Below, in pieces: positions 1 through 64,000 of a stretch of DNA of 64,000 bases (within the stretch, counting starts at the first letter, position 1; the number at the start of each line of letters is the position of its first letter). Below the pieces are notes generated by a model that searched no databases, was not told the DNA's origin, and was given only the letters and a program-made list of their open reading frames with translations. Source of the DNA: Methanococcoides burtonii DSM 6242 (lineage in GTDB: Archaea > Halobacteriota > Methanosarcinia > Methanosarcinales > Methanosarcinaceae); assembly GCF_000013725.1 (NCBI RefSeq), contig NC_007955.1, positions 527,579 to 591,578 on the forward strand. The letters are read 5' to 3'. A program made the translations under genes and the position numbers.

Positions 1-764
1 AATCTATCGAGAACATCGATCCGGTTTATCACTCACTGATAATACCGGCTGCCGAGTTCATGATCAAGTATAGGGATCCTTCTACTGGACTCCCAAAACC
101 CAGTTATAATCTGTGGGAGGACAAAAGAGCGGTTCACAGCTATACATGTTCGACAGTGTATGCGGGACTCATATGCGCTGCCAACTTTGCAGCAATGTAT
201 GGAGACAATGACCTCGCAGAGAGCTATAACACGGCTGCCATGGAAATAAAAAAGGGGATCGAGAATCACCTGTATGATAAGGAACTGGGAAGGTTCCTGC
301 GAAGCATCAGCCCGAGGGATGAAACCGTAGATGCCAGTCTCTACGCCGTATCTCAGTTCGGGGTGCTCCCCCCCGACGATGCCAGAGTGGTTAGCACTAT
401 GAAAAGTGTAGAAAGCATACTGTCAGTGAAGACTGAGGTAGGAGGCATCGCTCGCTTCTATAAGGATAAATATCAAGAAGTTGCACAATACGATCCGGAG
501 ATCATTCCAGGCAATCCCTGGTTCATATGTACCTTATGGGTAGCGCAGTGGCATATACAGATGGCAAAGAGCATCGACGACTTGCAAAAAACAAGGGAGA
601 TAATACTATGGACCACAGAGAGGGCTACAGAAACCGGGATGTTGGCAGAACAGCTGAATCCATTTGATGGGAGTCCTTTAAGCGTAAGTCCTCTTACTTG
701 GGCACATGCCACTTTTGTACTAACTGTCATGGCCTTTGTCGAGAAAGCAAGATCACTGGAGTAA
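1..764 (+). CDS. GH15-like glucoamylase/trehalase family protein, C-terminal part
   Basis: The reading frame is open from the left window edge, so the gene begins upstream; an ATG at 60 is internal. The visible ~254 residues look like the C-terminal (alpha/alpha)6 barrel of a glycoside hydrolase family 15 enzyme: an LWEDKRAVHSYTC stretch, a DASLYAVSQFG stretch and a GNPWFICTLWVAQW segment with aromatic residues typical of this fold. Family members hydrolyse alpha-glucosidic bonds (glucoamylase, trehalase). No substrate can be assigned from this fragment. Stop is TAA. Confidence 0.75.
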   Translation, partial: SIENIDPVYHSLIIPAAEFMIKYRDPSTGLPKPSYNLWEDKRAVHSYTCSTVYAGLICAANFAAMYGDNDLAESYNTAAMEIKKGIENHLYDKELGRFLRSISPRDETVDASLYAVSQFGVLPPDDARVVSTMKSVESILSVKTEVGGIARFYKDKYQEVAQYDPEIIPGNPWFICTLWVAQWHIQMAKSIDDLQKTREIILWTTERATETGMLAEQLNPFDGSPLSVSPLTWAHATFVLTVMAFVEKARSLE

Positions 765-1216
765 ACATAGTTAAACATCGATTTCCGATATACTATGCAA
801 GATGATATTATGATTAATAACAAAGAAATAAAAGAGATAAAGGATCATTTCAATAAGGGCATAGGAGCCAATTATAAGAGAATACCACTTTTTCGGTAAT
901 TCTCGTCCCCCATAAGTCCCCAAACTCGCTTTGCATTATAGACTCCCACACCCATTTACTATATTGGTTTATAGGTTAAAAGCAATTACGATAAAATGCT
1001 TAATTATTTTAAAAGTTAGTTATCTTCTTGTAACTATATTCGAAATTAAAATGAAATGATTGCTTGAAAACAGTAGTGGATAGTGAAGAGAAAATGCCCC
1101 CATTTCCTTTTTAAAATTTCAAAAATTTGAATGGAAGTACCATTTTGCACCTAAAATCATCTCAAGAAAATATTACATGCGTATATTTATTAAGCAATGT
1201 AAACATATGTTAATCA
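765..1216. other. intergenic region with dispersed repeat copy R1
   Basis: No convincing gene. It contains repeat copy R1 (906-973) and an AT-rich stretch before marC with archaeal promoter-like sequence around 1170-1190. I see no clear RNA gene other than the repeat. Confidence 0.5.
906..973 (+). repeat. dispersed ~70-bp repeat, copy R1
   Basis: Shares the ordered blocks CCCCCAtaAGTCCCC, AAACTCGCTT, CACACCCAT and AcATTGGTTTaTAGG with copies near 4655 (same strand) and 25350 (opposite strand). The blocks keep order and spacing while the sequence between them varies. All three copies are intergenic. It could be a small-RNA family or the remnant of a short mobile repeat; I cannot tell which. 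Confidence 0.6.
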
Positions 1217-1855
1217 ATGGATTCTGTGGGTTATTTTATTTATTCATTTATCACATTGCTCGTCATTGTGAGCCCTATTACCGCAGTAATTACATTTATA
1301 ACGCTCACCAATAGTCTGACTCTGGATGAAAAGAATGTAATTGCAAAAAAATCGGTTGCTCTGGCTTTTGTCATTGCCGTAATTTTCATGTTTACGGGAA
1401 ACATTATTTTGGATGTTCTTGGGATAAGTCTTGATTCACTGAAAGTTGCTGGTGGTCTGTTACTGATCATGATAGCTTTTGAAATGATGCAAGCTAAGAC
1501 CTCAAGAGAAAGCATTACTGATAAAGAGATGGATGAATCTTCTAAACGTGAAGATATCTGGATATTCCCAATTGCCATGCCTATACTAACAGGGCCTGCC
1601 ACAATAACAACAGTCATAGTTCTTACAGAGACTGCTGGATTAGTTCAGCAAAAAACGCTCATTATGCTCGCATTGGTACTAACTTATTCAATAACCCTGG
1701 TAACATTTCTATTTTCCAGAAGAATACACAAAAAAATGGGATACAATGGAATGCTGGTACTTACCAGACTGTTTGGCCTGTTCCTGGGTGCAATTTCAGT
1801 GAGTATGATCGCCAGTGGGATCTGGGGACTTTATTTGAGTCTGAATCCACTATAA
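1217..1855 (+). CDS. MarC family integral membrane protein
   Basis: 212 residues with about six hydrophobic helices, matching the usual length of the MarC/UPF0056 family. Family-like features are the N-terminal segment with VSPITAVITF, a central charged loop (about residues 95-112) and the IAMPILTGPATITTVIV segment that follows it. The transported substrate of archaeal MarC proteins is not established, and the family's old link to multiple antibiotic resistance should not be transferred. It stands alone, with long intergenic regions on both sides. Ends with TAA. Confidence 0.88.
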   Translation: MDSVGYFIYSFITLLVIVSPITAVITFITLTNSLTLDEKNVIAKKSVALAFVIAVIFMFTGNIILDVLGISLDSLKVAGGLLLIMIAFEMMQAKTSRESITDKEMDESSKREDIWIFPIAMPILTGPATITTVIVLTETAGLVQQKTLIMLALVLTYSITLVTFLFSRRIHKKMGYNGMLVLTRLFGLFLGAISVSMIASGIWGLYLSLNPL

Positions 1856-2338
1856 GTATAACCACTAAAATCTTTTGGAGAGATCGATGTTGATTTCTAT
1901 CCTGAATCTTTTTCTTTCACCAATATTAAGAATTATTTTTCAACTTTCATTCATATAGCCGAAAGTTACCCCACTGAATAACCAATTAGGACATATACAA
2001 AAATGTATGATCCATAAATTTACTCAAAGGGGTTGATAACATAAAAGATACATTCTCAGCTTAGAAGCTATGCTTTAGAAAATACGCACAATGTCTGGGA
2101 ACTTATCGATAAGATGTTTGTTGAAGGACCAGATAGAAGAAAACAGTAAAAGAGTGCAGAAACACAGGGACCATACAACTCCTGAACAGTTGGTTGAGAA
2201 TCTGATGAATATTTTTGGCATATGTTATCAACTCTGTTACCAATTTAGATATATTAGTATTCAATCATGGGGTCAAAAACCGTTATCAATCAATAAACCA
2301 ACTTTCAAGAATATATCATAACACAGGAGAAATGAAAC
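1856..2338. other. gene-poor stretch upstream of the NrdD-like gene
   Basis: A 76-residue open frame at 2091-2321 shows no recognisable domain or convincing ribosome binding site, and I do not call it. A GGAG-type ribosome binding site at 2326-2330 precedes the ATG at 2339. Confidence 0.45.
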
Positions 2339-2695
2339 ATGTCAAATTCACAAACAATGTCAACAGAAGAGCTTTTTGCACTCCCAAAGAATGAATTCAT
2401 TAACAGGTGCAAAGAATGGTGCAATGAGTTCAATGATGGACAACCTATGAAAACAAATGAAGATAATCCATGCCCGGTTCACGCATGGGTAGCACTTAAT
2501 GGAAAGAAATGCGCTCATGAGACCGTTGCCAACATTGCACAGTGTCCCATATGCGATCAACCTGCGTGCCCGGATTGTATGAATCACAATGTCCACCAAC
2601 TCTCAAGAGTAACTGGATATATATCCAATGTTAGTGGATGGAATGCTGCAAAAAAGCAGGAACTTAAAGACCGTGTGCGATCTGATATGAAATGA
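2339..2695 (+). CDS. small NrdD-like protein (zinc site plus glycyl-radical-type C-terminus)
   Basis: 118 residues. The C-terminal half carries four-cysteine pairs (CPICDQPACPDC) followed by SRVTGYISNVSGWNAAKKQE, closely resembling the C-terminal end of class III anaerobic ribonucleoside-triphosphate reductase (NrdD), where RVxGY carries the glycyl radical and the cysteines bind zinc. The ~600-residue catalytic barrel is absent, and this is too short to be a reductase by itself. It may be a split or stand-alone partner module such as a spare glycyl-radical domain, or a reduced paralogue. The N-terminal half has further Cys residues (RCKEWC, NPCPVH, KKCAHE). No adjacent nrd gene is visible. 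Ends with TGA. Confidence 0.7.
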   Translation: MSNSQTMSTEELFALPKNEFINRCKEWCNEFNDGQPMKTNEDNPCPVHAWVALNGKKCAHETVANIAQCPICDQPACPDCMNHNVHQLSRVTGYISNVSGWNAAKKQELKDRVRSDMK

Positions 2696-3248
2696 TGGGA
2701 TTTACATGCTAATGGATTATTAGGAATCAAAGTAATCCAACTTTTCTTTTTATACTCAACTCGCTCACTTCCATACATGAGCTTCATCGATCTCCTATTC
2801 TCATTTTCTCATTTTCTCATTTTCTCCAAAACCTGATAAGAAAGCAACTGCAACATAGTCAGTAGGTGCACTCCCCGAAACAAGTCAATACGACAATCTA
2901 CTACAACAACAGTCCACGCCACTCTACTCAGAAAATCAGCTATCCGACTATTGTTGATGGCAGGAAGACAACTCGCAGTGTTCCAAACTTTGGATTCAAC
3001 TTCAACCAGTCACTGATAACAAGATTCATGCTGTAGTCATACAGTTCTGGTTCGATCAGGTTACTGTGGTTAAAGAACCTTATGCTGCACTGTTTTACAA
3101 TGGGTTTAAAGAGGGAGTCTTTCCTCTGCCTTCCTTTTGTTAACAATTACTTGTTGAATAACTATTTCATTACTATGTATGTATGTATGTATTTTATAGT
3201 TTAATCTAAATTAAAAAAGATTATATAGCAGCTACTTTTAGTATAAAC
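2696..3248. other. intergenic region with short tandem repeats
   Basis: Contains an imperfect TCATTTTC tandem run (2801-2825) and a TATG tetranucleotide run (3174-3192) just upstream of the serpin promoter region. A minus-strand open frame at 2940-3146 has coding-like composition but no recognisable family; it may be a gene remnant. Confidence 0.5.
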
Positions 3249-4517
3249 ATGCACAAATTCAAAATTATTTTTGTACTCATATTGAGCACGTTTGTATTGT
3301 TTTCAGTGGGATGTGTTGAAAATTCAATTGTAACTGAAGAGAAAATCATAGATATTGAGTCAGTTGAAAAATATGATCTTGTAGCTGCAAACAATGCATT
3401 TGCATTTGATATGTATTCAATCTCTAAAAATGAAAATGAAGGGAATGTTCTTTTTTCACCATATAGCATATTCAGTGCAATATCAATTTGTTATGAAGGA
3501 GCAGAAGGATCAACAAAGAAACAAATTGCAGATGTATTTGGTTATCCTTTAGAGAAAATTGTTCTTGAAGCAAATTCAAAAAAACTGATGAATGAGCTAT
3601 ATCTTGAAGATGAGAACAATGCTTTAAAAACTGCAAATGCACTTTGGATTAAAAAAAATTATCTTTTGAATGAGCAATATGTATTCAACGTTGAAACATT
3701 CTATGGAGGATTAGTCAAACCACTCGATTTTATAAATAAACCGGAAGATTCCAGAAATACCATTAATTTGTGGGTAGAAGAGAAAACCAGTGGAAAAATA
3801 AATGAAATGGTTACAGAAGGTGGAATAAGTCCAGCTACACTTATGATGATTACCAATACCGTTTATTTCAATGGAACATGGTATAATCAATTTGAACCAC
3901 GCAATACAAAACAAGAGCAATTCTATCTTTCAAATGGCCAGAGTAAAACAGTTGACTTCATGACTGCCAATGAAGTATTCAATTGCGCAGAAGATCATAG
4001 TGCAAAAATTGTGGAATTGCCATATCGGGACAATAATATTAGTATGTACATCGTACTTCCAAAAGAAAATAATATTTCTAATTTTGAAAGTAGTTTTACC
4101 ATAGATAAGTATACTGAATTGAAGTATAATATGTCAAAACAGCAAGGAGAAATATGTCTTCCCAAATTTACGTATTCGACAAATTCTGAACTCGTAACTT
4201 CTTTGCAGGATTTAGGTATGACCGATGCTTTTAACATTATGACTGCAAATTTTTCTGGATTATATAATAGTGAAAAATACCAAAAAGAAAACTTAGCAAT
4301 ATCCGGGATTAATCACAAGGCAGTTATTGATGTAAATGAACAGGGAACCGAAGCAGCAGCAGCAACATTGGTATCTTTCTTTATGGGCTATTCTGCACCA
4401 AATTGGGAATTAAAAGCAGATCATCCATTCATGTTTTTTATTGAAGACAGAAACACAGAATGTATTCTTTTTATGGGAAAAGTTGAAAATCCAGATTATG
4501 AAGAAGTATCGGTTTGA
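3249..4517 (+). CDS. serpin family serine protease inhibitor, lipoprotein
   Basis: 422 residues. Residues 1-22 form a signal peptide with a lipobox-like end (LFSVGC), so the protein is probably lipid-anchored outside the cell. The rest is a full-length serpin: the LFSPYSIFSA segment near residue 75, NTVYFNGTW near 205, and the hinge EQGTEAAAAT near residue 367, whose small-residue run is the signature of inhibitory serpins. The reactive-centre loop continues through LVSFFMGYSAP, followed by the DHPFMFFIED strand. Methanosarcinales serpins are known, but targets are not established; it may protect surface proteins. Single gene, own promoter region, stop TGA. Confidence 0.92.
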   Translation: MHKFKIIFVLILSTFVLFSVGCVENSIVTEEKIIDIESVEKYDLVAANNAFAFDMYSISKNENEGNVLFSPYSIFSAISICYEGAEGSTKKQIADVFGYPLEKIVLEANSKKLMNELYLEDENNALKTANALWIKKNYLLNEQYVFNVETFYGGLVKPLDFINKPEDSRNTINLWVEEKTSGKINEMVTEGGISPATLMMITNTVYFNGTWYNQFEPRNTKQEQFYLSNGQSKTVDFMTANEVFNCAEDHSAKIVELPYRDNNISMYIVLPKENNISNFESSFTIDKYTELKYNMSKQQGEICLPKFTYSTNSELVTSLQDLGMTDAFNIMTANFSGLYNSEKYQKENLAISGINHKAVIDVNEQGTEAAAATLVSFFMGYSAPNWELKADHPFMFFIEDRNTECILFMGKVENPDYEEVSV

Positions 4518-5010
4518 TACATTCTTCAATTTAATTTTCCAGTTTGTGTGAAATTTACAAAAGAGATTACACATATATCCCTTTTGAACAGAGGTAAAGG
4601 ATTACTGTAACAATTGGCATGGGAACCATAATACTAAATCCACATATCGTGGATCCCCCACGTCGAATCCCCAAACTCGCTTAAAATAATACGGCTTCCA
4701 CACCCATGTAGTACATTGGTTTAGAGTCTAAAAAGGGTATCGATCATACAAAAATTATTAAATATATTTTCTTAAAGTTATTATTCAAAATAGTACAAAT
4801 GTTAGTAAGGAGATGGGTGAGAAATTATTAAAGGTGGTAATTAATCCAATCACAATCCGCTGACGGAAATCCTCTCCCTTCTCCCAGATTATAAATTGGC
4901 ATGTCGATTAAAACCGGTTGCGGTAGAATATGCAATAATTTCCAGTATTCATTTATATATTTTTAATGAATTCGTAAAGAGAAAAAAGTATCAGGAGTAT
5001 TTTACAAGAC
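4518..5010. other. intergenic region with dispersed repeat copy R2
   Basis: No gene recognised between the serpin and the ISH3-type element. Contains repeat R2 (4655-4733). Confidence 0.5.
4655..4733 (+). repeat. dispersed ~70-bp repeat, copy R2
   Basis: Same ordered blocks as R1: CCCCCACGTCGAATCCCC, AAACTCGCTT, CCACACCCATGTAGTACATT and GGTTT. The block containing GTAGTACATTGGTTT is nearly identical to copy R3 on the other strand at 25350-25422. Confidence 0.6.
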
Positions 5011-6268
5011 AATTTCAGTAGTTCTCTAATTTTGGCATAATTCACGAAATCAATACCATTCGGCACATTAATATACCTTTAAAATGCCCTTTCCATGTTA
5101 TCACGACTAGAATTAACACCTGCTCACTGTATCAAAACGGTTCTACCACCACTTCTGGACAACATTCCCATTTCAATAAATGGATCACTTACTCCTAAAG
5201 ACCTTTTCACTAATGTTCTCGGAATGTCCACCGATAAACTTTCAATCCATTCAATTGGTAAACAATATCATAAGACTCCATGTGAAACATCGATGAGATA
5301 TCATTTGCATAAGATTGATTTCGATCAGCTCATTGAAAACAATGCAAAGATTCTCTTGCAATCATCCCACTAAACCCTTGATTCAAATAAAAAGTATGAT
5401 CTTGCAATTGATTATACAAATGATCCATACTATGGAAAAGTGGATGCTATCAATGAGAACTATGTGATTCGAGGACAAGCTAAGAAATCAACAAACTCAT
5501 TCTACTCTTACATTTCTCTTTGCATCATAAACAAATACACAAGATTTACAATTTCCATGTTGCCTGTAGAAAAAGGCAGAACGAAGACAGATTATCTTAA
5601 ATATTTCATAGATCTAGTTGATAAAATCAATCTTAAGACCAATGTTCTTTGTTTGGACCGAGAATTTTACTCCAGAGACGTTTTTGCATTTTTACAGGAG
5701 AATGAGATTCCACATATTACTCCTGTTGTAAGGATGGGAAAAAGAATAAAGGATCTTCTTGATGGAAATAAAAAACGTTATGAGAAGTACGTTATGAAGA
5801 ATAAGAAAGGAGATGTAGAACTTGATATTGCTATTGATGTTAAGTATCTGAAAGGAAAGAGAGGGAAAAATGGTTGTGAGAATTTAGGGTTTGTTGTTTA
5901 TGGAATTGATTGGGAACCAGGAAAGATTAGCACGATCTACAGGAAACGATTTACTATTGAATCATCATATCGAATGCGGAATGTGGTGAAACCGAAAACA
6001 TCTTCAAGAAATCCAATGCTACGATATTTCTATGCGTTGATATCATTTATGCTGAAAAATGCATGGTTATCGATTCAGAGAATGCATTTTATGAAGGTGA
6101 AAAGGGGACCGAAAACGATAGAAGAAGATGTTTTTAGATTTGATTTATTTGTTCACTTTATTGAGGTATGGGTGAGAAAAAAGTTGAAAGTAAAGTTAGT
6201 AGTGAAATGTTATAGGTAACCTTGCATGATTTATTTAGTGGAGGGAATATTAGTGAAGTACTGAAATT
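5011..6268 (+). mobile_element. ISH3-type insertion sequence, copy 1
   Basis: Comparison with the inverted second copy (28219-29475) sets the ends: shared sequence begins AATTTCAGTAGTT and ends AAGTACTGAAATT, giving short imperfect terminal inverted repeats. The element is 1258 bp, one base longer than copy 2 because of one T in the right end. Flanking GAC occurs at both sides (5008-5010 and 6269-6271), a possible 3-bp target duplication. Confidence 0.85.
5095..6219 (+). pseudogene. ISH3-type DDE transposase interrupted by an in-frame TAA
   Basis: Residues 1-92 (5095-5370) are followed by TAA at 5371-5373, after which the same frame stays open through DLAIDYTNDPYYGKVDAINE and on to 6219. The DYTNDPYYG and VIRGQAKKSTNSFYSYIS segments, and CLDREFYS further on, are typical of ISH3-family DDE transposases of methanogens and haloarchaea. 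The second copy at 28267-29391 encodes the same protein and the same TAA, so the nonsense codon predates duplication. The element therefore moved with trans-acting transposase, or the two parts can work together, or the region was duplicated by recombination. Confidence 0.85.
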
Positions 6269-6530
6269 GACTAATGCAAAGAGATTGCAGGTCCTCAAAC
6301 AGATCGGTGGCATTAAGACTGATGTTCAATCAGCTGCTGAACAGGCTGGCTTTGGATCACTTGAGTTGGAGAATTTCGATACTGCAGCTGCACCTGCGAA
6401 TGTGGGCAGCATTGTCAGTTCAGGAAAAGATGATCTCAAACCTTCCGATGAAGACGGCGACAAGCTTGCGGATTATCTTCTCAAGGCCTACGCCGATGCT
6501 CAAGCAGCTGTGGGTGACATGCTAGAGTAA
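6269..6530 (+). pseudogene. 3' remnant of an unidentified gene next to the ISH3-type element
   Basis: An open frame enters from the right end of the insertion sequence and reads TNAKRLQVLKQIGG, then an acidic stretch rich in Ala and Asp, ending with TAA at 6530. The track-like start at 6222 lies within the IS, so the native 5' end is lost or lies elsewhere; no matching 5' part is recognisable left of the IS. GC-rich third positions set it apart from the AT-rich flanks. Function not recognised. Confidence 0.5.
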
Positions 6531-6820
6531 TGCTGTGGGAATCATCGTGGTCAACTGGATTGTTTCAATCATTATCCCGGTTGCTTTTGTTGTGATATTC
6601 GGTGTTTAATGGAATGTTTTTGGTATTCAATGTAGTATTGGTATCTTCACGTCGACTATCAGATCATAAAAAATATGCAAAAATATTTTGACAACCAGTA
6701 TAATTTTTGTTGAATTGTATAAAACTATATCACAATGCCAACATTATACAAAAATAGTTATTAATACTTAAAATGGGTTTAATGTGTGGGAGTATATTCT
6801 AATAATAAAGGAGACATGAA
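6531..6820. other. AT-rich promoter region of the C39-like peptidase gene
   Basis: Strongly AT-rich; contains a TATA-like stretch around 6755-6770 and the ribosome binding site AAAGGAGA at 6808-6815, 6 nt before the ATG at 6821. Confidence 0.4.
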
Positions 6821-8029
6821 ATGAACAGAACAAATATATTAAGTATTTTATTGGTTTTGTGCATTGGCATTATGTTAACGGCTAATGTTAGTGCAAACCA
6901 GTTTGAAAAAACAGACAATCTGGACCCATTTTTTGTAACAATTGATAGTGCAGAGTTAATCGCCTCTCATTACAAACAACAAATTCAAACATCGGTTTCT
7001 GATTTTTCTGACTGGGAAAATGCAAAAATTGAATGCTCATCAACTTTGTATGATCTTGAAGGAAATCCGACTGTATATGCATTCGAAGTTTCTGACAAGA
7101 AGCAATATATGGGCTATATGTTGATATCTGCATCTAAAAGAAACTATCCAATTTTAGCATTTACTAAAAATGAAATTCCATTTGAAAATTCTGAAATGAA
7201 GAAAAAATCAATAGATAGTGCTAATCAATATATGTCAAAAGATACAATTGAGTATGAAAGCCCAAAGCAATTATACTTAGGTGGAACTTACTATCTCGAA
7301 GAATATGACCTGAAAGATAGAAATGGTATGACTAAAAACAAAATTATAGTTGACCTAATTACAGGGGAAGCAATTTCTAGTGATGAATTAGATTTGTTCT
7401 CTAATGAAAACGATGAATCTTTGCAATATAGCGATAAAGAAGAAATAACTGTTATGTGGGAGGAATTAGATGCACAAATTAGTTCAAGTGCATTAAATTC
7501 ATACTCTTATCTAACATATTCTGTAATGGACCATAAAATTGCTGGCGTTCCTTACTATGATTATTATCTAGGATGTACCCCTACTGCAGCTGCAAATGTA
7601 TTGGGATATTGGGAAGGAGGATCATATTCATCTTTACCTGAAGGAGATACATTGATTTCTGAATTAGCAACTGAAATGTATACTGATTCAGATGGGGTTA
7701 CATACACTCCATTAATTGATGATGGTATTGAAGATGTTTGTAGTAATCATGGATACAATAACTTTGATGCAACTAATGACTATTACTTATCGTGGAGCGA
7801 AGTAAAATCTGAAATTGATAGCAGTCGACCATTTATGATTAATATGAATAGTGGAGGATTGGCAAGTGGGAGAACTCAAGCGTATGGACAACACAGCGTT
7901 GCATGTACTGGTTATCTAGATTCCACTACTGATTATGTAATATTGCACGACGGTTGGTCTGGCACTGATGATCATTATCTGATATTTGGGAATTGGGGAG
8001 TAGCTGTTGCTACCTGGGTTAGACCCTAA
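6821..8029 (+). CDS. secreted C39-like papain-fold cysteine peptidase
   Basis: 402 residues with a signal peptide (residues 1-25, ending NVSA). After a ~200-residue propeptide-like region comes a C39/papain-like domain: catalytic Cys in YYLGCTPTAAANVLGYW (about residue 251), His in YGQHSVACTGY (about 365) and an Asp in YVILHDGWSG. This spacing fits Peptidase_C39_2-type domains found in secreted archaeal and bacterial proteins. Its substrate is unknown; extracellular action is inferred from the signal peptide. A membrane protein gene follows after 27 bp, suggesting co-transcription. Confidence 0.75.
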   Translation: MNRTNILSILLVLCIGIMLTANVSANQFEKTDNLDPFFVTIDSAELIASHYKQQIQTSVSDFSDWENAKIECSSTLYDLEGNPTVYAFEVSDKKQYMGYMLISASKRNYPILAFTKNEIPFENSEMKKKSIDSANQYMSKDTIEYESPKQLYLGGTYYLEEYDLKDRNGMTKNKIIVDLITGEAISSDELDLFSNENDESLQYSDKEEITVMWEELDAQISSSALNSYSYLTYSVMDHKIAGVPYYDYYLGCTPTAAANVLGYWEGGSYSSLPEGDTLISELATEMYTDSDGVTYTPLIDDGIEDVCSNHGYNNFDATNDYYLSWSEVKSEIDSSRPFMINMNSGGLASGRTQAYGQHSVACTGYLDSTTDYVILHDGWSGTDDHYLIFGNWGVAVATWVRP

Positions 8030-8056
8030 CCCACCTTTATTTTTTTAGGAGGTACA

Positions 8057-8617
8057 ATGTTTGAGCATATCAAGAATAAAAAGCTATTGATTTTATTGTT
8101 TGTTGCTTTTTTGGTTTTTGGATCTATCTTTATATTTAGCTCTTTTTACCGAATAGGACCTGGACTTCCCCCTGCTGAAGGTATGCCTGAATGGTATCTA
8201 ATTGACTCGAATACCTATGATTCGTTGTTCCCATTTATTTCAATTAACACAGCATCAGAAAGCCATTCGGATTCATTAGTCCTAATTGTTTGGTATTTCG
8301 AAAGAGAATTATTGTTTCAAGAAGCAAAAAAAACTCTACATGATTATTTGATAATAAATGGTAAAACAGAAAATATGCAACTTGACTTTACAAAAGAATT
8401 GGATACAACTGTCAATGCAACCAAATATGAAGGAAAGAAAACAGCTGGTTACTTCGTAGTTTACGAAAATCCATTTCTTGAGACAAGAGATGATTTTTTT
8501 ATAGTATACCACGGAACAACTGAAACACATAATTTCTCAGACCACGAAAGAGATTTGATGAAATTAATTTCTCAGTCATATTATAGTAATTCAGGAAAGG
8601 TAACCTCACTGAATTAA
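8057..8617 (+). CDS. single-pass membrane protein of unknown function
   Basis: 186 residues with one N-terminal transmembrane segment (about residues 9-29, LLILLFVAFLVFGSIFIF) and an extracellular mixed alpha/beta domain with no family I recognise. A strong ribosome binding site AGGAGGT (8048-8054) precedes the ATG. Its position 27 bp downstream of the C39-like peptidase suggests an operon and perhaps a role as partner or immunity protein; that is inference only. Stop TAA. Confidence 0.7.
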   Translation: MFEHIKNKKLLILLFVAFLVFGSIFIFSSFYRIGPGLPPAEGMPEWYLIDSNTYDSLFPFISINTASESHSDSLVLIVWYFERELLFQEAKKTLHDYLIINGKTENMQLDFTKELDTTVNATKYEGKKTAGYFVVYENPFLETRDDFFIVYHGTTETHNFSDHERDLMKLISQSYYSNSGKVTSLN

Positions 8618-9270
8618 TACTATTCAAGAACTGGTCTATAATATCATAAATTAGAATTAGTTGATTTCGAATAATAATGGGTAAAACAATGAAGTAAATT
8701 TAAGATGACCTGCAATAGTTGAACATTTCCCCCATCCAGTTCATAAGAACAAATATTCTAACAGCTATAAGATTAATCGTGTACTAATGTTATTTCAACT
8801 TTCCTTTTTATAACCTACTGCTAAACCTTGCATGTGCCTCTACTCCAACCATCCATTCTCATTGAAGAAGTTGAATCGAAGATTGATCAGCTTATCAATC
8901 CGATCAATCTGACTCAAGCCGCAGATATATCCTTACGTCTAGCAGCTGCATTCCTGGTAGGTTCAAATTATATCACTTCAACCATCACAAGTGGTCACTA
9001 TTATTTTGTACAGGGAGTTCACAGCACTGTTTTGCGATTGATTCCAATTCCTCCATTAGTTACATACTTTACTGATTATACCGACAATTACTACATGGGC
9101 TGATAAAAAATCAGTACATTGTCAGTAATTAAAAGGTGATCATCCCTCCTTTTTTTATTTTTTATTCCCTATGACATTTTTTTTAAATGGGTCTTTATTC
9201 TACGTGATTGAAAGAATTAGTATACAGCTTTCTCCAAAAATTATAAGTATCTTAAAAATTATCTTGTTAT
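8618..9270. other. intergenic stretch with possible transposase remnant
   Basis: AT-rich. The only candidate is the short frame at 8828-9103. A T-rich run (9149-9186) could act as a transcription terminator on the plus strand. Confidence 0.4.
8828..9103 (+). pseudogene. possible remnant of a transposase gene
   Basis: 91-residue frame ending TDYTDNYYMG, which resembles the DYTNDPYYG segment of the ISH3-type transposase in this window, preceded by a Leu-rich stretch that could be the transposase N-terminus with an internal deletion. The similarity is short and could be chance. Confidence 0.3.
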
Positions 9271-9657
9271 GTGGCTAGTAGAAATATGACAATAATTTTA
9301 GTTGGATTGCTTTTGGTAATGACAGGAATGATTGCATCCATCCACTATTCTGATTCACTAGTCTTTGCCATCGAAAATCATGGCAATGATAATCATACAA
9401 TTGAAGTGAAAATATTTAATGATGACAGCGACATGATATTTGCTGAGACATATTTAAGCGGTCCAAGCACAGGAATCTATGTTCCCATAAGTGCTTCTGC
9501 GTTAGGATCTTACAAATATATTGTTACAATGGATAATAAAATCACAAAAGAGCAAAATGTGCATAGATCATTTCCACGCCATCTTACTGTTGAAATTTAT
9601 GACGAGAATTCGACACGTTCTGATGAGACCCTTAGATTGAAATATTCTTTTGCATAA
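9271..9657 (+). CDS. small exported or membrane-anchored protein, unknown
   Basis: 128 residues starting at GTG. A hydrophobic segment at residues 6-24 (signal peptide or anchor) is followed by a beta-rich domain (IENHGNDNHTIEVKIFNDD, then alternating hydrophobic strands), reminiscent of small immunoglobulin-like extracellular domains seen in methanogen surface proteins. No family assigned. Transcribed alone. Stop TAA. Confidence 0.6.
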   Translation: MASRNMTIILVGLLLVMTGMIASIHYSDSLVFAIENHGNDNHTIEVKIFNDDSDMIFAETYLSGPSTGIYVPISASALGSYKYIVTMDNKITKEQNVHRSFPRHLTVEIYDENSTRSDETLRLKYSFA

Positions 9658-9833
9658 CTATCTGGCAAAATTATTATTTCAGGCCCTAACGAAATACAAA
9701 TGCTGTTTATCAGGACAATACATATCCAGTTCAATCTTCATGTTCTCGACCATGTGATCATCGGGGATGGCAGGTATATCAGTTTGAAAGAGGAAGGCTA
9801 CATAAACTAATGACTGAATTATTTTTTTACACT

Positions 9834-11111
9834 GAGATTATCAAATTAGCTCATAAATCCTCCCATTCTAATTTGATGACATTACCTCATACATAATTTG
9901 CAAATGAGTTAGTTTCTTTAACTCCATTTTGCAAATTTGTAGCTACAAGCAATTGATATGCAACGAAATTCATAACTGAATACAGTTTCTTACTGCCATT
10001 TTTCATTCCTCTGATGTCGAACTTTACAGTCAACTTAATATGATTGTGTACTCGTTCACATTCACCCCTGTGCGAATAATCTTCATCGAATCCATCATCT
10101 TTGATATTCTTGTTTCGCAAGTGCATACCTACCTGTTTTTCTCTTCCATTTTCATAGAGGAAATGAAGTTTTTCTTCATATTTCATATGAATAGATCCAC
10201 CAAGTTTCCACATTTTGTTAACCCAGTGATCAATTCTTTCCATCATTCCCTCGTATTGAACTTTAGAATCCGAAGAGTATGCAATCACTGGTTTTGCATT
10301 CAACTTATACCAGATATCTGCATGATTCCTGAATGAATCATAACCTCCATCCAATGCATAAGTGTCAATGTCAACTCCCATTTCTACCAATGCATCAATA
10401 TGTTTCTTCAATTCAGGAGAATCGTGAGAAGCACCTTTTGTATGAGTCATGTAGATTGGAAGTGTTCCAATCATGGTGATGTGAGCTTTGTCCATCTTAC
10501 AATTATAATGCGGATTGTAATCTGCATACTTGTCATATCTTGATGCTTCAAGTGGAGTTGAATCTGTTTTCGCATCTCTAATCTTTGTATTTTTGGAGAT
10601 ATTCTTTCCAATTTTGAACATTACTTCATCGAGTCCAGTTTTTCCAAGTCTGTATTTTACAAAATGATGCAGTGTTGCAGGGGATGGAAGATTCATAATG
10701 CCGTTATTGTCTTCAAAAGAAAGAAGCTGCGCTTCTTCTTTTGTTAAGGTCGATATTGTTTTCTCAAATGAGAGGTTTCTATAACATTTCACAACGATGA
10801 GCTTTATCATTGACGAAACCTTATACCGAAAGTGCCAGTCCTTATCGGCATAATAGCTACTTTCAACATAAGAAGCAATGTCATCGATATCTAAGAAATA
10901 CAAAAATTGGCATATTGATGCATTATCTGTGTTCAGATAGTTAGCAATTGAATCTCTGGTACAGATTCCGTCCGAAACATCGTAATAATATTTCATGGGC
11001 TGGTACATTTTCTGCTATATAAATGCAATGCATAAGCTATGCCCAGAGTGGTGCCAGTAGTCTTGAAAAAAGAGTTACGTTTTTAAAGCGAAAAGCTAAT
11101 TTGATAATCTC
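9834..11111 (-). mobile_element. complete DDE insertion sequence with perfect ends
   Basis: Perfect 18-bp terminal inverted repeats: GAGATTATCAAATTAGCT at 9834-9851 and its complement at 11094-11111. A 5-bp target duplication ACACT flanks it (9829-9833 and 11112-11116). Length 1278 bp with one intact transposase gene, so it appears recent and potentially active. Confidence 0.92.
9887..11008 (-). CDS. DDE transposase of the 9834-11111 element
   Basis: 373 residues, uninterrupted. An N-terminal HTH-like region is followed by candidate catalytic acidic residues in DSTPLEASRYD (about residue 146), YALDGGYDSF (about 220) and HRGECERVHNHIK (about 330), the order expected for the DDE/RNase H fold. 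It resembles IS4-superfamily transposases of Methanosarcinales, but I cannot name the IS family. The gene fills the element almost completely. Stop TGA. Confidence 0.88.
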   Translation of the reverse strand: MYQPMKYYYDVSDGICTRDSIANYLNTDNASICQFLYFLDIDDIASYVESSYYADKDWHFRYKVSSMIKLIVVKCYRNLSFEKTISTLTKEEAQLLSFEDNNGIMNLPSPATLHHFVKYRLGKTGLDEVMFKIGKNISKNTKIRDAKTDSTPLEASRYDKYADYNPHYNCKMDKAHITMIGTLPIYMTHTKGASHDSPELKKHIDALVEMGVDIDTYALDGGYDSFRNHADIWYKLNAKPVIAYSSDSKVQYEGMMERIDHWVNKMWKLGGSIHMKYEEKLHFLYENGREKQVGMHLRNKNIKDDGFDEDYSHRGECERVHNHIKLTVKFDIRGMKNGSKKLYSVMNFVAYQLLVATNLQNGVKETNSFANYV

Positions 11112-11171
11112 ACACTTATGATGAGCTTTTAACAAAAGCTTTAAACCATTACCCATAATTCATCCAATCAG

Positions 11172-12080
11172 ATGAAAGAAGTAGAACTTACCGATCCCTA
11201 TACGATCCCCTACAGGGGTATCTATGCGGTCTGTGATGAAAATAACGAGTATGCAGAGATCATCGAGCATACGAATTGCTATAGTGGTGCTGCATGGTCA
11301 CGCTTCCATTATGCCCGGTCACCCCTTGTACAAAAGGCACGTGCAGTTGGCAACATGAGCCGCTACCTTGTGAAAGTTGATGTTTGCGATCTTACACTTA
11401 AGCCATCAGTGGCTGCTGCCGGGATAGAATCTGTTGTGGTTGACGGGGATGAGGTATCCATCACCTATGCAGGTCTTGGAGGCGGGGGCGTGGGTGCCAC
11501 TAAATGCAGGGCATTTGCCCAAGGAGTACTACGCTATGATGTGGGTGACTCAGGTGGCGGAAAGGCTGCCAAGGGCACCATAGTCGTTCCAAGGCGGCAG
11601 CGTGTGCTTATCGGGATAGATGATACAGATACGAAGGAAGAGGGAGCTACGTGGTCAATGACACACAACATTGCTACGGCACTTAATAGCAATGAATCCG
11701 TCTATCTTTCCCATTCCCTTGTTCAATTGTTCCCGGTCTCGGCTAAAACACAGAACTGCGTATCCACAGTGCTTGAATTTGGTTGTGTGAGCGAGGAAGC
11801 GAAGGAAGAGCTCCTTGAAGACCTGAAAAATGCACTTCTCAAATACAGCGTATCCGAGGAGACCGGCATGGTAGCACTTTCCTCGTTCGATGCATCCCAT
11901 ATGGAAGAATACAGCACCATGTGTCGCAGCGGTGAGCTGACCAAGGACATTGCAATGGAACATGCACAGAAGAATGGTGTTGAAATCTGGCTCGATGGCA
12001 ATGGCGTGATAGGTGCATTGGCATCCCTTGCATGGTTTGCCCGTCCTGATGAATCGATCGATCTGGAAGCTAAGCTATGA
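11172..12080 (+). CDS. methanogenesis marker protein 11
   Basis: 302 residues of the methanogenesis marker protein 11 family, found only in methanogens and relatives. The middle holds the RVLIGIDDTDTKEEGATW motif (about residues 143-160), shared with TiaS-like tRNA-modifying proteins, preceded by a Gly-rich loop GLGGGGVGATKCRA. Biochemical function is not established. The stop codon overlaps the start of the next gene (ATGA at 12077-12080), so both are almost certainly co-transcribed and translationally coupled. GC content is well above that of the surrounding AT-rich DNA, as for other core genes here. Confidence 0.9.
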   Translation: MKEVELTDPYTIPYRGIYAVCDENNEYAEIIEHTNCYSGAAWSRFHYARSPLVQKARAVGNMSRYLVKVDVCDLTLKPSVAAAGIESVVVDGDEVSITYAGLGGGGVGATKCRAFAQGVLRYDVGDSGGGKAAKGTIVVPRRQRVLIGIDDTDTKEEGATWSMTHNIATALNSNESVYLSHSLVQLFPVSAKTQNCVSTVLEFGCVSEEAKEELLEDLKNALLKYSVSEETGMVALSSFDASHMEEYSTMCRSGELTKDIAMEHAQKNGVEIWLDGNGVIGALASLAWFARPDESIDLEAKL

Positions 12081-13612
12081 ACGATCCTGAGGGTCAGAAT
12101 GGACCTGTGGAGGTCACGGGGCTTGAAGCCCTTTATGCTGCAGCCATGGACTGTGGCGTAAAGATGATAACTGCAGTTGCCGGGTTTCCCACGACAGCCG
12201 TGATCGAACATTTTGAAAAGAACTCTCCTGCTGAAGTGACCATTCTGTGGATGACCAATGAGAAAGCTGCCCTGGAGACCGCACTCGGTGCTTCCGTTTC
12301 AGGTAGAAGGGCACTTACCATCACAAAACACGTGGGCATGAATGTCCTTTCCGACCCTCTCATAACCTCTGTCACACATACGATCGGCGCGGGACTTGTA
12401 ATAATAGCAGGCGATGATCCGGGGGTTAAAGCCTCCCAGAACGAGCAGGATTCACGATGGTACGGTGAGGTGGCAGAGGTCGCGGTGTTCGACCCGTCGA
12501 ACCCTGATGCTGCATACAGGTCACTTATCAGAGCATTCGAACTCTCCGAAAGTACAAAGACCCCTGTTATAGTCAGGATAACAGACCGTCTGGAAAAAGC
12601 CACAGGTCCTGTCACAAGATCAGAGGATATTAAGAAAACAGAAGCTACATTTGACAGGTCTGTCTGGAAGCTGACAATGCGTGGCAAGCACCAGCATTTT
12701 CACATAAATGTACAGCCATTGCTTGTGGATGAAGCAGAGAATACTTCTCTGACACTACATGTTAAAGCAGGCAAGACAGGCATAATTTCTTCTGGATATC
12801 CCTCTTTGCTTGTAGATGAGCTATTGTCCGAAAGACAGCTTGAGGTTTCGCATCTTTCACTTAATGTTGTATCTCCGCTTCCTGTCAGGAAATTAAGAGA
12901 TTTCATATCCGACCATAAAAAAGTTCTCGTTGTTGAGGAAAGTGAAGCCTTTATCGAATCCCACATAAATATTTGCGAGAACGTACTGGGAAAGATGAGC
13001 GGGCATCTCCCATATGGTCGCATTGAAAAAGAGCAGATCGGTTTTGCGATCGAGAACATCGATAAAGATAAGGTAACTAAATATACTTTTATTGAGACCA
13101 TTGGGGAAAGGGGTTCACGTTCTTTGTGCGAGGACTGTCTTTTCCTGCCGGTCTACAGAATGCTTCATGATCTGGATATTTTCATAGCAGGTGATATGGG
13201 CTGCTCCATACGCAGTGCCTCTGCACCCCTTGAAGCCGTTGATGTCGGATTTGCACTTGGTGCTGCCATTTCCACAGCTGCAGGTTTCGATAAAAAGTCC
13301 GTTGCTGTCATAGGTGACTTCGGACTGTCACATTCCGGCATCGTAGGTCTGATAAATGCTGTCGAGACAAAACGTGACGTGCTCGTCATGGTGCTGGACA
13401 ACAGGACAGCAGCAATGACAGGCGGACAATCCACACCTGACCTTACGGAAGCTGTAAAAGCGCTTTGTGATGATGCCACTGTCTTTGAGTTCAATGATCC
13501 GGAGCTTGCTGGTAGCAGGATAAAGGAACTTGAAGAGCTTGTGAAGGACAGGCTTACCGTTGATGGGGTTTCTGTTATTTATGTCAAGGCTGACTGTGTT
13601 CTGTATAGGTGA
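12077..13612 (+). CDS. TPP-dependent enzyme, IorA-like (indolepyruvate ferredoxin oxidoreductase alpha family)
   Basis: 511 residues. The N-terminal pyrimidine-binding domain contains GFPTTAVIEHF and a conserved NEKAALETALGAS segment; the C-terminal domain has the thiamine-diphosphate motif GDFG...NAVETKRDVLVMVLDN followed by RTAAMTGGQSTPD, as in IorA. It lacks the C-terminal 2x[4Fe-4S] ferredoxin domain of true IorA (usually >600 residues), so it is not a complete indolepyruvate oxidoreductase, and no IorB gene is adjacent. A DCLFLPVYR region retains Cys residues. Overlap with the marker 11 gene suggests a joint, undetermined methanogen-specific role. Confidence 0.85.
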   Translation: MNDPEGQNGPVEVTGLEALYAAAMDCGVKMITAVAGFPTTAVIEHFEKNSPAEVTILWMTNEKAALETALGASVSGRRALTITKHVGMNVLSDPLITSVTHTIGAGLVIIAGDDPGVKASQNEQDSRWYGEVAEVAVFDPSNPDAAYRSLIRAFELSESTKTPVIVRITDRLEKATGPVTRSEDIKKTEATFDRSVWKLTMRGKHQHFHINVQPLLVDEAENTSLTLHVKAGKTGIISSGYPSLLVDELLSERQLEVSHLSLNVVSPLPVRKLRDFISDHKKVLVVEESEAFIESHINICENVLGKMSGHLPYGRIEKEQIGFAIENIDKDKVTKYTFIETIGERGSRSLCEDCLFLPVYRMLHDLDIFIAGDMGCSIRSASAPLEAVDVGFALGAAISTAAGFDKKSVAVIGDFGLSHSGIVGLINAVETKRDVLVMVLDNRTAAMTGGQSTPDLTEAVKALCDDATVFEFNDPELAGSRIKELEELVKDRLTVDGVSVIYVKADCVLYR

Positions 13613-13738
13613 AGAATCGGAGATGGGGAATTTGGATGGCTTTTTTGACGGTTTGATTCATGCCCCTTGCATAATCTTTCGGGGATATATACAACGTGAA
13701 AAAAGTGTACGCTATCGGGGCTGTCAAAAACTTTGGTG

Positions 13739-14773
13739 TTAAACTTTATTTGATATGTTACCTTCCCAGTATTTCTTTTTTACAGCCAAATAATTCAACA
13801 CTCATTCGGGTGTTTTAAATATTCTTTTTAGCTGATTAGGTAATGTTTGTCTGTAATAATTTTCGATTGGATTTGTTGTTTTAGAAACAAATCCATCTAC
13901 CATAAACAAAGTCAATCTATTAAAATCTCTAGTGATTTTGTCTATTGATCTATAAAGAGCATATGGAATTTTCTTAATACCGTCTATTAAATTTTGAAGC
14001 CTATTGATTGCGATACTTACATCATATGTTCTAAATATCTCTTTTATTTCTGTAAATGTTAAACACATGTTTATCTTTTCACGGTAACTAACAAATTTTG
14101 ATTTTAACTTTTTGAATACATCGTTTCCAATCAATTTATACAAATGAAATATGCAAAGTTGATGTTTTATCTCAAGTTTATCCATTATCGATTTGTACTT
14201 TATCCGATGATCAGTAGATATTGCATAAATTAGTCTGTTTGATGTTGCTTTTTCAATAAAATCCTTTACTGTATCATATTCAAGATTAGTAACGATCATT
14301 TCTTCAACTGGTTTATTGAATATTGAATCAATCAAACTGAGCCTATAAAATCGTCTTCCATTCAATTTTAAATATTGTTCATCATAGCAATAATAACCCG
14401 AGTATTCTTTTGTAGCTTCTGAAGTCACTTCTTTGTTTGATTTCCTTATCCAGTTATAGATGGTTTGATGGGATGGGGAGCAATCATAAAGTGAACTGAA
14501 TATTTTTTGTAAATGTCTAAATGAACAATATCCTGTTTCATAACTGTCTTCAATATACTGTTCATATGTTCTGGCATATTGATGACCTTTTTTGACAATT
14601 GGGTCAAGAGGTGTTGTAAATCTTTTAGAGCATTTTTTGCAATAATACCTTCGTACGTGGATTATTTGACTTCCAAATTCTGCTAACTTTAACTTACGCG
14701 TATAATACTCTTGTTTATTTATTTTATTGGAACCACATACGGGGCACTGAGGATGTAAAAGATCATAAGCCTT
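13739..14773 (-). pseudogene. decayed zinc-finger DDE transposase
   Basis: One minus-strand frame runs from about 14773 to 13739. It begins without any start codon (preceded by TAA), shows a zinc-binding start (CPVCGSNK, then YYCKKCSKRF), an HTH region and a DDE-like core (YDEQYLK, STDHRIKY, NPIENYYR), and is cut by TGA at 13802-13804, after which VLNYLAVKKKYWEG continues in frame. A GTG at 14428 gives a 208-residue open part only. The IS66 element starts 18 bp beyond the 5' end, so its insertion or an associated deletion probably removed the start. Confidence 0.75.
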
Positions 14774-14790
14774 TTAATCAAAAAAATAAT

Positions 14791-16174
14791 GTAACTATTC
14801 AGCCACCTTTGCGTGCTAAAATCCCCCCACCTCAATCTATTTCATCTTCTGACATGGATTTTTACGAAAAAAGCAAGTAGTAGCATTCTATTTAAGTTCA
14901 CACCCAAAAAATCAATTGGTTTTGCCAAACAGGAGGTGAATGAACACGAAACGCAAAGAAATCCTAGCAGTTTATGAACAAGGTCCCGAAGCAGTTGTCA
15001 CTCTTGTCACTACATTGTACGACATCATTGCTGAACAACAAACGATCATAGAACTACAAGCTGCCAGAATAACCGAACTCGAAGAACGAGTTAAAAAGTT
15101 GGAAGAGCAACTCAAAAAAAACAGCCGAAACAGCAGTAAACCACCTTCAACTGATGTTTTTATTAATGAGAAACCAAAAACAAAAAGCAGACGAAAAAAG
15201 AGTGGAAAGAAACCAGGTGGTCAGAAAGACCATCCTGGAACTACTCTCAGAATGGTAGATGTTCCTGACGAAGTTATAATTCACAAAGTACACAAATGTA
15301 GCAATTGTGAGAGATCGCTTGAAGATTTCGAACAGCAGATCAAGAACTTCTTAATAGAATCTCCTGTGATAAATTGTGATGAAACTGGTATGAGGATAGA
15401 AGGAAAACGACAGTGGTTACATGTTGCTTCTACAAACAAAATGACATGTTATTGTCCTCATCAAAAAAGAGGCTCTGACGCAATGAATGCGATGGGAATC
15501 TTACCAAATTTTAATGGTACAGTAGTTCATGATTTCTGGAAATCATATTACAAATATGATTGTGATCATTCGATCTGTAATGCTCATCTATTGCGAGAAT
15601 TAACAAGTGTAAGCGAGAACGATGATCAATTGTGGTCAAAAGCTATGAACATTCTACTTATTGATGTCAAAAAGTCAGTTGACCAGATCCGAGAAATGTC
15701 TGGTTGTATGAAACCAGAGAGAATTAAAGAGTTTGAAGATTGGTACGGCCAGATTATTCATATTGGGATAGAAGAAAATCCTCAACTTCAAGCCAAATCA
15801 AAGAAGCGAGGAAGAACTAAACAAACCACAGCAAAAAATCTGCTGGATCGGTTTATTGGTTATAAAAATGATATTCTCAGGTTTATGCATGATCTAAAAG
15901 TTCCATTTGAGAATAATCTTGCAGAAAGGGATGTGAGAATGATGAAAGTACAGCAGAAGATATCAGGTACATTCCGAAGTATGCAAGGAGCATTAATTTT
16001 CTCGTGGGTAAGAAGTTACATTTCTACTGTTAAGAAGAATCAGGTTCCTGTGATGGATGCAATTCGAAATGCAATTGCTGGAATGCCATTTATTCCAACA
16101 ATTGTTTGAGCTTCTAATCTTTTTGTGTAAAGGTTGGTCATACAGGATTGACTATAGGTAGGCTGAATAGTTAC
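14791..16174 (+). mobile_element. IS66-type element with internal deletion
   Basis: Terminal inverted repeats GTAACTATTCAGCC (14791-14804) and its complement (16161-16174); IS66-family ends characteristically begin GTAA. It contains one transposase gene (tnpC type) and no tnpA/tnpB. I do not see the 8-bp target duplication expected for IS66: left flank AAAATAAT, right flank CTAATTTC, so one side was probably rearranged. Confidence 0.82.
14940..16109 (+). CDS. IS66-type transposase, internally deleted
   Basis: 389 residues versus roughly 480-500 in full-length relatives. Residues 1-70 form a Leu/Glu-rich coiled coil (LEERVKKLEEQLKK), then the conserved SSKPPSTD, a Lys-rich KKPGGQ region and a zinc half-site CSNCERSLEDFE. 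This joins directly to EQQIKNFLIESPVINCDETGM, the start of the catalytic domain, so the segment normally between them (second zinc half-site and the linker before the DDE core) is missing. The DDE core (CDETGM, HDFWKSYY, NNLAERDVRMMK) is present. The deletion probably arose between related SLEDFEQ/LEEFEQ-type sequences. Reading frame intact, but activity is doubtful. Confidence 0.82.
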   Translation: MNTKRKEILAVYEQGPEAVVTLVTTLYDIIAEQQTIIELQAARITELEERVKKLEEQLKKNSRNSSKPPSTDVFINEKPKTKSRRKKSGKKPGGQKDHPGTTLRMVDVPDEVIIHKVHKCSNCERSLEDFEQQIKNFLIESPVINCDETGMRIEGKRQWLHVASTNKMTCYCPHQKRGSDAMNAMGILPNFNGTVVHDFWKSYYKYDCDHSICNAHLLRELTSVSENDDQLWSKAMNILLIDVKKSVDQIREMSGCMKPERIKEFEDWYGQIIHIGIEENPQLQAKSKKRGRTKQTTAKNLLDRFIGYKNDILRFMHDLKVPFENNLAERDVRMMKVQQKISGTFRSMQGALIFSWVRSYISTVKKNQVPVMDAIRNAIAGMPFIPTIV

Positions 16175-16345
16175 CTAATTTCTATTAATTATTCATACGT
16201 ATCTGAATTGAATATTATTGAAATCTCTCTCGGATATATCAAGTTTGCTTGAGTTATAGGTAAATCTAATTTTTAAAAACTGTTATATAGCATCAAAGCA
16301 GTCTTTTTATTGTAACCAATACTCCTAAAATAAGAGGTAAAACAT

Positions 16346-16525
16346 ATGGCTTGCTGGGAATATGATATTAAGATGATTCGAATGGACAAGATCGATACTA
16401 CTAAAGAAGATCTAAATTCACTTGGGATTGATGGCTGGGAGTTAATCAAGTTTGATGGTCAACTCGATAGTTCTGGAAAAACGACTGGATATTTCAAACG
16501 TTTATTGGATGGAGCTAATATCTAA
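16346..16525 (+). CDS. DUF4177-like small protein
   Basis: 59 residues (MACWEYDIKMIRMDK at the start, GIDGWELIKFDG in the middle, TTGYFKRLL at the end). This matches the short DUF4177 family: an N-terminal beta strand, a central LNxLGxxGWELV-type motif and a final FKR strand. Role unknown. A ribosome binding site AAGAGGT (16331-16338) precedes the ATG. It converges on and overlaps the 3' end of the DUF2115 gene by 11 bp. Confidence 0.75.
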   Translation: MACWEYDIKMIRMDKIDTTKEDLNSLGIDGWELIKFDGQLDSSGKTTGYFKRLLDGANI

Positions 16526-17069
16526 AGCTTTTACCACACATATATCTATCCGTTTTTACAACTTCTTCGTTGTCCTTGCAAATACAATATTTGCAGAGGG
16601 CAATGTCTACTTCCGTTTGCTTGTTTTTGATCGGGCAGTAATATTCACCATTTGGTTCCATTATTGTCATTCCCCCGGGCAAGATCATACCTACGGGGTG
16701 TAGTGGTTTTTTTGTTATGAATATCAAGTATGGTGTTACTACACTCATAAATCTCTGAAAGTAGCTTTCAAGGGGATCTTCATTGAATTGCTGGCTGTAA
16801 TTTTTAACAAGTTCGTTGTATGTTTCGATATCTATCTCTTCGATCACAGGATTCGATCTTAAGCCCTTTATTTCCATAAAAGTCTCATAGTAATAACTAA
16901 ATAATTCTGTCGAATAGGCTTTTTTATATTTCTCTGGTAGGAACTTAACGTAATTGAGCATGAATGAACGTGCTTTCATAATGTCGTTATTCGATATTCT
17001 TCTTGCATCCTTTTCCAGGGATGCAAGAAGTTCTTTGGTGTCCATAGGCACCTTTTTTGACTTATTCAT
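16515..17069 (-). CDS. DUF2115/UPF0305 family protein
   Basis: 184 residues typical of the methanogen UPF0305 (DUF2115) family: an N-terminal helical region with KELLASLEKDARRIS, and a C-terminal cysteine cluster (YYCPIKNKQ, then ALCKYCICKD, and YMCG) that could bind a metal or Fe-S cluster. It is restricted to methanogens; function unknown. It ends with TAG (16515-16517), the only intact gene I found in the window that terminates in UAG. If UAG is pyrrolysine here, its 3' end extends: reading on antisense to the DUF4177 gene. Confidence 0.88.
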   Translation of the reverse strand: MNKSKKVPMDTKELLASLEKDARRISNNDIMKARSFMLNYVKFLPEKYKKAYSTELFSYYYETFMEIKGLRSNPVIEEIDIETYNELVKNYSQQFNEDPLESYFQRFMSVVTPYLIFITKKPLHPVGMILPGGMTIMEPNGEYYCPIKNKQTEVDIALCKYCICKDNEEVVKTDRYMCGKSFRY

Positions 17070-17575
17070 TGATATATTTTCTCTGTTCGATAAGTTTTAT
17101 CTCTTTATCAGTTTTTTTCTTGCTGGCTGCCAATGCAAATAATATGGCAGCTACTGGTGGCACAATTCCAAGAGATGTGCTTTTTTCTTCCGGAAGCTCA
17201 GGTTCGAAACCTTCTGGAAGATATATCGTAGTTTCCGGATGGAATGTATAACATGCAAACCAGAAATTCCTTTCTTTTGCAATTTCTTCACCAGTGTCCA
17301 AGTTCTATTCCTGCAAGCTTTTCCATCTTTTTTTGCTGCTGTAAGCAGGTTGGGCACCAGACTGCAAAAGTCTCTAATATTATCGTTTGTCCTTCAAAAT
17401 CGCTTATTTTAAAAGTGTCACCAGTTATGGTATCCATTAGTTCTACTTATTTCCAGTTAATATTTACTTCAGCTACAGTATCCTCGTTGATCTCAGTTCC
17501 AACACATCCTGATATCAGGACCAAAGTAATGATAAATGCAATAAATAGTCCATAGGAATGTTTAATATCGTACAT
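17062..17575 (-). pseudogene. broken thioredoxin-like lipoprotein gene
   Basis: A minus-strand start at 17575 encodes a signal peptide with lipobox (LVLISGC), runs 43 codons to TAA, then continues in frame with a redoxin-like part: DTITGDTFKISDFEGQT and AVWCPTCLQQQKKMEKL, the WCxxC active site of TlpA/thioredoxin-like proteins. It then shifts frame after a deletion and finishes with FWFACYTFHPE, LPEGFEPELPEEK and a C-terminal transmembrane helix (GIVPPVAAILFALAAS). The intact ancestor would be a membrane-anchored extracytoplasmic disulfide reductase. It lies directly upstream of the DUF2115 gene, overlapping its start by 8 bp. Confidence 0.7.
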
Positions 17576-17632
17576 TTATTACCCCTATTAAATGTGTGGT
17601 CTGCTTTTAAATAAACGTTTCTAATAGGACCA

Positions 17633-19744
17633 TCACTGGATATTATGGATCTTCTTTAAGATCTCTACTATTATTTGGGGATCAGTTGTGGGCAACGTGC
17701 ATTCATGACCCTGGCAGACATAGGCAGTTGCTTTTTGATTTTGTGTTTTAAGTGTGGATGTGTATGGTGCTATTCTTTCCAGTTCCTTCTCATTTTTTTC
17801 GCTTTTAACAATAACTGTTTTACCGGGAATGAACTCTTCATTGATGTTGTTTAGCATAAGCTGTGTGTCTTCGGAATCAAGCTCTCCTGCTATCACAATT
17901 TCCACAGAGGGGGCTAATGCAAGATCCAGACCTGCAATGAAATGTGTGTAACCAAATGGCATGGCATATATTGTGGATGCGAAAGCATTTGACGTATCTA
18001 TTGCTTCACTATTTAATTCGGGATTGCCAGTAAGCTTTGAAAGTTTGAGGAGGTTGTTTATTTCTACTGAATTTCCGCTTGGAATAGCTCCGTCATATAC
18101 TTCTTTTTTTCTGAAAAGCAAAGTCTCACTTTTATTGGATGTGTGGAAGAACCCTCCATTTATCGTATCTTTAAAATTCTCAATCATATAATCTGTGAGT
18201 TGCAGAGCCTTTGCGAGATAAGTGACCTCAAAAGTCGCTTCATATAGCTCTATCAGTCCCCATGTAAAGAATGCATAGTCATCGAGGAACCCAATCGTTG
18301 GCTCTTTGTTGCTGGAATAATTGTGGTAGAGCTCACCATTTTCTTTCATACGCTCGGATATTAACAGGTCGGCGTTTCTTTTTGCAATATCAATGTATCT
18401 TTTGTTGCCCATTACGCGACCACTGATCGAGAGTGCTGCTAACATCAGTCCGTTCCAGTCTGTTAATATCTTATCATCCTTTGAAGGATGTATCCTTTTT
18501 TCACGTGTAGAAAATAGTTGTTTACGGCATCGTTCTATTATGTGATCTATTTCTTTGCGTGTTATGTTGTATTGTTTTTCAATGCTTTCCAGGTCTTTCT
18601 CCAGGTGTAGTATGTTCTTTCCGTTAGGCCGATGCGTACTTTCTTCGAGGAAATTGCCTTCAGGTCGAACATTAAAAGCATCTCTGAAGATAGGATGATC
18701 TTCACGATTCAATATACTCTCAATTTCCGAAAGTTCCCATGTGTAGAACCTACCTTCTACTTCCTCGCTGTCAGCATCTCCAGCACAATAGAATCCGCCA
18801 TCAGGTGAGGTCATATCTCGTAGGATATATTCAATGATCTCATTTGCTGTATTCGAATATTCTTCTTTGTTAGTGGCTTGATAGGCTTCCGTATATGCAA
18901 TGATAAGCAATGCCTGGTCATACAGCATCTTCTCGAAATGCGGGACAAGCCATGAGCTATCAGTGGAATATCTGTGAAATCCAAATCCGATGTGGTCATA
19001 TATTCCACCTTTTCTCATTGCCTGTAATGTTCTTTCGACCATTTGCAGGGCTGTTGGGTTTCCTGTTCTTTTCCAGTAGCGTAGAAGATATGATATGTTA
19101 TGGGGGGATGGGAATTTCGGTGAGGTTCCGAATCCCCCATTTTCGTTATCGAAATTATTTGCAAGATATGTGTAAGTTCTATGAATTATCTCTTCAGTTA
19201 CTTCTTCGTTATGCGAGTTCTCACTTTTTTCGGATAAGGCCGTTTTTATCAGCTCGGTCTGTTCGACTATTTTGTTGTGTTCTTCTTTCCAGAGATGTTC
19301 TATCCATGGTATGATCTCGAGCATTCCTTTTCTTCCAAACCCGCTTTTAAGGGGAATGTATGTGGCTGCAATGAAAGGTACCTTCTCCGGGGTCATTATA
19401 ATGGTAAGGGGCCATCCTCCGCTGCCGTTCATTTTCTGGCAGATGTCCATGTATACTGAATCGATATCTGGGCGTTCCTCTCTGTCCACTTTGATACTGA
19501 CAAACGTGTCGTTCATCATTTTAGCAACGTCTTTGTTCCTGAAGGATTCTTTTGCCATCACATGGCACCAATGGCATGTTGAATAGCCAATGGAGAGGAA
19601 TATTGGCTTATCCTCATTTTTTGCTTTTTCAAATGCTTCTTCTGTCCATGGATACCAATCCACAGAATCGTTAGCATGCTGTAAAAGGTATGGATTTTTT
19701 TCATTGATCAATCTATTCTTAGTACCCTTATCATTGTTTGTCAT
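17633..19744 (-). CDS. YyaL/SSP411-type thioredoxin-domain protein
   Basis: 703 residues, the normal length of this family (formerly DUF255; human homologue SPATA20). Residues 1-165 form a thioredoxin-like domain with [17 protein letters not shown] and the CHWCH motif (about residues 57-61), then [10 protein letters not shown] and [11 protein letters not shown]. The remaining ~500 residues are an (alpha/alpha)6 barrel related to N-acylglucosamine 2-epimerases ([36 protein letters not shown]). Cytoplasmic; role uncertain, often proposed in thiol redox or carbohydrate handling. Intact, stop TGA, start ATG at 19744 matching the family N-terminus. Confidence 0.93.
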
Positions 19745-21666
19745 GATCTCCCCAAATCATTTTAATTTACTTCTATCTTTTAGAAAGAATCCTTAAATGA
19801 ATGTTGACTTATCGCTATATTGGTTTATCCCTGTGGACGATATTTAAATGTGTGGGCCAGTAATTACATTAAGAAGTAGTGCATTAATTTCTGTTTTTCT
19901 GTTTGTAACCTTTGTTGTATCTCTTGATGTACTGATGTCATAAATGATGTTGGGAGTTTTATCTAAAAGATACAGGGTTTTCACTTTCTGCTGGTCAATA
20001 AAAGGTTGCTGTGGCTCTAATGATGAAGTCTCGGATTATGTTCAATTAACTACTTCCGTTCTTGCTCTTTGAGTTGAGTGAGTTCCTTGCTGTTATGAAA
20101 GGTTTTGTATGGGGTTGTGGTCTTTTATCAGCTTCCTGAAATGAGTCTTGTAGGGGGCTCCTATTGGGTGTTATCGAGTATCAATTATGTATCTACACTC
20201 TTTTTCAGCAAGACATTTCTATGTATTTCCATTTCAAAAATTATCAAATATATATTATTAACTATATATTTGCATTTATGTCTAATTATTATTAGTCATT
20301 ATGATATATTTTATTTTTTGACTATATCATATAGTACCATATTAACTATCTATTTTTAAAAGTATATTTTTATACATGAATATCAAATTAACCAAAGCTG
20401 CAATATTATTAAATATGAATTTTAGAATATGTTCTTTTGCTAATGGACATTTAACAATATGCTTTAATGCAAATTTATAAAAATGCGAGTATAAATTTAA
20501 ATATAATATTCGTGTTTATATAAAAATGCACCTACATTTTTTTAAAATCTTCTACTTTGATCAAGCCATTTTCTAATATAATTGAGATCATAATCTCAAT
20601 GGTTCGTATCATGCTTAACAAAATCCTGGAAAAATGGCTATATGTTTCTATTCATTTTCTGTTCGTATAGTGTATAAGTGGCACATCAAAAATATATCAA
20701 TTCGCATAGCAAAATATCACTATTTTTTTGTAATGCTGGTGGTACTATTTTTTCAATTTAGTCATAAATATATCATTTATTTTTATTACTCATTATTAAT
20801 ATTTTAAAGTACAATATATCAAATATCCTTTTAGTTATGTCCTTTTTAATAATCATATATAATTATTACTTTTTCTTTATGCATTATCTATTATATATTA
20901 TCAACTACTTATTATATGGCATACTTGTATGTGGGATGCTATGGAAATATTTGTGAAATTGCCTATGGATCTCTAAGCATTTTTGTACAAGCTAGCAAGT
21001 TATATGACTCAATATAGAGTATTTGTGAGGGCTGAGTTGTCTGTGGACATCCTGACAGTATTACTGTTACAGGTGTGTGTAATACTGAAACGATCTAAAT
21101 TACAAAGTGAGTTTATGGATCTCAATATGGGCGTGGTTAAATGTTCTCGTGGTGCAATGTTAGTATTGTAATGTGATTAATCTCATTCCGGGGGCCACAT
21201 GGTCTGCCATGATGTAATACTGGCAAACTAGGAAACTGGTGTTCTGGCATAAAGTCGGTCAGATCTTGATAAATTGGCTGGCATGGTGGGTGGGGGTGGA
21301 CTAAATGGACAGTTCGCATTAATCCCTCTATATCACCTCTTCTTTGTGTCTCCTGGTAGTTCTCGATGCAAGGATAATCATTCGATTATCCTCGTTGTGT
21401 CATTTGTTGGTTGATATATTCCAGGTGTCTCGGTGTTCTTTTCCTGGCATGTACACAATGAGGCAAAAATAACGTAATAATTCTCAAATCAATGGGTGCA
21501 TATATGGTTTGCAATACGGCATAATTTATTATCCTGCAATATAAAAATGACTATTATGCATGAGTCGTGAAGCCCTGACCTGTGGAATGTAACTGCCAAA
21601 AACTGAAGAATCTGTAACGATCTCTTCTATCCGTTGTTGCTTATGCTATCGGTTTTATTCGGTGAC

Positions 21667-21837
21667 ATGAATTATATTGGCAAAATAAAGGGCAATATGG
21701 CTTAAACGGGTCGCTGGACGGGGGCTATGGTTGCTGAAGGTGGATATGTTGAGGATTCTGATGGTTCAACAATCGTTAAGATGCCGCGTTCTAACCGCAT
21801 TGGTGCATGGGTAAGCATTTTACCCAATGTTACTTAA
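21667..21837 (+). pseudogene. decayed gene remnant 1 of ancestral cluster
   Basis: ATG frame MNYIGKIKGNMA, then TAA, then TGRWTGAMVAEGGYVED and SDGSTIVKMPRSNRIGAW to TAA. The part after the stop has a clear protein-like composition (GC-richer, balanced residues) unlike random AT-rich sequence. Family not recognised. Confidence 0.45.
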
Positions 21838-21861
21838 TAGGCGCAAAAAAATAAAGTTGAT

Positions 21862-22077
21862 TGATATCCTGGGCAGTATGCGGGACTTACGGCCTTGCTT
21901 CTGGTCTTTTGAATTAAGATCGGGGCGGCACTTTACGGTCTGTAAATTGCAACTTTTGACAATCAAGTTACTCCTCTGAAGTTCGGAAGCCTGATGGATA
22001 CTTTTACTGAATGGAATTTTATCATTTTATCGGGTTGCAGTTTGATCTTGACCGTGTTAAAACAATCAATTCCTTAA
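21862..22077 (+). pseudogene. decayed gene remnant 2, likely membrane protein
   Basis: One frame reads GQYAGLTALLLVF, TGA, IKIGAALYGL, TAA, IATFDNQVTPLKFGSLMD, then a hydrophobic end (FIILSGCSLILTVL). Two in-frame stops break an otherwise continuous amphipathic and hydrophobic protein. It follows remnant 1 by 24 bp on the same strand, as in an operon. Confidence 0.45.
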
Positions 22078-22102
22078 AAATCCATATATGGGTTGGTCTG
22101 GT

Positions 22103-22310
22103 ATGGGGGATATCAGGCACGATAAAAACAATCTATTGGAAGTTGAACGTGACCTAACGGGGGTAGGCCTTAATAGATTAGGTTTTGTTCTCATGGAGCT
22201 GTACTGTTAGATGTGGTAGTTGAAATATGTGATGAATTGCAAACAACCATGACTCGATTAAGGGGTGATCGAAGTGTTGTAATAAGCAGCATTCACAAAA
22301 AAAGGTTTAT
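22103..22310 (+). pseudogene. decayed gene remnant 3, frameshifted
   Basis: Starts MGDIRHDKNNLLEVERDLTG and continues to LGFVLMELYC; a shift near 22195 moves coding to another frame, giving GAVLLDVVVEICDELQTT and RLRGDRSVVISSI, ending TAA at 22310. The helical, charged character of the two parts fits a single ancestral protein. It may be a virus or plasmid protein; not identified. Confidence 0.45.
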
Positions 22311-23528
22311 TTATTATTAATAATTCTTTTTATGTTGGGCTCTCAGTTTGCTCAAAATCGTCTGATTTCGTAATATTAACTAATTACATAAGTGCTTTTA
22401 TTGGGAAGTAGCCGTTTTGATTATCTCGGTTATTTCTGGAATGGTGGTCTTATTTTCAGAAAAATTGACAAAGCACCTACACATTAAAATAATCCTTTCT
22501 CAATATAAACGCTTATTAATAATTCGACTTTAATTAATTCAAATATAATTTTTCTGCTTGATAAATATTACTTTTGTAAAAATATTATGTAAATTCCGCC
22601 TATGTGTTTTATGGCATTTTCAACGTACTGAGTGTATAGGTCATAGCTCTAAAGGGGGATAGTACACATAGTGCCATAATTACTTGAAGTTATTAATGTT
22701 TGTGTAATTATTACTCATAGTTATAAACCCAATCGGCTTAACTTCTTTAATATATGGATGTATTTTACCCCTCGATTCGATCATTCTCTTAATTAACGGT
22801 TATTTTACTCATTCGTATATACTATACAATTGGGTTGCAAGTTCTGCACAAATGCTATGTTTTTGTCAACATGTCTATTCCAAACTCTATAGTAATACCC
22901 CTTTTACAACTTCCAACCCCCCCATTCCACACAAAAAAATATCAAGGAATGCATATTTGATATTTTATGGTCGGTTGTGCACATAGTCATTGTAATAACA
23001 ATTTGGCTTTACTAAATGGAGTTACAACTTCGAGATTATATTTTGATCTTGGTAAAAGTCGAGCTATTTCTGATATAGTTTTATTTTTTTGATTATTTGC
23101 AACTGTTTTTATGTTATTCCCACTTTTTTTATTGATTTATGTATTTTTATTCTCAATTTGCTATACGTTTCATGCATTTTTTAACTTCTAACTGGTATAT
23201 GGGTGGAGGTTTGAAAACTCTTAACTTCTTATAGGTTCTTTTTTGCACTAGTTATCCATGTTCAAATAACAAGTTTATTGATATTATTTCTATTTATTTT
23301 GTCACTCAAATAAAAAACAATTTAAATATATTTTATACTATTTTATTCATGCAACGGCACATTTTAAAATGTATTTTATTTATATATATTGAGTTATAAT
23401 TTTTAAATAATAACTTAGTATATATTTATTTATTCAACATATTCAATTTGTGTAATTAAAAAATATTACACACAAACGAATTTAAATTTATGTAATAAAA
23501 TAAGTTTACTATAAGTATATACTAAACA

Positions 23529-24044
23529 TTATACTTCGATTATAAATCCAAAAATATCCTCGAATTTCTGATATTTCTTCCTTGCATTATAGAGGTATTG
23601 TCGTACGCAGCTTTCTCCTTTTGCACGTGCGAACATTGCTGTGATCTCTGTGGCTGAAAAAACTGAATGTAATTGTTTTTCTGGAATACTTTCAAGCAGC
23701 GCCAGGCCTGATAGTTTCTGATCCACTTCTACCTCATTTTTCATAGGGGTTGATGTTCCTGCTTTAGCAACATACCTGGAAAAGTGAGAGTTAGGTATTT
23801 CGCTTACCCAATTCCAGTCCTGATCGTAAATGTTTGCAGTGAGTTTTTCGCATTTAGTGCATTTACCTACGATTATGAATTCCTTGTCAATGGCATGATA
23901 GCTCAGGCTTACAATGGGCGATCTGCATTTAGAACAGGTACCTACTTCATTTTCTTCGGAGTCAACAGCTAGTATCTGATGCTCGATGTGAAGTGTTTTC
24001 TTCTTAAGGTCGTAAGTGTATTTCGTTGTGGCCGGTATGTTCAT
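23529..24044 (-). CDS. zinc-ribbon protein of unknown function
   Basis: 171 residues. Two CxxC pairs (CSKCRSP about residues 37-43, and CTKCEKL about 58-64) form a zinc ribbon after an N-terminal beta strand region. The C-terminal part (ALLESIPEKQLHSVFSATEI...RAKGESCVRQYLYNAR) looks helical and could be an HTH-like DNA-binding region. It is divergent from the two winged-helix genes at 24160, sharing a 115-bp regulatory interval. No family recognised. Stop TAA. Confidence 0.65.
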   Translation of the reverse strand: MNIPATTKYTYDLKKKTLHIEHQILAVDSEENEVGTCSKCRSPIVSLSYHAIDKEFIIVGKCTKCEKLTANIYDQDWNWVSEIPNSHFSRYVAKAGTSTPMKNEVEVDQKLSGLALLESIPEKQLHSVFSATEITAMFARAKGESCVRQYLYNARKKYQKFEDIFGFIIEV

Positions 24045-24159
24045 GGTGTTATCTCACTACGGATTTTTTAGTCACTCGTATGGGGGTAATCAGTTTGCAA
24101 ACATATATATAGTGTCATTAACATAATAGGTTTACTGTTCTATTGGGGAGAATACTATC

Positions 24160-24480
24160 ATGGCATCTATTCGATCTAGGATTAAAGAGCGGCTTAATAA
24201 GTTTATTGAGCTGGATGTAAATGGGTTTCGGAGCTATGTTCTATCTGTGTTTCTGAGTGTTAAGAAATCTACAATCGATGAATTGCACCAAGCTATCGCT
24301 AAAAAATACGATGTTTCCAGGAGTGCAGTAGCTTCTATGGTAGGATATATTCATTCAAAGCTTGGTATTCTGCGATCTCACAAGGAGTCTTATAAGACCC
24401 CAATTGTCTATTCTTTAAAGGAAGAATATGCAGATCTCTTGAAATCTGAGCTCACATCTAAAGGGATAATTTCATCCTGA
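24160..24480 (+). CDS. DUF2551-type winged-helix protein
   Basis: 106 residues. The helix-turn-helix core is SVKKSTIDELHQAIAKKYD and VSRSAVASMVGYIHSKLG (about residues 30-70), followed by a wing (HKESYKTPIVYSLKEEY). This matches the archaeal DUF2551 family of probable transcription regulators. Promoter-like TATATATAG lies at 24102-24110 and a ribosome binding site TGGGGAG at 24144-24150. A second winged-helix gene follows after 28 bp, probably in the same operon. Cytoplasmic DNA-binding role inferred. Confidence 0.78.
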   Translation: MASIRSRIKERLNKFIELDVNGFRSYVLSVFLSVKKSTIDELHQAIAKKYDVSRSAVASMVGYIHSKLGILRSHKESYKTPIVYSLKEEYADLLKSELTSKGIISS

Positions 24481-24508
24481 TCATTCGCTCAGTCAGTTTT
24501 GATCGATC

Positions 24509-24910
24509 ATGGTATCAGTTAAGGATGCGCCTCGAACCTCAACAACTATAGTTATACGTTCCGATGCAAATGCACGCATAACTCGTTCAAGGGATCCTTA
24601 TTTCAGTCTCATGAGGCGATTATTTCAGGAAGATGCCACTGCTATGCGTGGGCAGAAATTTCTGATGATGGTTGAAGAGCGACAGAAAAGTGGCAATCCG
24701 GTCAAGACCAGCGAGTGGCAGGATATCATAAATGATCTCGATGTGGGTCGCGCTTCGTTCTATTCAATGCGTAATAAGCTTCTTGGTGCCGGTCTTATTT
24801 CAAACAGAAACAATGAGTATCGCCTCTCCGGCCAGTTTAGTCGTGATCTAATGGATCTTGCAAGGTGGTGGCAAACTGCTATCATGGGGGAAAATCCCGA
24901 CGATGCTTAA
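24509..24910 (+). CDS. winged-helix DNA-binding protein, unknown
   Basis: 133 residues. The middle contains a helix-turn-helix: KTSEWQDIINDLDVGRASFY and SMRNKLLGAGLISNRNNEYRL (about residues 70-112), with a basic N-terminus (RSDANARITRSRD). It probably regulates transcription. It follows the DUF2551 gene by 28 bp and precedes tRNA-Gln. Stop TAA. Confidence 0.65.
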   Translation: MVSVKDAPRTSTTIVIRSDANARITRSRDPYFSLMRRLFQEDATAMRGQKFLMMVEERQKSGNPVKTSEWQDIINDLDVGRASFYSMRNKLLGAGLISNRNNEYRLSGQFSRDLMDLARWWQTAIMGENPDDA

Positions 24911-24986
24911 TTTTGCTCAAGGATTATAAGCACCGGGCGATAGATTTATTAATTAGGTTTACCATGTAGGTGCTGTAATCATAAGC

Positions 24987-25062
24987 AGCCCGGTAGTGTA
25001 GTGGTCAATCATGCAGGACTCTGGATCCCGCAACCTCGGTTCGAATCCGTGCCGGGCTACCA
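24987..25062 (+). tRNA. tRNA-Gln (anticodon CTG)
   Basis: Complete cloverleaf: acceptor AGCCCGG pairs with CCGGGCT (25052-25058), discriminator A, encoded CCA at 25060-25062; anticodon loop CTCTGGA gives CTG (Gln); T-arm CTCGGTTCGAATCCGTG. The anticodon stem CAGGA/TCCCG has one A-C mismatch. AT-rich upstream sequence (TTTATTAATTAGG) can serve as promoter. Confidence 0.92.
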
Positions 25063-25209
25063 AATTTATTTTGGAAGTCAAATTATTTATTGCTGATTTT
25101 ACTATTGTTTCAATCGATTTTCATTTTAAAAATATCATTTAATTTTGGTAAAATCGAAATTCTTCATCAAATAATTACACATTTTGCCTATATAATAAAT
25201 TATTTTAAC

Positions 25210-25341
25210 GGCTCTATAGAAATCCTATCTAAATCCACATACATATATTATAATTGAGATTATAATCCAACATCGTGCACCACATTCAATAATATTTTTG
25301 TATTTAATTATTGTCCAAATATTAAGGATTTCTACAGAGCA
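25210..25341. mobile_element. 132-bp MITE with 8-bp target duplication
   Basis: Terminal inverted repeats GCTCTATAGAAATCCT (25211-25226) and the complement of AGGATTTCTACAGAGC (25325-25340), one mismatch. Flanked by an 8-bp direct repeat ATTTTAAC (25202-25209 and 25342-25349). Interior is AT-rich and non-coding. The same end sequence occurs at 25681 and bounds the 35371-35704 element, so it is a family mobilised by an autonomous IS not present here. Confidence 0.82.
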
Positions 25342-25349
25342 ATTTTAAC

Positions 25350-25422
25350 CTACAAACCAATGTAGTACTTGGGTATGAGGGTTATATGGTATGAAGCGAG
25401 TTGGGGAACTTGTGGGGGCGAC
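25350..25422 (-). repeat. dispersed ~70-bp repeat, copy R3
   Basis: Reverse-complement copy of the R1/R2 repeat: on the minus strand it reads CGCCCCCACAAGTTCCCC, AACTCGCTT, TACCCAAGTACTACATTGG and GTTTGTAGG. It abuts the MITE target duplication. Confidence 0.6.
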
Positions 25423-25680
25423 CTTTCATTGAAAGGTGACATTTTCAGATTAAAGGCTCCTATACTCATTATTAATGATCATTGACCTTTTTCATCTGAC
25501 ATAGATGCATAGTGTGCTTCATCTGGGTCACTTCATACCCCTCAGGATCAATCTCAATACTATCAACTGAGTTTTAATGTATAATCTTTAACTTAGTAAC
25601 AACTGTCAAATTCTAAAAGGTTAAAAAATAGAACTGTCAAACTTGGGATATAAAGAGAATTTTATTTAATAAATATAAAA

Positions 25681-25712
25681 AGGACTCTGTAGAGACTCTG
25701 TCTAAACCGCTA
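25681..25712 (+). repeat. MITE-end fragment
   Basis: GGACTCTGTAGAGACTCTGT followed by CTAAACC aligns with the left end of the 25210 MITE (GGCTCTATAGAAATCCTATC then TAAATCC). No partner end is seen nearby, so it is a solitary remnant. Confidence 0.5.
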
Positions 25713-25738
25713 TAAAATAAATAAAGGAAATCAGACAT

Positions 25739-25995
25739 ATGAAACGTTCAATACTACTGGAAAAGCAGATACATTCTAAATTAAGTGAAATTTTAGAACC
25801 ACTTGGCTCGACCCGTTATTTTGTAGAGGTAAAACCAGGGGGCATCAATTTAGTGCAAAGATCTGGGTTGAAGCAAATATCCTGAATGAAATTGCAGAGG
25901 ATACTGAAAAGCTCATATCTATTTCGGATACCATTATAAAAGTTGAAAAGGAACTCAAAAAGAAGATATTTGAAAGCCTGAAACCCCTTTTATGA
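25739..25995 (+). pseudogene. frameshifted small protein gene
   Basis: ATG frame MKRSILLEKQIHSKLSEILE...STRYFVEVKPGG shifts at the run of five G at 25835-25841; the following frame continues HQFSAKIWVEANILNEIAED to a Lys-rich helix ending SLKPLL and TGA at 25995. A one-base change in the G run restores a ~85-residue protein. Function not recognised. Confidence 0.6.
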
Positions 25996-26076
25996 TATTT
26001 TTGATCTCATGTAGCATTGGTATGTATCTTTTATGTTTTTATATTTATAATTATTATATCTCATTTAAGAGCTACT

Positions 26077-26736
26077 TCATGTCTCGATATTTCTACCCAA
26101 AACTTCATTCACAGTGCTTATCATATCGGCCTTTGTGACAAGGATCAGTTCATCCTTTTCATACAATTTAGGATCCTTTTCCGCAAGGATGAATTCGCTT
26201 TTACGGTAGATGCCTATGAATGCACTATTCTGTGGTAGTGAGATCTCGGACAATTTCATATTAATTATCTTGTCAGTAGCCATCACGCCCATAAAACGCA
26301 CATCATAACGTACCAGATTACTCAGTTCAATTGTATTTATTCCTCTGAGGACATCTGATATGTAGCTGGAAGATATGCTGGATGGGTTTATCATATAATA
26401 GAATCCAAGCTTGCTTGCGATATCCATGAATTGCCTGTCCTCTATCTTGAGAATAACTTTGCCAACCTTGGCATCTCTGGCTATCAATCCGATGAGAATG
26501 TTGTTCTGATCATTGGTTGTGCAAGCAACAACTGCGTCTGCATTATCGATATCTGCTTTTTCAAGGATATCAGGTCTTGTGCCTTCGGCATTTATCACCG
26601 TGCAATCCATGGTTTCTGCAAGCTCTTTAGCTATAGCTTCATCTTTCTCGATAAGTATGACCTCTTTACCCTGTGCGATCATGTTCCTGGTAAGATGTAT
26701 TCCCAGTGAACCGGCTCCGACTACAATAACTCTCAT
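26077..26736 (-). CDS. trkA: TrkA potassium uptake regulatory subunit
   Basis: 219 residues, single RCK unit: an N-terminal Rossmann fold with GAGSLGIHLTRNM (residues 7-19), an acidic NAD-ribose binding position after strand 2 (VILIEKDE) and a second acidic strand (AVVACTTNDQNN), then a C-terminal TrkA_C domain (about 140-219). It binds NAD(H) or other nucleotides and gates the TrkH channel on the inner membrane face. Its start overlaps the trkH stop by 4 bp, so both form one operon. Stop TGA. Confidence 0.93.
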   Translation of the reverse strand: MRVIVVGAGSLGIHLTRNMIAQGKEVILIEKDEAIAKELAETMDCTVINAEGTRPDILEKADIDNADAVVACTTNDQNNILIGLIARDAKVGKVILKIEDRQFMDIASKLGFYYMINPSSISSSYISDVLRGINTIELSNLVRYDVRFMGVMATDKIINMKLSEISLPQNSAFIGIYRKSEFILAEKDPKLYEKDELILVTKADMISTVNEVLGRNIET

Positions 26737-28190
26737 GTTTTCACATTCCTCTTATTTGCCCATTTTCTTTTTATCCACGTTCCCGGCATGAATAGCAATA
26801 TCAATGGAATTATCTCTATCCTTCCAAACAACATGTCAATTATTAGCACTAACTTAAGGACAACAGGCATTGACGCACTGGTTGCTCCTGCGGAAAGTCC
26901 CACAGTGCTCAAAGCACTCGATACCTCGAACACGGAACTACTCATATTCGTTCCGTAAAGCATGAAAATGAATGATGATACGATAAGGATCAACGTATAA
27001 AGCAACATAAAGGTCACAAGATTGTAGATCTCGTCACTTTCTATGACGTGGTCCTCTATCTTTATCGGTGTAATGGTCTCTCTGGGCAGGAACAATCTCA
27101 ACAGTACATTATGAACCACTTTTAAGAGCAAGATCACTTTTAATACTTTGATCCCACCTGCAGTGGATCCAACATTACCTCCTATCCACATCATAAATAT
27201 CAACACTGCTTTTGAAGCTTCAGACAAAATGGAAAGGTCTATCGTAGAAAAACCCGCAGTAGTGATTGCATTAATTATCTGAAAAAGACTGTCCTGTATT
27301 AGATCATAGTCCGTATTTCCTCTTTCAAGAGTAAAAGCAAAAACAATTGATCCTATGGCGATGAAGGCCAGGAAATACCGAAGTTCCAGATTTTTGAAGA
27401 TCTTCTCCGGTTTCTTGAAGAGGTGAGGATAAAGTACAAAACTGACTGCTCCCAGAAGACACGATATACTTATTGCAGTGGGTATAAGGCTTCCCTGATA
27501 TGCTCTTATACCTTCAGGACGTGTTGAAAATCCACCGGTGGATACACAAGAGAGGGCGTGGCAAATCGAATCGAACAGGGACATACCACTCATTAAAAGC
27601 AGTATTAAGGAGATCAATGTTATGATAATGTAGACTTTTCCAAGGGTACGGGTGGTGGATATTACAGTTGGTTTGATCTTCATATCCCCATAGTTGGCTT
27701 TGTACATCCTGGATGCTGTGGTTCCGGGTCGTATCAGGACAGAAAGCACCACAAGAATTATTCCGATTCCGCCCACCCACTGTCCCCAGGAACGTGCAAA
27801 CAGGAAAACGGGTCCTACGTCTGCAGGTGCAACACTGAGTCCTGTTGTCGTAACAGCTGACACACTTTCAAAATAAGCATCAATAAAAGGCATTCCTGTT
27901 GTAAGTGACATTGGGACAGCACTCAGGAATGCTGAGATCGGGAAAACCAGTGCAACGATGATGAGTGCTTCCTTCGTTTCAAGGTCATAGTCCGGAAGAG
28001 CACGATAGATCAAAGAGCCAATGATGAACACTGCAACAGCAGTGCTTCCATAATCGATGGCCGCATCTACATTTCCAAGTACGAGTGCAGCAATTGTCGG
28101 AACGACCAATACAAACGTAAAAGCTATGAGGTAATATCCAATGTACTTTGCTACAGCTTTGTGGTTAACAGGAGTGTGTAGCTCGTACAT
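26733..28190 (-). CDS. trkH: TrkH potassium uptake transmembrane subunit
   Basis: 485 residues with about ten hydrophobic segments arranged as four M1-P-M2 repeats. Pore-loop sequences are visible: SVSAVTTTGLSV, CHALSCVSTGGFST, INAITTAGFSTI and VSSALSTVGLSAG, each with the Gly that forms the K+ filter; MMWIGGNVGSTAGGIKV is also typical. It imports K+ together with TrkA. An ISH3-type element sits only 28 bp upstream of its ATG, so its promoter region is truncated or rebuilt: a TATA-like TTTATAAAG lies right at the IS junction. Confidence 0.93.
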   Translation of the reverse strand: MYELHTPVNHKAVAKYIGYYLIAFTFVLVVPTIAALVLGNVDAAIDYGSTAVAVFIIGSLIYRALPDYDLETKEALIIVALVFPISAFLSAVPMSLTTGMPFIDAYFESVSAVTTTGLSVAPADVGPVFLFARSWGQWVGGIGIILVVLSVLIRPGTTASRMYKANYGDMKIKPTVISTTRTLGKVYIIITLISLILLLMSGMSLFDSICHALSCVSTGGFSTRPEGIRAYQGSLIPTAISISCLLGAVSFVLYPHLFKKPEKIFKNLELRYFLAFIAIGSIVFAFTLERGNTDYDLIQDSLFQIINAITTAGFSTIDLSILSEASKAVLIFMMWIGGNVGSTAGGIKVLKVILLLKVVHNVLLRLFLPRETITPIKIEDHVIESDEIYNLVTFMLLYTLILIVSSFIFMLYGTNMSSSVFEVSSALSTVGLSAGATSASMPVVLKLVLIIDMLFGRIEIIPLILLFMPGTWIKRKWANKRNVKT

Positions 28191-28218
28191 AGTTTATAAT
28201 GATACTTATTACTTTATA

Positions 28219-29475
28219 AATTCAGTACTTCACTAATATTCCCTCCACTAAATAAATCATGCAAGGTTACCTATAACATTTCACTACTAACTTTACTTTC
28301 AACTTTTTTCTCACCCATACCTCAATAAAGTGAACAAATAAATCAAATCTAAAAACATCTTCTTCTATCGTTTTCGGTCCCCTTTTCACCTTCATAAAAT
28401 GCATTCTCTGAATCGATAACCATGCATTTTTCAGCATAAATGATATCAACGCATAGAAATATCGTAGCATTGGATTTCTTGAAGATGTTTTCGGTTTCAC
28501 CACATTCCGCATTCGATATGATGATTCAATAGTAAATCGTTTCCTGTAGATCGTGCTAATCTTTCCTGGTTCCCAATCAATTCCATAAACAACAAACCCT
28601 AAATTCTCACAACCATTTTTCCCTCTCTTTCCTTTCAGATACTTAACATCAATAGCAATATCAAGTTCTACATCTCCTTTCTTATTCTTCATAACGTACT
28701 TCTCATAACGTTTTTTATTTCCATCAAGAAGATCCTTTATTCTTTTTCCCATCCTTACAACAGGAGTAATATGTGGAATCTCATTCTCCTGTAAAAATGC
28801 AAAAACGTCTCTGGAGTAAAATTCTCGGTCCAAACAAAGAACATTGGTCTTAAGATTGATTTTATCAACTAGATCTATGAAATATTTAAGATAATCTGTC
28901 TTCGTTCTGCCTTTTTCTACAGGCAACATGGAAATTGTAAATCTTGTGTATTTGTTTATGATGCAAAGAGAAATGTAAGAGTAGAATGAGTTTGTTGATT
29001 TCTTAGCTTGTCCTCGAATCACATAGTTCTCATTGATAGCATCCACTTTTCCATAGTATGGATCATTTGTATAATCAATTGCAAGATCATACTTTTTATT
29101 TGAATCAAGGGTTTAGTGGGATGATTGCAAGAGAATCTTTGCATTGTTTTCAATGAGCTGATCGAAATCAATCTTATGCAAATGATATCTCATCGATGTT
29201 TCACATGGAGTCTTATGATATTGTTTACCAATTGAATGGATTGAAAGTTTATCGGTGGACATTCCGAGAACATTAGTGAAAAGGTCTTTAGGAGTAAGTG
29301 ATCCATTTATTGAAATGGGAATGTTGTCCAGAAGTGGTGGTAGAACCGTTTTGATACAGTGAGCAGGTGTTAATTCTAGTCGTGATAACATGGAAAGGGC
29401 ATTTTAAAGGTATATTAATGTGCCGAATGGTATTGATTTCGTGAATTATGCCAAAATTAGAGAACTACTGAAATT
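28219..29475 (-). mobile_element. ISH3-type insertion sequence, copy 2 (inverted)
   Basis: 1257 bp, reverse complement of 5011-6268 apart from one T in the trkH-proximal end. Flanking ATA is seen on both sides (28216-28218 and 29476-29478), consistent with a 3-bp target duplication as in copy 1. The pair of inverted copies 22 kb apart could mediate inversion of the intervening segment. Confidence 0.85.
28267..29391 (-). pseudogene. ISH3-type DDE transposase interrupted by an in-frame TAA (copy 2)
   Basis: Encodes the same two open parts as copy 1: a 92-residue N-terminal part (29391-29113) ending in TAA, then DLAIDYTNDPYYG and the catalytic part to 28267. The nonsense codon and the surrounding nucleotides are identical to copy 1. 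Confidence 0.85.
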
Positions 29476-30060
29476 ATAGTTTATTGCTCAATTTATTCTT
29501 GTTCATGAAACATCCTTCCACTGAGAAGCGTGTCAATAATATCTATAGATTGTCTAGCACCTACCAAAGAGGAATCAATCATTAAAAAAAAGTGGATGAT
29601 AAATTCACGTAATCATGAGATTATTACCCCTTACACGTGTGTCGCAATTTTGATTCTTATCTTGCAGGCATCATCCCGAATTTATTCCATTACAAATAGT
29701 CCGTATCAAATTAATCGAATGATTCGGTATTATTCTCAATTCGTATCAAAATATCCAACATTCAGGACTTCAGGCTATTTTACAATACCTATACACCAAT
29801 AATGTATTCTCGATCCATATCACCAATTATTCCATACATTGAGAACACAGATCAAATGTTACATTACAGCTTCTGGCAAATAAGACATATTTCAGACACA
29901 GGCATAACTCCAATCATTGTGTCTGCAATTGGATCTTACTCAGGATATTTTAGTTAATTGTTCCATTTCACGTGCCGTGAATTATAAAACGTTTATACAA
30001 CCGTTATACAACAAAGTTTTATAAATTTAAACAACCATAGGATAATTTAGGATGATATGA
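29476..30060. other. gene-poor stretch downstream of the IS copy
   Basis: A 90-residue plus-strand frame (29530-29802) has no recognisable family and unusual composition; not called. The region shows repeated GTATCAAATTAA/CGTATCAAAA-like and TTATTCCATAC-like motifs (29700-29840), possibly degraded non-coding sequence. Confidence 0.4.
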
Positions 30061-30543
30061 ATAAAATATATTGGCAAATCAAAGATCAGTCGGCTTAAAC
30101 CTAAAAAGAATTTTGAATACCCGTTACTTCGATTACCCCAGTCACATGCACACCTAGCAGGTAAAACTGCCCATATATTTGAAATCGACAACAATGGAAA
30201 ACCTTTGTTTGTAATTTCCCTTGATGGAGAGTTTGATGATATTGTCAAAGTTATACAACCTGCGACTTCAGACCTCGAAGCAAGAATAATGGCATTAGAA
30301 AAACAGCTAAAGTCAATGCGAGAGCCACTATTAGCAGACACCTCAAACCCTGCGGATTCAGAAGAACTAGCTATATCAAGTGAAGATGTAGGCGAGGATA
30401 TCTCTACTTTAGACCAAGAAAATGATACAAAATCACACTCAAAAAACAAATTAAAAACACAATCAGAAGACAGTAAAATGAAGTGTGGTGGGCCCGATGA
30501 GATTCGAACTCATGATCCTCGCCGTGTAAAGGCGATGTCATAA
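30061..30543 (+). CDS. hypothetical protein with uncertain start, running into antisense tRNA-Val
   Basis: The frame is open from a TGA at 30058-30060 and reads IKYIGKSKISRLKPKKNFEY, PLLRLPQSHAHLAGKTAHIF and EIDNNGKPLFVISLDGEFDD, a compact domain like small Methanosarcinales proteins with a KNxEYPxLRLP pattern, then a coiled-coil segment (DLEARIMALEKQLKSM) and an acidic tail. No ATG/GTG opens this frame before 30205 (TTG); ATG-ATA-TGA occurs just upstream, so the start may have been lost by a point mutation. The 3' end (from about 30486) is antisense to tRNA-Val, so the native C-terminus may be altered. Confidence 0.5.
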   Translation: MKYIGKSKISRLKPKKNFEYPLLRLPQSHAHLAGKTAHIFEIDNNGKPLFVISLDGEFDDIVKVIQPATSDLEARIMALEKQLKSMREPLLADTSNPADSEELAISSEDVGEDISTLDQENDTKSHSKNKLKTQSEDSKMKCGGPDEIRTHDPRRVKAMS

Positions 30544-30562
30544 CCAACTAGACCACGGGCCC
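30486..30562 (-). tRNA. tRNA-Val (anticodon TAC)
   Basis: Minus-strand cloverleaf: acceptor GGGCCCG pairs with CGGGCCC, discriminator A and encoded CCA (30486-30488 on the plus strand as TGG); anticodon arm TCGCC-TTTACAC-GGCGA gives TAC (Val); T-arm ATGAGTTCGAATCTCAT. Confidence 0.93.
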
Positions 30563-30723
30563 ATTTGTGCAATTAACACATCATTATCCCTTCGCATATG
30601 AGCATTAAGAGGGACGTGCAACTCCTTAATGTCATTAGGAGTATATAACTTTTTTGTGAGCAGAGAGGGATGTGCGTGAATTAATCCCAACCATTAATAA
30701 ATAGTAGTGTATTATGATGAAGC

Positions 30724-31014
30724 ATGACCGATAACAATGGAACAGAGGAGATAAACACTCAGAGTAAGCAGATAGAGGAGTTCAAGGTAGATCTAAACTA
30801 TAATTCACAGATGGGGCAGCTCGCTATATGGATGCCTGAGGGAGAACATGAGATGAGGGTTATCGCAAAGGACAAAGATAAAGGGTTTGAATGTGTTTTT
30901 GTAGAGATGCACCATAATGTTGAAGAGGGCAGAGAGGCTTATGAAAACCTTGACGGTACCCAGAAGATAAAGGACCTGTTCGCCAGAACGGGCTTTGGAA
31001 AAATCTGTAAATAA
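30724..31014 (+). CDS. conserved hypothetical protein
   Basis: 96 residues; acidic N-terminus (TDNNGTEEINTQSKQIEEF), then a beta-rich middle (LNYNSQMGQLAIWMPEGEHE, VIAKDKDKGFECVFVEMHHN) and a C-terminal helix. No family recognised. It lies between tRNA-Val (divergent) and hdrA, 100 bp upstream of the latter on the same strand; it may or may not share its transcript. Stop TAA. Confidence 0.65.
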   Translation: MTDNNGTEEINTQSKQIEEFKVDLNYNSQMGQLAIWMPEGEHEMRVIAKDKDKGFECVFVEMHHNVEEGREAYENLDGTQKIKDLFARTGFGKICK

Positions 31015-31114
31015 ATCTCAACTCAACACATAAAATTCCAACAGATCACTATTATATATTAGCATATAAGTTATATTTTTACTAAATTCAAAAGCCAACG
31101 AGGGAGTATCTCAT

Positions 31115-33475
31115 ATGCGGATAGGAGTTTACATCTGTCACTGCGGACTGAATATCGCAAGTGTCATAAATATGGATGCACTACACGAAAAAGTAGAACA
31201 GATGAAGGGTGTCGAACTTGTCAAGGACATACAGTTCATGTGTTCCGATGTCGGACAGGATGCACTCATGGACGATATTGAAGAGCACGACATCGACAGA
31301 GTACTCGTTGCAGCATGTACTCCAAAGCTTCATGAGAACACGTTCAAGAAAGTGCTGGAACGGGCGGGACTTAATACATATCTTCTTGAGATCGTAAACA
31401 TCAGGGAGCAGTGCTCATGGGTGCACATGGACCATCATGACATGGCAACCCAAAAAGCCTTCGACCTCATCAAAATGGGGGTTGCCAAGCTCAGCTTACT
31501 GGAACCTTTGCGGATAAGGAAGATAAAAGCGAACAAGGACGTTCTCGTCATAGGTGGCGGTGTCGCCGGAATAGAAGCTGCCCTCACGCTGGCAGATTCC
31601 GGCACGCATGTCTATATGGTCGAAAAGGAACCTACCATTGGCGGCAAAATGGCATTGCTCAATGAAGTGTTCCCGACAAATGACTGTTCCATATGCGTTC
31701 TCGCACCAAAGATGACAGATGTGCAGAACCACACGAACATCGACCTTTTCACCTACTCCGAGATCAAAGACATCTCCGGCTCGGTTGGCAACTTCACAGT
31801 AAAGGGCATTCAGAATCCCAGATATGTGATTATAGACAACTGCAAAGGCTGTATCGATGAATGCGCAAGGGTATGCCCTGTGGACATATCCAACCCCTTC
31901 GACAGCGGTCTGGGGAAAACAAAGGCCATCAACATGCCCATACCGCAGGCCATCCCCCAAACAGCATTTATCAACAGCGATTACTGTGTGGGTTGCGGGC
32001 TTTGCAAACAGGCCTGCCCTGCAGATGCAATTGACTTTAACATGAAGGCAGAAGAGTTCACCTTCACCGTGGGAGCGGTCATAGTCGCAACCGGTTATCA
32101 GGGATTCGATGCAAAGCGCAAAGAAGAGTACGGCTATGGAGTGTTCCCCGATGTCCTCACCAACATGGAACTGGAAAGATTGCTCAATGCTTCCGGCCCA
32201 ACACGTGGAAAAGTGGTCGTACCCTCGACAAAAGAGACCCCTAAAAAAGTCGCATTCATACAATGTGTAGGCTCAAGGGACGAGACCGTTGGGAATCCTT
32301 ACTGCTCACGCGTCTGCTGCATGTCCTCCATGAAGAACGCACAGATGATCAAAGAGCGCTATCCTGACACCGAGGTCACCATTCACTATATCGACATACG
32401 TGCCGCCGGTGAGATGTACGAAGAATACTACGTGCGTTCACAAATGATGGGTATCGACTTCATTCGCGGAAAAGTAGCGGAGATACAGATAGACACACAA
32501 GGGAAAATGTTGCTGAGATATGAGGATACCCTTGAATGCACCCTGTGCCAAGAGAACTATGACCTTGTGGTGCTCGCAACCGGAATGGAACCCAGCAACA
32601 CGACCGAACCTATTGCCAGAACACTGAATCTCACAAAACGAACTGACAGGTTCCTTTCCATCGCACACCCGAAGATGCGACCTGTGGATGCACACATAAA
32701 CGGAGTGTTCATCGCCGGCTGTGCTTCAGGACCAAAAGAGATACAAGTATCCATTGCGCAGGGAAGTGCCTCTGCAGCACGTTCCACACGCCTGCTTGCA
32801 AGAGGTGAACTCGAGAACGACCCCTTCAGTGCATGCGTAGATGCTGAAAAATGTATCGGCTGCCGGATGTGTGAAGACACCTGTAATTTCAACACCATCA
32901 AAGTCATTGACGGAAAAGCAGTGGTAGATGAGATCTCATGCCAGACCTGTGGGTCATGCAGTGCCTCGTGTCCGGTAGATGCCATCGATATGCCCCATAG
33001 CACCGATGCCCAGATAAAAGCACAGATAAGGGCGGCCCTTGAGGTAAAGGATGAATTCCCGCTTATCATAGCCTTCCTTTGCAACTGGTGCAGTTACGCA
33101 TCAGCAGACCTTGCAGGAACATCAAGGATACAATACCCCACCAATGTGAGGATAATTAAAGTTATGTGTGCAGGTCGTGTTGATCCCGACTTCGTACTGG
33201 AGGCATTGCAAGGGGGTGCTGATGGTGTCATCGTTGCAGGATGTCGCCTTGACGAATGCCATTACATCATCGGGAACTATGATGCAAAGCACAGGATGGA
33301 CAATCTCAAGGAAGTACTGGAGGAAATCGGACTCGACCAGAGAAGACTTCGTGTCGAATGGATATCAGCCGCCGAAGGCGAGAGGTTTGCAAAGACCATC
33401 GAGGATTACGTGGATGAGCTGACAGAACTCGGACCGGTAGGTTCAGAGCTTCAGGGAGGAGATCCGGATGAGTGA
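31115..33475 (+). CDS. hdrA2: CoB-CoM heterodisulfide reductase subunit A fused to MvhD (HdrA2-type)
   Basis: 786 residues. Residues 1-140 form the HdrA N-terminal domain (GVYICHCGLNIA, CTPKLHE); FAD-binding VLVIGGGVAGIEAALTLA near 144; the HdrA-typical NDCSICVLAPKM near 190; ferredoxin motifs CKGCIDECARVCP and CVGCGLCKQACP (about 245-305) and CIGCRMCEDTCNF, CQTCGSCSASCP (about 580-630). The last ~135 residues are an MvhD/FrhD-like domain with Cys residues (FLCNWCSYASADLAG, VMCAGRVDPDFV, AGCRLDECHY). The HdrA-MvhD fusion followed by a polyferredoxin matches the HdrA2 locus of Methanosarcina, implicated in cytoplasmic flavin-based electron bifurcation with HdrB2C2. HdrB/HdrC are not in this window. 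It overlaps pfd by 8 bp. Confidence 0.93.
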   Translation: MRIGVYICHCGLNIASVINMDALHEKVEQMKGVELVKDIQFMCSDVGQDALMDDIEEHDIDRVLVAACTPKLHENTFKKVLERAGLNTYLLEIVNIREQCSWVHMDHHDMATQKAFDLIKMGVAKLSLLEPLRIRKIKANKDVLVIGGGVAGIEAALTLADSGTHVYMVEKEPTIGGKMALLNEVFPTNDCSICVLAPKMTDVQNHTNIDLFTYSEIKDISGSVGNFTVKGIQNPRYVIIDNCKGCIDECARVCPVDISNPFDSGLGKTKAINMPIPQAIPQTAFINSDYCVGCGLCKQACPADAIDFNMKAEEFTFTVGAVIVATGYQGFDAKRKEEYGYGVFPDVLTNMELERLLNASGPTRGKVVVPSTKETPKKVAFIQCVGSRDETVGNPYCSRVCCMSSMKNAQMIKERYPDTEVTIHYIDIRAAGEMYEEYYVRSQMMGIDFIRGKVAEIQIDTQGKMLLRYEDTLECTLCQENYDLVVLATGMEPSNTTEPIARTLNLTKRTDRFLSIAHPKMRPVDAHINGVFIAGCASGPKEIQVSIAQGSASAARSTRLLARGELENDPFSACVDAEKCIGCRMCEDTCNFNTIKVIDGKAVVDEISCQTCGSCSASCPVDAIDMPHSTDAQIKAQIRAALEVKDEFPLIIAFLCNWCSYASADLAGTSRIQYPTNVRIIKVMCAGRVDPDFVLEALQGGADGVIVAGCRLDECHYIIGNYDAKHRMDNLKEVLEEIGLDQRRLRVEWISAAEGERFAKTIEDYVDELTELGPVGSELQGGDPDE

Positions 33476-34778
33476 TGAAGAAAAATCCATGACCGTTTCA
33501 AAGGAAATGGACATCGAAGGAACTCATGTGCTCTACAAACTGATATCCGACAGGTCTTCAAAGACACTCGATTATGATTACAAACGATGTGTTGGTTGTG
33601 GCATCTGCGTAAGGATATGTCCCACCAGGGCCCTTGAGCTTGGGCCGATGAAAGAGATAGCCACAGGACTTGATGCACCACCGGTGATGATGGAACTCGA
33701 TAAATGCACATTCTGCTCGATGTGTGTAAACTTCTGTCCGGTTAACGCACTGGAGATGAGAAGCGAAGGGGACTTTCCTAAAGAGGACCAATATCCACGC
33801 CTGGAACAGTTCGTCAGAATGAACGAGAAGTGTGTGCCATGCTCGCTTTGTGAAGCAACTTGTCCCGAAGATGCCATCGAACTGGAATACACATTCCCGA
33901 AGAAAGAGGATATCGCACCTTTGAAAGAAAATGCGGAAGGCGAAATAGAGATAGATAATGATAAGTGTAATCTCTGCGGGATATGTGCTCGATTCTGTGA
34001 TGCGTTCCTGATGCTTGAAAAGGAACCTACCGCAACCGACCCCATGCCTTTTGAACAGCTAATAATAGATGAGGACAGCTGTGACTACTGTACGCTCTGT
34101 CAGGATATCTGTCCCGAGGATGCTATCAAGGTCAAAGGGGAGAAACCATGCGAAGCCCCTGAAGTATCAGGAAAGGTCACTGTGGATGATGCTAAATGTA
34201 CCCGTTGTGGCTGGTGTGATGCGGTCTGCCCCTATGATGCAGTGGACATGCTCAAACCTTTTGAAGGTGAGCTTATGCTTGTCGAGAGCCATATCCAAAA
34301 ATGCGATGCACAAGGATGTCATGCCTGCTTCAACATCTGCCCGTCCCATCTTTGGTATGTGCCTGATGACGGAAAGAACATCGCGGCTGTATATGACCTG
34401 TGTACCTACTGTGGAGCATGCGTTAATGCATGCCCTGAAGATGTTATGAAGGTCTTCCGCACAAAAGTAAGCCATACCAAGATCCCTGAAAGTCCCTGGG
34501 CTAATGAATGGAAGAATGCAATAGGTTCCCTGCTGACAGAGGAAAGAAAACACCCTGACCTCTCAAGGACCATTGAGGTCGAGAATGGACCCATGAAAGA
34601 ACACGTGGACATCAAGTTCCCTGAGGTCGATGAAAAGATGATGGAAGCGGTCTCGAAAAAACTTGAGCTTGCAAAGGATGCTCTTAATGACCCCAGGACC
34701 AGAAGGACACTTAATAAGGGGGAAGTCGATGACATTCACAAGGCTATGAAGAAAATGAAGGGAAAAGGGAAACTCTAA
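33468..34778 (+). CDS. polyferredoxin
   Basis: 436 residues with about eight Cys motifs for [4Fe-4S] clusters: CVGCGICVRICP, CTFCSMCVNFCP, CVPCSLCEATCP, CNLCGICARFCD, CDYCTLCQDICP, CTRCGWCDAVCP, a variant C-DAQGCHACFNICP and CTYCGACVNACP. An electron-carrier chain for HdrA is the likely role, as in the homologous Methanosarcina hdrA2 locus. The C-terminal 80 residues are a charged helical tail without Cys. The start ATG (33468) overlaps hdrA by 8 bp, with GGGAGGAG at 33455-33462 as ribosome binding site. Stop TAA; nothing downstream is co-oriented. Confidence 0.93.
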   Translation: MSDEEKSMTVSKEMDIEGTHVLYKLISDRSSKTLDYDYKRCVGCGICVRICPTRALELGPMKEIATGLDAPPVMMELDKCTFCSMCVNFCPVNALEMRSEGDFPKEDQYPRLEQFVRMNEKCVPCSLCEATCPEDAIELEYTFPKKEDIAPLKENAEGEIEIDNDKCNLCGICARFCDAFLMLEKEPTATDPMPFEQLIIDEDSCDYCTLCQDICPEDAIKVKGEKPCEAPEVSGKVTVDDAKCTRCGWCDAVCPYDAVDMLKPFEGELMLVESHIQKCDAQGCHACFNICPSHLWYVPDDGKNIAAVYDLCTYCGACVNACPEDVMKVFRTKVSHTKIPESPWANEWKNAIGSLLTEERKHPDLSRTIEVENGPMKEHVDIKFPEVDEKMMEAVSKKLELAKDALNDPRTRRTLNKGEVDDIHKAMKKMKGKGKL

Positions 34779-34863
34779 CCCTTAACTTTATTGTCGAAAC
34801 AATACTTTTATTTCCTATGAAGATTTGAAAATGTATGATATTGATATGAATTTCGTATCACGT

Positions 34864-35043
34864 TCAGACCTTTGCCAATTCATCGAACAACCATTTATTC
34901 TTTTGATAGGTTTCATCAAATGATTTTCGCCATTTTTCTTCTGCTTCCTTTCTTGGATACTTAATGTATTCTACTTTACCACCACCATACAACACGGTTT
35001 CATATACATACTCTTCAGTATCTTCTGGTTTCTTTGGTATCAT
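34864..35043 (-). CDS. small hypothetical protein (59 aa)
   Basis: Starts ATG at 35043 (MIPKKPEDTEEYVYETVL) with a charged helix at the end (EAEEKWRKSFDETYQKNK). A longer frame to 35187 adds a poor, Val/Ser-rich extension without support. A partial duplicate of its 3' end lies at 35275-35324. Function unknown. Confidence 0.5.
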   Translation of the reverse strand: MIPKKPEDTEEYVYETVLYGGGKVEYIKYPRKEAEEKWRKSFDETYQKNKWLFDELAKV

Positions 35044-35274
35044 AGTAAAATGTTGGTTTTTAATAATATATACCTTGTGGGAACTATTTCTATATGTGTC
35101 TACATTTACAGCGGAAATGAAGTCTAAATAAACATCATTAGACGTAAAAAATGAAATTATTAACACATAGCATTTCCACTGTAACAAGATGTGAAATTTA
35201 TGTTATCGGTAAAAGTATGAAAGAAGTATTGTATTTGATATCTTGAAAGTGATCAAAGAACTTTCCACCGCAAT

Positions 35275-35324
35275 CAGACCTTTGCCAGTTATCAAACAAT
35301 CATTTGTGTTTTCACAGGTTCGAA
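35275..35324 (-). repeat. partial duplicate of the 34864 gene 3' end
   Basis: CAGACCTTTGCCAGTTATC followed by AAACAATCATTTGTG aligns with CAGACCTTTGCCAATTCATC and AACAACCATTTATTC at 34865-34900, i.e. the last ~15 codons of the small gene. It marks an old tandem duplication mostly erased. Confidence 0.5.
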
Positions 35325-35370
35325 TTCTCCCTCGCACAGCAAGTCGTCGATGATGTTATTCTATTTTTTC

Positions 35371-35704
35371 GGCTTTGTAGAAATCCTCAACCAAATTAAA
35401 CACATAATCTTGGCATACCTGTCAAGATTGTGTATCAACACCTTGAATTTCACTTCTTTTACTTGGTTTCTATGCTTCCTTGAACAGAGACTTTCCGCAT
35501 ATTTCGTTTTGAATATTTATAACTGTAAAGCGGGAAACAGGAGTTTCCCGTTACTTGCATAGCTATATCGATAAATTTTAAGCACTTGTTAGACAAAACA
35601 CAATCATCCCCTTGTGTTTGTGGTGCAAACGTACACAGGGGATTTCTTATTATTAAAATTGTAGCAGCTTAGCTGAATTTAGAGAAAAGGATTTCTACAG
35701 AGCC
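35371..35704. mobile_element. MITE-like or deleted IS element with GGCTCTGTAGAAATCC-type ends
   Basis: Inverted ends GGCTTTGTAGAAATCC (35371-35386) and the complement of GGATTTCTACAGAGCC (35689-35704), the same family as the 25210 MITE. 334 bp; the interior holds a small inverted GGGAAAC/GTTTCCC hairpin (around 35532-35548) and a second hairpin CCCCTTGTGTTTG...ACACAGGGG (35609-35642). No target duplication is evident. Confidence 0.55.
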
Positions 35705-35747
35705 ATAAAAACAAAAAATGTATATAGAGGGGAATTGAACAAAAGTT

Positions 35748-36530
35748 GTGAAAAATATGAAATTCGGATATAAAATAATTATAATCATAGTTCTCCTATC
35801 TTTTGCTTTTGGGTGTGTAAGTGAAGATACAAGTACCAATCATGGGGGAACTATACAGGACACGGATGATACGGATGTCCCCGAACCAAGTTCACTAACC
35901 GAGGACGAGGAAGTAGTAGAAACACCAGCTACATCAAATGATACGGAGAATACAAACGATATTGACATAGTTCAAAAAACGGAACAGGAAACAGACGATT
36001 TTGTAAAATCGACTGGATACGAAGCAGATGTCAATATAGATGAAAATAATATGAATGTCTATTTTGATACAACAAAATTTACAAAAACAGATATTCATAC
36101 AATGGTTAGCGAATGTCTCAATACCATGACTGATTATTTACCAAATCAGAGAGTACATGTATCGTTTTATGATGGCGATGATCAAGAAATTGCTTTTGGG
36201 AGATATACAGATTCTAATGAGCGAACAATAATTTACATTTACGAGTATGCAAAATACCCAGATGTTAAAAAAACCACAGAAGAACTATTTGATTCATATG
36301 GATTCGATGCTGATGTTGAAATTAGCCAAAGAGGGATGTTGGTTTATTTCCACACAAAAGGAGTAACAGATTCAGATCTCCATACAATGTCAGAAAAATG
36401 CGTTAAGATTATGGTGAGACATTTACCAGATCAAATGGCTAAAGTAGCTATTTATAATGACGCGGATCAACTGATAGCAGATGGATATTACATTGACTGG
36501 ACGGATCAGATTGATGTTATGGTCTATTGA
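35748..36530 (+). CDS. lipoprotein with two tandem repeats of an unknown domain
   Basis: 260 residues from a GTG start. Signal peptide with lipobox (LLSFAFGC, residues 1-23), a Thr/Asp/Glu-rich linker (about 25-85), then two repeats of ~75 residues: TGYEADVNIDENNMNVYF...HVSFYDGDDQEIAFGRY and YGFDADVEISQRGMLVYF...KVAIYNDADQLIADGYY. A third, more diverged copy is the C-terminal domain of the gene at 36915. Probably exported and lipid-anchored; function unknown. Ribosome binding site GAGGGGA at 35727-35733. Stop TGA. Confidence 0.75.
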   Translation: MKNMKFGYKIIIIIVLLSFAFGCVSEDTSTNHGGTIQDTDDTDVPEPSSLTEDEEVVETPATSNDTENTNDIDIVQKTEQETDDFVKSTGYEADVNIDENNMNVYFDTTKFTKTDIHTMVSECLNTMTDYLPNQRVHVSFYDGDDQEIAFGRYTDSNERTIIYIYEYAKYPDVKKTTEELFDSYGFDADVEISQRGMLVYFHTKGVTDSDLHTMSEKCVKIMVRHLPDQMAKVAIYNDADQLIADGYYIDWTDQIDVMVY

Positions 36531-36914
36531 CCATGCATTTTTTCTTTAACATTTTTTACCACACGATATAGGTTAATAATTCATTTCTGCATATCATTCC
36601 ATATATTCACTTCTGACTATGGTAGGCTTATCTATAGATGCTTTTCTTGCTTGTTCATGCGTGGCATCAGAATTTTCCGTTTGTCCATGGTAGGCATCAT
36701 AACCATGTATAAAAATGAGTGGCATCAAAGAGAATCTCTTTCGGATATGATCTTAAGCAACATCAAATTGAGTAAGCATATATTTTTGTTGAAATGAAAT
36801 CAAATATTTTTTATAGAATTATTACTTTGGTTACATACAACATACATAATTTACTCCAAGATATCAAATGACTGTGTTCCAAAGCACAAATATTGTTACA
36901 ACGGATGTACTAAA
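36531..36914. other. intergenic region between the two related envelope genes
   Basis: No gene. Contains an imperfect repeat: ATGGTAGGCTTATCTATAGAT (36619-) and ATGGTAGGCATCATAACCATG (36689-), each following GCATCA/GTCC-type sequence. AT-rich promoter sequence precedes 36915. Confidence 0.4.
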
Positions 36915-37487
36915 ATGGCGGAGAAATTGACACGAACTGAGCGAATACAGAAAGTACTCGATGAAGCGAAAGCTAACCCACCTAGTGATGAACAACGAAG
37001 AAAAAATAAGAGGACAAACTGGATTGTGTTGCTGGTATTGTTCAGTTTCATTGCATATGGATGCGTTGATTTAGTAACTGATTCAGATGATGAAATTGCA
37101 GCAAGGGAAGCACAGGAATTGGCAGAGCAAGCTGAAAAGGCAGAAAAAGAGCGGATTAAAGCCGAAGAGGAACGCATTAAGGCTGAAAATGAACGCATTC
37201 AAGCTGAAGAAATCGATTCATTCGAAACAGAAATGGAAGGGATATTGCAAGACAATGGTTATACAGCAGACATTTACATCGATCCAACTGGACTCGCATG
37301 TTGTTACATTTACAGTTCGATGTCTTACTATGAAGTCGAATCAATCACAAAAGGAATGGTAAAAGGCATACGTAACATGGAGACGGTAAATGGTCACACT
37401 GTCTACATATAGGATGCTAACGGAGACACAATAGCAGAAGGATCATATCATATACTCAGTGACAGCATAGAGGTCGAATTTTATTAA
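36915..37487 (+). CDS. membrane protein with in-frame UAG (probable pyrrolysine or readthrough)
   Basis: Residues 1-165 end at TAG (37410-37412), but the same frame goes on DANGDTIAEGSYHILSDSIE and VEFY to TAA at 37487. The continuation aligns with the ends of both repeats in the 35748 lipoprotein (YNDADQLIADGYY; FYDGDDQEIAFGRY), the TAG replacing the Asn/Asp position before DA. So a full-length 190-residue product needs UAG decoding. Features: basic N-terminus, one transmembrane helix (WIVLLVLFSFIAYG, about 39-55), a long charged coiled coil (AEKAEKERIKAEEERIKAEN, about 75-105), then the repeat domain. Confidence 0.7.
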
Positions 37488-37677
37488 GTCGACAATTGAT
37501 TGACACGATGAAGCTTGAATATAAGCTAAAAAAATGACCGAAATTCAAGCTTTGTCGAAATACTCTACAGATATTACAAGAATAGTCAAAAATTCCCATC
37601 ACATGATACAGGTGTATTTCGTCCCATATTATATGGGTGCTAAAGATATATATACTGTGTAACATATAATATATTTT

Positions 37678-38311
37678 ATGGAAGAATTGAAAAACGCAGT
37701 TGGATACGCTAGGACTAGCACCAAAGACCAGAACATCGAAACCCAGATATTGCAATTGAAGAACAAGGGAATAGTTGCTGAACAGATATTCTTTGATGAG
37801 GGTGTCAGTGGAAGTGTTCCTGCTGAAAAGAGACCTGGGTTCAAACAATTACTGAAATGTATTGAATCGAACGATATCGATACCATCTATCTTTTTGAAA
37901 TATCAAGACTTGGAAGGACGTTTGTTGATACATTGAATTTGGTTATGGACTTCGAAGATAAAGGCATCAGGGTCGTTTCACTGAGTCCCAGTGAATCGTG
38001 GTCTACCATTGAGGATTCGCATTACAGGAGGCTACTGACATCGCTTGTTTGGATGGGTGGCTGAGAATGAAAAACGGATTTTGCAGGAACGTATCAAGGT
38101 CGGTATTGAACGGTACAAGAAAGAGAATGATAAGTGGGGTAGACCTACCAAAGAGCCTGATCAGAAAGAGGTCATGAAGTATCGGAAGAAAGGGTTGACG
38201 TGGGCTGAGATATCACGGGTGCTGAACATTCCTGCTAGCACGTTGTATAAGTACAGGGACATCTGGGAAGAGCGGAGTAGGGAGGAGAAGGTTAGAGGTG
38301 TTGAGGGTTGA
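37678..38311 (+). pseudogene. serine recombinase (resolvase family), frameshifted
   Basis: Residues 1-121 are a resolvase catalytic domain: GYARTSTKDQNIETQ with the nucleophilic Ser, FFDEGVSGSVPAEKRPGF and DTIYLFEISRLGRTFVD. A one-base shift near 38043 moves coding to another frame, where FGWVAENEKRILQERIKVGI and an HTH tail (KKGLTWAEISRVLNIPASTL) follow, ending TGA at 38311. Restoring the frame gives ~210 residues, normal for small serine recombinases. It ends 52 bp before the casposon target repeat; I see no functional link beyond proximity. Confidence 0.82.
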
Positions 38312-38362
38312 AATCAAAGGCAACAGTTGTATTTTGTTAAAGCTTGGGGTTCGAATATGACC

Positions 38363-38382
38363 CCCCTCATAACAAGTCGGGG
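38363..38382. repeat. casposon target repeat, copy 1
   Basis: CCCCTCATAACAAGTCGGGG. The last GGGG overlaps the first bases of the casposon A inverted repeat, and the first CCCC is chromosomal here. The 12 central bases TCATAACAAGTC are the unambiguous duplication; the true duplication is between 12 and 20 bp. Confidence 0.93.
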
Positions 38383-38409
38383 ATATAGGTAACTTGATTT
38401 TTTTGTACG
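38379..38409 (+). repeat. casposon A left terminal inverted repeat
   Basis: Begins GGGGATATAGGTAACTTG and ends TTTTTTGTACG; matches the complement of 46783-46813 at 27 of 31 positions, differences clustered at positions 15 and 17-19. Confidence 0.92.
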
Positions 38410-38644
38410 GTGTTGTGTATGTTATGTGCATAACTACATGCATAAAAATTAATTAGAAACTCTTTAAAAATTTAGAATAAATATTTATAAAACTATTTTG
38501 ATTAAGGGGGTCTAAATTAATTCATAATGCTTAATTTACAGAACCAAATATTTTTTTGTGTAAGATTCGATATAATAATTACTTATCATAAAAATCCTAA
38601 AATTATAGATATATTTATAATATGTAAATGTATAGCTCTAAAGT

Positions 38645-39349
38645 ATGTATGAGTTGTTAATCGTTATTTTTCTGATTATTATAATGTATGTAATCACCCA
38701 CCTTCATCCTCTTAATGAAAAAGAAATATTAAAGCTAGCAGACAAGAGAAGATCTAGAGCAATAAAAACATATTATAATTATAGTACAAAGGAAAAATCA
38801 GTCGATAAAGGTTTTAAAAAGGGAATGAAATCAACGGGAGCATATTATTTAATCAATGAAGATTTATCTCTATTTCCATCCATTGCGGCTGGTTTACTAA
38901 AATATAAGAAACATGAATGGGCAATTATTGCTTTTGAAAAAAATAAAACCATTCAACTTATGTGGACTAATAAAGGGATAAATAAAAAAACGGTTTCAAT
39001 CTTCTTATCAACCGAACAAATTATAGCAAAATGTAAAGATAATAACTACTCAACTGTCCTTATATTTCATAATCATCCAAACTCTGATCCTCATACCCTC
39101 GATTGCTCTAGACCAAGTCAACAAGATATAAATTCAGCTCAAATTTTCTCAAATGATTTCAATAAATATGGAATAAATCTAATTGAATTCGTATGTGAAA
39201 GAGGATTACCTTATGAATATCATTTCTCTGACTCAGATACTTTTTTACCCACCTCAGAGTTTATCCAAAATATAAATGAAATTAACGGGATGTCAAAAAT
39301 TCAAAATGTATCGCTACATACTGAAAAAATATTTTTATTTAATACATAA
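38645..39349 (+). CDS. JAB/MPN-domain protein with N-terminal membrane anchor (casposon A cargo)
   Basis: 234 residues. One transmembrane segment at residues 2-21, then a JAMM-type metal site IFHNHPNSDP...CSRPSQQDINSA (about residues 140-165), the HxHP-x(n)-S-x2-D pattern of JAB/RadC-like zinc proteins, with a catalytic Glu probably in the earlier HEWAIIAFEKN strand. JAB enzymes act as isopeptidases or peptidases; RadC-like relatives are common in mobile elements. It sits between the inverted repeat and cas1, a slot occupied by a Shedu-like nuclease in casposon B. Stop TAA. Confidence 0.75.
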   Translation: MYELLIVIFLIIIMYVITHLHPLNEKEILKLADKRRSRAIKTYYNYSTKEKSVDKGFKKGMKSTGAYYLINEDLSLFPSIAAGLLKYKKHEWAIIAFEKNKTIQLMWTNKGINKKTVSIFLSTEQIIAKCKDNNYSTVLIFHNHPNSDPHTLDCSRPSQQDINSAQIFSNDFNKYGINLIEFVCERGLPYEYHFSDSDTFLPTSEFIQNINEINGMSKIQNVSLHTEKIFLFNT

Positions 39350-39419
39350 TATGAGTTATATAAAGATGAAATAAATAATACTGCTTACTATTAGAATATT
39401 TTAGAATAGCAAATTAGTA

Positions 39420-40628
39420 TCATTCAACAATACTCCCCCAATTCTCTAACCTCTCTCTTACATGGACATTTAATGTAAACGGCTTCTCACTATTGGCATT
39501 CTGTTTCATATAGTTCAATGTACCCTTTGAGAACCCCATTTTCTTCCACTCGGTATAAGGCATATCAATAATCGTCTTCCTCAACAGATCAGTATCATCC
39601 CTTTCATTGATATAAACAGGCTTAACAAACTCAATCGTTTTCCTCTTCCCAACAAGATGATGACTCAGCTCTCTTGCCTTGAGCAATAGTACAGATCCCC
39701 AAGAGCTATTCTTCTTCCTATACTCGACTTTACCATTCATCACAGAATTAAACTCTTCAGTAACCTTCCTTGCTCCAGTAGGTCTCAATCTCAATGAAAA
39801 ACTCTCAGTCCTGATAAAGTCCTTACTATCCATAATTCCCTTTTCAATCAGGTTCATTACAGTAAGATCAACAATAAACCTGAACGGTTCTTGGAGATCA
39901 TAGGCTAAACTATTCTTACTTGGATTCATCTCATGAAGGAATCCTACATGAGCATCAAGACCAACTGAATTAATGGCTCTCAAACATTCAGATTCAAGCA
40001 AAGCATACCCATAATTCAGCATGACATTAACTTTATCGCCTGAGTTAGATGCTCTGGCATTATTATCAGTCCTTGCCCTGAAATCATATTCTTCAGGAAT
40101 AGCTTTAGCATACTCATTCCAGTACTTCCAAGCAACTCCACCTTCAACACCTAAGATCTCCCTTACAGATTTAGCATTCTCAAGTTTACCCTTATCAACG
40201 GAGATATCATAATTAATCTCAGGATACCTTAGTTTAAGATAATCAAGAACAGCCTCAGATTTGGAGAACTTGGCTTCAATAAACTTCTTAGCAAGCTTTA
40301 CTCTTGTATCCTGATCTTCATAAGCATGGTATTGAGCAAACTTTGTCTTTACATTGGTACTTTCAGAAGGAAGCATTGTTGTTAGAAGCTTACCGTTCCA
40401 ATCTAAAATAGTAATCTGTACATTATGTTTAATCAACCATCTGATAGCTTCGAGGCTTAGAGATCCACTTCTCCCATACACAACAATGCTATCAATATCC
40501 ATCCTCTTAGGAGAGAACACATACTCTTCAGGATCTTCAGTTGTTGAGAATCTGCCATCTTTGATATGGAGTTTTGCACTATCAACACGCATATTGATTC
40601 CATGACCATTTAGCAATAACAATTTCAT
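39420..40628 (-). CDS. cas1: Cas1 casposase (casposon A integrase)
   Basis: 402 residues. N-terminal beta domain (MKLLLLNGHGINMRVD, VVYGRSGSLSLEAIRWL) and the helical catalytic domain with the Cas1 metal triad: Glu in NYGYALLESECLRAI (about residue 213), His in AHVGFLHEMNPSKNSLAYDL (about 232) and Glu in LQEPFRFIVD (about 246). It catalyses casposon integration by the same chemistry as CRISPR spacer insertion (established for casposases of Aciduliprofundum and Methanosarcina). A C-terminal ~45-residue module (DMPYTEWKKMGFSKGTLNYM) is probably HTH-like. Start ATG overlaps the wHTH stop by 1 nt (TAATG), so they are coupled. No cas2 or CRISPR array nearby. Nearly identical to casposon B Cas1. 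Confidence 0.96.
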   Translation of the reverse strand: MKLLLLNGHGINMRVDSAKLHIKDGRFSTTEDPEEYVFSPKRMDIDSIVVYGRSGSLSLEAIRWLIKHNVQITILDWNGKLLTTMLPSESTNVKTKFAQYHAYEDQDTRVKLAKKFIEAKFSKSEAVLDYLKLRYPEINYDISVDKGKLENAKSVREILGVEGGVAWKYWNEYAKAIPEEYDFRARTDNNARASNSGDKVNVMLNYGYALLESECLRAINSVGLDAHVGFLHEMNPSKNSLAYDLQEPFRFIVDLTVMNLIEKGIMDSKDFIRTESFSLRLRPTGARKVTEEFNSVMNGKVEYRKKNSSWGSVLLLKARELSHHLVGKRKTIEFVKPVYINERDDTDLLRKTIIDMPYTEWKKMGFSKGTLNYMKQNANSEKPFTLNVHVRERLENWGSIVE

Positions 40629-41746
40629 TAGAAATCACTCTCCTTCAGGTCTTGTTTGAGCAGTTTACACACATTCTTTGCTTTCCAATTAATTTTATCT
40701 CCGTTCCGAATCTTCCACTGGATCTTATCTAACATCTTTTTTGGAACACCAAGTCTATCAGCTTCTTTCTCTGAAATATTAAGAATCCTCTCTTTCTTTT
40801 CATCATTACTCAGAAACATTTGAGATTTTAATGTATCCATCTCCAGTTCATTATTATCTTTGTTTTTGAAGGGATCGTCTTTCAATCCAAGATCAATAAG
40901 GGCAGTTGCACGAATTTCAGCAATAAATTGAGCTGCTTCTATCTTATTTTCAAGCCTTAACTTTTCTTCAAACTCATACAATTCTTCTCTGTGTTCTTCA
41001 ATTATGTTAGCTGCTGTTCCTAATTGATATTCTTCTTTGATTTCATGAAGGTTATCTAACGTTTCAGCATCTCGTATAGCTCTTTCAACAACAGCAGAAT
41101 CATTATAGTATCCAAGTAAAAAGATGAGATGAGATCTTAGATTTGTATGTGTTCTTAATGGTTCAGGATACTTTTTCAGCAGTGATCTAAGAACATCAAT
41201 TGTTTTAGTTTCATTAGATGGATCTATCTTCTTGTACTCAATATAGTTGTAAACAATCCTTAAAACGTGGTCAAGTAAATTAGTATCATCCGATTTTAAA
41301 ATGGATACAAGCATATCCAATTGTTTAGGATTTAATGCATAATGTTTTTCATAGCTTTCTATTTCTTTTAATGCCATTTTTTGTTTAATTGGATTGTTTG
41401 ATTGGAGCTTGTTAATAGCAACATCTAGATGAGAAGTTATTTTCCCAGTCCTTCTTAGCGTAACGTAAGTAGAACGCTTATCTTCTTCTTTTATTCCATA
41501 TTTTTGGAGATCTTCATATCTAATTACAAGTAGAGTGCCTGCGCCCTGCATATCATAGAGTTTTCTTTGAATATTTTCATGGCTATAGCCTCTGTTTTCT
41601 TGAAAATTCGTTTGTAATTTCTTAATAAGATCTCGTTTTCTTATAAAAGGGGTGCTTTGTAAGATAGAAATCACATTATACTCAAACTCATTAGTATTCT
41701 TATAAGAATTATAGTTATTCTTATCTGTATTTATATTCAAATTCAT
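40628..41746 (-). CDS. winged-helix protein, conserved casposon core (A)
   Basis: I choose the ATG at 41746 (372 residues, MNLNINTDKNNYNSYKN); the longer frame to 41821 would run through the promoter of the divergent gene, and the homologue in casposon C starts at the same Met. The winged helix is about residues 25-95 (PFIRKRDLIKKLQTNFQENR, SHENIQRKLYDMQGAG, YVTLRRTGKI), followed by a HEAT-like helical middle (MALKEIESYEKHYALNPKQL). The last 45 residues (ILNISEKEADRLGVPKKML ... NWKAKNVCKLLK) resemble the C-terminal module of Cas1 and PolB. Likely regulator or end-binding protein. Divergent from RHH over 55 bp with TTAAGTAT iterons. Confidence 0.85.
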   Translation of the reverse strand: MNLNINTDKNNYNSYKNTNEFEYNVISILQSTPFIRKRDLIKKLQTNFQENRGYSHENIQRKLYDMQGAGTLLVIRYEDLQKYGIKEEDKRSTYVTLRRTGKITSHLDVAINKLQSNNPIKQKMALKEIESYEKHYALNPKQLDMLVSILKSDDTNLLDHVLRIVYNYIEYKKIDPSNETKTIDVLRSLLKKYPEPLRTHTNLRSHLIFLLGYYNDSAVVERAIRDAETLDNLHEIKEEYQLGTAANIIEEHREELYEFEEKLRLENKIEAAQFIAEIRATALIDLGLKDDPFKNKDNNELEMDTLKSQMFLSNDEKKERILNISEKEADRLGVPKKMLDKIQWKIRNGDKINWKAKNVCKLLKQDLKESDF

Positions 41747-41801
41747 ACTTAAAGTTATACTTAAATGTGATATAAATCTGTTGTAAGCCAATAGTAATTT
41801 G
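41741..41801. promoter_or_regulatory. divergent control region of casposon A with TTTAAGTAT iterons
   Basis: The interval between the wHTH and RHH starts holds two ATACTTAAA copies (41745-41753 and 41757-41765, i.e. TTTAAGTAT on the minus strand) spaced 12 bp apart, partly overlapping the wHTH start. Casposon C has three copies at the same place. Likely operator for RHH or wHTH autoregulation. Confidence 0.6.
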
Positions 41802-41957
41802 ATGAATATGAAATCAATCAAAGATACACAAAGAATTCTTGCAACTCTCTCTCCTTACCTCAAGGAGAAGCTAGTACAGATGTCAGACAAATTTGGATGC
41901 TATCAGGCAGAAGTTGTCAGGATAGCATTATTGAAGCTTTGGGAGGCTGAGAAATGA
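41802..41957 (+). CDS. ribbon-helix-helix protein, casposon core (A)
   Basis: 51 residues: ILATLSPYLKEKLVQMSDKF then GCYQAEVVRIALLKLWEAEK, a ribbon (short beta strand) followed by two helices as in CopG/Arc repressors. Too short for many gene callers but conserved in all three casposons (45-51 residues) with near-identical C-termini. It probably dimerises and represses the divergent promoters. Its TGA overlaps the next start by 4 bp (ATGA at 41954-41957), so it leads the polB operon. Confidence 0.82.
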   Translation: MNMKSIKDTQRILATLSPYLKEKLVQMSDKFGCYQAEVVRIALLKLWEAEK

Positions 41958-42592
41958 CTCTCAAGCAATTCTCAAAAGATTACAGGAACTATGGAGATTG
42001 GCTTAAAGCTCAACCAAGAACTTCAGAATATGCCAAGAGAGTCATCAGGTTTCATGAAAGGTTTCCAACTCTCAGCTTGAATGACTTGAGAAATACAAGG
42101 CTCAAGGATCATAACCTGAGTACAACTTCATGGAAACTCTTGAATTCACAACAAAAGAGAGATAGAACACTATCCCTTGAAATTCTTAGAAATGTGAGAA
42201 AAGGAGTTCCATTTTCAAAAGCTATTGAGAAAACAGGAGCTAACAAGAAGAACGTAATTAACAATCTTGGAAAATACCTGTACAAATCAAAAGGGAAATG
42301 GAGAGTAACAGCTTCAGATAGAATTGAATCAGAGATGGCATTCAATGATAGAGATAAGGGGCTGATCTCGATTGTTACAACAAGATCTAAAGATAGGAGC
42401 TTAATTGCTGAATATTTCAATGCTGTTAATCAAGCTTTGAAATCTGGTGATTCTAAGTTTTTGAAGAAATTTGAAAATGCAAAAGTCATTGATGCTGAAG
42501 GCAATGAGCATTATTTTGTAACCGATTTGGATAGACTGTATGAGATTCAGGATGCACAAGAAGAGCCTGAATTCTTTGAATTATACGTTTAA
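41954..42592 (+). CDS. conserved casposon protein with HTH-like segment (A)
   Basis: 212 residues with homologues of the same length in casposons B and C. N-terminal part: DYRNYGDWLKAQPRTSEYAK and a helix-rich region (RFHERFPTLSLNDLRNTRL). The middle LEILRNVRKGVPFSKAIEKT and GANKKNVINNLGKYLYK resembles a helix-turn-helix; the C-terminal half is an alpha/beta domain (GLISIVTTRSKDRSLIAEYF). No named family recognised; probably binds DNA. Second gene of the RHH-X-HNH-polB operon; the HNH start follows after 16 bp. Confidence 0.75.
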   Translation: MTLKQFSKDYRNYGDWLKAQPRTSEYAKRVIRFHERFPTLSLNDLRNTRLKDHNLSTTSWKLLNSQQKRDRTLSLEILRNVRKGVPFSKAIEKTGANKKNVINNLGKYLYKSKGKWRVTASDRIESEMAFNDRDKGLISIVTTRSKDRSLIAEYFNAVNQALKSGDSKFLKKFENAKVIDAEGNEHYFVTDLDRLYEIQDAQEEPEFFELYV

Positions 42593-42608
42593 TGGGAGAG
42601 TGGATACT

Positions 42609-42941
42609 ATGGATAAAGAATCTTACAGGAAGAATATTAGCAAGCATAAGAAAGGGAAGAAACCACCTATTGCATGTTCAGTATGTGGGGAAGATAATTC
42701 AGAAGTAATTGAAATGCATCATGTTGATGGAAGAAATACTTCAGATTGGGTAAAACCACTATGCAAGAATTGTCATGCTAAGATAACAGCAGAACAGAAT
42801 AAGATCAGTCCAAAAAAGAGATCTAAAACAACATCCTCAGAAAATCTAACAGCTTTCAACATCATTTCTATTGGTGCTTTGCTAAAACTACTTGGAGACC
42901 GTTTAATCAATATTGGAATGGAGATGACTGTAAATGTCTAA
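42609..42941 (+). CDS. HNH endonuclease, casposon core (A)
   Basis: 110 residues from the ATG at 42609; GGGAG at 42594-42598 supports this start over the GTG three codons earlier. Compact HNH fold: basic N-terminus (KESYRKNISKHKKGKKPP), CSVCGEDN zinc half-site, the EMHHVDGRN catalytic HH...N, and CKNCHAKITAEQN as second zinc half-site. The C-terminal 45 residues form helices. HNH nucleases are common in euryarchaeal casposons; role in the life cycle is unknown. Its stop overlaps the polB start by 8 bp. Confidence 0.88.
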   Translation: MDKESYRKNISKHKKGKKPPIACSVCGEDNSEVIEMHHVDGRNTSDWVKPLCKNCHAKITAEQNKISPKKRSKTTSSENLTAFNIISIGALLKLLGDRLINIGMEMTVNV

Positions 42942-45606
42942 GATCGCTGTTAGAGGCTATACTCAGAAGATCAAAGAATCTTCAGGTAATCCTTTTTACA
43001 TTCCTAAAGATGTACCACTAAGACATGATAGAGTACTGGTCTTTGACACCGAAACAACAATAGATCAATATCAGAATTTCAAAATAGGGTATTTTAAGAT
43101 ATACCAAGATGTGTATATTCAGCATGAAGGTATGTTTCACGATACTTCAATGCTTACTGATAATGAAAATAAGGTATGTGTGGTATATACTTCAAAGTAT
43201 GATATACCACTTTATACCCTAAATGAATTTATTGATGAGGTATTTTATCCTGAAGTGTTTGGTTTGAAAACTCTTTGTGTTGGTTTTAATCTTCCTTTTG
43301 ACATAAGCAGGATCTCAAAAAGAGTTGGAGATTCAAGAGGAAGAAACAAAGGAGGATTTACATTTACTCTTTCAGACAACAGATTCAATCCTCCCATTAT
43401 TGTTAAGAAATTAGGTGATGCTCATACATTCAAACTTACTTCAACCAAGATAAACAAAGGAAAAGATCATTTTTCAGGTTATTTCCTTGATGCTCAAAAG
43501 TTAGCTGAAGTGTTGCTCCAATCAAAAAGGATCTCTTTAGATAAAGCAGGTCAAAAGCTCGATACCAATGTTAAAAAAATGAAAGGAATTGAACATGGAA
43601 AAGTGACTGAGAGATATATTGATTATCTTATTGATGATGTTGAAACAACTTATCAAGTCTATGAGAAACTTATTGATGAACTTGAACTTTATCAGATAAG
43701 CATCCCACCAACCAAGATATTTAGTTCAGCTTCAATTGGAAAGTATGCTCTTGGGCAATTGGGGATTCAATCATTTTTAGATCTTAACCCAGAGTTTTCT
43801 TCAGAAACCATTGGGACAAACATGACTTCTTACTATGGAGGAAGATGTGAATGTAAGATTGGGAAAGAACCTACAAATGTCACAGTCCTTGATTTTACAA
43901 GCATGTATCCAACTATTACTATGGAAATGGATCTCTGGAAATACATGATAGCTGAATCTCTTGAAATGAATGTTGTTACAGATGAAATTAAGGGGATGTT
44001 AAACACTCTTACCCTTAATTATCTTCAAGATAAGGATAACTGGAAAGAGTTTGTAGTAATGGTAAAGTTACAGCTTGACAATGATATTTTACCTGTAAGG
44101 ATGGATTATAAGGGCAATAATACTGGGTATAATGTAGGTGTTAATTACCTTACTTCTGATAATGAGCTATGGTATGCTTTACCTGATGTTATCGCTTCAG
44201 TTCTTTTAACTGGCAAAGTTCCTGAGATCATTGAAGCTATAAGGTATGTTCCAAAAGGTGTTCAGAAAGGTTTGAATCAATCTCAGATACTTGGAATTGA
44301 TGTAGATCCAACTAAAGATAATCTTGTTCAGGTACTTGTTGAGGAAAGGCAAAATCTCAAAATTCAAATGAAGAGTATTGATAAAGATAAGTCTGAATAT
44401 CAACAATTGGAAAGTAGAGCACAAGCTATCAAGATTCTTGTTAATGCTATGAGTTATGGGATATTCATTGAGTTAAATCCTGAAGATAATAAAACTGACA
44501 TTCAAGTTTATGGCTTGGATGATTTTAATACCTCAGAGAACAGATTTGAGAAAGCAGGTAATTATTTTCATCCTTTACTAGCTGTTATGATTACAGCAGG
44601 ATCAAAGTTGTTCTTGGCAATGGCTGAGGCTAAAGTAAAAGAGCTTGGTTCAGTTCATGCATACATGGATACTGATTCTATCTTTGTTCCTCCTGAACAT
44701 GCTCAGGAGATTATAGATTATTTCCAACCTCTAAATCCTTACATCCTTGATATTGATCTGTTGAAAGCTGAGAAAGAGGATGTGTGGTTTTATGGCATAT
44801 CTTCAAAAAGATATGCTCTTTACACTTATGAGAATGGGAATATTAAGTTCATGGAAGGGGAGAGATCTTTTAAATTACATGGACTTGGACATTTAACAAA
44901 TCCGTTTCCAAAGGCTGTTGAAGATTGGCAAGCTGAGATATGGGAAGATATTCTCAAGTTGCATTATGGTATAATCTCTGAATTGGATATTGAAAAGAAG
45001 TATTCAAACATGTATGCTATTTCACGACTGACTGTTTCAACTGCAAATGTGTTGCATAGGTTTGATGTTATCAATAAAGGGAAAGAATGGATATATCAGA
45101 TCAAACCTTTCAATTTCTATCATGTTGGGTTTCAGGTTGCTGAAGAAGATGGTAAGGCAGTAAAGCCTTTATCTCCTTTCTCAAATGATCCTCAGAATAT
45201 TGTTTATGATCCATTTATTGATTATGCAACAGGAGAGATTAAAGAAGGATCTCATTATTTCAAACCGTTAAGCAGGACAATTATACAATATGTTGATCAT
45301 CTTGAGCATAAGTTTGATGGAAAGATTGGAGTTCTTGAAAGAAAGCATGTTCATGCTGATTCTGTTATTTATATTGGAAAAGAAGCTAACAATATTGATG
45401 AACAAGAATTGGATGTAAAGAAGGCTCAAGAATTTATTGATGAAAAGTTAGTTTATGATCTTATTCTGAAGCTTACTCCTGAGAAAGCTAGGGATATTGG
45501 AATTAAGCATAGAAGTGCTTTAGCTTATTTGAAGAAAAAAGCAAAGGAGGGGAAGTTGAATTTTAAGTCAAAAAATGTGAAGAGAATAGCAGCTGCTTCA
45601 AATTAA
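42934..45606 (+). CDS. polB: family B DNA polymerase (casposon A)
   Basis: 890 residues. Exonuclease motif I VFDTETT (about residue 36); polymerase motif A LDFTSMYPTI (about 318), motif B KILVNAMSYG (about 499) and motif C YMDTDS (about 576), all with catalytic Asp residues present. This is the casposon-encoded PolB, generally assigned to the protein-primed group, giving these elements their 'self-synthesising' name. The last ~50 residues (LKLTPEKARDIGIKHRSALA ... NFKSKNVKRI) match the small C-terminal module of the wHTH and Cas1 proteins. Overlaps HNH by 8 bp, suggesting translational coupling. Stop TAA. Confidence 0.95.
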   Translation: MSKIAVRGYTQKIKESSGNPFYIPKDVPLRHDRVLVFDTETTIDQYQNFKIGYFKIYQDVYIQHEGMFHDTSMLTDNENKVCVVYTSKYDIPLYTLNEFIDEVFYPEVFGLKTLCVGFNLPFDISRISKRVGDSRGRNKGGFTFTLSDNRFNPPIIVKKLGDAHTFKLTSTKINKGKDHFSGYFLDAQKLAEVLLQSKRISLDKAGQKLDTNVKKMKGIEHGKVTERYIDYLIDDVETTYQVYEKLIDELELYQISIPPTKIFSSASIGKYALGQLGIQSFLDLNPEFSSETIGTNMTSYYGGRCECKIGKEPTNVTVLDFTSMYPTITMEMDLWKYMIAESLEMNVVTDEIKGMLNTLTLNYLQDKDNWKEFVVMVKLQLDNDILPVRMDYKGNNTGYNVGVNYLTSDNELWYALPDVIASVLLTGKVPEIIEAIRYVPKGVQKGLNQSQILGIDVDPTKDNLVQVLVEERQNLKIQMKSIDKDKSEYQQLESRAQAIKILVNAMSYGIFIELNPEDNKTDIQVYGLDDFNTSENRFEKAGNYFHPLLAVMITAGSKLFLAMAEAKVKELGSVHAYMDTDSIFVPPEHAQEIIDYFQPLNPYILDIDLLKAEKEDVWFYGISSKRYALYTYENGNIKFMEGERSFKLHGLGHLTNPFPKAVEDWQAEIWEDILKLHYGIISELDIEKKYSNMYAISRLTVSTANVLHRFDVINKGKEWIYQIKPFNFYHVGFQVAEEDGKAVKPLSPFSNDPQNIVYDPFIDYATGEIKEGSHYFKPLSRTIIQYVDHLEHKFDGKIGVLERKHVHADSVIYIGKEANNIDEQELDVKKAQEFIDEKLVYDLILKLTPEKARDIGIKHRSALAYLKKKAKEGKLNFKSKNVKRIAAASN

Positions 45607-45631
45607 TAAAAAGTGAAGGAAGGTATTAAAA

Positions 45632-46600
45632 TCAACTTTTGTTATCTTCTTTTTTCATATAAGGAGAATGTTCGGGGTTAAAATATTTTCTATATATTGT
45701 AATGTAGTCAGAGTGGATGGAGTGAAAAGGCTTTTGGTATCGTTTTTCAATCTCGGAGGTAATTCCAATTTCTTCTTTAAATACATTATAATTATCCTTT
45801 GAATACTTAAAAAGAAAAAATAGCAAATTAGGAGAGATATCAATTCCTTCAGTTTCGAAATGAGCTAGTAAATCTTTAATTTCATCTTCTTCAATGAAAT
45901 CCTTGGACTTCTTTGTTTTTTCAAATTCTATTAGAGCTTCTGATGGTGTTTCATTAACCTGCTTTAATGCAACTGAAACTCTGTCAGTGATGAATATTTT
46001 TTTACCAACAACATTCAAAAATTCATTCTCAATAAATAATTTATGATTTACATATGTATTATCTTCGGTTACAAAAATGACATCATCATTCAGATTTTCA
46101 AGCAATGTTTCCCATATTATCTGATCGCCAATTGTTCCTTTCTTTTTATCAATGGGAGGATTACCCATAAGCATCCTATCTTTTGCCTTCTGTATTATTG
46201 TTTCTGTTCTTTTAATTTTCTTGACATCTTTACTGTTATAGATGTCAAGAAAACCATTTAATATAGGATCGTCATCAGAGTGAGTTTGTAAATCTTTTAG
46301 CTTTTGAATTAAAAGCTTATTCTTCTCATCGAAATCATCTTTTATAGTCTTTAGATTATCATATTCTTCCATATGTCGAATCAATGCTGTAGTATGAATT
46401 TCAACTTTATTTTTGTTGCTAGAGTTAATTTGTTTTTGTAGTACTGAATCTCTATTTCTCAAAAACTCATCATATACTTGCTCTGGAATAATTAATCGTT
46501 TTTTTAATTTTGTTATATCGTCAAAAATCTGAGATACTTTGTTATTATTTGATTCATACAATCCTAAAAATATATTTGTATCAATGAATATATTAACCAT
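45632..46600 (-). CDS. PIN-domain ribonuclease-like protein (casposon A cargo)
   Basis: 322 residues. The PIN fold is visible: NIFIDTNIFLGLYES at the start (first Asp), a conserved acidic pair later in TIGDQIIWETLL (about residue 160) and DVIFVTEDNTY (about 175), resembling the DUF4935/PIN_8 group found in defence islands. The C-terminal ~120 residues are helical and unassigned. Metal-dependent RNA cleavage is inferred from the family. It converges on polB with a 25-bp gap, filling the polB-side cargo slot that holds other genes in B and C. Stop TGA. Confidence 0.8.
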   Translation of the reverse strand: MVNIFIDTNIFLGLYESNNNKVSQIFDDITKLKKRLIIPEQVYDEFLRNRDSVLQKQINSSNKNKVEIHTTALIRHMEEYDNLKTIKDDFDEKNKLLIQKLKDLQTHSDDDPILNGFLDIYNSKDVKKIKRTETIIQKAKDRMLMGNPPIDKKKGTIGDQIIWETLLENLNDDVIFVTEDNTYVNHKLFIENEFLNVVGKKIFITDRVSVALKQVNETPSEALIEFEKTKKSKDFIEEDEIKDLLAHFETEGIDISPNLLFFLFKYSKDNYNVFKEEIGITSEIEKRYQKPFHSIHSDYITIYRKYFNPEHSPYMKKEDNKS

Positions 46601-46782
46601 AGATATTATCCACCATTATAATGAAATATAATCATAGTCAATCAGGCACTATATAAAATATTCGATTTATCATTAATAGATATTTATACTTAATATACGG
46701 AACTTATTATCAAAAATCCAATAAGATTTTTAATTGTTCATTAATTGGAATAATACTAGCTAAAAATAACCTTAAGATATAG

Positions 46783-46813
46783 CGTACAAAAAAACAGACT
46801 TACCTATATCCCC
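46783..46813 (-). repeat. casposon A right terminal inverted repeat
   Basis: Plus strand CGTACAAAAAAACAGACTTA then CCTATATCCCC; complement of the left repeat with four mismatches. Confidence 0.92.
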
Positions 46814-46829
46814 TCATAACAAGTCGGGG
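46810..46829. repeat. casposon target repeat, copy 2 (A/B junction)
   Basis: CCCCTCATAACAAGTCGGGG, identical to copies 1 and 3. Its CCCC ends casposon A and its GGGG begins casposon B, so only the 12 central bases separate the two elements. Confidence 0.95.
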
Positions 46830-46856
46830 TAATAGGTAACGTGTAAAAACGGAACT
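46826..46856 (+). repeat. casposon B left terminal inverted repeat
   Basis: Begins GGGGTAATAGGTAACGTG and ends AAAACGGAACT; differs from the complement of 57841-57871 at a single base. Confidence 0.93.
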
Positions 46857-46897
46857 TTTGAAATTTAGAGTATCAGTCCTACATATAATAAATCATA

Positions 46898-48038
46898 GAG
46901 AATTCCGATAAACCCCTCAAACAGAAGCAATATTTATAACCTATTACAATAATTTTGTATTATGTCCTTAACAAACTTTGCTTTTAAAGAAGAGTACAAA
47001 CGTCTTGAAAATCTCGGTGACAAGCTCTCTGAAATTGAATCTCTCATCGATTGGAAACCATTTCGTCCAATTATAGCAGAGATGTATATCAATAAAACAG
47101 AGTTCGGTGGCAGACCAAACGTTGATGAAATCGTCATGCTCAAAATGTTAGTATTGCAACAATGGCATGGCCTATCTGACCCTGAACTTGAAAGACAAGC
47201 TACTGATAGAATTTCCTTTAGGAAATTCTTGGGCTTTCCTGCAAAAATTCCAGATCATACTACTGTTTGGGCATTTAGAGAACGAATTTCCCAGGCAGGA
47301 AAAGAAGATGAAATCTGGAATGAAATGCAAAGACAACTTAATAAGAAAGGTCTGAAGATCAAGCAAGGTATGATTCAGGATGCAACATTTATACATGCTG
47401 ATCCAGGACATGCAAATCTTGATACTCCTCGTGGAAATGAAGCAAAGACCAGAAGATGTAAGGACGGTACATGGACAAAAAAGGCATCTAAGTCACATTT
47501 TGGATATAAACTACATACCATTGAAGATACCGAATATGATCTGATAAGGAGATATAGGACAACTACTGCCTCAGTTCATGATAGTCAGGTGGATCTTTCT
47601 GAAGAAGGCGAAGTTGTTTACAGAGATAGAGGTTACTTTGGTGCAATTTCAAAAGGATATGATGCAACTATGCAAAGGGGAGTACGAGGGCACCCTATTG
47701 GTATTAGGGATAAGATGAGAAACAAAAGAATAAGCAGGAAAAGAGCAAAGGGAGAAAGACCTTATGCTGTTATCAAAAATGTGTTTACGTCAGGATTTGT
47801 AAGAGTAACAACGTTGGCAAGAGTAAATGTCAAAATGGCGATTACAGCATTCAGCTATAATCTCTATCAATTGAGGACAATAAGAAGAAAATCATTAGGA
47901 TGAATAGCGGTAGCTATTCAAAAAAGTTGGAAAGTATATAAATAGATACTAGCAAACTGCTGGAAATAGAGAGAAAAGCTCAAAATTTTAGCTGGAAATA
48001 TTTGCTTTGAAAAAAATCAGCAGTTAATCGCAATTCTC
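46898..48038 (+). mobile_element. IS5-type insertion sequence, copy 1, inside casposon B
   Basis: 1141 bp. Ends GAGAATTCCGAT and the complement of ATCGCAATTCTC (imperfect inverted repeats). Flanked by the 4-bp direct repeat CATA (46894-46897 and 48039-48042). The same sequence recurs at 48273-49413. Confidence 0.93.
46962..47903 (+). CDS. IS5-type transposase (copy 1)
   Basis: 313 residues. N-terminal domain typical of IS5 (FGGRPNVDEIVMLKMLVLQQ, HGLSDPELERQATDRISFRK), then DDE core: first Asp in GMIQDATFIHADPGH, second in VVYRDRGYFGA, Glu in KGERPYAVIKNVF region as in IS5-group enzymes. It cuts and pastes the element using 4-bp targets. The encoded protein is identical to that of copy 2. Stop TGA. 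Confidence 0.92.
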   Translation: MSLTNFAFKEEYKRLENLGDKLSEIESLIDWKPFRPIIAEMYINKTEFGGRPNVDEIVMLKMLVLQQWHGLSDPELERQATDRISFRKFLGFPAKIPDHTTVWAFRERISQAGKEDEIWNEMQRQLNKKGLKIKQGMIQDATFIHADPGHANLDTPRGNEAKTRRCKDGTWTKKASKSHFGYKLHTIEDTEYDLIRRYRTTTASVHDSQVDLSEEGEVVYRDRGYFGAISKGYDATMQRGVRGHPIGIRDKMRNKRISRKRAKGERPYAVIKNVFTSGFVRVTTLARVNVKMAITAFSYNLYQLRTIRRKSLG

Positions 48039-48272
48039 CATACTTATAATTTGAATCAGACCCACTACAAAAAAATAATTCATCACATAATGTTTTAGAT
48101 TTCAACATAAAATATTATTTTAAGTATTCATAGGCTATATTTCAAAACAAATTCGTAAAGTACTTAAGCCAATAATTAATACTTGTGATTATATGGCTTG
48201 GGAGTTTATTTTTTGAATTTAAATATTTTTACAACTAGAGAAATAGCAACAATTATTTGGGTTATAATTATA

Positions 48273-49413
48273 GAGAATTCCGATAAACCCCTCAAACAGA
48301 AGCAATATTTATAACCTATTACAATAATTTTGTATTATGTCCTTAACAAACTTTGCTTTTAAAGAAGAGTACAAACGTCTTGAAAATCTCGGTGACAAGC
48401 TCTCTGAAATTGAATCTCTCATCGATTGGAAACCATTTCGTCCAATTATAGCAGAGATGTATATCAATAAAACAGAGTTCGGTGGCAGACCAAACGTTGA
48501 TGAAATCGTCATGCTCAAAATGTTAGTATTGCAACAATGGCATGGCCTATCTGACCCTGAACTTGAAAGACAAGCTACTGATAGAATTTCCTTTAGGAAA
48601 TTCTTGGGCTTTCCTGCAAAAATTCCAGATCATACTACTGTTTGGGCATTTAGAGAACGAATTTCCCAGGCAGGAAAAGAAGATGAAATCTGGAATGAAA
48701 TGCAAAGACAACTTAATAAGAAAGGTCTGAAGATCAAGCAAGGTATGATTCAGGATGCAACATTTATACATGCTGATCCAGGACATGCAAATCTTGATAC
48801 TCCTCGTGGAAATGAAGCAAAGACCAGAAGATGTAAGGACGGTACATGGACAAAAAAGGCATCTAAGTCACATTTTGGATATAAACTACATACCATTGAA
48901 GATACCGAATATGATCTGATAAGGAGATATAGGACAACTACTGCCTCAGTTCATGATAGTCAGGTGGATCTTTCTGAAGAAGGCGAAGTTGTTTACAGAG
49001 ATAGAGGTTACTTTGGTGCAATTTCAAAAGGATATGATGCAACTATGCAAAGGGGAGTACGAGGGCACCCTATTGGTATTAGGGATAAGATGAGAAACAA
49101 AAGAATAAGCAGGAAAAGAGCAAAGGGAGAAAGACCTTATGCTGTTATCAAAAATGTGTTTACGTCAGGATTTGTAAGAGTAACAACGTTGGCAAGAGTA
49201 AATGTCAAAATGGCGATTACAGCATTCAGCTATAATCTCTATCAATTGAGGACAATAAGAAGAAAATCATTAGGATGAATAGCGGTAGCTATTCAAAAAA
49301 GTTGGAAAGTATATAAATAGATACTAGCAAACTGCTGGAAATAGAGAGAAAAGCTCAAAATTTTAGCTGGAAATATTTGCTTTGAAAAAAATCAGCAGTT
49401 AATCGCAATTCTC
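48273..49413 (+). mobile_element. IS5-type insertion sequence, copy 2, inside casposon B
   Basis: 1141 bp, same orientation as copy 1, flanked by TATA (48269-48272 and 49414-49417). The different target duplications show two separate insertion events, 226 bp apart (the 48043-48268 spacer is AT-rich and has no gene). Confidence 0.93.
48337..49278 (+). CDS. IS5-type transposase (copy 2)
   Basis: Same 313-residue protein as copy 1, with no difference seen in the translation, so at least one jump was recent. Two direct copies could mobilise or delete the intervening segment by recombination. Confidence 0.92.
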   Translation: MSLTNFAFKEEYKRLENLGDKLSEIESLIDWKPFRPIIAEMYINKTEFGGRPNVDEIVMLKMLVLQQWHGLSDPELERQATDRISFRKFLGFPAKIPDHTTVWAFRERISQAGKEDEIWNEMQRQLNKKGLKIKQGMIQDATFIHADPGHANLDTPRGNEAKTRRCKDGTWTKKASKSHFGYKLHTIEDTEYDLIRRYRTTTASVHDSQVDLSEEGEVVYRDRGYFGAISKGYDATMQRGVRGHPIGIRDKMRNKRISRKRAKGERPYAVIKNVFTSGFVRVTTLARVNVKMAITAFSYNLYQLRTIRRKSLG

Positions 49414-49480
49414 TATATTATTATTTTTATTATGCAAGTCCGAATATCAGTCTTCATTATTCAATATTGTTAAGGCTGCT

Positions 49481-50239
49481 TTGAATAGACACATCATTTT
49501 CTATTTTTTAACTTACTTATGTTATTTGTCGTTGATAACTTATTCTTTATATTATTTTGAATTGTGGAATTTGTCTTACTTTAAAAGTACTTCAATATGG
49601 TTCATATTTTCAGGTCTCCCAATTGGTTTTGTTGTTGTTGAAAACAAAACGGAATCTCATTTTTGGAAAAATCTGATATTGAATAATTTAAAGTTAGTAG
49701 TGTTCGTAACATTCATTATTAGTTCGGTCACATTTCCGTTAATATTAGAAGTTATTCTACTTCCAATTATAGCACTCATTGTGATATGCGACACGATTGC
49801 AACTACTAAAAATATAGGATTTGTTGCAAAAATTACTGGTATCGTTTTGGGACTTATTGGACTTAGTTTGTTCACGTATTCTTTGTATAGAGTATTAAGT
49901 GATATTCACTCAATTGGAAACATTAGCACATTAAAAGATTTCATGATGCCTGTGTTTTTCTCAACAATATCAATTCCTTACATGTATGCATTAAAACTGT
50001 ATTCTGAATATCAGTTATTATTTCTCCGTTTGAAATTCGGACAAAAAAGAAGTAGGAAGCTTAATTTTTTAATAAAAATACATCTTATTTTGTTCTGTAA
50101 TATGCAACTCAAAAAAATTCAAATTGCTAAGAATATGGGGAATTATAATATAATGTTAATATCCTCAAAGGAGGACATTACTGATATGATTGAAAGCTAT
50201 AAAAATGTATTACTTTTTGGAAAAAATAGACGCCATTAA
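49481..50239 (+). CDS. multi-pass membrane protein (casposon B cargo)
   Basis: 252 residues from a TTG start; no ATG in frame nearby, and the IS copy 2 end lies only 68 bp upstream, so the native 5' region may be altered. About five transmembrane helices (residues 4-24, 32-50, 70-90, 91-106, 113-135, 155-172), then a basic cytoplasmic tail (FLRLKFGQKRSRKL). It resembles a loose group of membrane proteins of mobile elements and defence loci whose function is unknown. A frame overlapping its 3' end (50190-50438) is not called with confidence. It converges with polB. Confidence 0.6.
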   Translation: MNRHIIFYFLTYLCYLSLITYSLYYFELWNLSYFKSTSIWFIFSGLPIGFVVVENKTESHFWKNLILNNLKLVVFVTFIISSVTFPLILEVILLPIIALIVICDTIATTKNIGFVAKITGIVLGLIGLSLFTYSLYRVLSDIHSIGNISTLKDFMMPVFFSTISIPYMYALKLYSEYQLLFLRLKFGQKRSRKLNFLIKIHLILFCNMQLKKIQIAKNMGNYNIMLISSKEDITDMIESYKNVLLFGKNRRH

Positions 50240-50564
50240 AATAGAACCAATCCATAACTCTACACATTTATTTAGCAGTGATGTTTTTTTTGGAAATTAT
50301 ATGAACAATGGTAAATATCAAATTTATATGAATATGTCTGAACAAGATTTTGGATATTATGAACTGAGATGCAAAGATAGTAATAGTAATACACCAGAAT
50401 CTGTTAGCAGTTTCATCTATACTAATATTTCTCATTAAACTTTGGGTGGAAATCTAGTATTTTACAAACAAACATTTGTAACTCTAAAGCACCCCACACA
50501 TGAACCTTTGATATTATGTAAGACTTTTTGATTATTCGATTGAAATTTGCATTATCACTCTCCT

Positions 50565-53234
50565 TTAAGCTTTTTTAACTAACTTCCTCACCGCCGGAGT
50601 ATTCAAATTCAAATCTTCATTTTCCCTTATCCTTTTTTTAATCCCATGAAATCTGCTTCTAGAAACTCCCAATGCTTCAGCCTGTTTTTGTGACATATTG
50701 AGGATATTTCCCATAATTTCTTGCTTGTTAATGAACTCTTGAGAACGCTTCACATCAAGAGCTTGCTCATCAATACTGTTAGCCTCTTTGCCGATATAAA
50801 TAACAGAATCAGCCTGAACATGCTTTCTCTCAAGTACTCCAATCTCTCCATCAAACTTAGATTCTGGATGATTAGCATACTCGATTATTGTCCTACTCAG
50901 TTGCTTGAAATAATGAGATCCTTGCTTAACCTCTCCTGTTTCATAATCAATGAAAGGCTCATAAACAATACTTTGAGGATCATTTGAAAAGGGAGCTAGT
51001 GGCTTTACTGCTTTCCCGTTTTCCTCAATGGTCTGAAACCCTACATGATAGAAGTTAAAAGGTTTGATCTGCTCAGCCCATGACTTGCCTTTATTGAATC
51101 CCTTGAACCTTCTCAGGACATTTGCAGTTGAAACAGTAAGCCTTGAGATTGCATAGAGGTTTGAATACTTCTCTTCAATATCTATCTCTGTAAGAATCCC
51201 ATAATGCAACTGAAGGAGATCTTCCCATATCTCAGCCTGCCAATCTCCAATAGTTTTTGGAAATGGATTTGTTAAATGTCCAAGTCCATGCAATTTGAAA
51301 GATCGCTCTCCTTCCATAAAGTTGATTTCTTCATTTTCATAAGTGTAAAGAGCATATCTTTTTGATGAAATGCCATAAGACCACATATCTTCTTTCTCAG
51401 GCTTCAATAGATCAATATCAAGGCTGTATGGGTTCAGTGGTTGGAAATAGTCTATAATCTCCTGTGCATGTTCAGGAGGAACAAAGATTGAATCTGTATC
51501 CATATACGCATGAACAGAATCAAGTTCTTTGGTTTTTGCTTCTGCCATAGCCAAAAATAGTTTAGATCCGGCTGTGATCATAACAGCAAGCAAAGGATGA
51601 TAATAATTCCCTGCCTTCTCATATCTGTTTTCTGAAGTATTAAAATCATCCAAGCCAAAAACCTGAATATCGCTTTTCTTATTTTCTGGATTAAGCTCAA
51701 TGAATATCCCATAGCTCATAGCATTAACCAGAATTTTGATAGCCTGTGCTCTGCTACTCAATTGTTGATATTCTGGATCATCTTTGCTAATATCCTTCAT
51801 ATGAAGCTTGATATTCTGCCTTTCTTCAACAAGTACCTGAACAAGATTATCTTTTGTAGGATCAACATCAATTCCAAGTATCTGTGATTTCTTTAAACCC
51901 TTCTGAATCCCTTTTGGAATAAACTTGATTGCTTCAATGATTATGGGAACTTTGCCAGTAAGAATAACTGAATTTATAACATCAGGTAAAGCATACCATA
52001 ATTCAGAATCGGAACTAAGATAATTGATGCCTACATTATAGCCCGTTCCAGATCCTTTGTAATCCATCCTGACAGGCACTATATCCTCATCAGGCTGTAT
52101 TTTAACCATAACAACAAAGTCTTTCCAGTTATCCTTATTCTGAAGATATGCAAGATTTACTTTTGAGAGCATCTCCTTAATTTCATCAGTAATATCTTTC
52201 ATCTCAAGTGATTCAGCAATCATAAACTTCCAGAGATCCATCTCCATAGTAATGGTTGGATACATGCTAGTAAAATCAAGAGTGGTTACTTTAACAGGCT
52301 CTTTCCTAATCTTACATTCACATCTTCCTCCATAGTAAGAAGTCATGATATTACCAAGCATCTCATGAGAAAACTCAGGATTAAGACTTAAAAATGATTC
52401 AATGCCCAATTGCTTTAAAGAATGTTTTCCAATAGATGCAGAACTGAATATCTTAGTTGGTGGGATGTCTATCTGATAATGATCTAATTCTTCAATTAGC
52501 TTCTCATAGACCTGATAAGTGGTTTCAACATCCTGAATTAGATAATCAATGTATTTCTTGGTTACTTTCCCATGCTCAATATTTTTCATCTTCTTGGTTT
52601 TGGTATTGAGTTTTTGCCCTGCTTTATCTAAAGAGATCTTTTTTGATTGGAGCAGTACCTCAGCTAACTTCTGAGCATCAAGGAAATAGCCTGTAAAATG
52701 ATCATTTCCTTTGTTTATCTTGGTTGAAGTAAACTTGAAATTATAAGCATCTCCCATCTTCTTAACGATAATAGGAGGATTGAACTTATTTTCTGAAAGT
52801 GTAAAAGTAAAGCCTCCCTTATTCTGCTTTCTTGAATCTCCTACTCTTTTAGAGATCCTGCTTATATCAAAGGGAAGATTGAAGCCAACACAAAGAGTTT
52901 TCAAACCAAAGACTTCAGGATAAAATACCTCATCAATGAATTCATTTAGGGTATAAAGAGGTATATCATACTTTGAAGTATATACTTCACATACCTTTTT
53001 TTCATTATCGTTAAGCATAGCAGCATCATAAAACATACCTTTATGCTGAATATACCCATCCTGGCATATCTTGAAATATCCTATCTTGACATTCTGATAT
53101 TGATCGGTTGTAGTTTCAGTATCAAATACCAGAGTTCTATCATGCCTTAATGGATCTTCTCTTGGTTTGAAAAAGGAATTACCTGAAGATTCCTTGATCT
53201 TCTGAGTATATCCCCTTAAAGCAATGTTAGACAT
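50565..53234 (-). CDS. polB: family B DNA polymerase (casposon B)
   Basis: 889 residues, intact. Motifs as in A: VFDTETT near the start, LDFTSMYPTI, KILVNAMSYG and YMDTDS. More diverged from A and C than those are from one another (for example GNSFFKPREDP where A has GNPFYIPKDVP). Its C-terminal module reads ILNMSQKQAEALGVSRSRFH and then LNTPAVRKLVKKA, again like the Cas1/wHTH module of A. Start overlaps the HNH end by 8 bp. Stop TAA. Confidence 0.95.
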   Translation of the reverse strand: MSNIALRGYTQKIKESSGNSFFKPREDPLRHDRTLVFDTETTTDQYQNVKIGYFKICQDGYIQHKGMFYDAAMLNDNEKKVCEVYTSKYDIPLYTLNEFIDEVFYPEVFGLKTLCVGFNLPFDISRISKRVGDSRKQNKGGFTFTLSENKFNPPIIVKKMGDAYNFKFTSTKINKGNDHFTGYFLDAQKLAEVLLQSKKISLDKAGQKLNTKTKKMKNIEHGKVTKKYIDYLIQDVETTYQVYEKLIEELDHYQIDIPPTKIFSSASIGKHSLKQLGIESFLSLNPEFSHEMLGNIMTSYYGGRCECKIRKEPVKVTTLDFTSMYPTITMEMDLWKFMIAESLEMKDITDEIKEMLSKVNLAYLQNKDNWKDFVVMVKIQPDEDIVPVRMDYKGSGTGYNVGINYLSSDSELWYALPDVINSVILTGKVPIIIEAIKFIPKGIQKGLKKSQILGIDVDPTKDNLVQVLVEERQNIKLHMKDISKDDPEYQQLSSRAQAIKILVNAMSYGIFIELNPENKKSDIQVFGLDDFNTSENRYEKAGNYYHPLLAVMITAGSKLFLAMAEAKTKELDSVHAYMDTDSIFVPPEHAQEIIDYFQPLNPYSLDIDLLKPEKEDMWSYGISSKRYALYTYENEEINFMEGERSFKLHGLGHLTNPFPKTIGDWQAEIWEDLLQLHYGILTEIDIEEKYSNLYAISRLTVSTANVLRRFKGFNKGKSWAEQIKPFNFYHVGFQTIEENGKAVKPLAPFSNDPQSIVYEPFIDYETGEVKQGSHYFKQLSRTIIEYANHPESKFDGEIGVLERKHVQADSVIYIGKEANSIDEQALDVKRSQEFINKQEIMGNILNMSQKQAEALGVSRSRFHGIKKRIRENEDLNLNTPAVRKLVKKA

Positions 53235-53559
53235 TTACAGTCATCTCCATTCCAAGATTAATCAAACAATCTCCAAGCTCTCTTAGTAAAGTACCAATTG
53301 AAATGATCTTGAAAGCTCTCTTATTCTGTAAGGAGGCTTCACTTGATCTTGCTTTAGGACTAAGTTTGTTCTGTTCTGCTGTTATTTTAGAATGACAATT
53401 CTTACAAAGAGGTTTGATCCAATCTGAATTATTCCTTCCTTCTACGTGATGCATCTCAATGACATTCTTGTTATCTTCTCCACATACAGCACATGCAATC
53501 GGTGGTTTCTTTCCCTTCTTTTGTTTCTTTAGATAAATCGCATAAGATTCTTTTTCCAT
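53227..53559 (-). CDS. HNH endonuclease, casposon core (B)
   Basis: 110 residues from ATG at 53559, preceded by AAGGAG. The same architecture as in A: CAVCGEDN, EMHHVEGRN and CKNCHSKITAEQNKL, then two helices. All zinc Cys and catalytic His residues are present. Third gene of the RHH-X-HNH-polB operon. Confidence 0.88.
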   Translation of the reverse strand: MEKESYAIYLKKQKKGKKPPIACAVCGEDNKNVIEMHHVEGRNNSDWIKPLCKNCHSKITAEQNKLSPKARSSEASLQNKRAFKIISIGTLLRELGDCLINLGMEMTVNV

Positions 53560-53571
53560 AGTATCCACTCC

Positions 53572-54213
53572 TTAACTTTGATATATCTGTAAAAATTCAG
53601 GCTCTTCCTGTGCTTCTGCAATATCATACAGTTGATCAAGATCTGTTACTAGCGAATGTTCTTCGCCGATAGCATCAATGATTTTAACGCCGTCAAATCT
53701 CTTTAACGAAGTATCATCGCCGTCTTTTAACCCCTTTTGAACGGCAGCAAAGTATTCGCCGATTAGCCTTCTATCTCTTGAATTCGTCGTTATTATCGTT
53801 ATCTGACCTGCGTTTCTATCGTAGATTAACATCTCCGTTTCGATATTATCGGTGGCGTTTATTTTCCATTTCCCGTTTGATTTATGGAGAGCTTTTCCAA
53901 GGTGCTTAACAGCAAAGTCTTTGTTTACCCCTACTTTCTCAACTGCTTTTGTTAAGGAGTCACCTTTTCTCATGTATCTCAAAACCTTGAGGGATAGAGT
54001 TCTATCCCTCTTTTGACTGGATGTCAAGGTTTGCCATGCATGATCCCTTAGTGTATGATCTTTCAATCTTAGATCTCTAAGATCTTTCAGGTTCATATTT
54101 GGAAATCTCTCATGTTTCCTGATGAGATCCTTTGCATATCGGGTATCCCTAGGTTGAGCTTTTAGCCATTCTCCATAGGTTCTGAATTTAGCTGAGAATA
54201 TTTTACGGCTCAT
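53572..54213 (-). CDS. conserved casposon protein with HTH-like segment (B)
   Basis: 213 residues, homologous along its length to the proteins of A and C (FRTYGEWLKAQPRDTRYAKD, LRYMRKGDSLTKAVEKVGV, GQITIITTNSRDRRLIGEYF) but noticeably diverged. Its base composition is GC-richer in the C-terminal half than neighbours (many CG dinucleotides at 53650-53870), which may reflect recombination with a different source. Start overlaps the RHH stop by 4 bp. Confidence 0.75.
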   Translation of the reverse strand: MSRKIFSAKFRTYGEWLKAQPRDTRYAKDLIRKHERFPNMNLKDLRDLRLKDHTLRDHAWQTLTSSQKRDRTLSLKVLRYMRKGDSLTKAVEKVGVNKDFAVKHLGKALHKSNGKWKINATDNIETEMLIYDRNAGQITIITTNSRDRRLIGEYFAAVQKGLKDGDDTSLKRFDGVKIIDAIGEEHSLVTDLDQLYDIAEAQEEPEFLQIYQS

Positions 54214-54347
54214 TTCTCAGCCTCCCAGAGTTTCAACAAGCCTATTCTGACAACTTCTGCCTGAGAGCATCCAAATTTATCTGACATCAGTACGATTTTC
54301 TCCTTGAGATAAGGGGAGATTGTTGTTAGTATTTTTTCACTAGTCAT
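54210..54347 (-). CDS. ribbon-helix-helix protein, casposon core (B)
   Basis: 45 residues: TTISPYLKEKIVLMSDKFGC and SQAEVVRIGLLKLWEAEK, orthologous to the A and C proteins. First gene of the operon, overlapping the next by ATGA. Likely repressor of the divergent control region. Confidence 0.82.
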   Translation of the reverse strand: MTSEKILTTISPYLKEKIVLMSDKFGCSQAEVVRIGLLKLWEAEK

Positions 54348-54466
54348 GGTACATCACCAATACCCTATAGGGCAGCATTAGTGATATTAACAATGATATT
54401 AACTTTGATACTAAAAATAACCATTAACAATATAAAGAATAACGAATATGATATTATATTAGATAT
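54348..54466. promoter_or_regulatory. divergent control region of casposon B with GATATTAAC iterons
   Basis: Two GATATTAAC copies (54383-54391 and 54395-54403) 12 bp apart, plus related GATACT/TGATATTAT sequence, lie between RHH and wHTH; a CCCTATAGGG palindrome sits at 54363-54372. The 12-bp period is the same as for the TTTAAGTAT iterons of A and C, but the sequence differs, matching the divergence of the B wHTH protein. Confidence 0.55.
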
Positions 54467-55381
54467 ATGGAGATAGTAAAAATGATTGAAAATGATATCA
54501 AATTTGAGGAGGAAGTTGTTCAGTATTTAAACAAAAATGGTAAAATGAGAAGAGAACAATTGATTGAAAAACTCAGACAAAAACATACAAAAACATACAA
54601 AACAGGAGAGGAATTTATAGATACAGGTTATAGTAAACCAACCATTAATCGAAAGCTCAAAGAAATGCTTGTATCTGGTGAAATTATACGTTTATATCAT
54701 TATCAACTTCAAAATTATGGTTTTCTGGAAGATGATGGACGTGCAACATATCTTTTTACTGAGGAAGGACTAAAAGTTAAAACACATATTGACAATGTTC
54801 TCCAACTTTTATCCTCAGGTGATGATATTGATAAGCAAATGGCTTTGAAAGAACTTAACCGGTATGAAAAACTGTATTCTTTTGATGAAAGCCAGTTGGA
54901 TTTAATTGTAAAAAATCTAACTTCTGTTAATGCAGACTTAACCACTAAATTCTTGGTTACTCTTTATGATTATATTATCAAAAAAGGAAAAGAACCAACA
55001 GATAAAGATGCTTTATTAAAAGCTCTTAGATCTGTTTTAGATAAATATGAGCAACCAAAGGGCAAGAGTGGAAACGTTAGAAACGTTGCTATAAATTTGT
55101 TGAGCCATTATAAAGATGAAGGCATAATTGACCAAATTATCAAAGATGCAACTACTTTAGACAATCCTCATGAAGCAGAAGAAGATTATGATATATCTGA
55201 AATTGCAGAACTTATTATTAATAACCCATCAAAGCTCTTCGAGGTTGAAAGACAATTGATGAGGGAAGGGAAGCATGATGCATCTCAATTTATTTCAAAT
55301 ATCAGAACAAAATGTATGGCTCATCTTGGAATGTCTGATGTTCCTATAAGAAATAATAACATTGAGGGAGCTGAGTTCTAA
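54467..55381 (+). CDS. winged-helix protein, casposon core (B)
   Basis: 304 residues. Winged-helix region about residues 15-105 (EEEVVQYLNKNGKMRREQLI, SKPTINRKLKEMLVSGEIIR, DDGRATYLFTEEGLKV), then a helical repeat part (MALKELNRYEKLYSFDESQL, NPHEAEEDYDISEIAELII). Homologous to the A and C proteins but strongly diverged and about 70 residues shorter: the C-terminal module shared with Cas1 and PolB is missing. Its stop overlaps the cas1 start by 1 nt (TAATG). Confidence 0.82.
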   Translation: MEIVKMIENDIKFEEEVVQYLNKNGKMRREQLIEKLRQKHTKTYKTGEEFIDTGYSKPTINRKLKEMLVSGEIIRLYHYQLQNYGFLEDDGRATYLFTEEGLKVKTHIDNVLQLLSSGDDIDKQMALKELNRYEKLYSFDESQLDLIVKNLTSVNADLTTKFLVTLYDYIIKKGKEPTDKDALLKALRSVLDKYEQPKGKSGNVRNVAINLLSHYKDEGIIDQIIKDATTLDNPHEAEEDYDISEIAELIINNPSKLFEVERQLMREGKHDASQFISNIRTKCMAHLGMSDVPIRNNNIEGAEF

Positions 55382-56577
55382 TGAAACTTCTACTTCTAAA
55401 CGGTCATGGAATTAACATGCGTGTAGATGGTGCTAAACTCCATATCAAAGATGGAAGATTCTCAGCAACTGAAGATCCTCAGGAGTATGTGTTCTCTCCC
55501 AAGAGGATTGATATTGATAGCATTGTTGTGTATGGTCGAAGTGGATCTCTAAGCTTTGAAGCTATCAGATGGTTGATTAAACACAATGTACAGGTTACTA
55601 TGTTAGATTGGAATGGCAAGTTTCTAACAACAATGCTTCCTTCTGAAAGTACCAATGTTAAAACAAAGTTTGCTCAATACCATGCTTATGAAGATCAGGA
55701 TGCAAGAGTAAAACTTGCAAGAAAATTCATTGAGGCTAAGTTCTACAAATCTGAAGCTGTTCTTGATTATCTTAAACAAAGGTATCCTGAGATTGAATAT
55801 GATTTCTCCGTTGATAAGGGTAAACTTGAAAATGCCAAATCTGTAAGAGAGATACTTGGGATTGAAGGTGGAGTTGCTTCAAAGTACTGGAATGAGTATT
55901 CTAAAGCTATTCCTGATGAATATGATTTCAGAGCAAGGACTGATAATAATGCCAGAGCTTCTAATTCAGGCGATAAAGTCAATGTTATGCTTAATTACGG
56001 ATATGCTTTGCTTGAATCTGAATGTCTGAGAGCCATCAATTCAGTTGGTCTTGATGCTCATGTAGGTTTCCTTCATGAGATGAATCCAAGTAAGAACAGT
56101 TTAGCCTATGATCTCCAAGAGCCATTTAGGTTTATTGTGGATCTTGCTGTTATGAACCTGATAGAAAAGGAAGTTATGGATAGTAAGGATTTTATCAGGA
56201 CTGAGAGTTTTTCATTGAGGCTTAAACCTACTGGAGCAAGGAAGGTTACTGATAAATTCAATTCTATGATGAACGGCAAGGTTGAGTATAGGAAGAAGAA
56301 TAGTTCTTGGGGATCTGTTCTTTTGGTTAAGGCAAGGGAGTTAAGCCATCAACTTGTAGGGAAGAGGAAAACAATTGAATTTAGTAAGCCTGTTTATGTG
56401 GTTGAAAGAGATGATTCCAATCTGTTGAGGAAAAGGATCATTGACATGCCTTATGTTGAATGGAAGAAGATGGGTTTCTCAAAGGGTACTCTCCATTACA
56501 TGAAGCAGAATGCCAAGAGTGATTTACCGTTTACTCTCAATGGTCATGTGAAGGAAAGGTTGGAGAATTGGGAATAA
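55381..56577 (+). CDS. cas1: Cas1 casposase (casposon B integrase)
   Basis: 398 residues. The metal-binding triad is present (NYGYALLESECLRAI, HVGFLHEMNPSKN, LQEPFRFIVD). Far more similar to A Cas1 than the wHTH or PolB proteins of A and B are to one another, suggesting recombination or strong constraint imposed by the shared target. The C-terminal module DMPYVEWKKMGFSKGTLHYM is retained. Likely able to act on the inverted repeats of neighbouring elements in trans. Stop TAA. Confidence 0.96.
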   Translation: MKLLLLNGHGINMRVDGAKLHIKDGRFSATEDPQEYVFSPKRIDIDSIVVYGRSGSLSFEAIRWLIKHNVQVTMLDWNGKFLTTMLPSESTNVKTKFAQYHAYEDQDARVKLARKFIEAKFYKSEAVLDYLKQRYPEIEYDFSVDKGKLENAKSVREILGIEGGVASKYWNEYSKAIPDEYDFRARTDNNARASNSGDKVNVMLNYGYALLESECLRAINSVGLDAHVGFLHEMNPSKNSLAYDLQEPFRFIVDLAVMNLIEKEVMDSKDFIRTESFSLRLKPTGARKVTDKFNSMMNGKVEYRKKNSSWGSVLLVKARELSHQLVGKRKTIEFSKPVYVVERDDSNLLRKRIIDMPYVEWKKMGFSKGTLHYMKQNAKSDLPFTLNGHVKERLENWE

Positions 56578-56678
56578 CAAATGATTTGCATTAAACATTT
56601 TTTATTTTGCTAAAATAACCTAAACTCGGTACACTATATATTTATGGTTGGAGGTTCGGAAAATGTTTATCTTGTATT

Positions 56679-57182
56679 ATGGGGAATGTTCCTATATTAT
56701 ATGGAGAAGGTAATCACATGAGTTATTCAAAAATTGAAAAGATATCTCATTTAATAGGGGAATTGGAGAGGGCATTTAAAGAATTCTCTGATGAAGACTT
56801 TGATGATATAAAACTTTTTGAAGAGATGGATTCTCTTTTTGTATCAATTCTTGACCCTAGTAATGTCAGCACGCATCCAAATATAGCTGAATTTTTACTC
56901 ACTAATAAGCACCGTTCACAATTTTTAGCACACATCAGATATGTAATTACACACAATTACAGCTTTAAAGGATCTAAAAATGGACACGAAGCATTTGTTT
57001 CTCCAAATCACATACAGTGGTATGATGATGGTGTAATGTTTTTAGAAGGAAAAGAACCGTTTTTAGGTTTTATTGGGTTGTACAGAAATAAAGAAGCAAG
57101 ATATGCAATTGCTGCTCGTGATGCTAAAGATGGAGAAGAACTTTCAAAGCCATTTGCTTATCAATATCATCACCATCGATGA
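56679..57182 (+). CDS. N-terminal part of a Shedu-like cargo gene or separate protein (casposon B)
   Basis: 167 residues (possible internal start at 56718, MSYSKIEKISHLIGELERAF). Helical N-terminus, then a beta-rich part (FVSPNHIQWYDDGVMFLEGK, FLGFIGLYRNKEARYAIAAR). The following gene (57258) encodes a DUF4263 nuclease that in full-length family members is preceded by a regulatory N-terminal region, so the two may be one interrupted gene. It ends HHHR-TGA; multiple stops separate it from 57258. Confidence 0.5.
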   Translation: MGNVPILYGEGNHMSYSKIEKISHLIGELERAFKEFSDEDFDDIKLFEEMDSLFVSILDPSNVSTHPNIAEFLLTNKHRSQFLAHIRYVITHNYSFKGSKNGHEAFVSPNHIQWYDDGVMFLEGKEPFLGFIGLYRNKEARYAIAARDAKDGEELSKPFAYQYHHHR

Positions 57183-57257
57183 TGCAAATGAACTAAATAA
57201 AAAAGTAAACGCATCACATCCCCTAATCTAAAAGTACCAATTAATGAACTAATACAA

Positions 57258-57758
57258 ATGTTAGAAGATGGGGAAGAGACAGAACATAGATATCAAGAAT
57301 GGATTGAAAAATATCCTTGGATATTGGGCTTACAATATAGTCTTGTGCAACGCCACACACAATTTGATAATGAAAATATACCTGATTTTACTGCTGTTCG
57401 TGTCCATGACAATTCTAGAGATATTTTCGAAATAAAACAACCTTTTTTGAATCTCTTTCGTAAAAATGGGGTATTCTCATCTGAGTTCAACGATTCTTGG
57501 AATCAAATTGAAAGATACTTAGATTTTGCAAGGGAGAATAAGGATTATTTAAGACGTAGCAAAGGACTAAACATTGAAAATCCAAAATGCTATTTACTTA
57601 TTGGATATAATCTAACACACGAAGAGAGAGATAAAATTCGAAGAAAGGAAAAGTTGAATTCCTCGATAATAATTCTAACGTATAATGACTTAATTCAATT
57701 TGCGGAAAATACCGTGGGTTTTCTAAAATCTAGATTAGAAACCAATGATGAAGAATGA
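57258..57758 (+). CDS. Shedu-like DUF4263 nuclease (casposon B cargo)
   Basis: 166 residues. HRYQEWIEKYPWILGLQYSL is the typical opening of the DUF4263 (Shedu SduA C-terminal) domain, followed by the PD-(D/E)xK core: NIPDFTAVRV (Asp) and RDIFEIKQPF (Glu-x-Lys), then the conserved SWNQIERYLDFARENKDYL and PKCYLLIGYNL. Shedu proteins are anti-phage nucleases. In-frame coding may extend upstream of the ATG to about 57210. Sits between cas1 and the right inverted repeat. Confidence 0.8.
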   Translation: MLEDGEETEHRYQEWIEKYPWILGLQYSLVQRHTQFDNENIPDFTAVRVHDNSRDIFEIKQPFLNLFRKNGVFSSEFNDSWNQIERYLDFARENKDYLRRSKGLNIENPKCYLLIGYNLTHEERDKIRRKEKLNSSIIILTYNDLIQFAENTVGFLKSRLETNDEE

Positions 57759-57840
57759 AATGTTATCTTCATCGTCTTTATTATTTTAGGTTATTTTATG
57801 TTGACAATTGAACATATTGTCATTAACAAAAAGCATAGGG

Positions 57841-57871
57841 AGTTCCGTTTTTTCACGTTACCTATTACCCC
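57841..57871 (-). repeat. casposon B right terminal inverted repeat
   Basis: Plus strand AGTTCCGTTTTTTCACGTTA then CCTATTACCCC; 30 of 31 positions match the left repeat. Confidence 0.93.
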
Positions 57872-57887
57872 TCATAACAAGTCGGGG
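57868..57887. repeat. casposon target repeat, copy 3 (B/C junction)
   Basis: CCCCTCATAACAAGTCGGGG, identical to copies 1 and 2; casposon C begins at its GGGG. Confidence 0.95.
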
Positions 57888-57914
57888 ATATAGGTAAGTC
57901 GAAAAAACACTACG
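57884..57914 (+). repeat. casposon C left terminal inverted repeat
   Basis: Starts GGGGATATAGGTAAGTC, the first 17 bases equal to the polB-side repeat of A, then diverges (GAAAAAACACTACG). Identified by homology and position; the partner is outside the window. Confidence 0.88.
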
Positions 57915-57996
57915 GTTTATTTTTTTGAAAAAAGAATTAAACATTATACATTTCAAGAACAAAATTTAAATGTTAGCCTTACATCCTTAAGATTTA

Positions 57997-59286
57997 ATGG
58001 TTAAAGATATTGAAATATTCAGAAATAGTTGCTTTGAACTGTTAAATTTAATTGAACCATTGAGCAAAGAAGATGTAAACAGTGTAGAATATGATTTTAT
58101 AAATAATAAAAAGTTTTTAATTAAAAGTGGGTATGATTACAAATTAAATGCATTGGTTACTTTTCTTTTTACTGATAAGCATATAAATAATAATTATAGC
58201 AGAAAAATCATCAAAAGACGAATATATAAATTTATAGCAGATCTTAAAACAAATCCAGAAACAGATAAACCTAAATTAATTGATTCGTTTTTCAATTCGA
58301 CTGTTTTATTTCCAAATATTGAAAAATATACTATAATTAGGTTTGTCCAAAATTTAAATATCGATTCTGAAATTGCTATTGGTAATGTTTCGTTGCTCAA
58401 ATATTCAACATCTTCCTACAAGAATTTGTTAGCTTCTATGACAACGAGTAGCAAAAAAGATGAATTTATTGAAGCCGTGCTTAAATATAATGATGATGAA
58501 GATGTTAATTGTGTTGCAGTAGCTCATATAGAAGCTGGAGATAATGATAAGGCTTTGCAAAAAACGGATGCTAAAATCGAAGATGCATTGAGCATATTTA
58601 GACTATACGCTATTGATTCAAATTTTGGAATTAAAGGAAGCCTCAATTCTTATAGCACATCTGCAATAATCTCTATGCCAAATAAAACAGTACAAAGCAG
58701 TACCCACCGTCATAACATGTGGCTTGATGCCGATATAAGTTCAGACTCTCTAAAGGATATCAAGAACGATGGTTATACTAATATTAAAAAAATTGTTGAT
58801 CGAAGAGATTTGTATAAAGGTGACGTTGCTAGCTTAGAAGAAAGATTGATTAGAGCTATTAACACTTTTGGGAGTGTACTAACTAATCCTGAAAATCCTG
58901 AAAATATAATTAAACTCTTCACAGTTTTAGAAATACTATTGTTAACACAAAAGGATTCGAAAAGTATTAATCTGGGTGAAAGAGTTGCACTCGTCAATTA
59001 TCCATTATTTGATATTTCAAACAGAGATAAATTTCTAGAAGAAAAGCAGAAACGTGTGGATATAAAAACTAAGATTGCCACTCTTTATAAACATAGAAAT
59101 AGTTTAGTTCATGAAGGGCAGTCTGAAGTTAATAAACATGATTATAGATTAATATTAATTGAGACACAAGCATGTATAATTAATATAGCAAAAATAATAG
59201 ACAAATATCCAAATTATGATGATTTTATCAAAGTTATCATAGATACTATTGAGGATGCAAAAATGTCTATTTTGTTAAGATTTTGA
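57997..59286 (+). CDS. ApeA-like HEPN protein (casposon C cargo)
   Basis: 429 residues. The C-terminal ~110 residues look like an ApeA-type HEPN domain: IKLFTVLEILLLTQKDSK, NLGERVALVNYP and the Rx4-6H ribonuclease motif in LYKHRNSLVHEGQSEV (about residues 365-380). The N-terminal ~290 residues are a mixed domain (SFFNSTVLFPNIEKYTIIRF, LSIFRLYAIDSNFGIKG) typical of ApeA-like proteins, which are implicated in phage defence by RNA cleavage. It occupies the slot between the left inverted repeat and the polB 3' end, ending 6 bp from polB. Stop TGA. Confidence 0.72.
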   Translation: MVKDIEIFRNSCFELLNLIEPLSKEDVNSVEYDFINNKKFLIKSGYDYKLNALVTFLFTDKHINNNYSRKIIKRRIYKFIADLKTNPETDKPKLIDSFFNSTVLFPNIEKYTIIRFVQNLNIDSEIAIGNVSLLKYSTSSYKNLLASMTTSSKKDEFIEAVLKYNDDEDVNCVAVAHIEAGDNDKALQKTDAKIEDALSIFRLYAIDSNFGIKGSLNSYSTSAIISMPNKTVQSSTHRHNMWLDADISSDSLKDIKNDGYTNIKKIVDRRDLYKGDVASLEERLIRAINTFGSVLTNPENPENIIKLFTVLEILLLTQKDSKSINLGERVALVNYPLFDISNRDKFLEEKQKRVDIKTKIATLYKHRNSLVHEGQSEVNKHDYRLILIETQACIINIAKIIDKYPNYDDFIKVIIDTIEDAKMSILLRF

Positions 59287-59292
59287 GTGAAT

Positions 59293-61965
59293 TTATATCG
59301 CTCTATTCATTAACTCCCTCATTAACTTAGTCTTAAAATTCAACTTTCTTTCCACCACATTCTTTTTTAGTCTTATCAAATCACTTCTATGTTTAATTCC
59401 ATACACCATTGCTTCTTTAGGAGTGAGACCTAAAATCAATTGCTCGATCTCTTCAACATTAATAAACTCCTGAACCTTCGTCACATTCAATTCCTGTTCA
59501 TCAATATTGTTAGCTTCTTTCCCAATGTAAACAACACCATCAGCATGAACATGTTTTCTTTCAAGTACTCCAATCTCACCATCAAACTTATGCTCAAGAT
59601 GTTCCACATACTGCATTATTGTCCTGCTTAATGGTTTGAAATAATGAGATCCTTCTTTAATCTCTCCAGTTCCATAATCAATAAACGGTTCATAAACAAT
59701 ACTTTGAGGATCGTTTGAAAATGGAGCTAATGGTTTGACTGCCTTACCATCCTCTTCAGCAACTTGAAAACCAACATGATAGAAATTGAATGGTTTTATC
59801 TGGTCTTTCCATTCTTTCCCTTTATTAATAGCATCAAACCTATGCAACACATTTGCAGTTGAAACAGTCAGTCTTGAAATAGCATACATGTTTGAATACT
59901 TCTCTTCAATATCCAACTCTGATATCAACCCATAATGCAACATGAGAATATCTTCCCATATCTCAGCCTGCCAATCATCAACATTCTTTGGAAATGGATT
60001 TGTTAAATGTCCAAGTCCATGCAATTTGAAAGATCTCTCTCCCTCCATGAACTTGATCTGTTTATCTTCAAGAATATAGAGAGCATACCTCTTTGAAGAT
60101 ATGCCATAAAACCACATATCCTCTTTCTCAGGCTTCAACAGCTCAATGTCAAGGCTGTAAGGATTAAGAGGTTGGAAATAGTCTATGATCTCTTGAGCAT
60201 GTTCAGGAGGAACAAAGATTGAATCAGTATCCATGTATGCATGGACTGAACCAAGCTCTTTTACTTTAGCTTCAGCCATTGCTAAGAATAATTTAGATCC
60301 TGCTGTAATCATAACAGCTAACAAAGGATGAAAATAATTACCTGCTTTCTCAAATCTGTTCTCTGAAGTATTAAAATCATCCAAGCCATAAACTTGAATA
60401 TCAGTTTTCTTATCTTCTGGATTTAGTTCAATGAATATTCCATAACTCATAGCATTAACTAAAATCTTAATAGCTTGTGCTCTACTGTCCAATTGTTGAT
60501 ATTCAGGCTTTTCCTTATCAATACCCTTCATTTGAATTTTAAGATTTTGCCTTTCCTCAACAAGTACCTGAACAAGATTATCTTTAGTTGGATCTACATC
60601 AATTCCAAGTATTTGAGATTTCCTCAATCCCTTCTGAACACCTTTTGGAATATACCTGATAGCTTCAATGATCTCAGGAATTTTGCCAGTTAAAAGAACT
60701 GAAGCGATAACATCAGGTAAAGCATACCATAATTCATTATCAGAAGTAAGGTAATTAACACCTACATTATACCCTGTATTATTACCCTTATAATCCATCC
60801 TTACAGGTAAAATATCATAGTCAGGCTGTAACTTTACCATTACTACAAACTCTTTCCAGTTATCCTTATTTTGAAGATAATTAAGGTTAAGATTAGTTAA
60901 CATATTCTTAATTTCATCAGTAACATCCTTTGATTCAAGAGATTCAGCTATCATGAACTTCCAGAGATTCATCTCCATTGTAACAGTTGGATACATGCTA
61001 GTAAAATCAAGAACTGTAACTTTAGTAGGGTCTTTCCTGATCTTACATTCACATCTTCCACCATAGTAAGAAGTCATGTTGTTTCCAATGGTTTCTGAAG
61101 AATACTCAGGATTAAGATCTAAAAATGACTGTATCCCTAATTGTTTAAGAGAGTATTTTCCAATTGAAGCTGAACTGTATATCTTAGTTGGTGGGATATT
61201 TATCTGATAAAGATCAAGCTCATCAATCAACTTTTCATAAACCTGATATGTTGTTTCAACATCAGCAATTAAATAATCAATATATCTCTCAGTTACTTTT
61301 CCATGCTCAATTCCTTTCATTTTTTTAACATTAGTATTGAGCTTTTGACCTGCTTTATCTAAAGAAAGATGTTTTGATTGAAGCAATACCTCAGCTAACT
61401 TTTGAGCATCAAGAAAATAACCTGAAAACTTATCTTTGCCTTTGTTTATCTTGGTTGATGTAAATTTAAAATTATAAGCATCTCCCATTTTCTTAACAAT
61501 AATAGGAGGATTAAACCTGTTTTCTGAAAGAGTAAAAGTAAACCCTCCTTTATTTCTACCTCTTGAATCTCCAACTCTTTTAGAGATCCTGCTAATGTCA
61601 AAAGAAAGATTGAAACCAACACAGAGGGCTTTCAAATAAAATACTTCAGTATAAAAAACCTCATCAAGAAACTCATTCAGGGTATAGAGTGGTATATCCA
61701 ATTTAGAAGTATATACTTCACATACTTTAATTTCAGCATCAGTAAGCATTGAAATATCATAAAACATACCTTCATGCTGGATCTACCCATCTTGGTATAT
61801 TTGGAAATGTCCTATCTTGAAATTCTGGCATTGGTCTATTGTAGTCTCAGTATCAAAAACAAATACTCTATCATGTCTTAATGGAACATCCTTTGGTTTG
61901 TAAAAAGGATTAACTGAAGATTTCTTCATCTTCTGAGTATATCCTCTTACAACAATCTTAGACAT
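59293..61965 (-). CDS. polB: family B DNA polymerase with one in-frame UAG (casposon C)
   Basis: Counting through a TAG at 61785-61783, the gene is 890 codons, exactly the length of A polB. The TAG stands where A and B have Tyr: QDG-UAG-IQHEGMFYD versus QDVYIQHEGMF and QDGYIQHKGMFYD. No other stop or frameshift exists in 2.67 kb, and all motifs are kept (VFDTETT, LDFTSMYPTV, KILVNAMSYG, YMDTDS). Without readthrough, initiation at 61767 would omit the exonuclease motif I. C-terminal module: LGLTPKEAMVYGIKHRSDLI. Overlaps HNH by 8 bp. Stop TAA. Confidence 0.88.
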
Positions 61966-62353
61966 CTACGGTCATCTCCATTCCGACATTGATTAATCGC
62001 TGTCCAAGTTCTCTTAGTAAAGCTCCAATGGAAATAATGTTGAAGGCTGTTAGATTTTCTGAGGATGCTTTTTTAGATCTTACTTTTGGACTAAGTTGAT
62101 TCTGTTCTGTTGTTATTTTGGTATGACAATTCTTACAAAGAGGCTTTACCTAATCTGAATTATTTCTTCCATCAACATGATGCATCTCAATTACATTTTC
62201 ATCATCTTCTCCACAAACCGAACATGCAATGGGTGGTTTCTTCCATTTCTTCTTATTTCTTGTATTTTCTTGTTCATTTCTTATGTTTTCTTGTTCATTT
62301 CTTAAACATTTCTTGTTTTTTCTTATGTTTTTCTTGTAACTTTCTTTATCCAT
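61958..62353 (-). CDS. HNH endonuclease with one in-frame UAG and low-complexity insert (casposon C)
   Basis: From ATG at 62353 the frame reads DKESYKKNIRKNKK, then a ~20-residue insert with a duplicated RNEQEN unit absent in A and B, then KKPPIACSVCGEDDENVIEM and HHVDGRNNSD. TAG (62152-62150) replaces the Trp of SDWVKPL, after which VKPLCKNCHTKITTEQNQLS and the helices continue to TAA at 61958. Total 131 codons before the stop, including the UAG. Without readthrough the second zinc half-site is lost. The insert derives from a TTTCTTGTTCATTTCTTATG-like tandem repeat. Confidence 0.8.
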
Positions 62354-62369
62354 AGTATCCACTCTCCCA

Positions 62370-63008
62370 TTAAACATATAATTCAAAGAATTCAGGCTCT
62401 TCCTGTGCATCCAGAATCTCATAGAGTCTTTCAAGATCAGTTACAAAATAATGCTCTTTACCATCAGCATCAATGACAATAGCATTATCAAATTTCTTCA
62501 AGCACTTTGTATCACCAGATTTTAAAGCTTTATTAACAGCATTGAAATATTCAGCAATTAAGCTTCTATCTTTTGATCTTGTTGTAACGATTGAGATTAA
62601 TCCTTCATCTCGATCATAGAACATCATCTCAGATTCAATTCTATCTAAAACTGTAACTGTCCATTTCCCTTTAGATTTGTAAAGATATTTTCCAAGATTG
62701 ATAATAGTGTTTTTTTTGTTAGCTCCTGTTTGTTCAATTGCTTTTGAAAATGGAACTCCTTTTCTCATAAGCCTGAGAATTTGAAGAGATAGATTTCTAT
62801 CTCTCTTTTGTGGTGCTTTCAGTATCTTCCATGAAGTTGTACTCAGGTTATGATCTTTGAGTCTTGTATTTCTCAATTCATTCAGATTGAGAGTTGGAAA
62901 CCTTTCATGAAACCTGATTACTCTTTTAGCATACTCTGAAGTTCTTGGCTGAGCTTTAAGCCAATCTCCATAGTTCTTATAATCCTTTGAAAATCGCTTG
63001 AGAGTCAT
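62370..63008 (-). CDS. conserved casposon protein with HTH-like segment (C)
   Basis: 212 residues, intact, very close to the A protein (DYKNYGDWLKAQPRTSEYAK, LRLMRKGVPFSKAIEQTGAN, DAQEEPEFFELYV). Its intact state beside three UAG-containing neighbours argues against general decay of element C. Start overlaps the RHH stop (ATGA). Confidence 0.8.
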   Translation of the reverse strand: MTLKRFSKDYKNYGDWLKAQPRTSEYAKRVIRFHERFPTLNLNELRNTRLKDHNLSTTSWKILKAPQKRDRNLSLQILRLMRKGVPFSKAIEQTGANKKNTIINLGKYLYKSKGKWTVTVLDRIESEMMFYDRDEGLISIVTTRSKDRSLIAEYFNAVNKALKSGDTKCLKKFDNAIVIDADGKEHYFVTDLERLYEILDAQEEPEFFELYV

Positions 63009-63154
63009 TTCTCAGCCTCCCAGAGTTTCAACAATGCCATTCTGACAACTTCTGCCTGAGAGCATCCAAATTTATCTGACATCTGTACTAGCTTCTCCTT
63101 GAGGTAAGGGGAGAGAGTCACAAGAACTTTTGGTTTATAGTCTATTGAGTTCAT
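63005..63154 (-). CDS. ribbon-helix-helix protein, casposon core (C)
   Basis: 49 residues: VLVTLSPYLKEKLVQMSDKF and GCSQAEVVRMALLKLWEAEK. Orthologue of the A and B proteins, heading the operon; the most variable part is the N-terminal ~10 residues. Confidence 0.82.
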   Translation of the reverse strand: MNSIDYKPKVLVTLSPYLKEKLVQMSDKFGCSQAEVVRMALLKLWEAEK

Positions 63155-63235
63155 ATTAATCAATATACTATAGGCTTGCAACAGATTTATATCACATTTA
63201 AGTATAATTTTAAGTATGAATTTAAGTATAAATAC
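63155..63235. promoter_or_regulatory. divergent control region of casposon C with TTTAAGTAT iterons
   Basis: Three TTTAAGTAT copies at 63197-63205, 63209-63217 and 63221-63229, exactly 12 bp apart, the last two overlapping the wHTH start codon (63216). The same motif and spacing occur in A. Confidence 0.65.
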
Positions 63236-64000
63236 AGATAAGAATAACTATAATTCTTATAAGAATACGAATGAGTTTGAGTATAATACAACTTCTATTT
63301 TACAAGAGATTCCATTTATGAGAAAACGGGATCTCATCAAAAAATTAAGAACTCAATTTAAGAAAACCAGAGGCTATAGCGTTGAAAATATTCAAAAGAA
63401 ACTCTATGAAATGCAGGGCGCAGGCATTCTACTTGTAATTAAATATGAGTTTCTTCAAAACTATGGAATAAAAGACGACGATAAACGTTCTACTTACGTT
63501 ACACTAAGAAGGACTGAAGAAAGAGCTTCTCATCTAGATACTGCCATTAACAAACTTCAATCAAATAATCCAATTAAACAAAAAATGGCATTAAAAGAAA
63601 TAGAAAATTATGAAAAACATTATGCATTAAATCCTAAACAATTAGATATACTTGTATCTATTCTAGAAACTGATGATAGTGATTTACTTGACCATGTATT
63701 AAGGATTATTTACAACTATGTTGAATACAAGAAAATATAGCCATCAAATGAATCTAAGACTATTGATACCCTTAGATCATTGATACAAAGAATCCCTGAA
63801 CCACTATCTAGGCACAGTAATTTAAGATCCCATATCATATATTTGCTTGGTTTTTATAATGATCCTGCTGTTGTTGAACGACTTAAAAAAGATGCTGTAA
63901 CATTAGATCATCTTCATGAAATTAAAGAAGAATATAAATTAGGAACAGCCGCTAACATAATTGAAGAACACAGGGAGGAATTGTATGATTTTGAAGAAAA
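63216..64000 (+). CDS. winged-helix protein with one in-frame UAG (casposon C, incomplete at window end)
   Basis: Starts MNLSINTDKNNYNSYKNTNE as in A. TAG at 63738-63740 stands where A has Asp (VEYKKI-UAG-PSNESKT versus IEYKKIDPSNETKT); the frame then stays open and homologous to A (RSHIIYLLGFYNDPAVVERL, TAANIIEEHREELYDFEE) to the end of the window. The winged helix lies before the UAG (PFMRKRDLIKKLRTQFKK, YVTLRRTEERA). Confidence 0.82.

Follow-up and report, generated by a model that had tools for sequence, protein, structure and literature searches.

Family 2 casposons and the tandem array of Methanococcoides burtonii

Casposons are mobile elements, relatives of the ancestor of CRISPR. What recognizes casposon ends and what role the recurrent HTH domains play are questions that have been posed since 2014 (PMC4150552). 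The closest described systems are the family 2 casposons of Krupovic et al. 2014 (PMC4046053), which have the same gene set as the locus analyzed here: Cas1, PolB, an HNH protein, and two HTH proteins. That paper already states that family 2 PolB C-termini bear an HTH similar to that of the casposase; a preliminary description of the present locus had taken this relationship to be undescribed and was mistaken on this point. The elements MetBur-C1 to MetBur-C3 reported there are also adjacent, the third being decayed; their TIRs and TSDs were described there as unfound.

The window, that is, the whole analyzed stretch of 64,000 nucleotides from M. burtonii DSM 6242 (NC_007955.1), contains a tandem array of casposons A, B, and C, whose TIRs and TSDs are given in Table 1. 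Casposon A has the characters of family 2, namely a stand-alone Cas1 with a C-terminal HTH, a PolB whose own C-terminal HTH is a relative of the Cas1 one, an HNH protein and a pair of HTH proteins of which one has HEAT repeats (identified by gene order, the Pfam support being weak), and TIRs with a 14-bp TSD.

Table 1. Features of the casposon array, with positions in the window
Feature	Position	Strand	Basis or remark
tRNA T-loop-like target motif GTTCGAAT, -17 to -10 of the TSD	38349-38356	+	Read from sequence; proposed Cas1-tail site
14-bp TSD CTCATAACAAGTCG, leader side of casposon A	38366-38379	+	
Casposon A	38380-46812		Whole element
Casposon A left TIR GGGATATAGGTAACTTGATTTTTTTGTACGG	38380-38410	+	Inner motif TTGTACG, class I
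Cas1 (casposase) A	39420-40628	-	Pfam Cas_Cas1 E 1.7e-67
Cas1 A C-terminal HTH tail	39423-39638	-	Profile matches and predicted structure
HEAT/wHTH protein A, 397 aa	40628-41821	-	Weak HEAT_2 match
HEAT A C-terminal extension	40631-40867	-	Related to PolB linker and tail; this element only
HTH2 A (second conserved HTH protein)	41954-42592	+	HTH assignment from Krupovic 2014
HNH protein A	42540-42941	+	Pfam HNH E 0.0045, under curated cut-off
PolB A	42934-45606	+	Pfam DNA_pol_B
PolB A C-terminal HTH tail	45388-45603	+	Recognition helix RSALAYLKKKAKE, class I
Casposon A right TIR GGGATATAGGTAAGTCTGTTTTTTTGTACGC	46782-46812	-	
14-bp TSD between casposons A and B	46813-46826	+	
Casposon B	46827-57870		Whole element
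Casposon B TIR, PolB side, GGGTAATAGGTAACGTGTAAAAACGGAACT	46827-46857	+	Class V
PolB B	50565-53234	-	
PolB B tail SRSRFHGIKKRIRENEDLNLNT	50568-50783	-	Class V
HEAT B	54467-55381	+	Without tail
Cas1 B	55381-56577	+	Near-constant tail present
Casposon B TIR, Cas1 side, GGGTAATAGGTAACGTGAAAAAACGGAACT	57840-57870	-	
14-bp TSD between casposons B and C	57871-57884	+	
Casposon C TIR, PolB side, GGGATATAGGTAAGTCGAAAAAACACTACGG	57885-57915	+	Class VII; C starts at 57885
PolB C tail HRSDLIRLKKNVVERKLNFKT	59296-59511	-	Class VII

The same TSD, CTCATAACAAGTCG, is common to casposons A, B, and C. Being adjacent, with the last one decayed, the three elements fit MetBur-C1 to MetBur-C3 of Krupovic et al. 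2014 (PMC4046053), and we infer that they correspond to them. In the array (38349-57915), the leader motif is followed by A, B, and C, and the decayed element is C; this order fits a mode of insertion in which each newcomer enters at the TSD nearest the leader, in the manner of new CRISPR spacers. Other genomes also have tandem flanks (28 of 67). The ends of casposon C are hybrid, with CACTACG on the PolB side, CCGAACT on the Cas1 side (beyond the end of the window, locus L047), and one TSD, an arrangement that a deletion spanning two tandem elements may have produced.

Casposon B contains, between its PolB-side TIR and its polB gene, two identical transposase-like ORFs of 313 aa (46962-47903 and 48337-49278). 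A lone class II TIR end, GGGATATATACAACGTGAAAAAAGTGTACGC, at 13682-13712 of the window is apparently a casposon remnant. Isolated polB 3'-end pieces are numerous and scattered (L063, L072, L098, L194-L249, and others), often lying beside a TIR end, and some of them keep an open tail. Insertion at tRNA 3' ends is a trait of family 2 casposons; here no tRNA was called at 38341-38365, though the leader is T-arm-like there, and an Rfam search gave no match across 37-64 kb of the window.

Homology of the C-terminal tails

All four tails quoted in the preliminary description (Cas1, the wHTH/HEAT protein, PolB A, and PolB B, the last lying outside the range given there) are present. An HMM of 43 PolB tails, run against 2,407 ORFs, matched each of the 56 Cas1 tails (E 8e-8 to 6e-3) as well as the HEAT protein of casposon A, HEAT-A (E 1e-9); besides these and the PolBs, the best ORF reached only E 0.41. 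HHalign aligned the PolB and Cas1 tail profiles over 50 columns with 95% probability (E 3e-8), and the best PDB match of the PolB-tail profile among 177,635 sequences was the M. mazei casposase (6opm, residues 361-411, E 5e-4). In AlphaFold models, the PolB tail (helices 19-28, 31-36, 42-54, and 62-71; pLDDT 83.5) and the Cas1 tail (helices 17-25, 28-33, 38-49, and 58-71; pLDDT 81.0) share a four-helix layout. Foldseek and VIA-align searches with both tail models gave weak matches alone (E > 1, best Z 2.9 and 3.8), the tail matches no Pfam family, and the viral contigs searched yielded one weak PolB relative. Judged by the profile matches and predicted folds, the Cas1, PolB, and HEAT-A tails are homologous HTH modules.

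Two PolBs (L085:8800-11721 and L094:9881-11200) carry two different tails in tandem, and no TIR of these two was matched by the search pattern. A Methanoculleus PolB (L150:1202-3877) has a Cas1-type tail, scoring 41.7 bits with the Cas1-tail HMM. The Cas1 of L087 lacks an HTH tail, whereas the PolB of the same element has one.

The module had also been attributed to the wHTH protein, which proved correct for HEAT-A of this element but not as a family trait: the tail was found in one of about 44 full-length HEAT proteins, and the other 43 or so stop before it. The approximately 72 extra residues of HEAT-A are collinear with the PolB linker and tail (44% identity to the L059 PolB, E 1.7e-11). 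HEAT-A ends in SDF-stop-ATG, and its relatives end in DF-stop-ATG ahead of cas1. The simplest account of these alignments would be that a PolB 3' end was captured once and put in just before the HEAT stop codon. The PolB class closest to the HEAT-A tail differs from the class of its own element's TIR, although the class call is ambiguous (class V from the turn and helix, class II from the whole tail); neither class V nor class II motifs were found within casposon A.

Co-variation of the PolB tail with the inner TIR

The TIRs of many elements can be aligned without gaps. They have an outer end of the form GGG(AT/TA/TT)ATA, an A/T run at about 18-23, and a variable motif at positions 24-31, in which AC at 28-29 is nearly fixed. 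This motif pairs with the PolB tail: HRSALAYLKKK is found with TTTGTACG, YRSTLKKLKDR with GTGTACG, HRSTLKRMKDR with CGCAACG, YRGTLKRIQDK with GATACT, HRSDLIRLKK with CACTACG, RSRFQGIKQR and PKTTLWDMQKR with C(C/G)GAACT, and DRKTF or DRGTF with T(G/A)C(A/C)AC(T/C). In the window, motifs of classes I, V, and VII are confined to the ends of the matching casposon. The pairing breaks down in casposon C, where the left end (CCGAACT) disagrees with its own tail and right end (CACTACG), and in the remnant L064 (+144), where the tail disagrees with the TIR motif. The TIR search was motif-guided, and the motif classes were named after inspection of the data; tail classes do not enter the distance and nearest-neighbour tests. 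A Thermoplasmatota element (L155:6448-6510) has a TIR with the same layout (GGGATATAGACAAGACGAAAAAACGTGCCGC), about 57 bases past polB. A match in L131 was dismissed as due to chance.

For the Mantel tests, the inner TIR was defined as the inner 14 bp (positions about 18-31) and the outer TIR as positions 1-13. The inner TIR correlates with the PolB tail at r 0.67 for right ends (n = 30) and 0.57 for left ends (n = 22), with p = 0.001, such p-values being optimistic because the sequences are related; given the PolB core, the values are 0.68 and 0.59. Its correlations (right/left) with the PolB core (0.06/0.00), HEAT (0.00/0.06), the Cas1 core (0.05/0.12), and the Cas1 tail (0.20/0.23) are low, and a weak right-end correlation with the Cas1 tail persists given the PolB tail (0.16, p 0.016). 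The outer TIR shows the opposite, correlating with the PolB core (0.60/0.56) and not with the tail given the core (0.03/-0.05). The recognition helix is the best-correlating tail segment (0.64/0.55), and its column 27 leads the mutual-information ranking of tail columns. Changes of motif class number 7 on the PolB-tail tree (the minimum being 6), against 13 on the PolB-core tree and 14 on the Cas1-tail tree.

The nearest tail predicts the motif class correctly for 27 of 30 right ends and 19 of 22 left ends. With neighbours restricted to those with cores less than 75% identical, the tail is right in 20/30 and 17/22 cases and the core in 8/30 and 5/22. In a test on unseen tails, 54 from newly retrieved loci were each assigned the motif of the closest training tail. 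A downstream TIR-like end was present for 34 of them, and the exact 7-mer was found in 16 of the 34 and a match within one of the seven bases in 21, some of these loci sharing genomes with the training set; 10,000 shuffles gave a mean of 5.9 and a maximum of 13. L243 and L218 are among the mismatches, the end in L218 lying 4 kb off. A number of the misses are questionable TIR calls or shifts by one base (L206, L225), and in L191 the nearest hit is spurious and the end at 3842 has the expected TGCCACT; these re-readings were made after the test and were not counted.

This parallel change of the PolB tail and the inner ends suggests that the tail reads the ends of its own element, and recognition of some kind between PolB and its own TIR is highly probable. 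The same association could arise by linkage alone if the polB 3' end and the TIRs were co-inherited by recombination, through tandem arrays or circular intermediates, without recognition. The distance from the end of polB to the right TIR is about 0.7-4 kb, and tandem arrays, hybrid ends such as those of casposon C, and the many polB 3'-end remnants show that recombination occurs. However, in 23 of 24 pairs that share the 7-mer and have PolB cores less than 75% identical, blastn found no match between the polB stop and the right TIR; the left TIR, beyond cas1 and several kb away from the polB 3' end, still agrees with the tail; and it is the recognition helix that correlates best. Linkage alone is thus an unlikely explanation. 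A tail serving chiefly for protein contact (PolB-Cas1 or PolB-PolB), with the TIR covarying via a third factor, would agree with the statement that the isolated casposase HTH did not bind DNA (data not shown; PMC6977970), but HEAT, HTH2, HNH, and Cas1 are far poorer predictors of the motif than the PolB tail, and we regard this possibility as quite improbable.

The Cas1 tail, the target site, and comparison with known systems

Unlike the PolB tails, which track the inner TIR, the Cas1 tails are near-constant across all motif classes. In L059 and L060, for instance, they are 97% identical, and the inner motifs differ (GTGTACG vs. CGCAACG). This bears on the model of the preliminary description, in which a shared module takes integrase, polymerase, and regulator to one terminal sequence. 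The homology of the three tails speaks for it and stands, and end recognition does seem to be involved; a common sequence for all three does not agree with near-constant Cas1 tails beside inner TIRs of differing class, nor with the single HEAT protein that has the module, which is closest to classes other than that of its own element. That model therefore appears very improbable.

The flanks point to another site for Cas1. Among the 39 distinct non-tandem flanks examined at the CGCA side of the TSD, 30 have GTTCRA exactly at -17, as do 16 of the 24 without a tRNA call, some of which are still tRNA-like. The extended motif, GTTCRAAT at -17, matches leader sequence known to be needed by casposases: the A. 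boonei enzyme needs TCAAATC at -15 to -9 (PMC6614799), and in M. mazei, published mutation of bp 12-17 abolished integration, as did deletion of the casposase HTH (PMC6977970). Gel shifts with the A. boonei casposase failed, and the casposase requires just five terminal nucleotides of the TIR, the rest being left unexplained (PMC6614799). The L150 PolB, with its Cas1-type tail, has an inner TIR, TTTTGAACT, from a relaxed search, which contains the complement of GTTCAAA. Two results speak against a T-loop reader: the isolated casposase HTH did not bind DNA, as mentioned above, and the nearest-tail rule gives another motif for Cas1. The PolB tail nearest to that of Cas1 is of class I (GTACG) and not a GAAC reader, so the T-loop assignment rests on the leader data and the single L150 case. 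On these grounds, we lean towards the near-constant Cas1 tail reading the target site, the tRNA T-loop GTTCRAAT.

Taken together, family 2 casposons probably employ a single HTH family to read different DNA sites, PolB for the element's own TIRs and Cas1 for the T-loop target. The PolB tail would recognize the inner TIR, at about 18-31, behind the constant outer GGG..ATA; if so, the polymerase and the ends would therefore evolve as a matched pair. Such recognition would couple replication, or the preparation of the ends, to the DNA of the element itself, the replication role being one that we infer because PolB is a polymerase, and it would insulate related elements with a common target, as in the window. 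The Cas1 tail would recognize GTTCRAAT in the T-loop, which lies 17-10 bp upstream of the TSD, and would thereby position the integration. It is somewhat favoured, with less confidence, that these are self-synthesising transposons with a swappable, fast-changing PolB end reader and a near-fixed Cas1 T-loop reader, by which co-resident elements are kept apart.

If this is true, the long TIR would find its explanation in a polymerase that reads the ends of its own element, and such reading would be a mechanism for telling self from non-self among related transposons. The relatives of CRISPR Cas1 would gain a defined reader of the target, and it would need explaining why Cas1-Cas2 lacks one. The table of tail-motif pairs gives direct predictions of binding. 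No report of the link between PolB tail and TIR was found in the open-access collection searched, which misses most subscription papers.

As for the described systems, the accessible part of PMC4046053 states neither this link nor one between the Cas1 tail and the T-loop. The TIR (31 nt) and TSD (14 nt) of L060 are identical to those reported for M. mazei MetMaz-C1, which is experimentally mobile (PMC6977970, PMC10359463); the accessible parts of these papers do not address the roles of the inner TIR and the PolB tail. In the A. boonei target study (PMC6614799), the needed TCAAATC sits where GTTCRAAT sits here; the part of the protein that reads it was not identified, and the authors suggest that the long TIR serves other processes. 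According to the cited papers, Tn7 likewise separates target recognition from end recognition through TnsD and TnsABC; however, those proteins are unrelated, whereas in casposons a single HTH family would supply both readers.

Follow-up and report, generated by a model that had tools for sequence, protein, structure and literature searches.

Casposon C of Methanococcoides burtonii DSM 6242 carries in-frame amber codons in otherwise intact core genes, which raises the question of whether the element is dead or whether its UAGs are read as sense in a pyrrolysine-decoding host. Ambers in two of its genes have been known since 2014, and the opposite conclusion to ours was drawn then: Krupovic et al. 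described them in MetBur-C3, reported no TIRs, and called the element inactivated (PMC4046053). Here, we argue that C is probably a structurally complete family-2 casposon that is attenuated, not decayed, its UAGs acting as leaky pyrrolysine sense codons.

Three core genes of casposon C carry a single in-frame TAG

All coordinates are positions in the window, i.e., the whole 64-kb stretch of M. burtonii DNA analyzed; positions 64125-65330 lie in sequence extended beyond the window end.

38379..46813, casposon A between duplicated target sites; core genes without internal stops; comparison element
46826..57871, casposon B between duplicated target sites; core genes without internal stops; two IS5-type copies inside; comparison element
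57871..57884, + strand, 14-bp TSD CTCATAACAAGTCG, left of C, common to the right end of B
57884..57914, + strand, left TIR of C, GGGGATATAGGTAAGTCGAAAAAACACTACG; pairs with the right end of C at 16 of 17 positions, followed by an A-tract
57997..59286, + strand, 429-aa ORF within C's left arm; free of internal stops and without a Pfam match
59293..61965, - strand, polB of C, 890 codons, one in-frame TAG; PF00136 match
61783..61785, - strand, TAG, codon 61 of polB; Tyr in A and B
61958..62422, - strand, HNH nuclease gene of C, 154 codons, one in-frame TAG
62150..62152, - strand, TAG in the HNH gene; Trp in A and B
62370..63008, - strand, HTH-type casposon core gene of C, 212 aa, intact
63009..63215, intergenic (promoter) region separating the two divergent HTH genes of C; 88% identity to A over 209 bp
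63216..64118, + strand, wHTH gene of C, 300 codons, one in-frame TAG; extends past the window end (64000)
63738..63740, + strand, TAG, codon 175 of wHTH; Asp in A, Glu in B
64125-65330 (L003 7704-8909), cas1 of C, just outside the window and 3' of wHTH; intact 401-aa ORF; PF01867, E 5e-67

With genes for a Cas1-solo integrase and a family B DNA polymerase, C belongs to casposon family 2, and its HNH nuclease and HTH genes follow the conserved order of that family. One TAG each was found in polB, HNH, and wHTH, at the coordinates and in the frames given by the original prediction, and no further in-frame stop or frameshift was detected in the five core genes. The prediction was likewise borne out in that polB of C has the same 890-codon length as that of A, and in that cas1 of C is free of lesions. 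Read through its TAG, polB is 87% identical to its counterpart in A over 885 residues; the HNH genes of C and A differ by an in-frame insertion of 21 codons. All three UAG genes show colinear homology on both sides of the stop, and the hallmarks of pseudogenes, namely mixed stops, frameshifts, and truncation, are absent from the C core genes.

The residues replaced are variable. Relatives carry Y, V, F, G, W, I, K, L, H, or C at the polB site, W, E, K, V, Q, L, I, M, or Y at the HNH site, and E, K, Q, D, or T at the wHTH site. None of the ambers is conserved among homologs of C's genes; they are private to C, and since a conserved UAG defines only the catalytic class of UAG-containing genes, we did not assign C's genes to it. 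Lying as early as codon 61, the polB stop would be severe if readthrough were poor, which is a point against the leaky-sense view.

Casposon C has intact ends and a duplicated target site

The 14-bp TSD CTCATAACAAGTCG occurs at all four casposon borders, and exactly four copies of its core, CCCCTCATAACAAGTCGGGG, exist genome-wide, all at these borders. The left TIR of C resembles the published TIR of the Methanosarcina mazei casposon MetMaz-C1, GGGATATAGGTAACTCAAAAAAACGCAACGC (PMC10359463), and TIRs resembling those of this mobile element are present in A, B, and C alike. Both TIRs and TSD are new for the M. burtonii casposons, in which the 2014 study had found no TIRs, and their identification opens excision of these elements to PCR testing. 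With an intact TIR and TSD at either end of C, functionality of the element is plausible.

The host has the machinery to decode UAG

The test set beforehand for a pyrrolysine-decoding host was the presence of pyl genes, and pylS, pylB, and tRNA-Pyl(CUA) were found in the M. burtonii genome; ORFs following pylB are consistent with pylC and pylD by gene order. In a 476-kb genome sample, TAG terminated 11 of 395 ORFs, compared with 202 for TGA and 182 for TAA. When stops were read as sense, ORFs with coding-like sequence flanking the codon on either side numbered 3 for TAG, 6 for TGA, and 11 for TAA; an excess of TAG emerges only after division by these terminator counts, and we therefore relied on genes verified by homologs. 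At least two such host genes span a TAG. In the ADP-PFK/GK gene, the PF04587 match is continuous through the codon, and the orthologs in the genus are stop-free. The other encodes a 430-aa protein with the TAG at codon 151, and its more than 50 relatives all lack stops, almost every one being colinear with it along its entire length. Together with the infrequent use of TAG for termination, these two conserved genes support a tolerance of M. burtonii for UAG as a sense codon.

Confirmed sense TAGs in host genes are nonetheless rare (2 of ~430 sampled), and TAG also terminates some genes, such as pylB and the DUF2115 gene (16515-17069). The latter had been proposed as the sole TAG-terminated gene among about 40 intact genes of the window; it does end in TAG, but so does the ORF at 36915-37412, which has a 24-codon continuation and no relatives in the genus. 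A modified release factor was rejected as an explanation: M. burtonii has a single aRF1 with normal NIKS, YxCxxxF, and GGQ motifs. This normal-looking factor and the genes that end in TAG both weigh against the leaky-sense view.

In-frame stops in complete casposons are exclusively TAG

Among ~200 full-length core genes of ~43 related casposons, structurally complete elements contained six in-frame stops, all of them TAG. C accounts for three, and the remaining three belong to a single Methanohalophilus-like element (in G033). The TAGs of the latter sit at other sites than those of C; polB and wHTH are affected in both elements; cas1 was free of TAG in ~41 surveyed copies. For the G033 casposon, a repeat search did not recognize the ends. 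In the M. burtonii genome, true remnants of casposons are marked by mixed TGA, TAA, and TAG stops and truncation, and no TAG-only interruption was found among full-length PolBs across GTDB, whose hosts lie mostly outside Methanosarcinaceae.

Stops near the N-termini of four wHTH matches (L093, L096, L107, and L114) were left uncounted, as they probably precede the true start codons, and an HTH gene with TGA and TAG (L080), from an element retaining only cas1 fragments, was treated as decayed. Four in-frame TGAs in the polB of a Methanococcoides casposon (L061, G018:C13) looked like recoding but were traced to a compensated double frameshift, residues 616-692 matching in another frame without a stop.

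Selection, mutation, and alternative explanations

Relaxed selection after the UAGs, which would speak against the original prediction, was not seen. The branch omega of C after the TAGs, computed from three-taxon distances, was 0.13-0.16 (95% 0.11-0.21), the same as for the intact copies, with relaxation within the last ~8% of C's branch being invisible to this measure. This blind stretch leaves room for several nonsense mutations and is an observation against the leaky-sense view.

It is conceivable, if rather unlikely, that C was recently inactivated and is in early decay, its three nonsense mutations being TAG by chance. The literature takes this view of two of the genes (PMC4046053), neutrality over up to ~8% of the branch is compatible with the omega interval, and TAGs occur in C only and in neither A nor B. 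These neighbors may supply functions in trans, so that C's own genes would no longer be needed, and the near-identical casposon ends could permit such mobilization. However, single-base mutations to stop in these genes are expected to yield TAG in ~32%, TAA in 47%, and TGA in 21% of cases, which makes three of three TAGs improbable (P ~0.034) and six of six, with the second element included, more so (P ~0.0026); C also lacks indels, TAA, and TGA, unlike the real remnants in this genome. Nor would decay favor tolerant, Lys-accepting sites, yet the six TAG sites are more variable than TAG-adjacent codons generally (P 0.004 pooled, 0.02 by gene), and Lys is present in relatives at all six (P 0.016 / 0.034). 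Finally, the parallel element in G033 shares its genome with no other intact casposon PolB or Cas1. Sequencing or assembly errors are a highly improbable source of the TAGs. The codons are known from one M. burtonii reference genome, but this is a single closed contig (2,575,032 bp), the ambers were also read from the public sequence by the 2014 study, and it would be odd for three independent errors each to create an in-frame TAG and none a frameshift.

C does not simply follow the host background, because sense TAG is rare in the host and three of five C core genes are affected, with none in A or B, which counts against the leaky-sense view. One might speculate that the UAGs are adaptive: casposon replication and integration proteins would be completed only with host pyrrolysine, and mobility would be gated by methylamine metabolism, limiting cost, with the Methanohalophilus element having independently arrived at the same arrangement. 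We regard this as quite unlikely. In its favor, two elements from two genera independently acquired three TAGs each, in polB and wHTH in both and never in cas1 in ~41 copies, and neutral tolerance alone does not account for the concentration of TAGs in just these two. Against it, nothing links expression of C's UAG genes to methylamines, the two elements have their TAGs at different sites, ~41 other casposons of Pyl-decoding hosts are without TAG, and the pattern is also compatible with weak selection.

A proposed model of leaky UAG translation

We thus favor attenuation by leaky sense codons. The host tRNA-Pyl/PylS pair would read the three UAGs inefficiently as pyrrolysine, and in M. acetivorans an introduced amber gave 20-30% full-length product without special context (PMC2933860). 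In this host, mutation of a casposon codon to TAG would then amount not to a null but to a mild missense change with an accompanying loss of expression; TAA, TGA, and frameshifts would be purged, whereas TAGs, owing to their mild effect, could settle at tolerant positions. Intact Cas1 would be accompanied by full-length PolB, HNH, and wHTH, each of them at only part of its normal yield. We infer from this that the UAGs may be translated, the proteins active, and C mobile. Being otherwise intact in a host able to read amber as pyrrolysine, C is more likely dimmed than dead.

Comparison with known systems

C fits the description of MetBur-C3 (family 2), the third of three adjacent related casposons (PMC4046053), to which our analysis adds a third amber, TIRs, a 14-bp TSD, and amber decoding by the host. 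MetMaz-C1 of M. mazei is mobile and inserts in tandem into its own TSD in vivo (PMC10359463, PMC6977970). C shares with it a length of ~10 kb, Cas1-solo, PolB, HNH, a resembling TIR (GGGATATAGGTAACTC...), and a 14-bp TSD, but differs in its three UAGs and in a TSD starting with CTCA instead of the CGCA motif of M. mazei.

Transposase genes of M. acetivorans and M. mazei contain an in-frame UAG conserved across the family (PMC2933860, PMC3639795). As in C, these are mobile-element genes with an in-frame amber in Pyl-decoding archaea; in contrast, C's ambers are private. The M. burtonii copies of this transposase family are without amber. A closer parallel is Thg1 of M. acetivorans, whose species-private, dispensable amber lies at a tolerant site and has been physically proven to encode pyrrolysine (PMC2933860). 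C likewise has private ambers at tolerant sites, though Thg1 is a host enzyme and its Pyl is proven, that of C predicted.

In the methylamine methyltransferases MtmB, MtbB, and MttB, the UAG-encoded pyrrolysine is catalytic and conserved. The codon and the tRNA-Pyl/PylS machinery are the same for C, in which variable residues are replaced instead. In Pyl-decoding archaea, a gene with an amber codon is routinely labeled a pseudogene; in a host of this kind, the verdict that C is inactivated does not follow. C supplies concrete genes for testing how freely UAG serves as sense outside the methylamine enzymes, and two elements in two genera are now named with the same TAG-only pattern.

Coding integrity of casposon C

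Casposon C carries TAG in three of its five core genes, and none occurs in the core genes of the adjacent casposons A or B. In G000:C1:527579-591578, taken from the closed 2,575,032-bp genome, the three in-frame TAGs lie exactly where the original prediction had placed them (polB, 61783-61785; HNH, 62150-62152; wHTH, 63738-63740). The polB gene has 890 codons in C, as in A, HNH of C differs from that of A by an in-frame insertion of 21 codons, the HTH-type core gene is intact, and C shares 88% identity with A across the divergent promoter region. The wHTH gene extends to 64118 and is directly followed by cas1 (64125-65330; both in extended coordinates, past the window end). This gene, in which lesions had been named as a sign of decay, is free of stops.

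The three adjacent casposons fit the description of MetBur-C1 to C3 (PMC4046053). Krupovic et al. (2014) reported amber mutations in two MetBur-C3 genes and judged this element apparently inactivated (PMC4046053). We found no relaxed selection after the TAGs: computed only from the codons downstream of each TAG plus two intact genes, dN/dS of the C branch was 0.129, 0.158, and 0.152 in three triples, the same as for intact copies, with 95% intervals falling within 0.108-0.209. Assuming a constrained omega of ~0.14 and a neutral omega of 1, at most about 8% of the C branch was unconstrained, which excludes an old death of C and is still compatible with a recent one. The published call of inactivation looks premature. 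A full-text literature search found no paper discussing casposon ambers in terms of pyrrolysine (Pyl); two papers do contain both words, each of them once.

Stop codon bias and site tolerance

Mutation of neighboring intact sequence is expected to yield 32% TAG, 47% TAA, and 21% TGA among new stops. Decayed polB fragments across Methanosarcinaceae contain TAG as 14 of 48 stops, and remnant casposons at other places in the M. burtonii genome show mixed stop types. Our Methanosarcinaceae survey covered about 43 casposons with roughly 200 full-length core genes, and in its structurally complete elements all six in-frame stops are TAG (chance probability, about 0.0026). Three belong to C and three to a casposon of a 2,012,424-bp Methanohalophilus-like genome (G033; L060 2997-7695), with TAG at codon 82 of polB and at codons 226 and 257 of wHTH, intact cas1, HNH, and HTH genes, and no further stops in the five core genes. 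Because its TAG sites differ from those of C, the two sets arose independently. The six TAG columns are tolerant. Their mean entropy is above that of TAG-adjacent codons drawn at random (pooled, P = 0.004; within gene, P = 0.02), and relatives have Lys at all six (P = 0.016 and 0.034). Such tolerance would be expected from reading TAG as sense, not from decay. No TAG-only PolB was found among 67 full-length PolBs in a GTDB-wide scan, a sample mostly from outside Methanosarcinaceae and too small to decide alone. Recoding was rejected for four in-frame TGAs (55-codon stretch) in a full-length casposon polB of a Methanococcoides genome (L061 5653-8307), explained by two compensating frameshifts, either real or due to assembly.

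Amber decoding in the host

As predicted, the host genome encodes PylS (E = 3e-132), PylB (E = 4e-178), and a tRNA-Pyl whose anticodon is CTA; ORFs downstream of pylB are consistent, by gene order only, with pylC and pylD. pylS is present in 100 of 112 Methanosarcinaceae genomes. In an even 476-kb sample of the host genome, 395 ORFs reach 120 aa or more, of which 11 end in TAG (TGA, 202; TAA, 182), and some of these 11 TAGs are internal. Tolerance of UAG as sense is supported by two conserved host genes spanning TAG where relatives have none. An ADP-dependent sugar kinase (L015 8034-9392; G000:1424304-1425659) gives an unbroken PF04587 match across its TAG, has its catalytic GD-type motif downstream of it, and has a stop-free relative in all ten other Methanococcoides genomes of the set. 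The second, a 430-aa unknown protein (L006 5492-6781; G000:134243-135532; TAG at codon 151), has >50 relatives, all stop-free and nearly all colinear along the full length. TAG remains the terminator of DUF2115 and pylB, and the sole aRF1 looks normal; competition is thus the most fitting view of UAG decoding in this host. An amber introduced into a gene of M. acetivorans gave 20-30% full-length product with no special context needed (PMC2933860). An ORF at 36915-37412 of the window ends in TAG, beyond which its frame continues for 24 codons, and has no relatives in the ten other Methanococcoides genomes.

Some archaea, Methanococcoides included, reportedly decode TAG as pyrrolysine throughout, according to a 2025 report not used as evidence here.

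A proposed leaky sense codon

The ambers of C are real, and their reading as tolerated sense codons is supported. Gene and end integrity, the host machinery, the TAG-only bias, site tolerance, and sense TAG in host genes are all in hand. We propose that UAG acts in C as a leaky sense codon, with Pyl-tRNA and aRF1 competing at each UAG and every interrupted gene yielding less full-length protein. Selection would then meet a mild allele, so that TAG alleles may last at tolerant sites and TAA, TGA, and frameshift alleles would be eliminated. We infer that the three UAGs of C are translated into active products and that C may be mobile. Confirmed sense TAG occurs in only about 2 of some 430 sampled host genes, and the TAG density of the G033 casposon equals that of C. 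This clumping in two elements suggests either that they tolerate lower expression or that there is an advantage in expression being lower or conditional, for which gating by Pyl supply may be a putative option.

Element ends

Four copies of the 20-mer CCCCTCATAACAAGTCGGGG exist genome-wide, each at a casposon border, and in them the 14-bp target duplication CTCATAACAAGTCG can be told apart from inverted repeats.

38366-38379, 46813-46826, 57871-57884, and 68005-68018 (last in extended coordinates): four identical copies of the 14-bp target duplication, bounding A, B, and C

The ends of A and B pair almost perfectly, and those of C match at 16/17 positions, followed by a common A-tract. With intact ends and target duplications, C is structurally complete, at about 10.1 kb. 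A left-end-like terminal inverted repeat (TIR) after the fourth duplication copy suggests a remnant of a fourth element. IS5-type copies, 99.7-100% alike, lie in B (46891-48052 and 48266-49426) and C (66472-67614, extended coordinates), the latter apparently interrupting a ~300-bp segment with an inverted counterpart just outside C. A short ORF of B (57258-57758) matches the C-terminal domain of the Shedu defense protein SduA (PF14082, E = 1e-17), and A carries a PIN-domain gene (45632-46600).

TIRs of the three M. burtonii elements could not be identified by Krupovic et al. (2014) (PMC4046053). Related Methanococcoides elements have the same TIR adjoining CGCA-starting duplications, near tRNA-like 3' ends. 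The TIR of the M. burtonii casposons resembles the published one of MetMaz-C1, whose target duplication is also 14 bp and whose mobility was demonstrated in vivo (PMC10359463).
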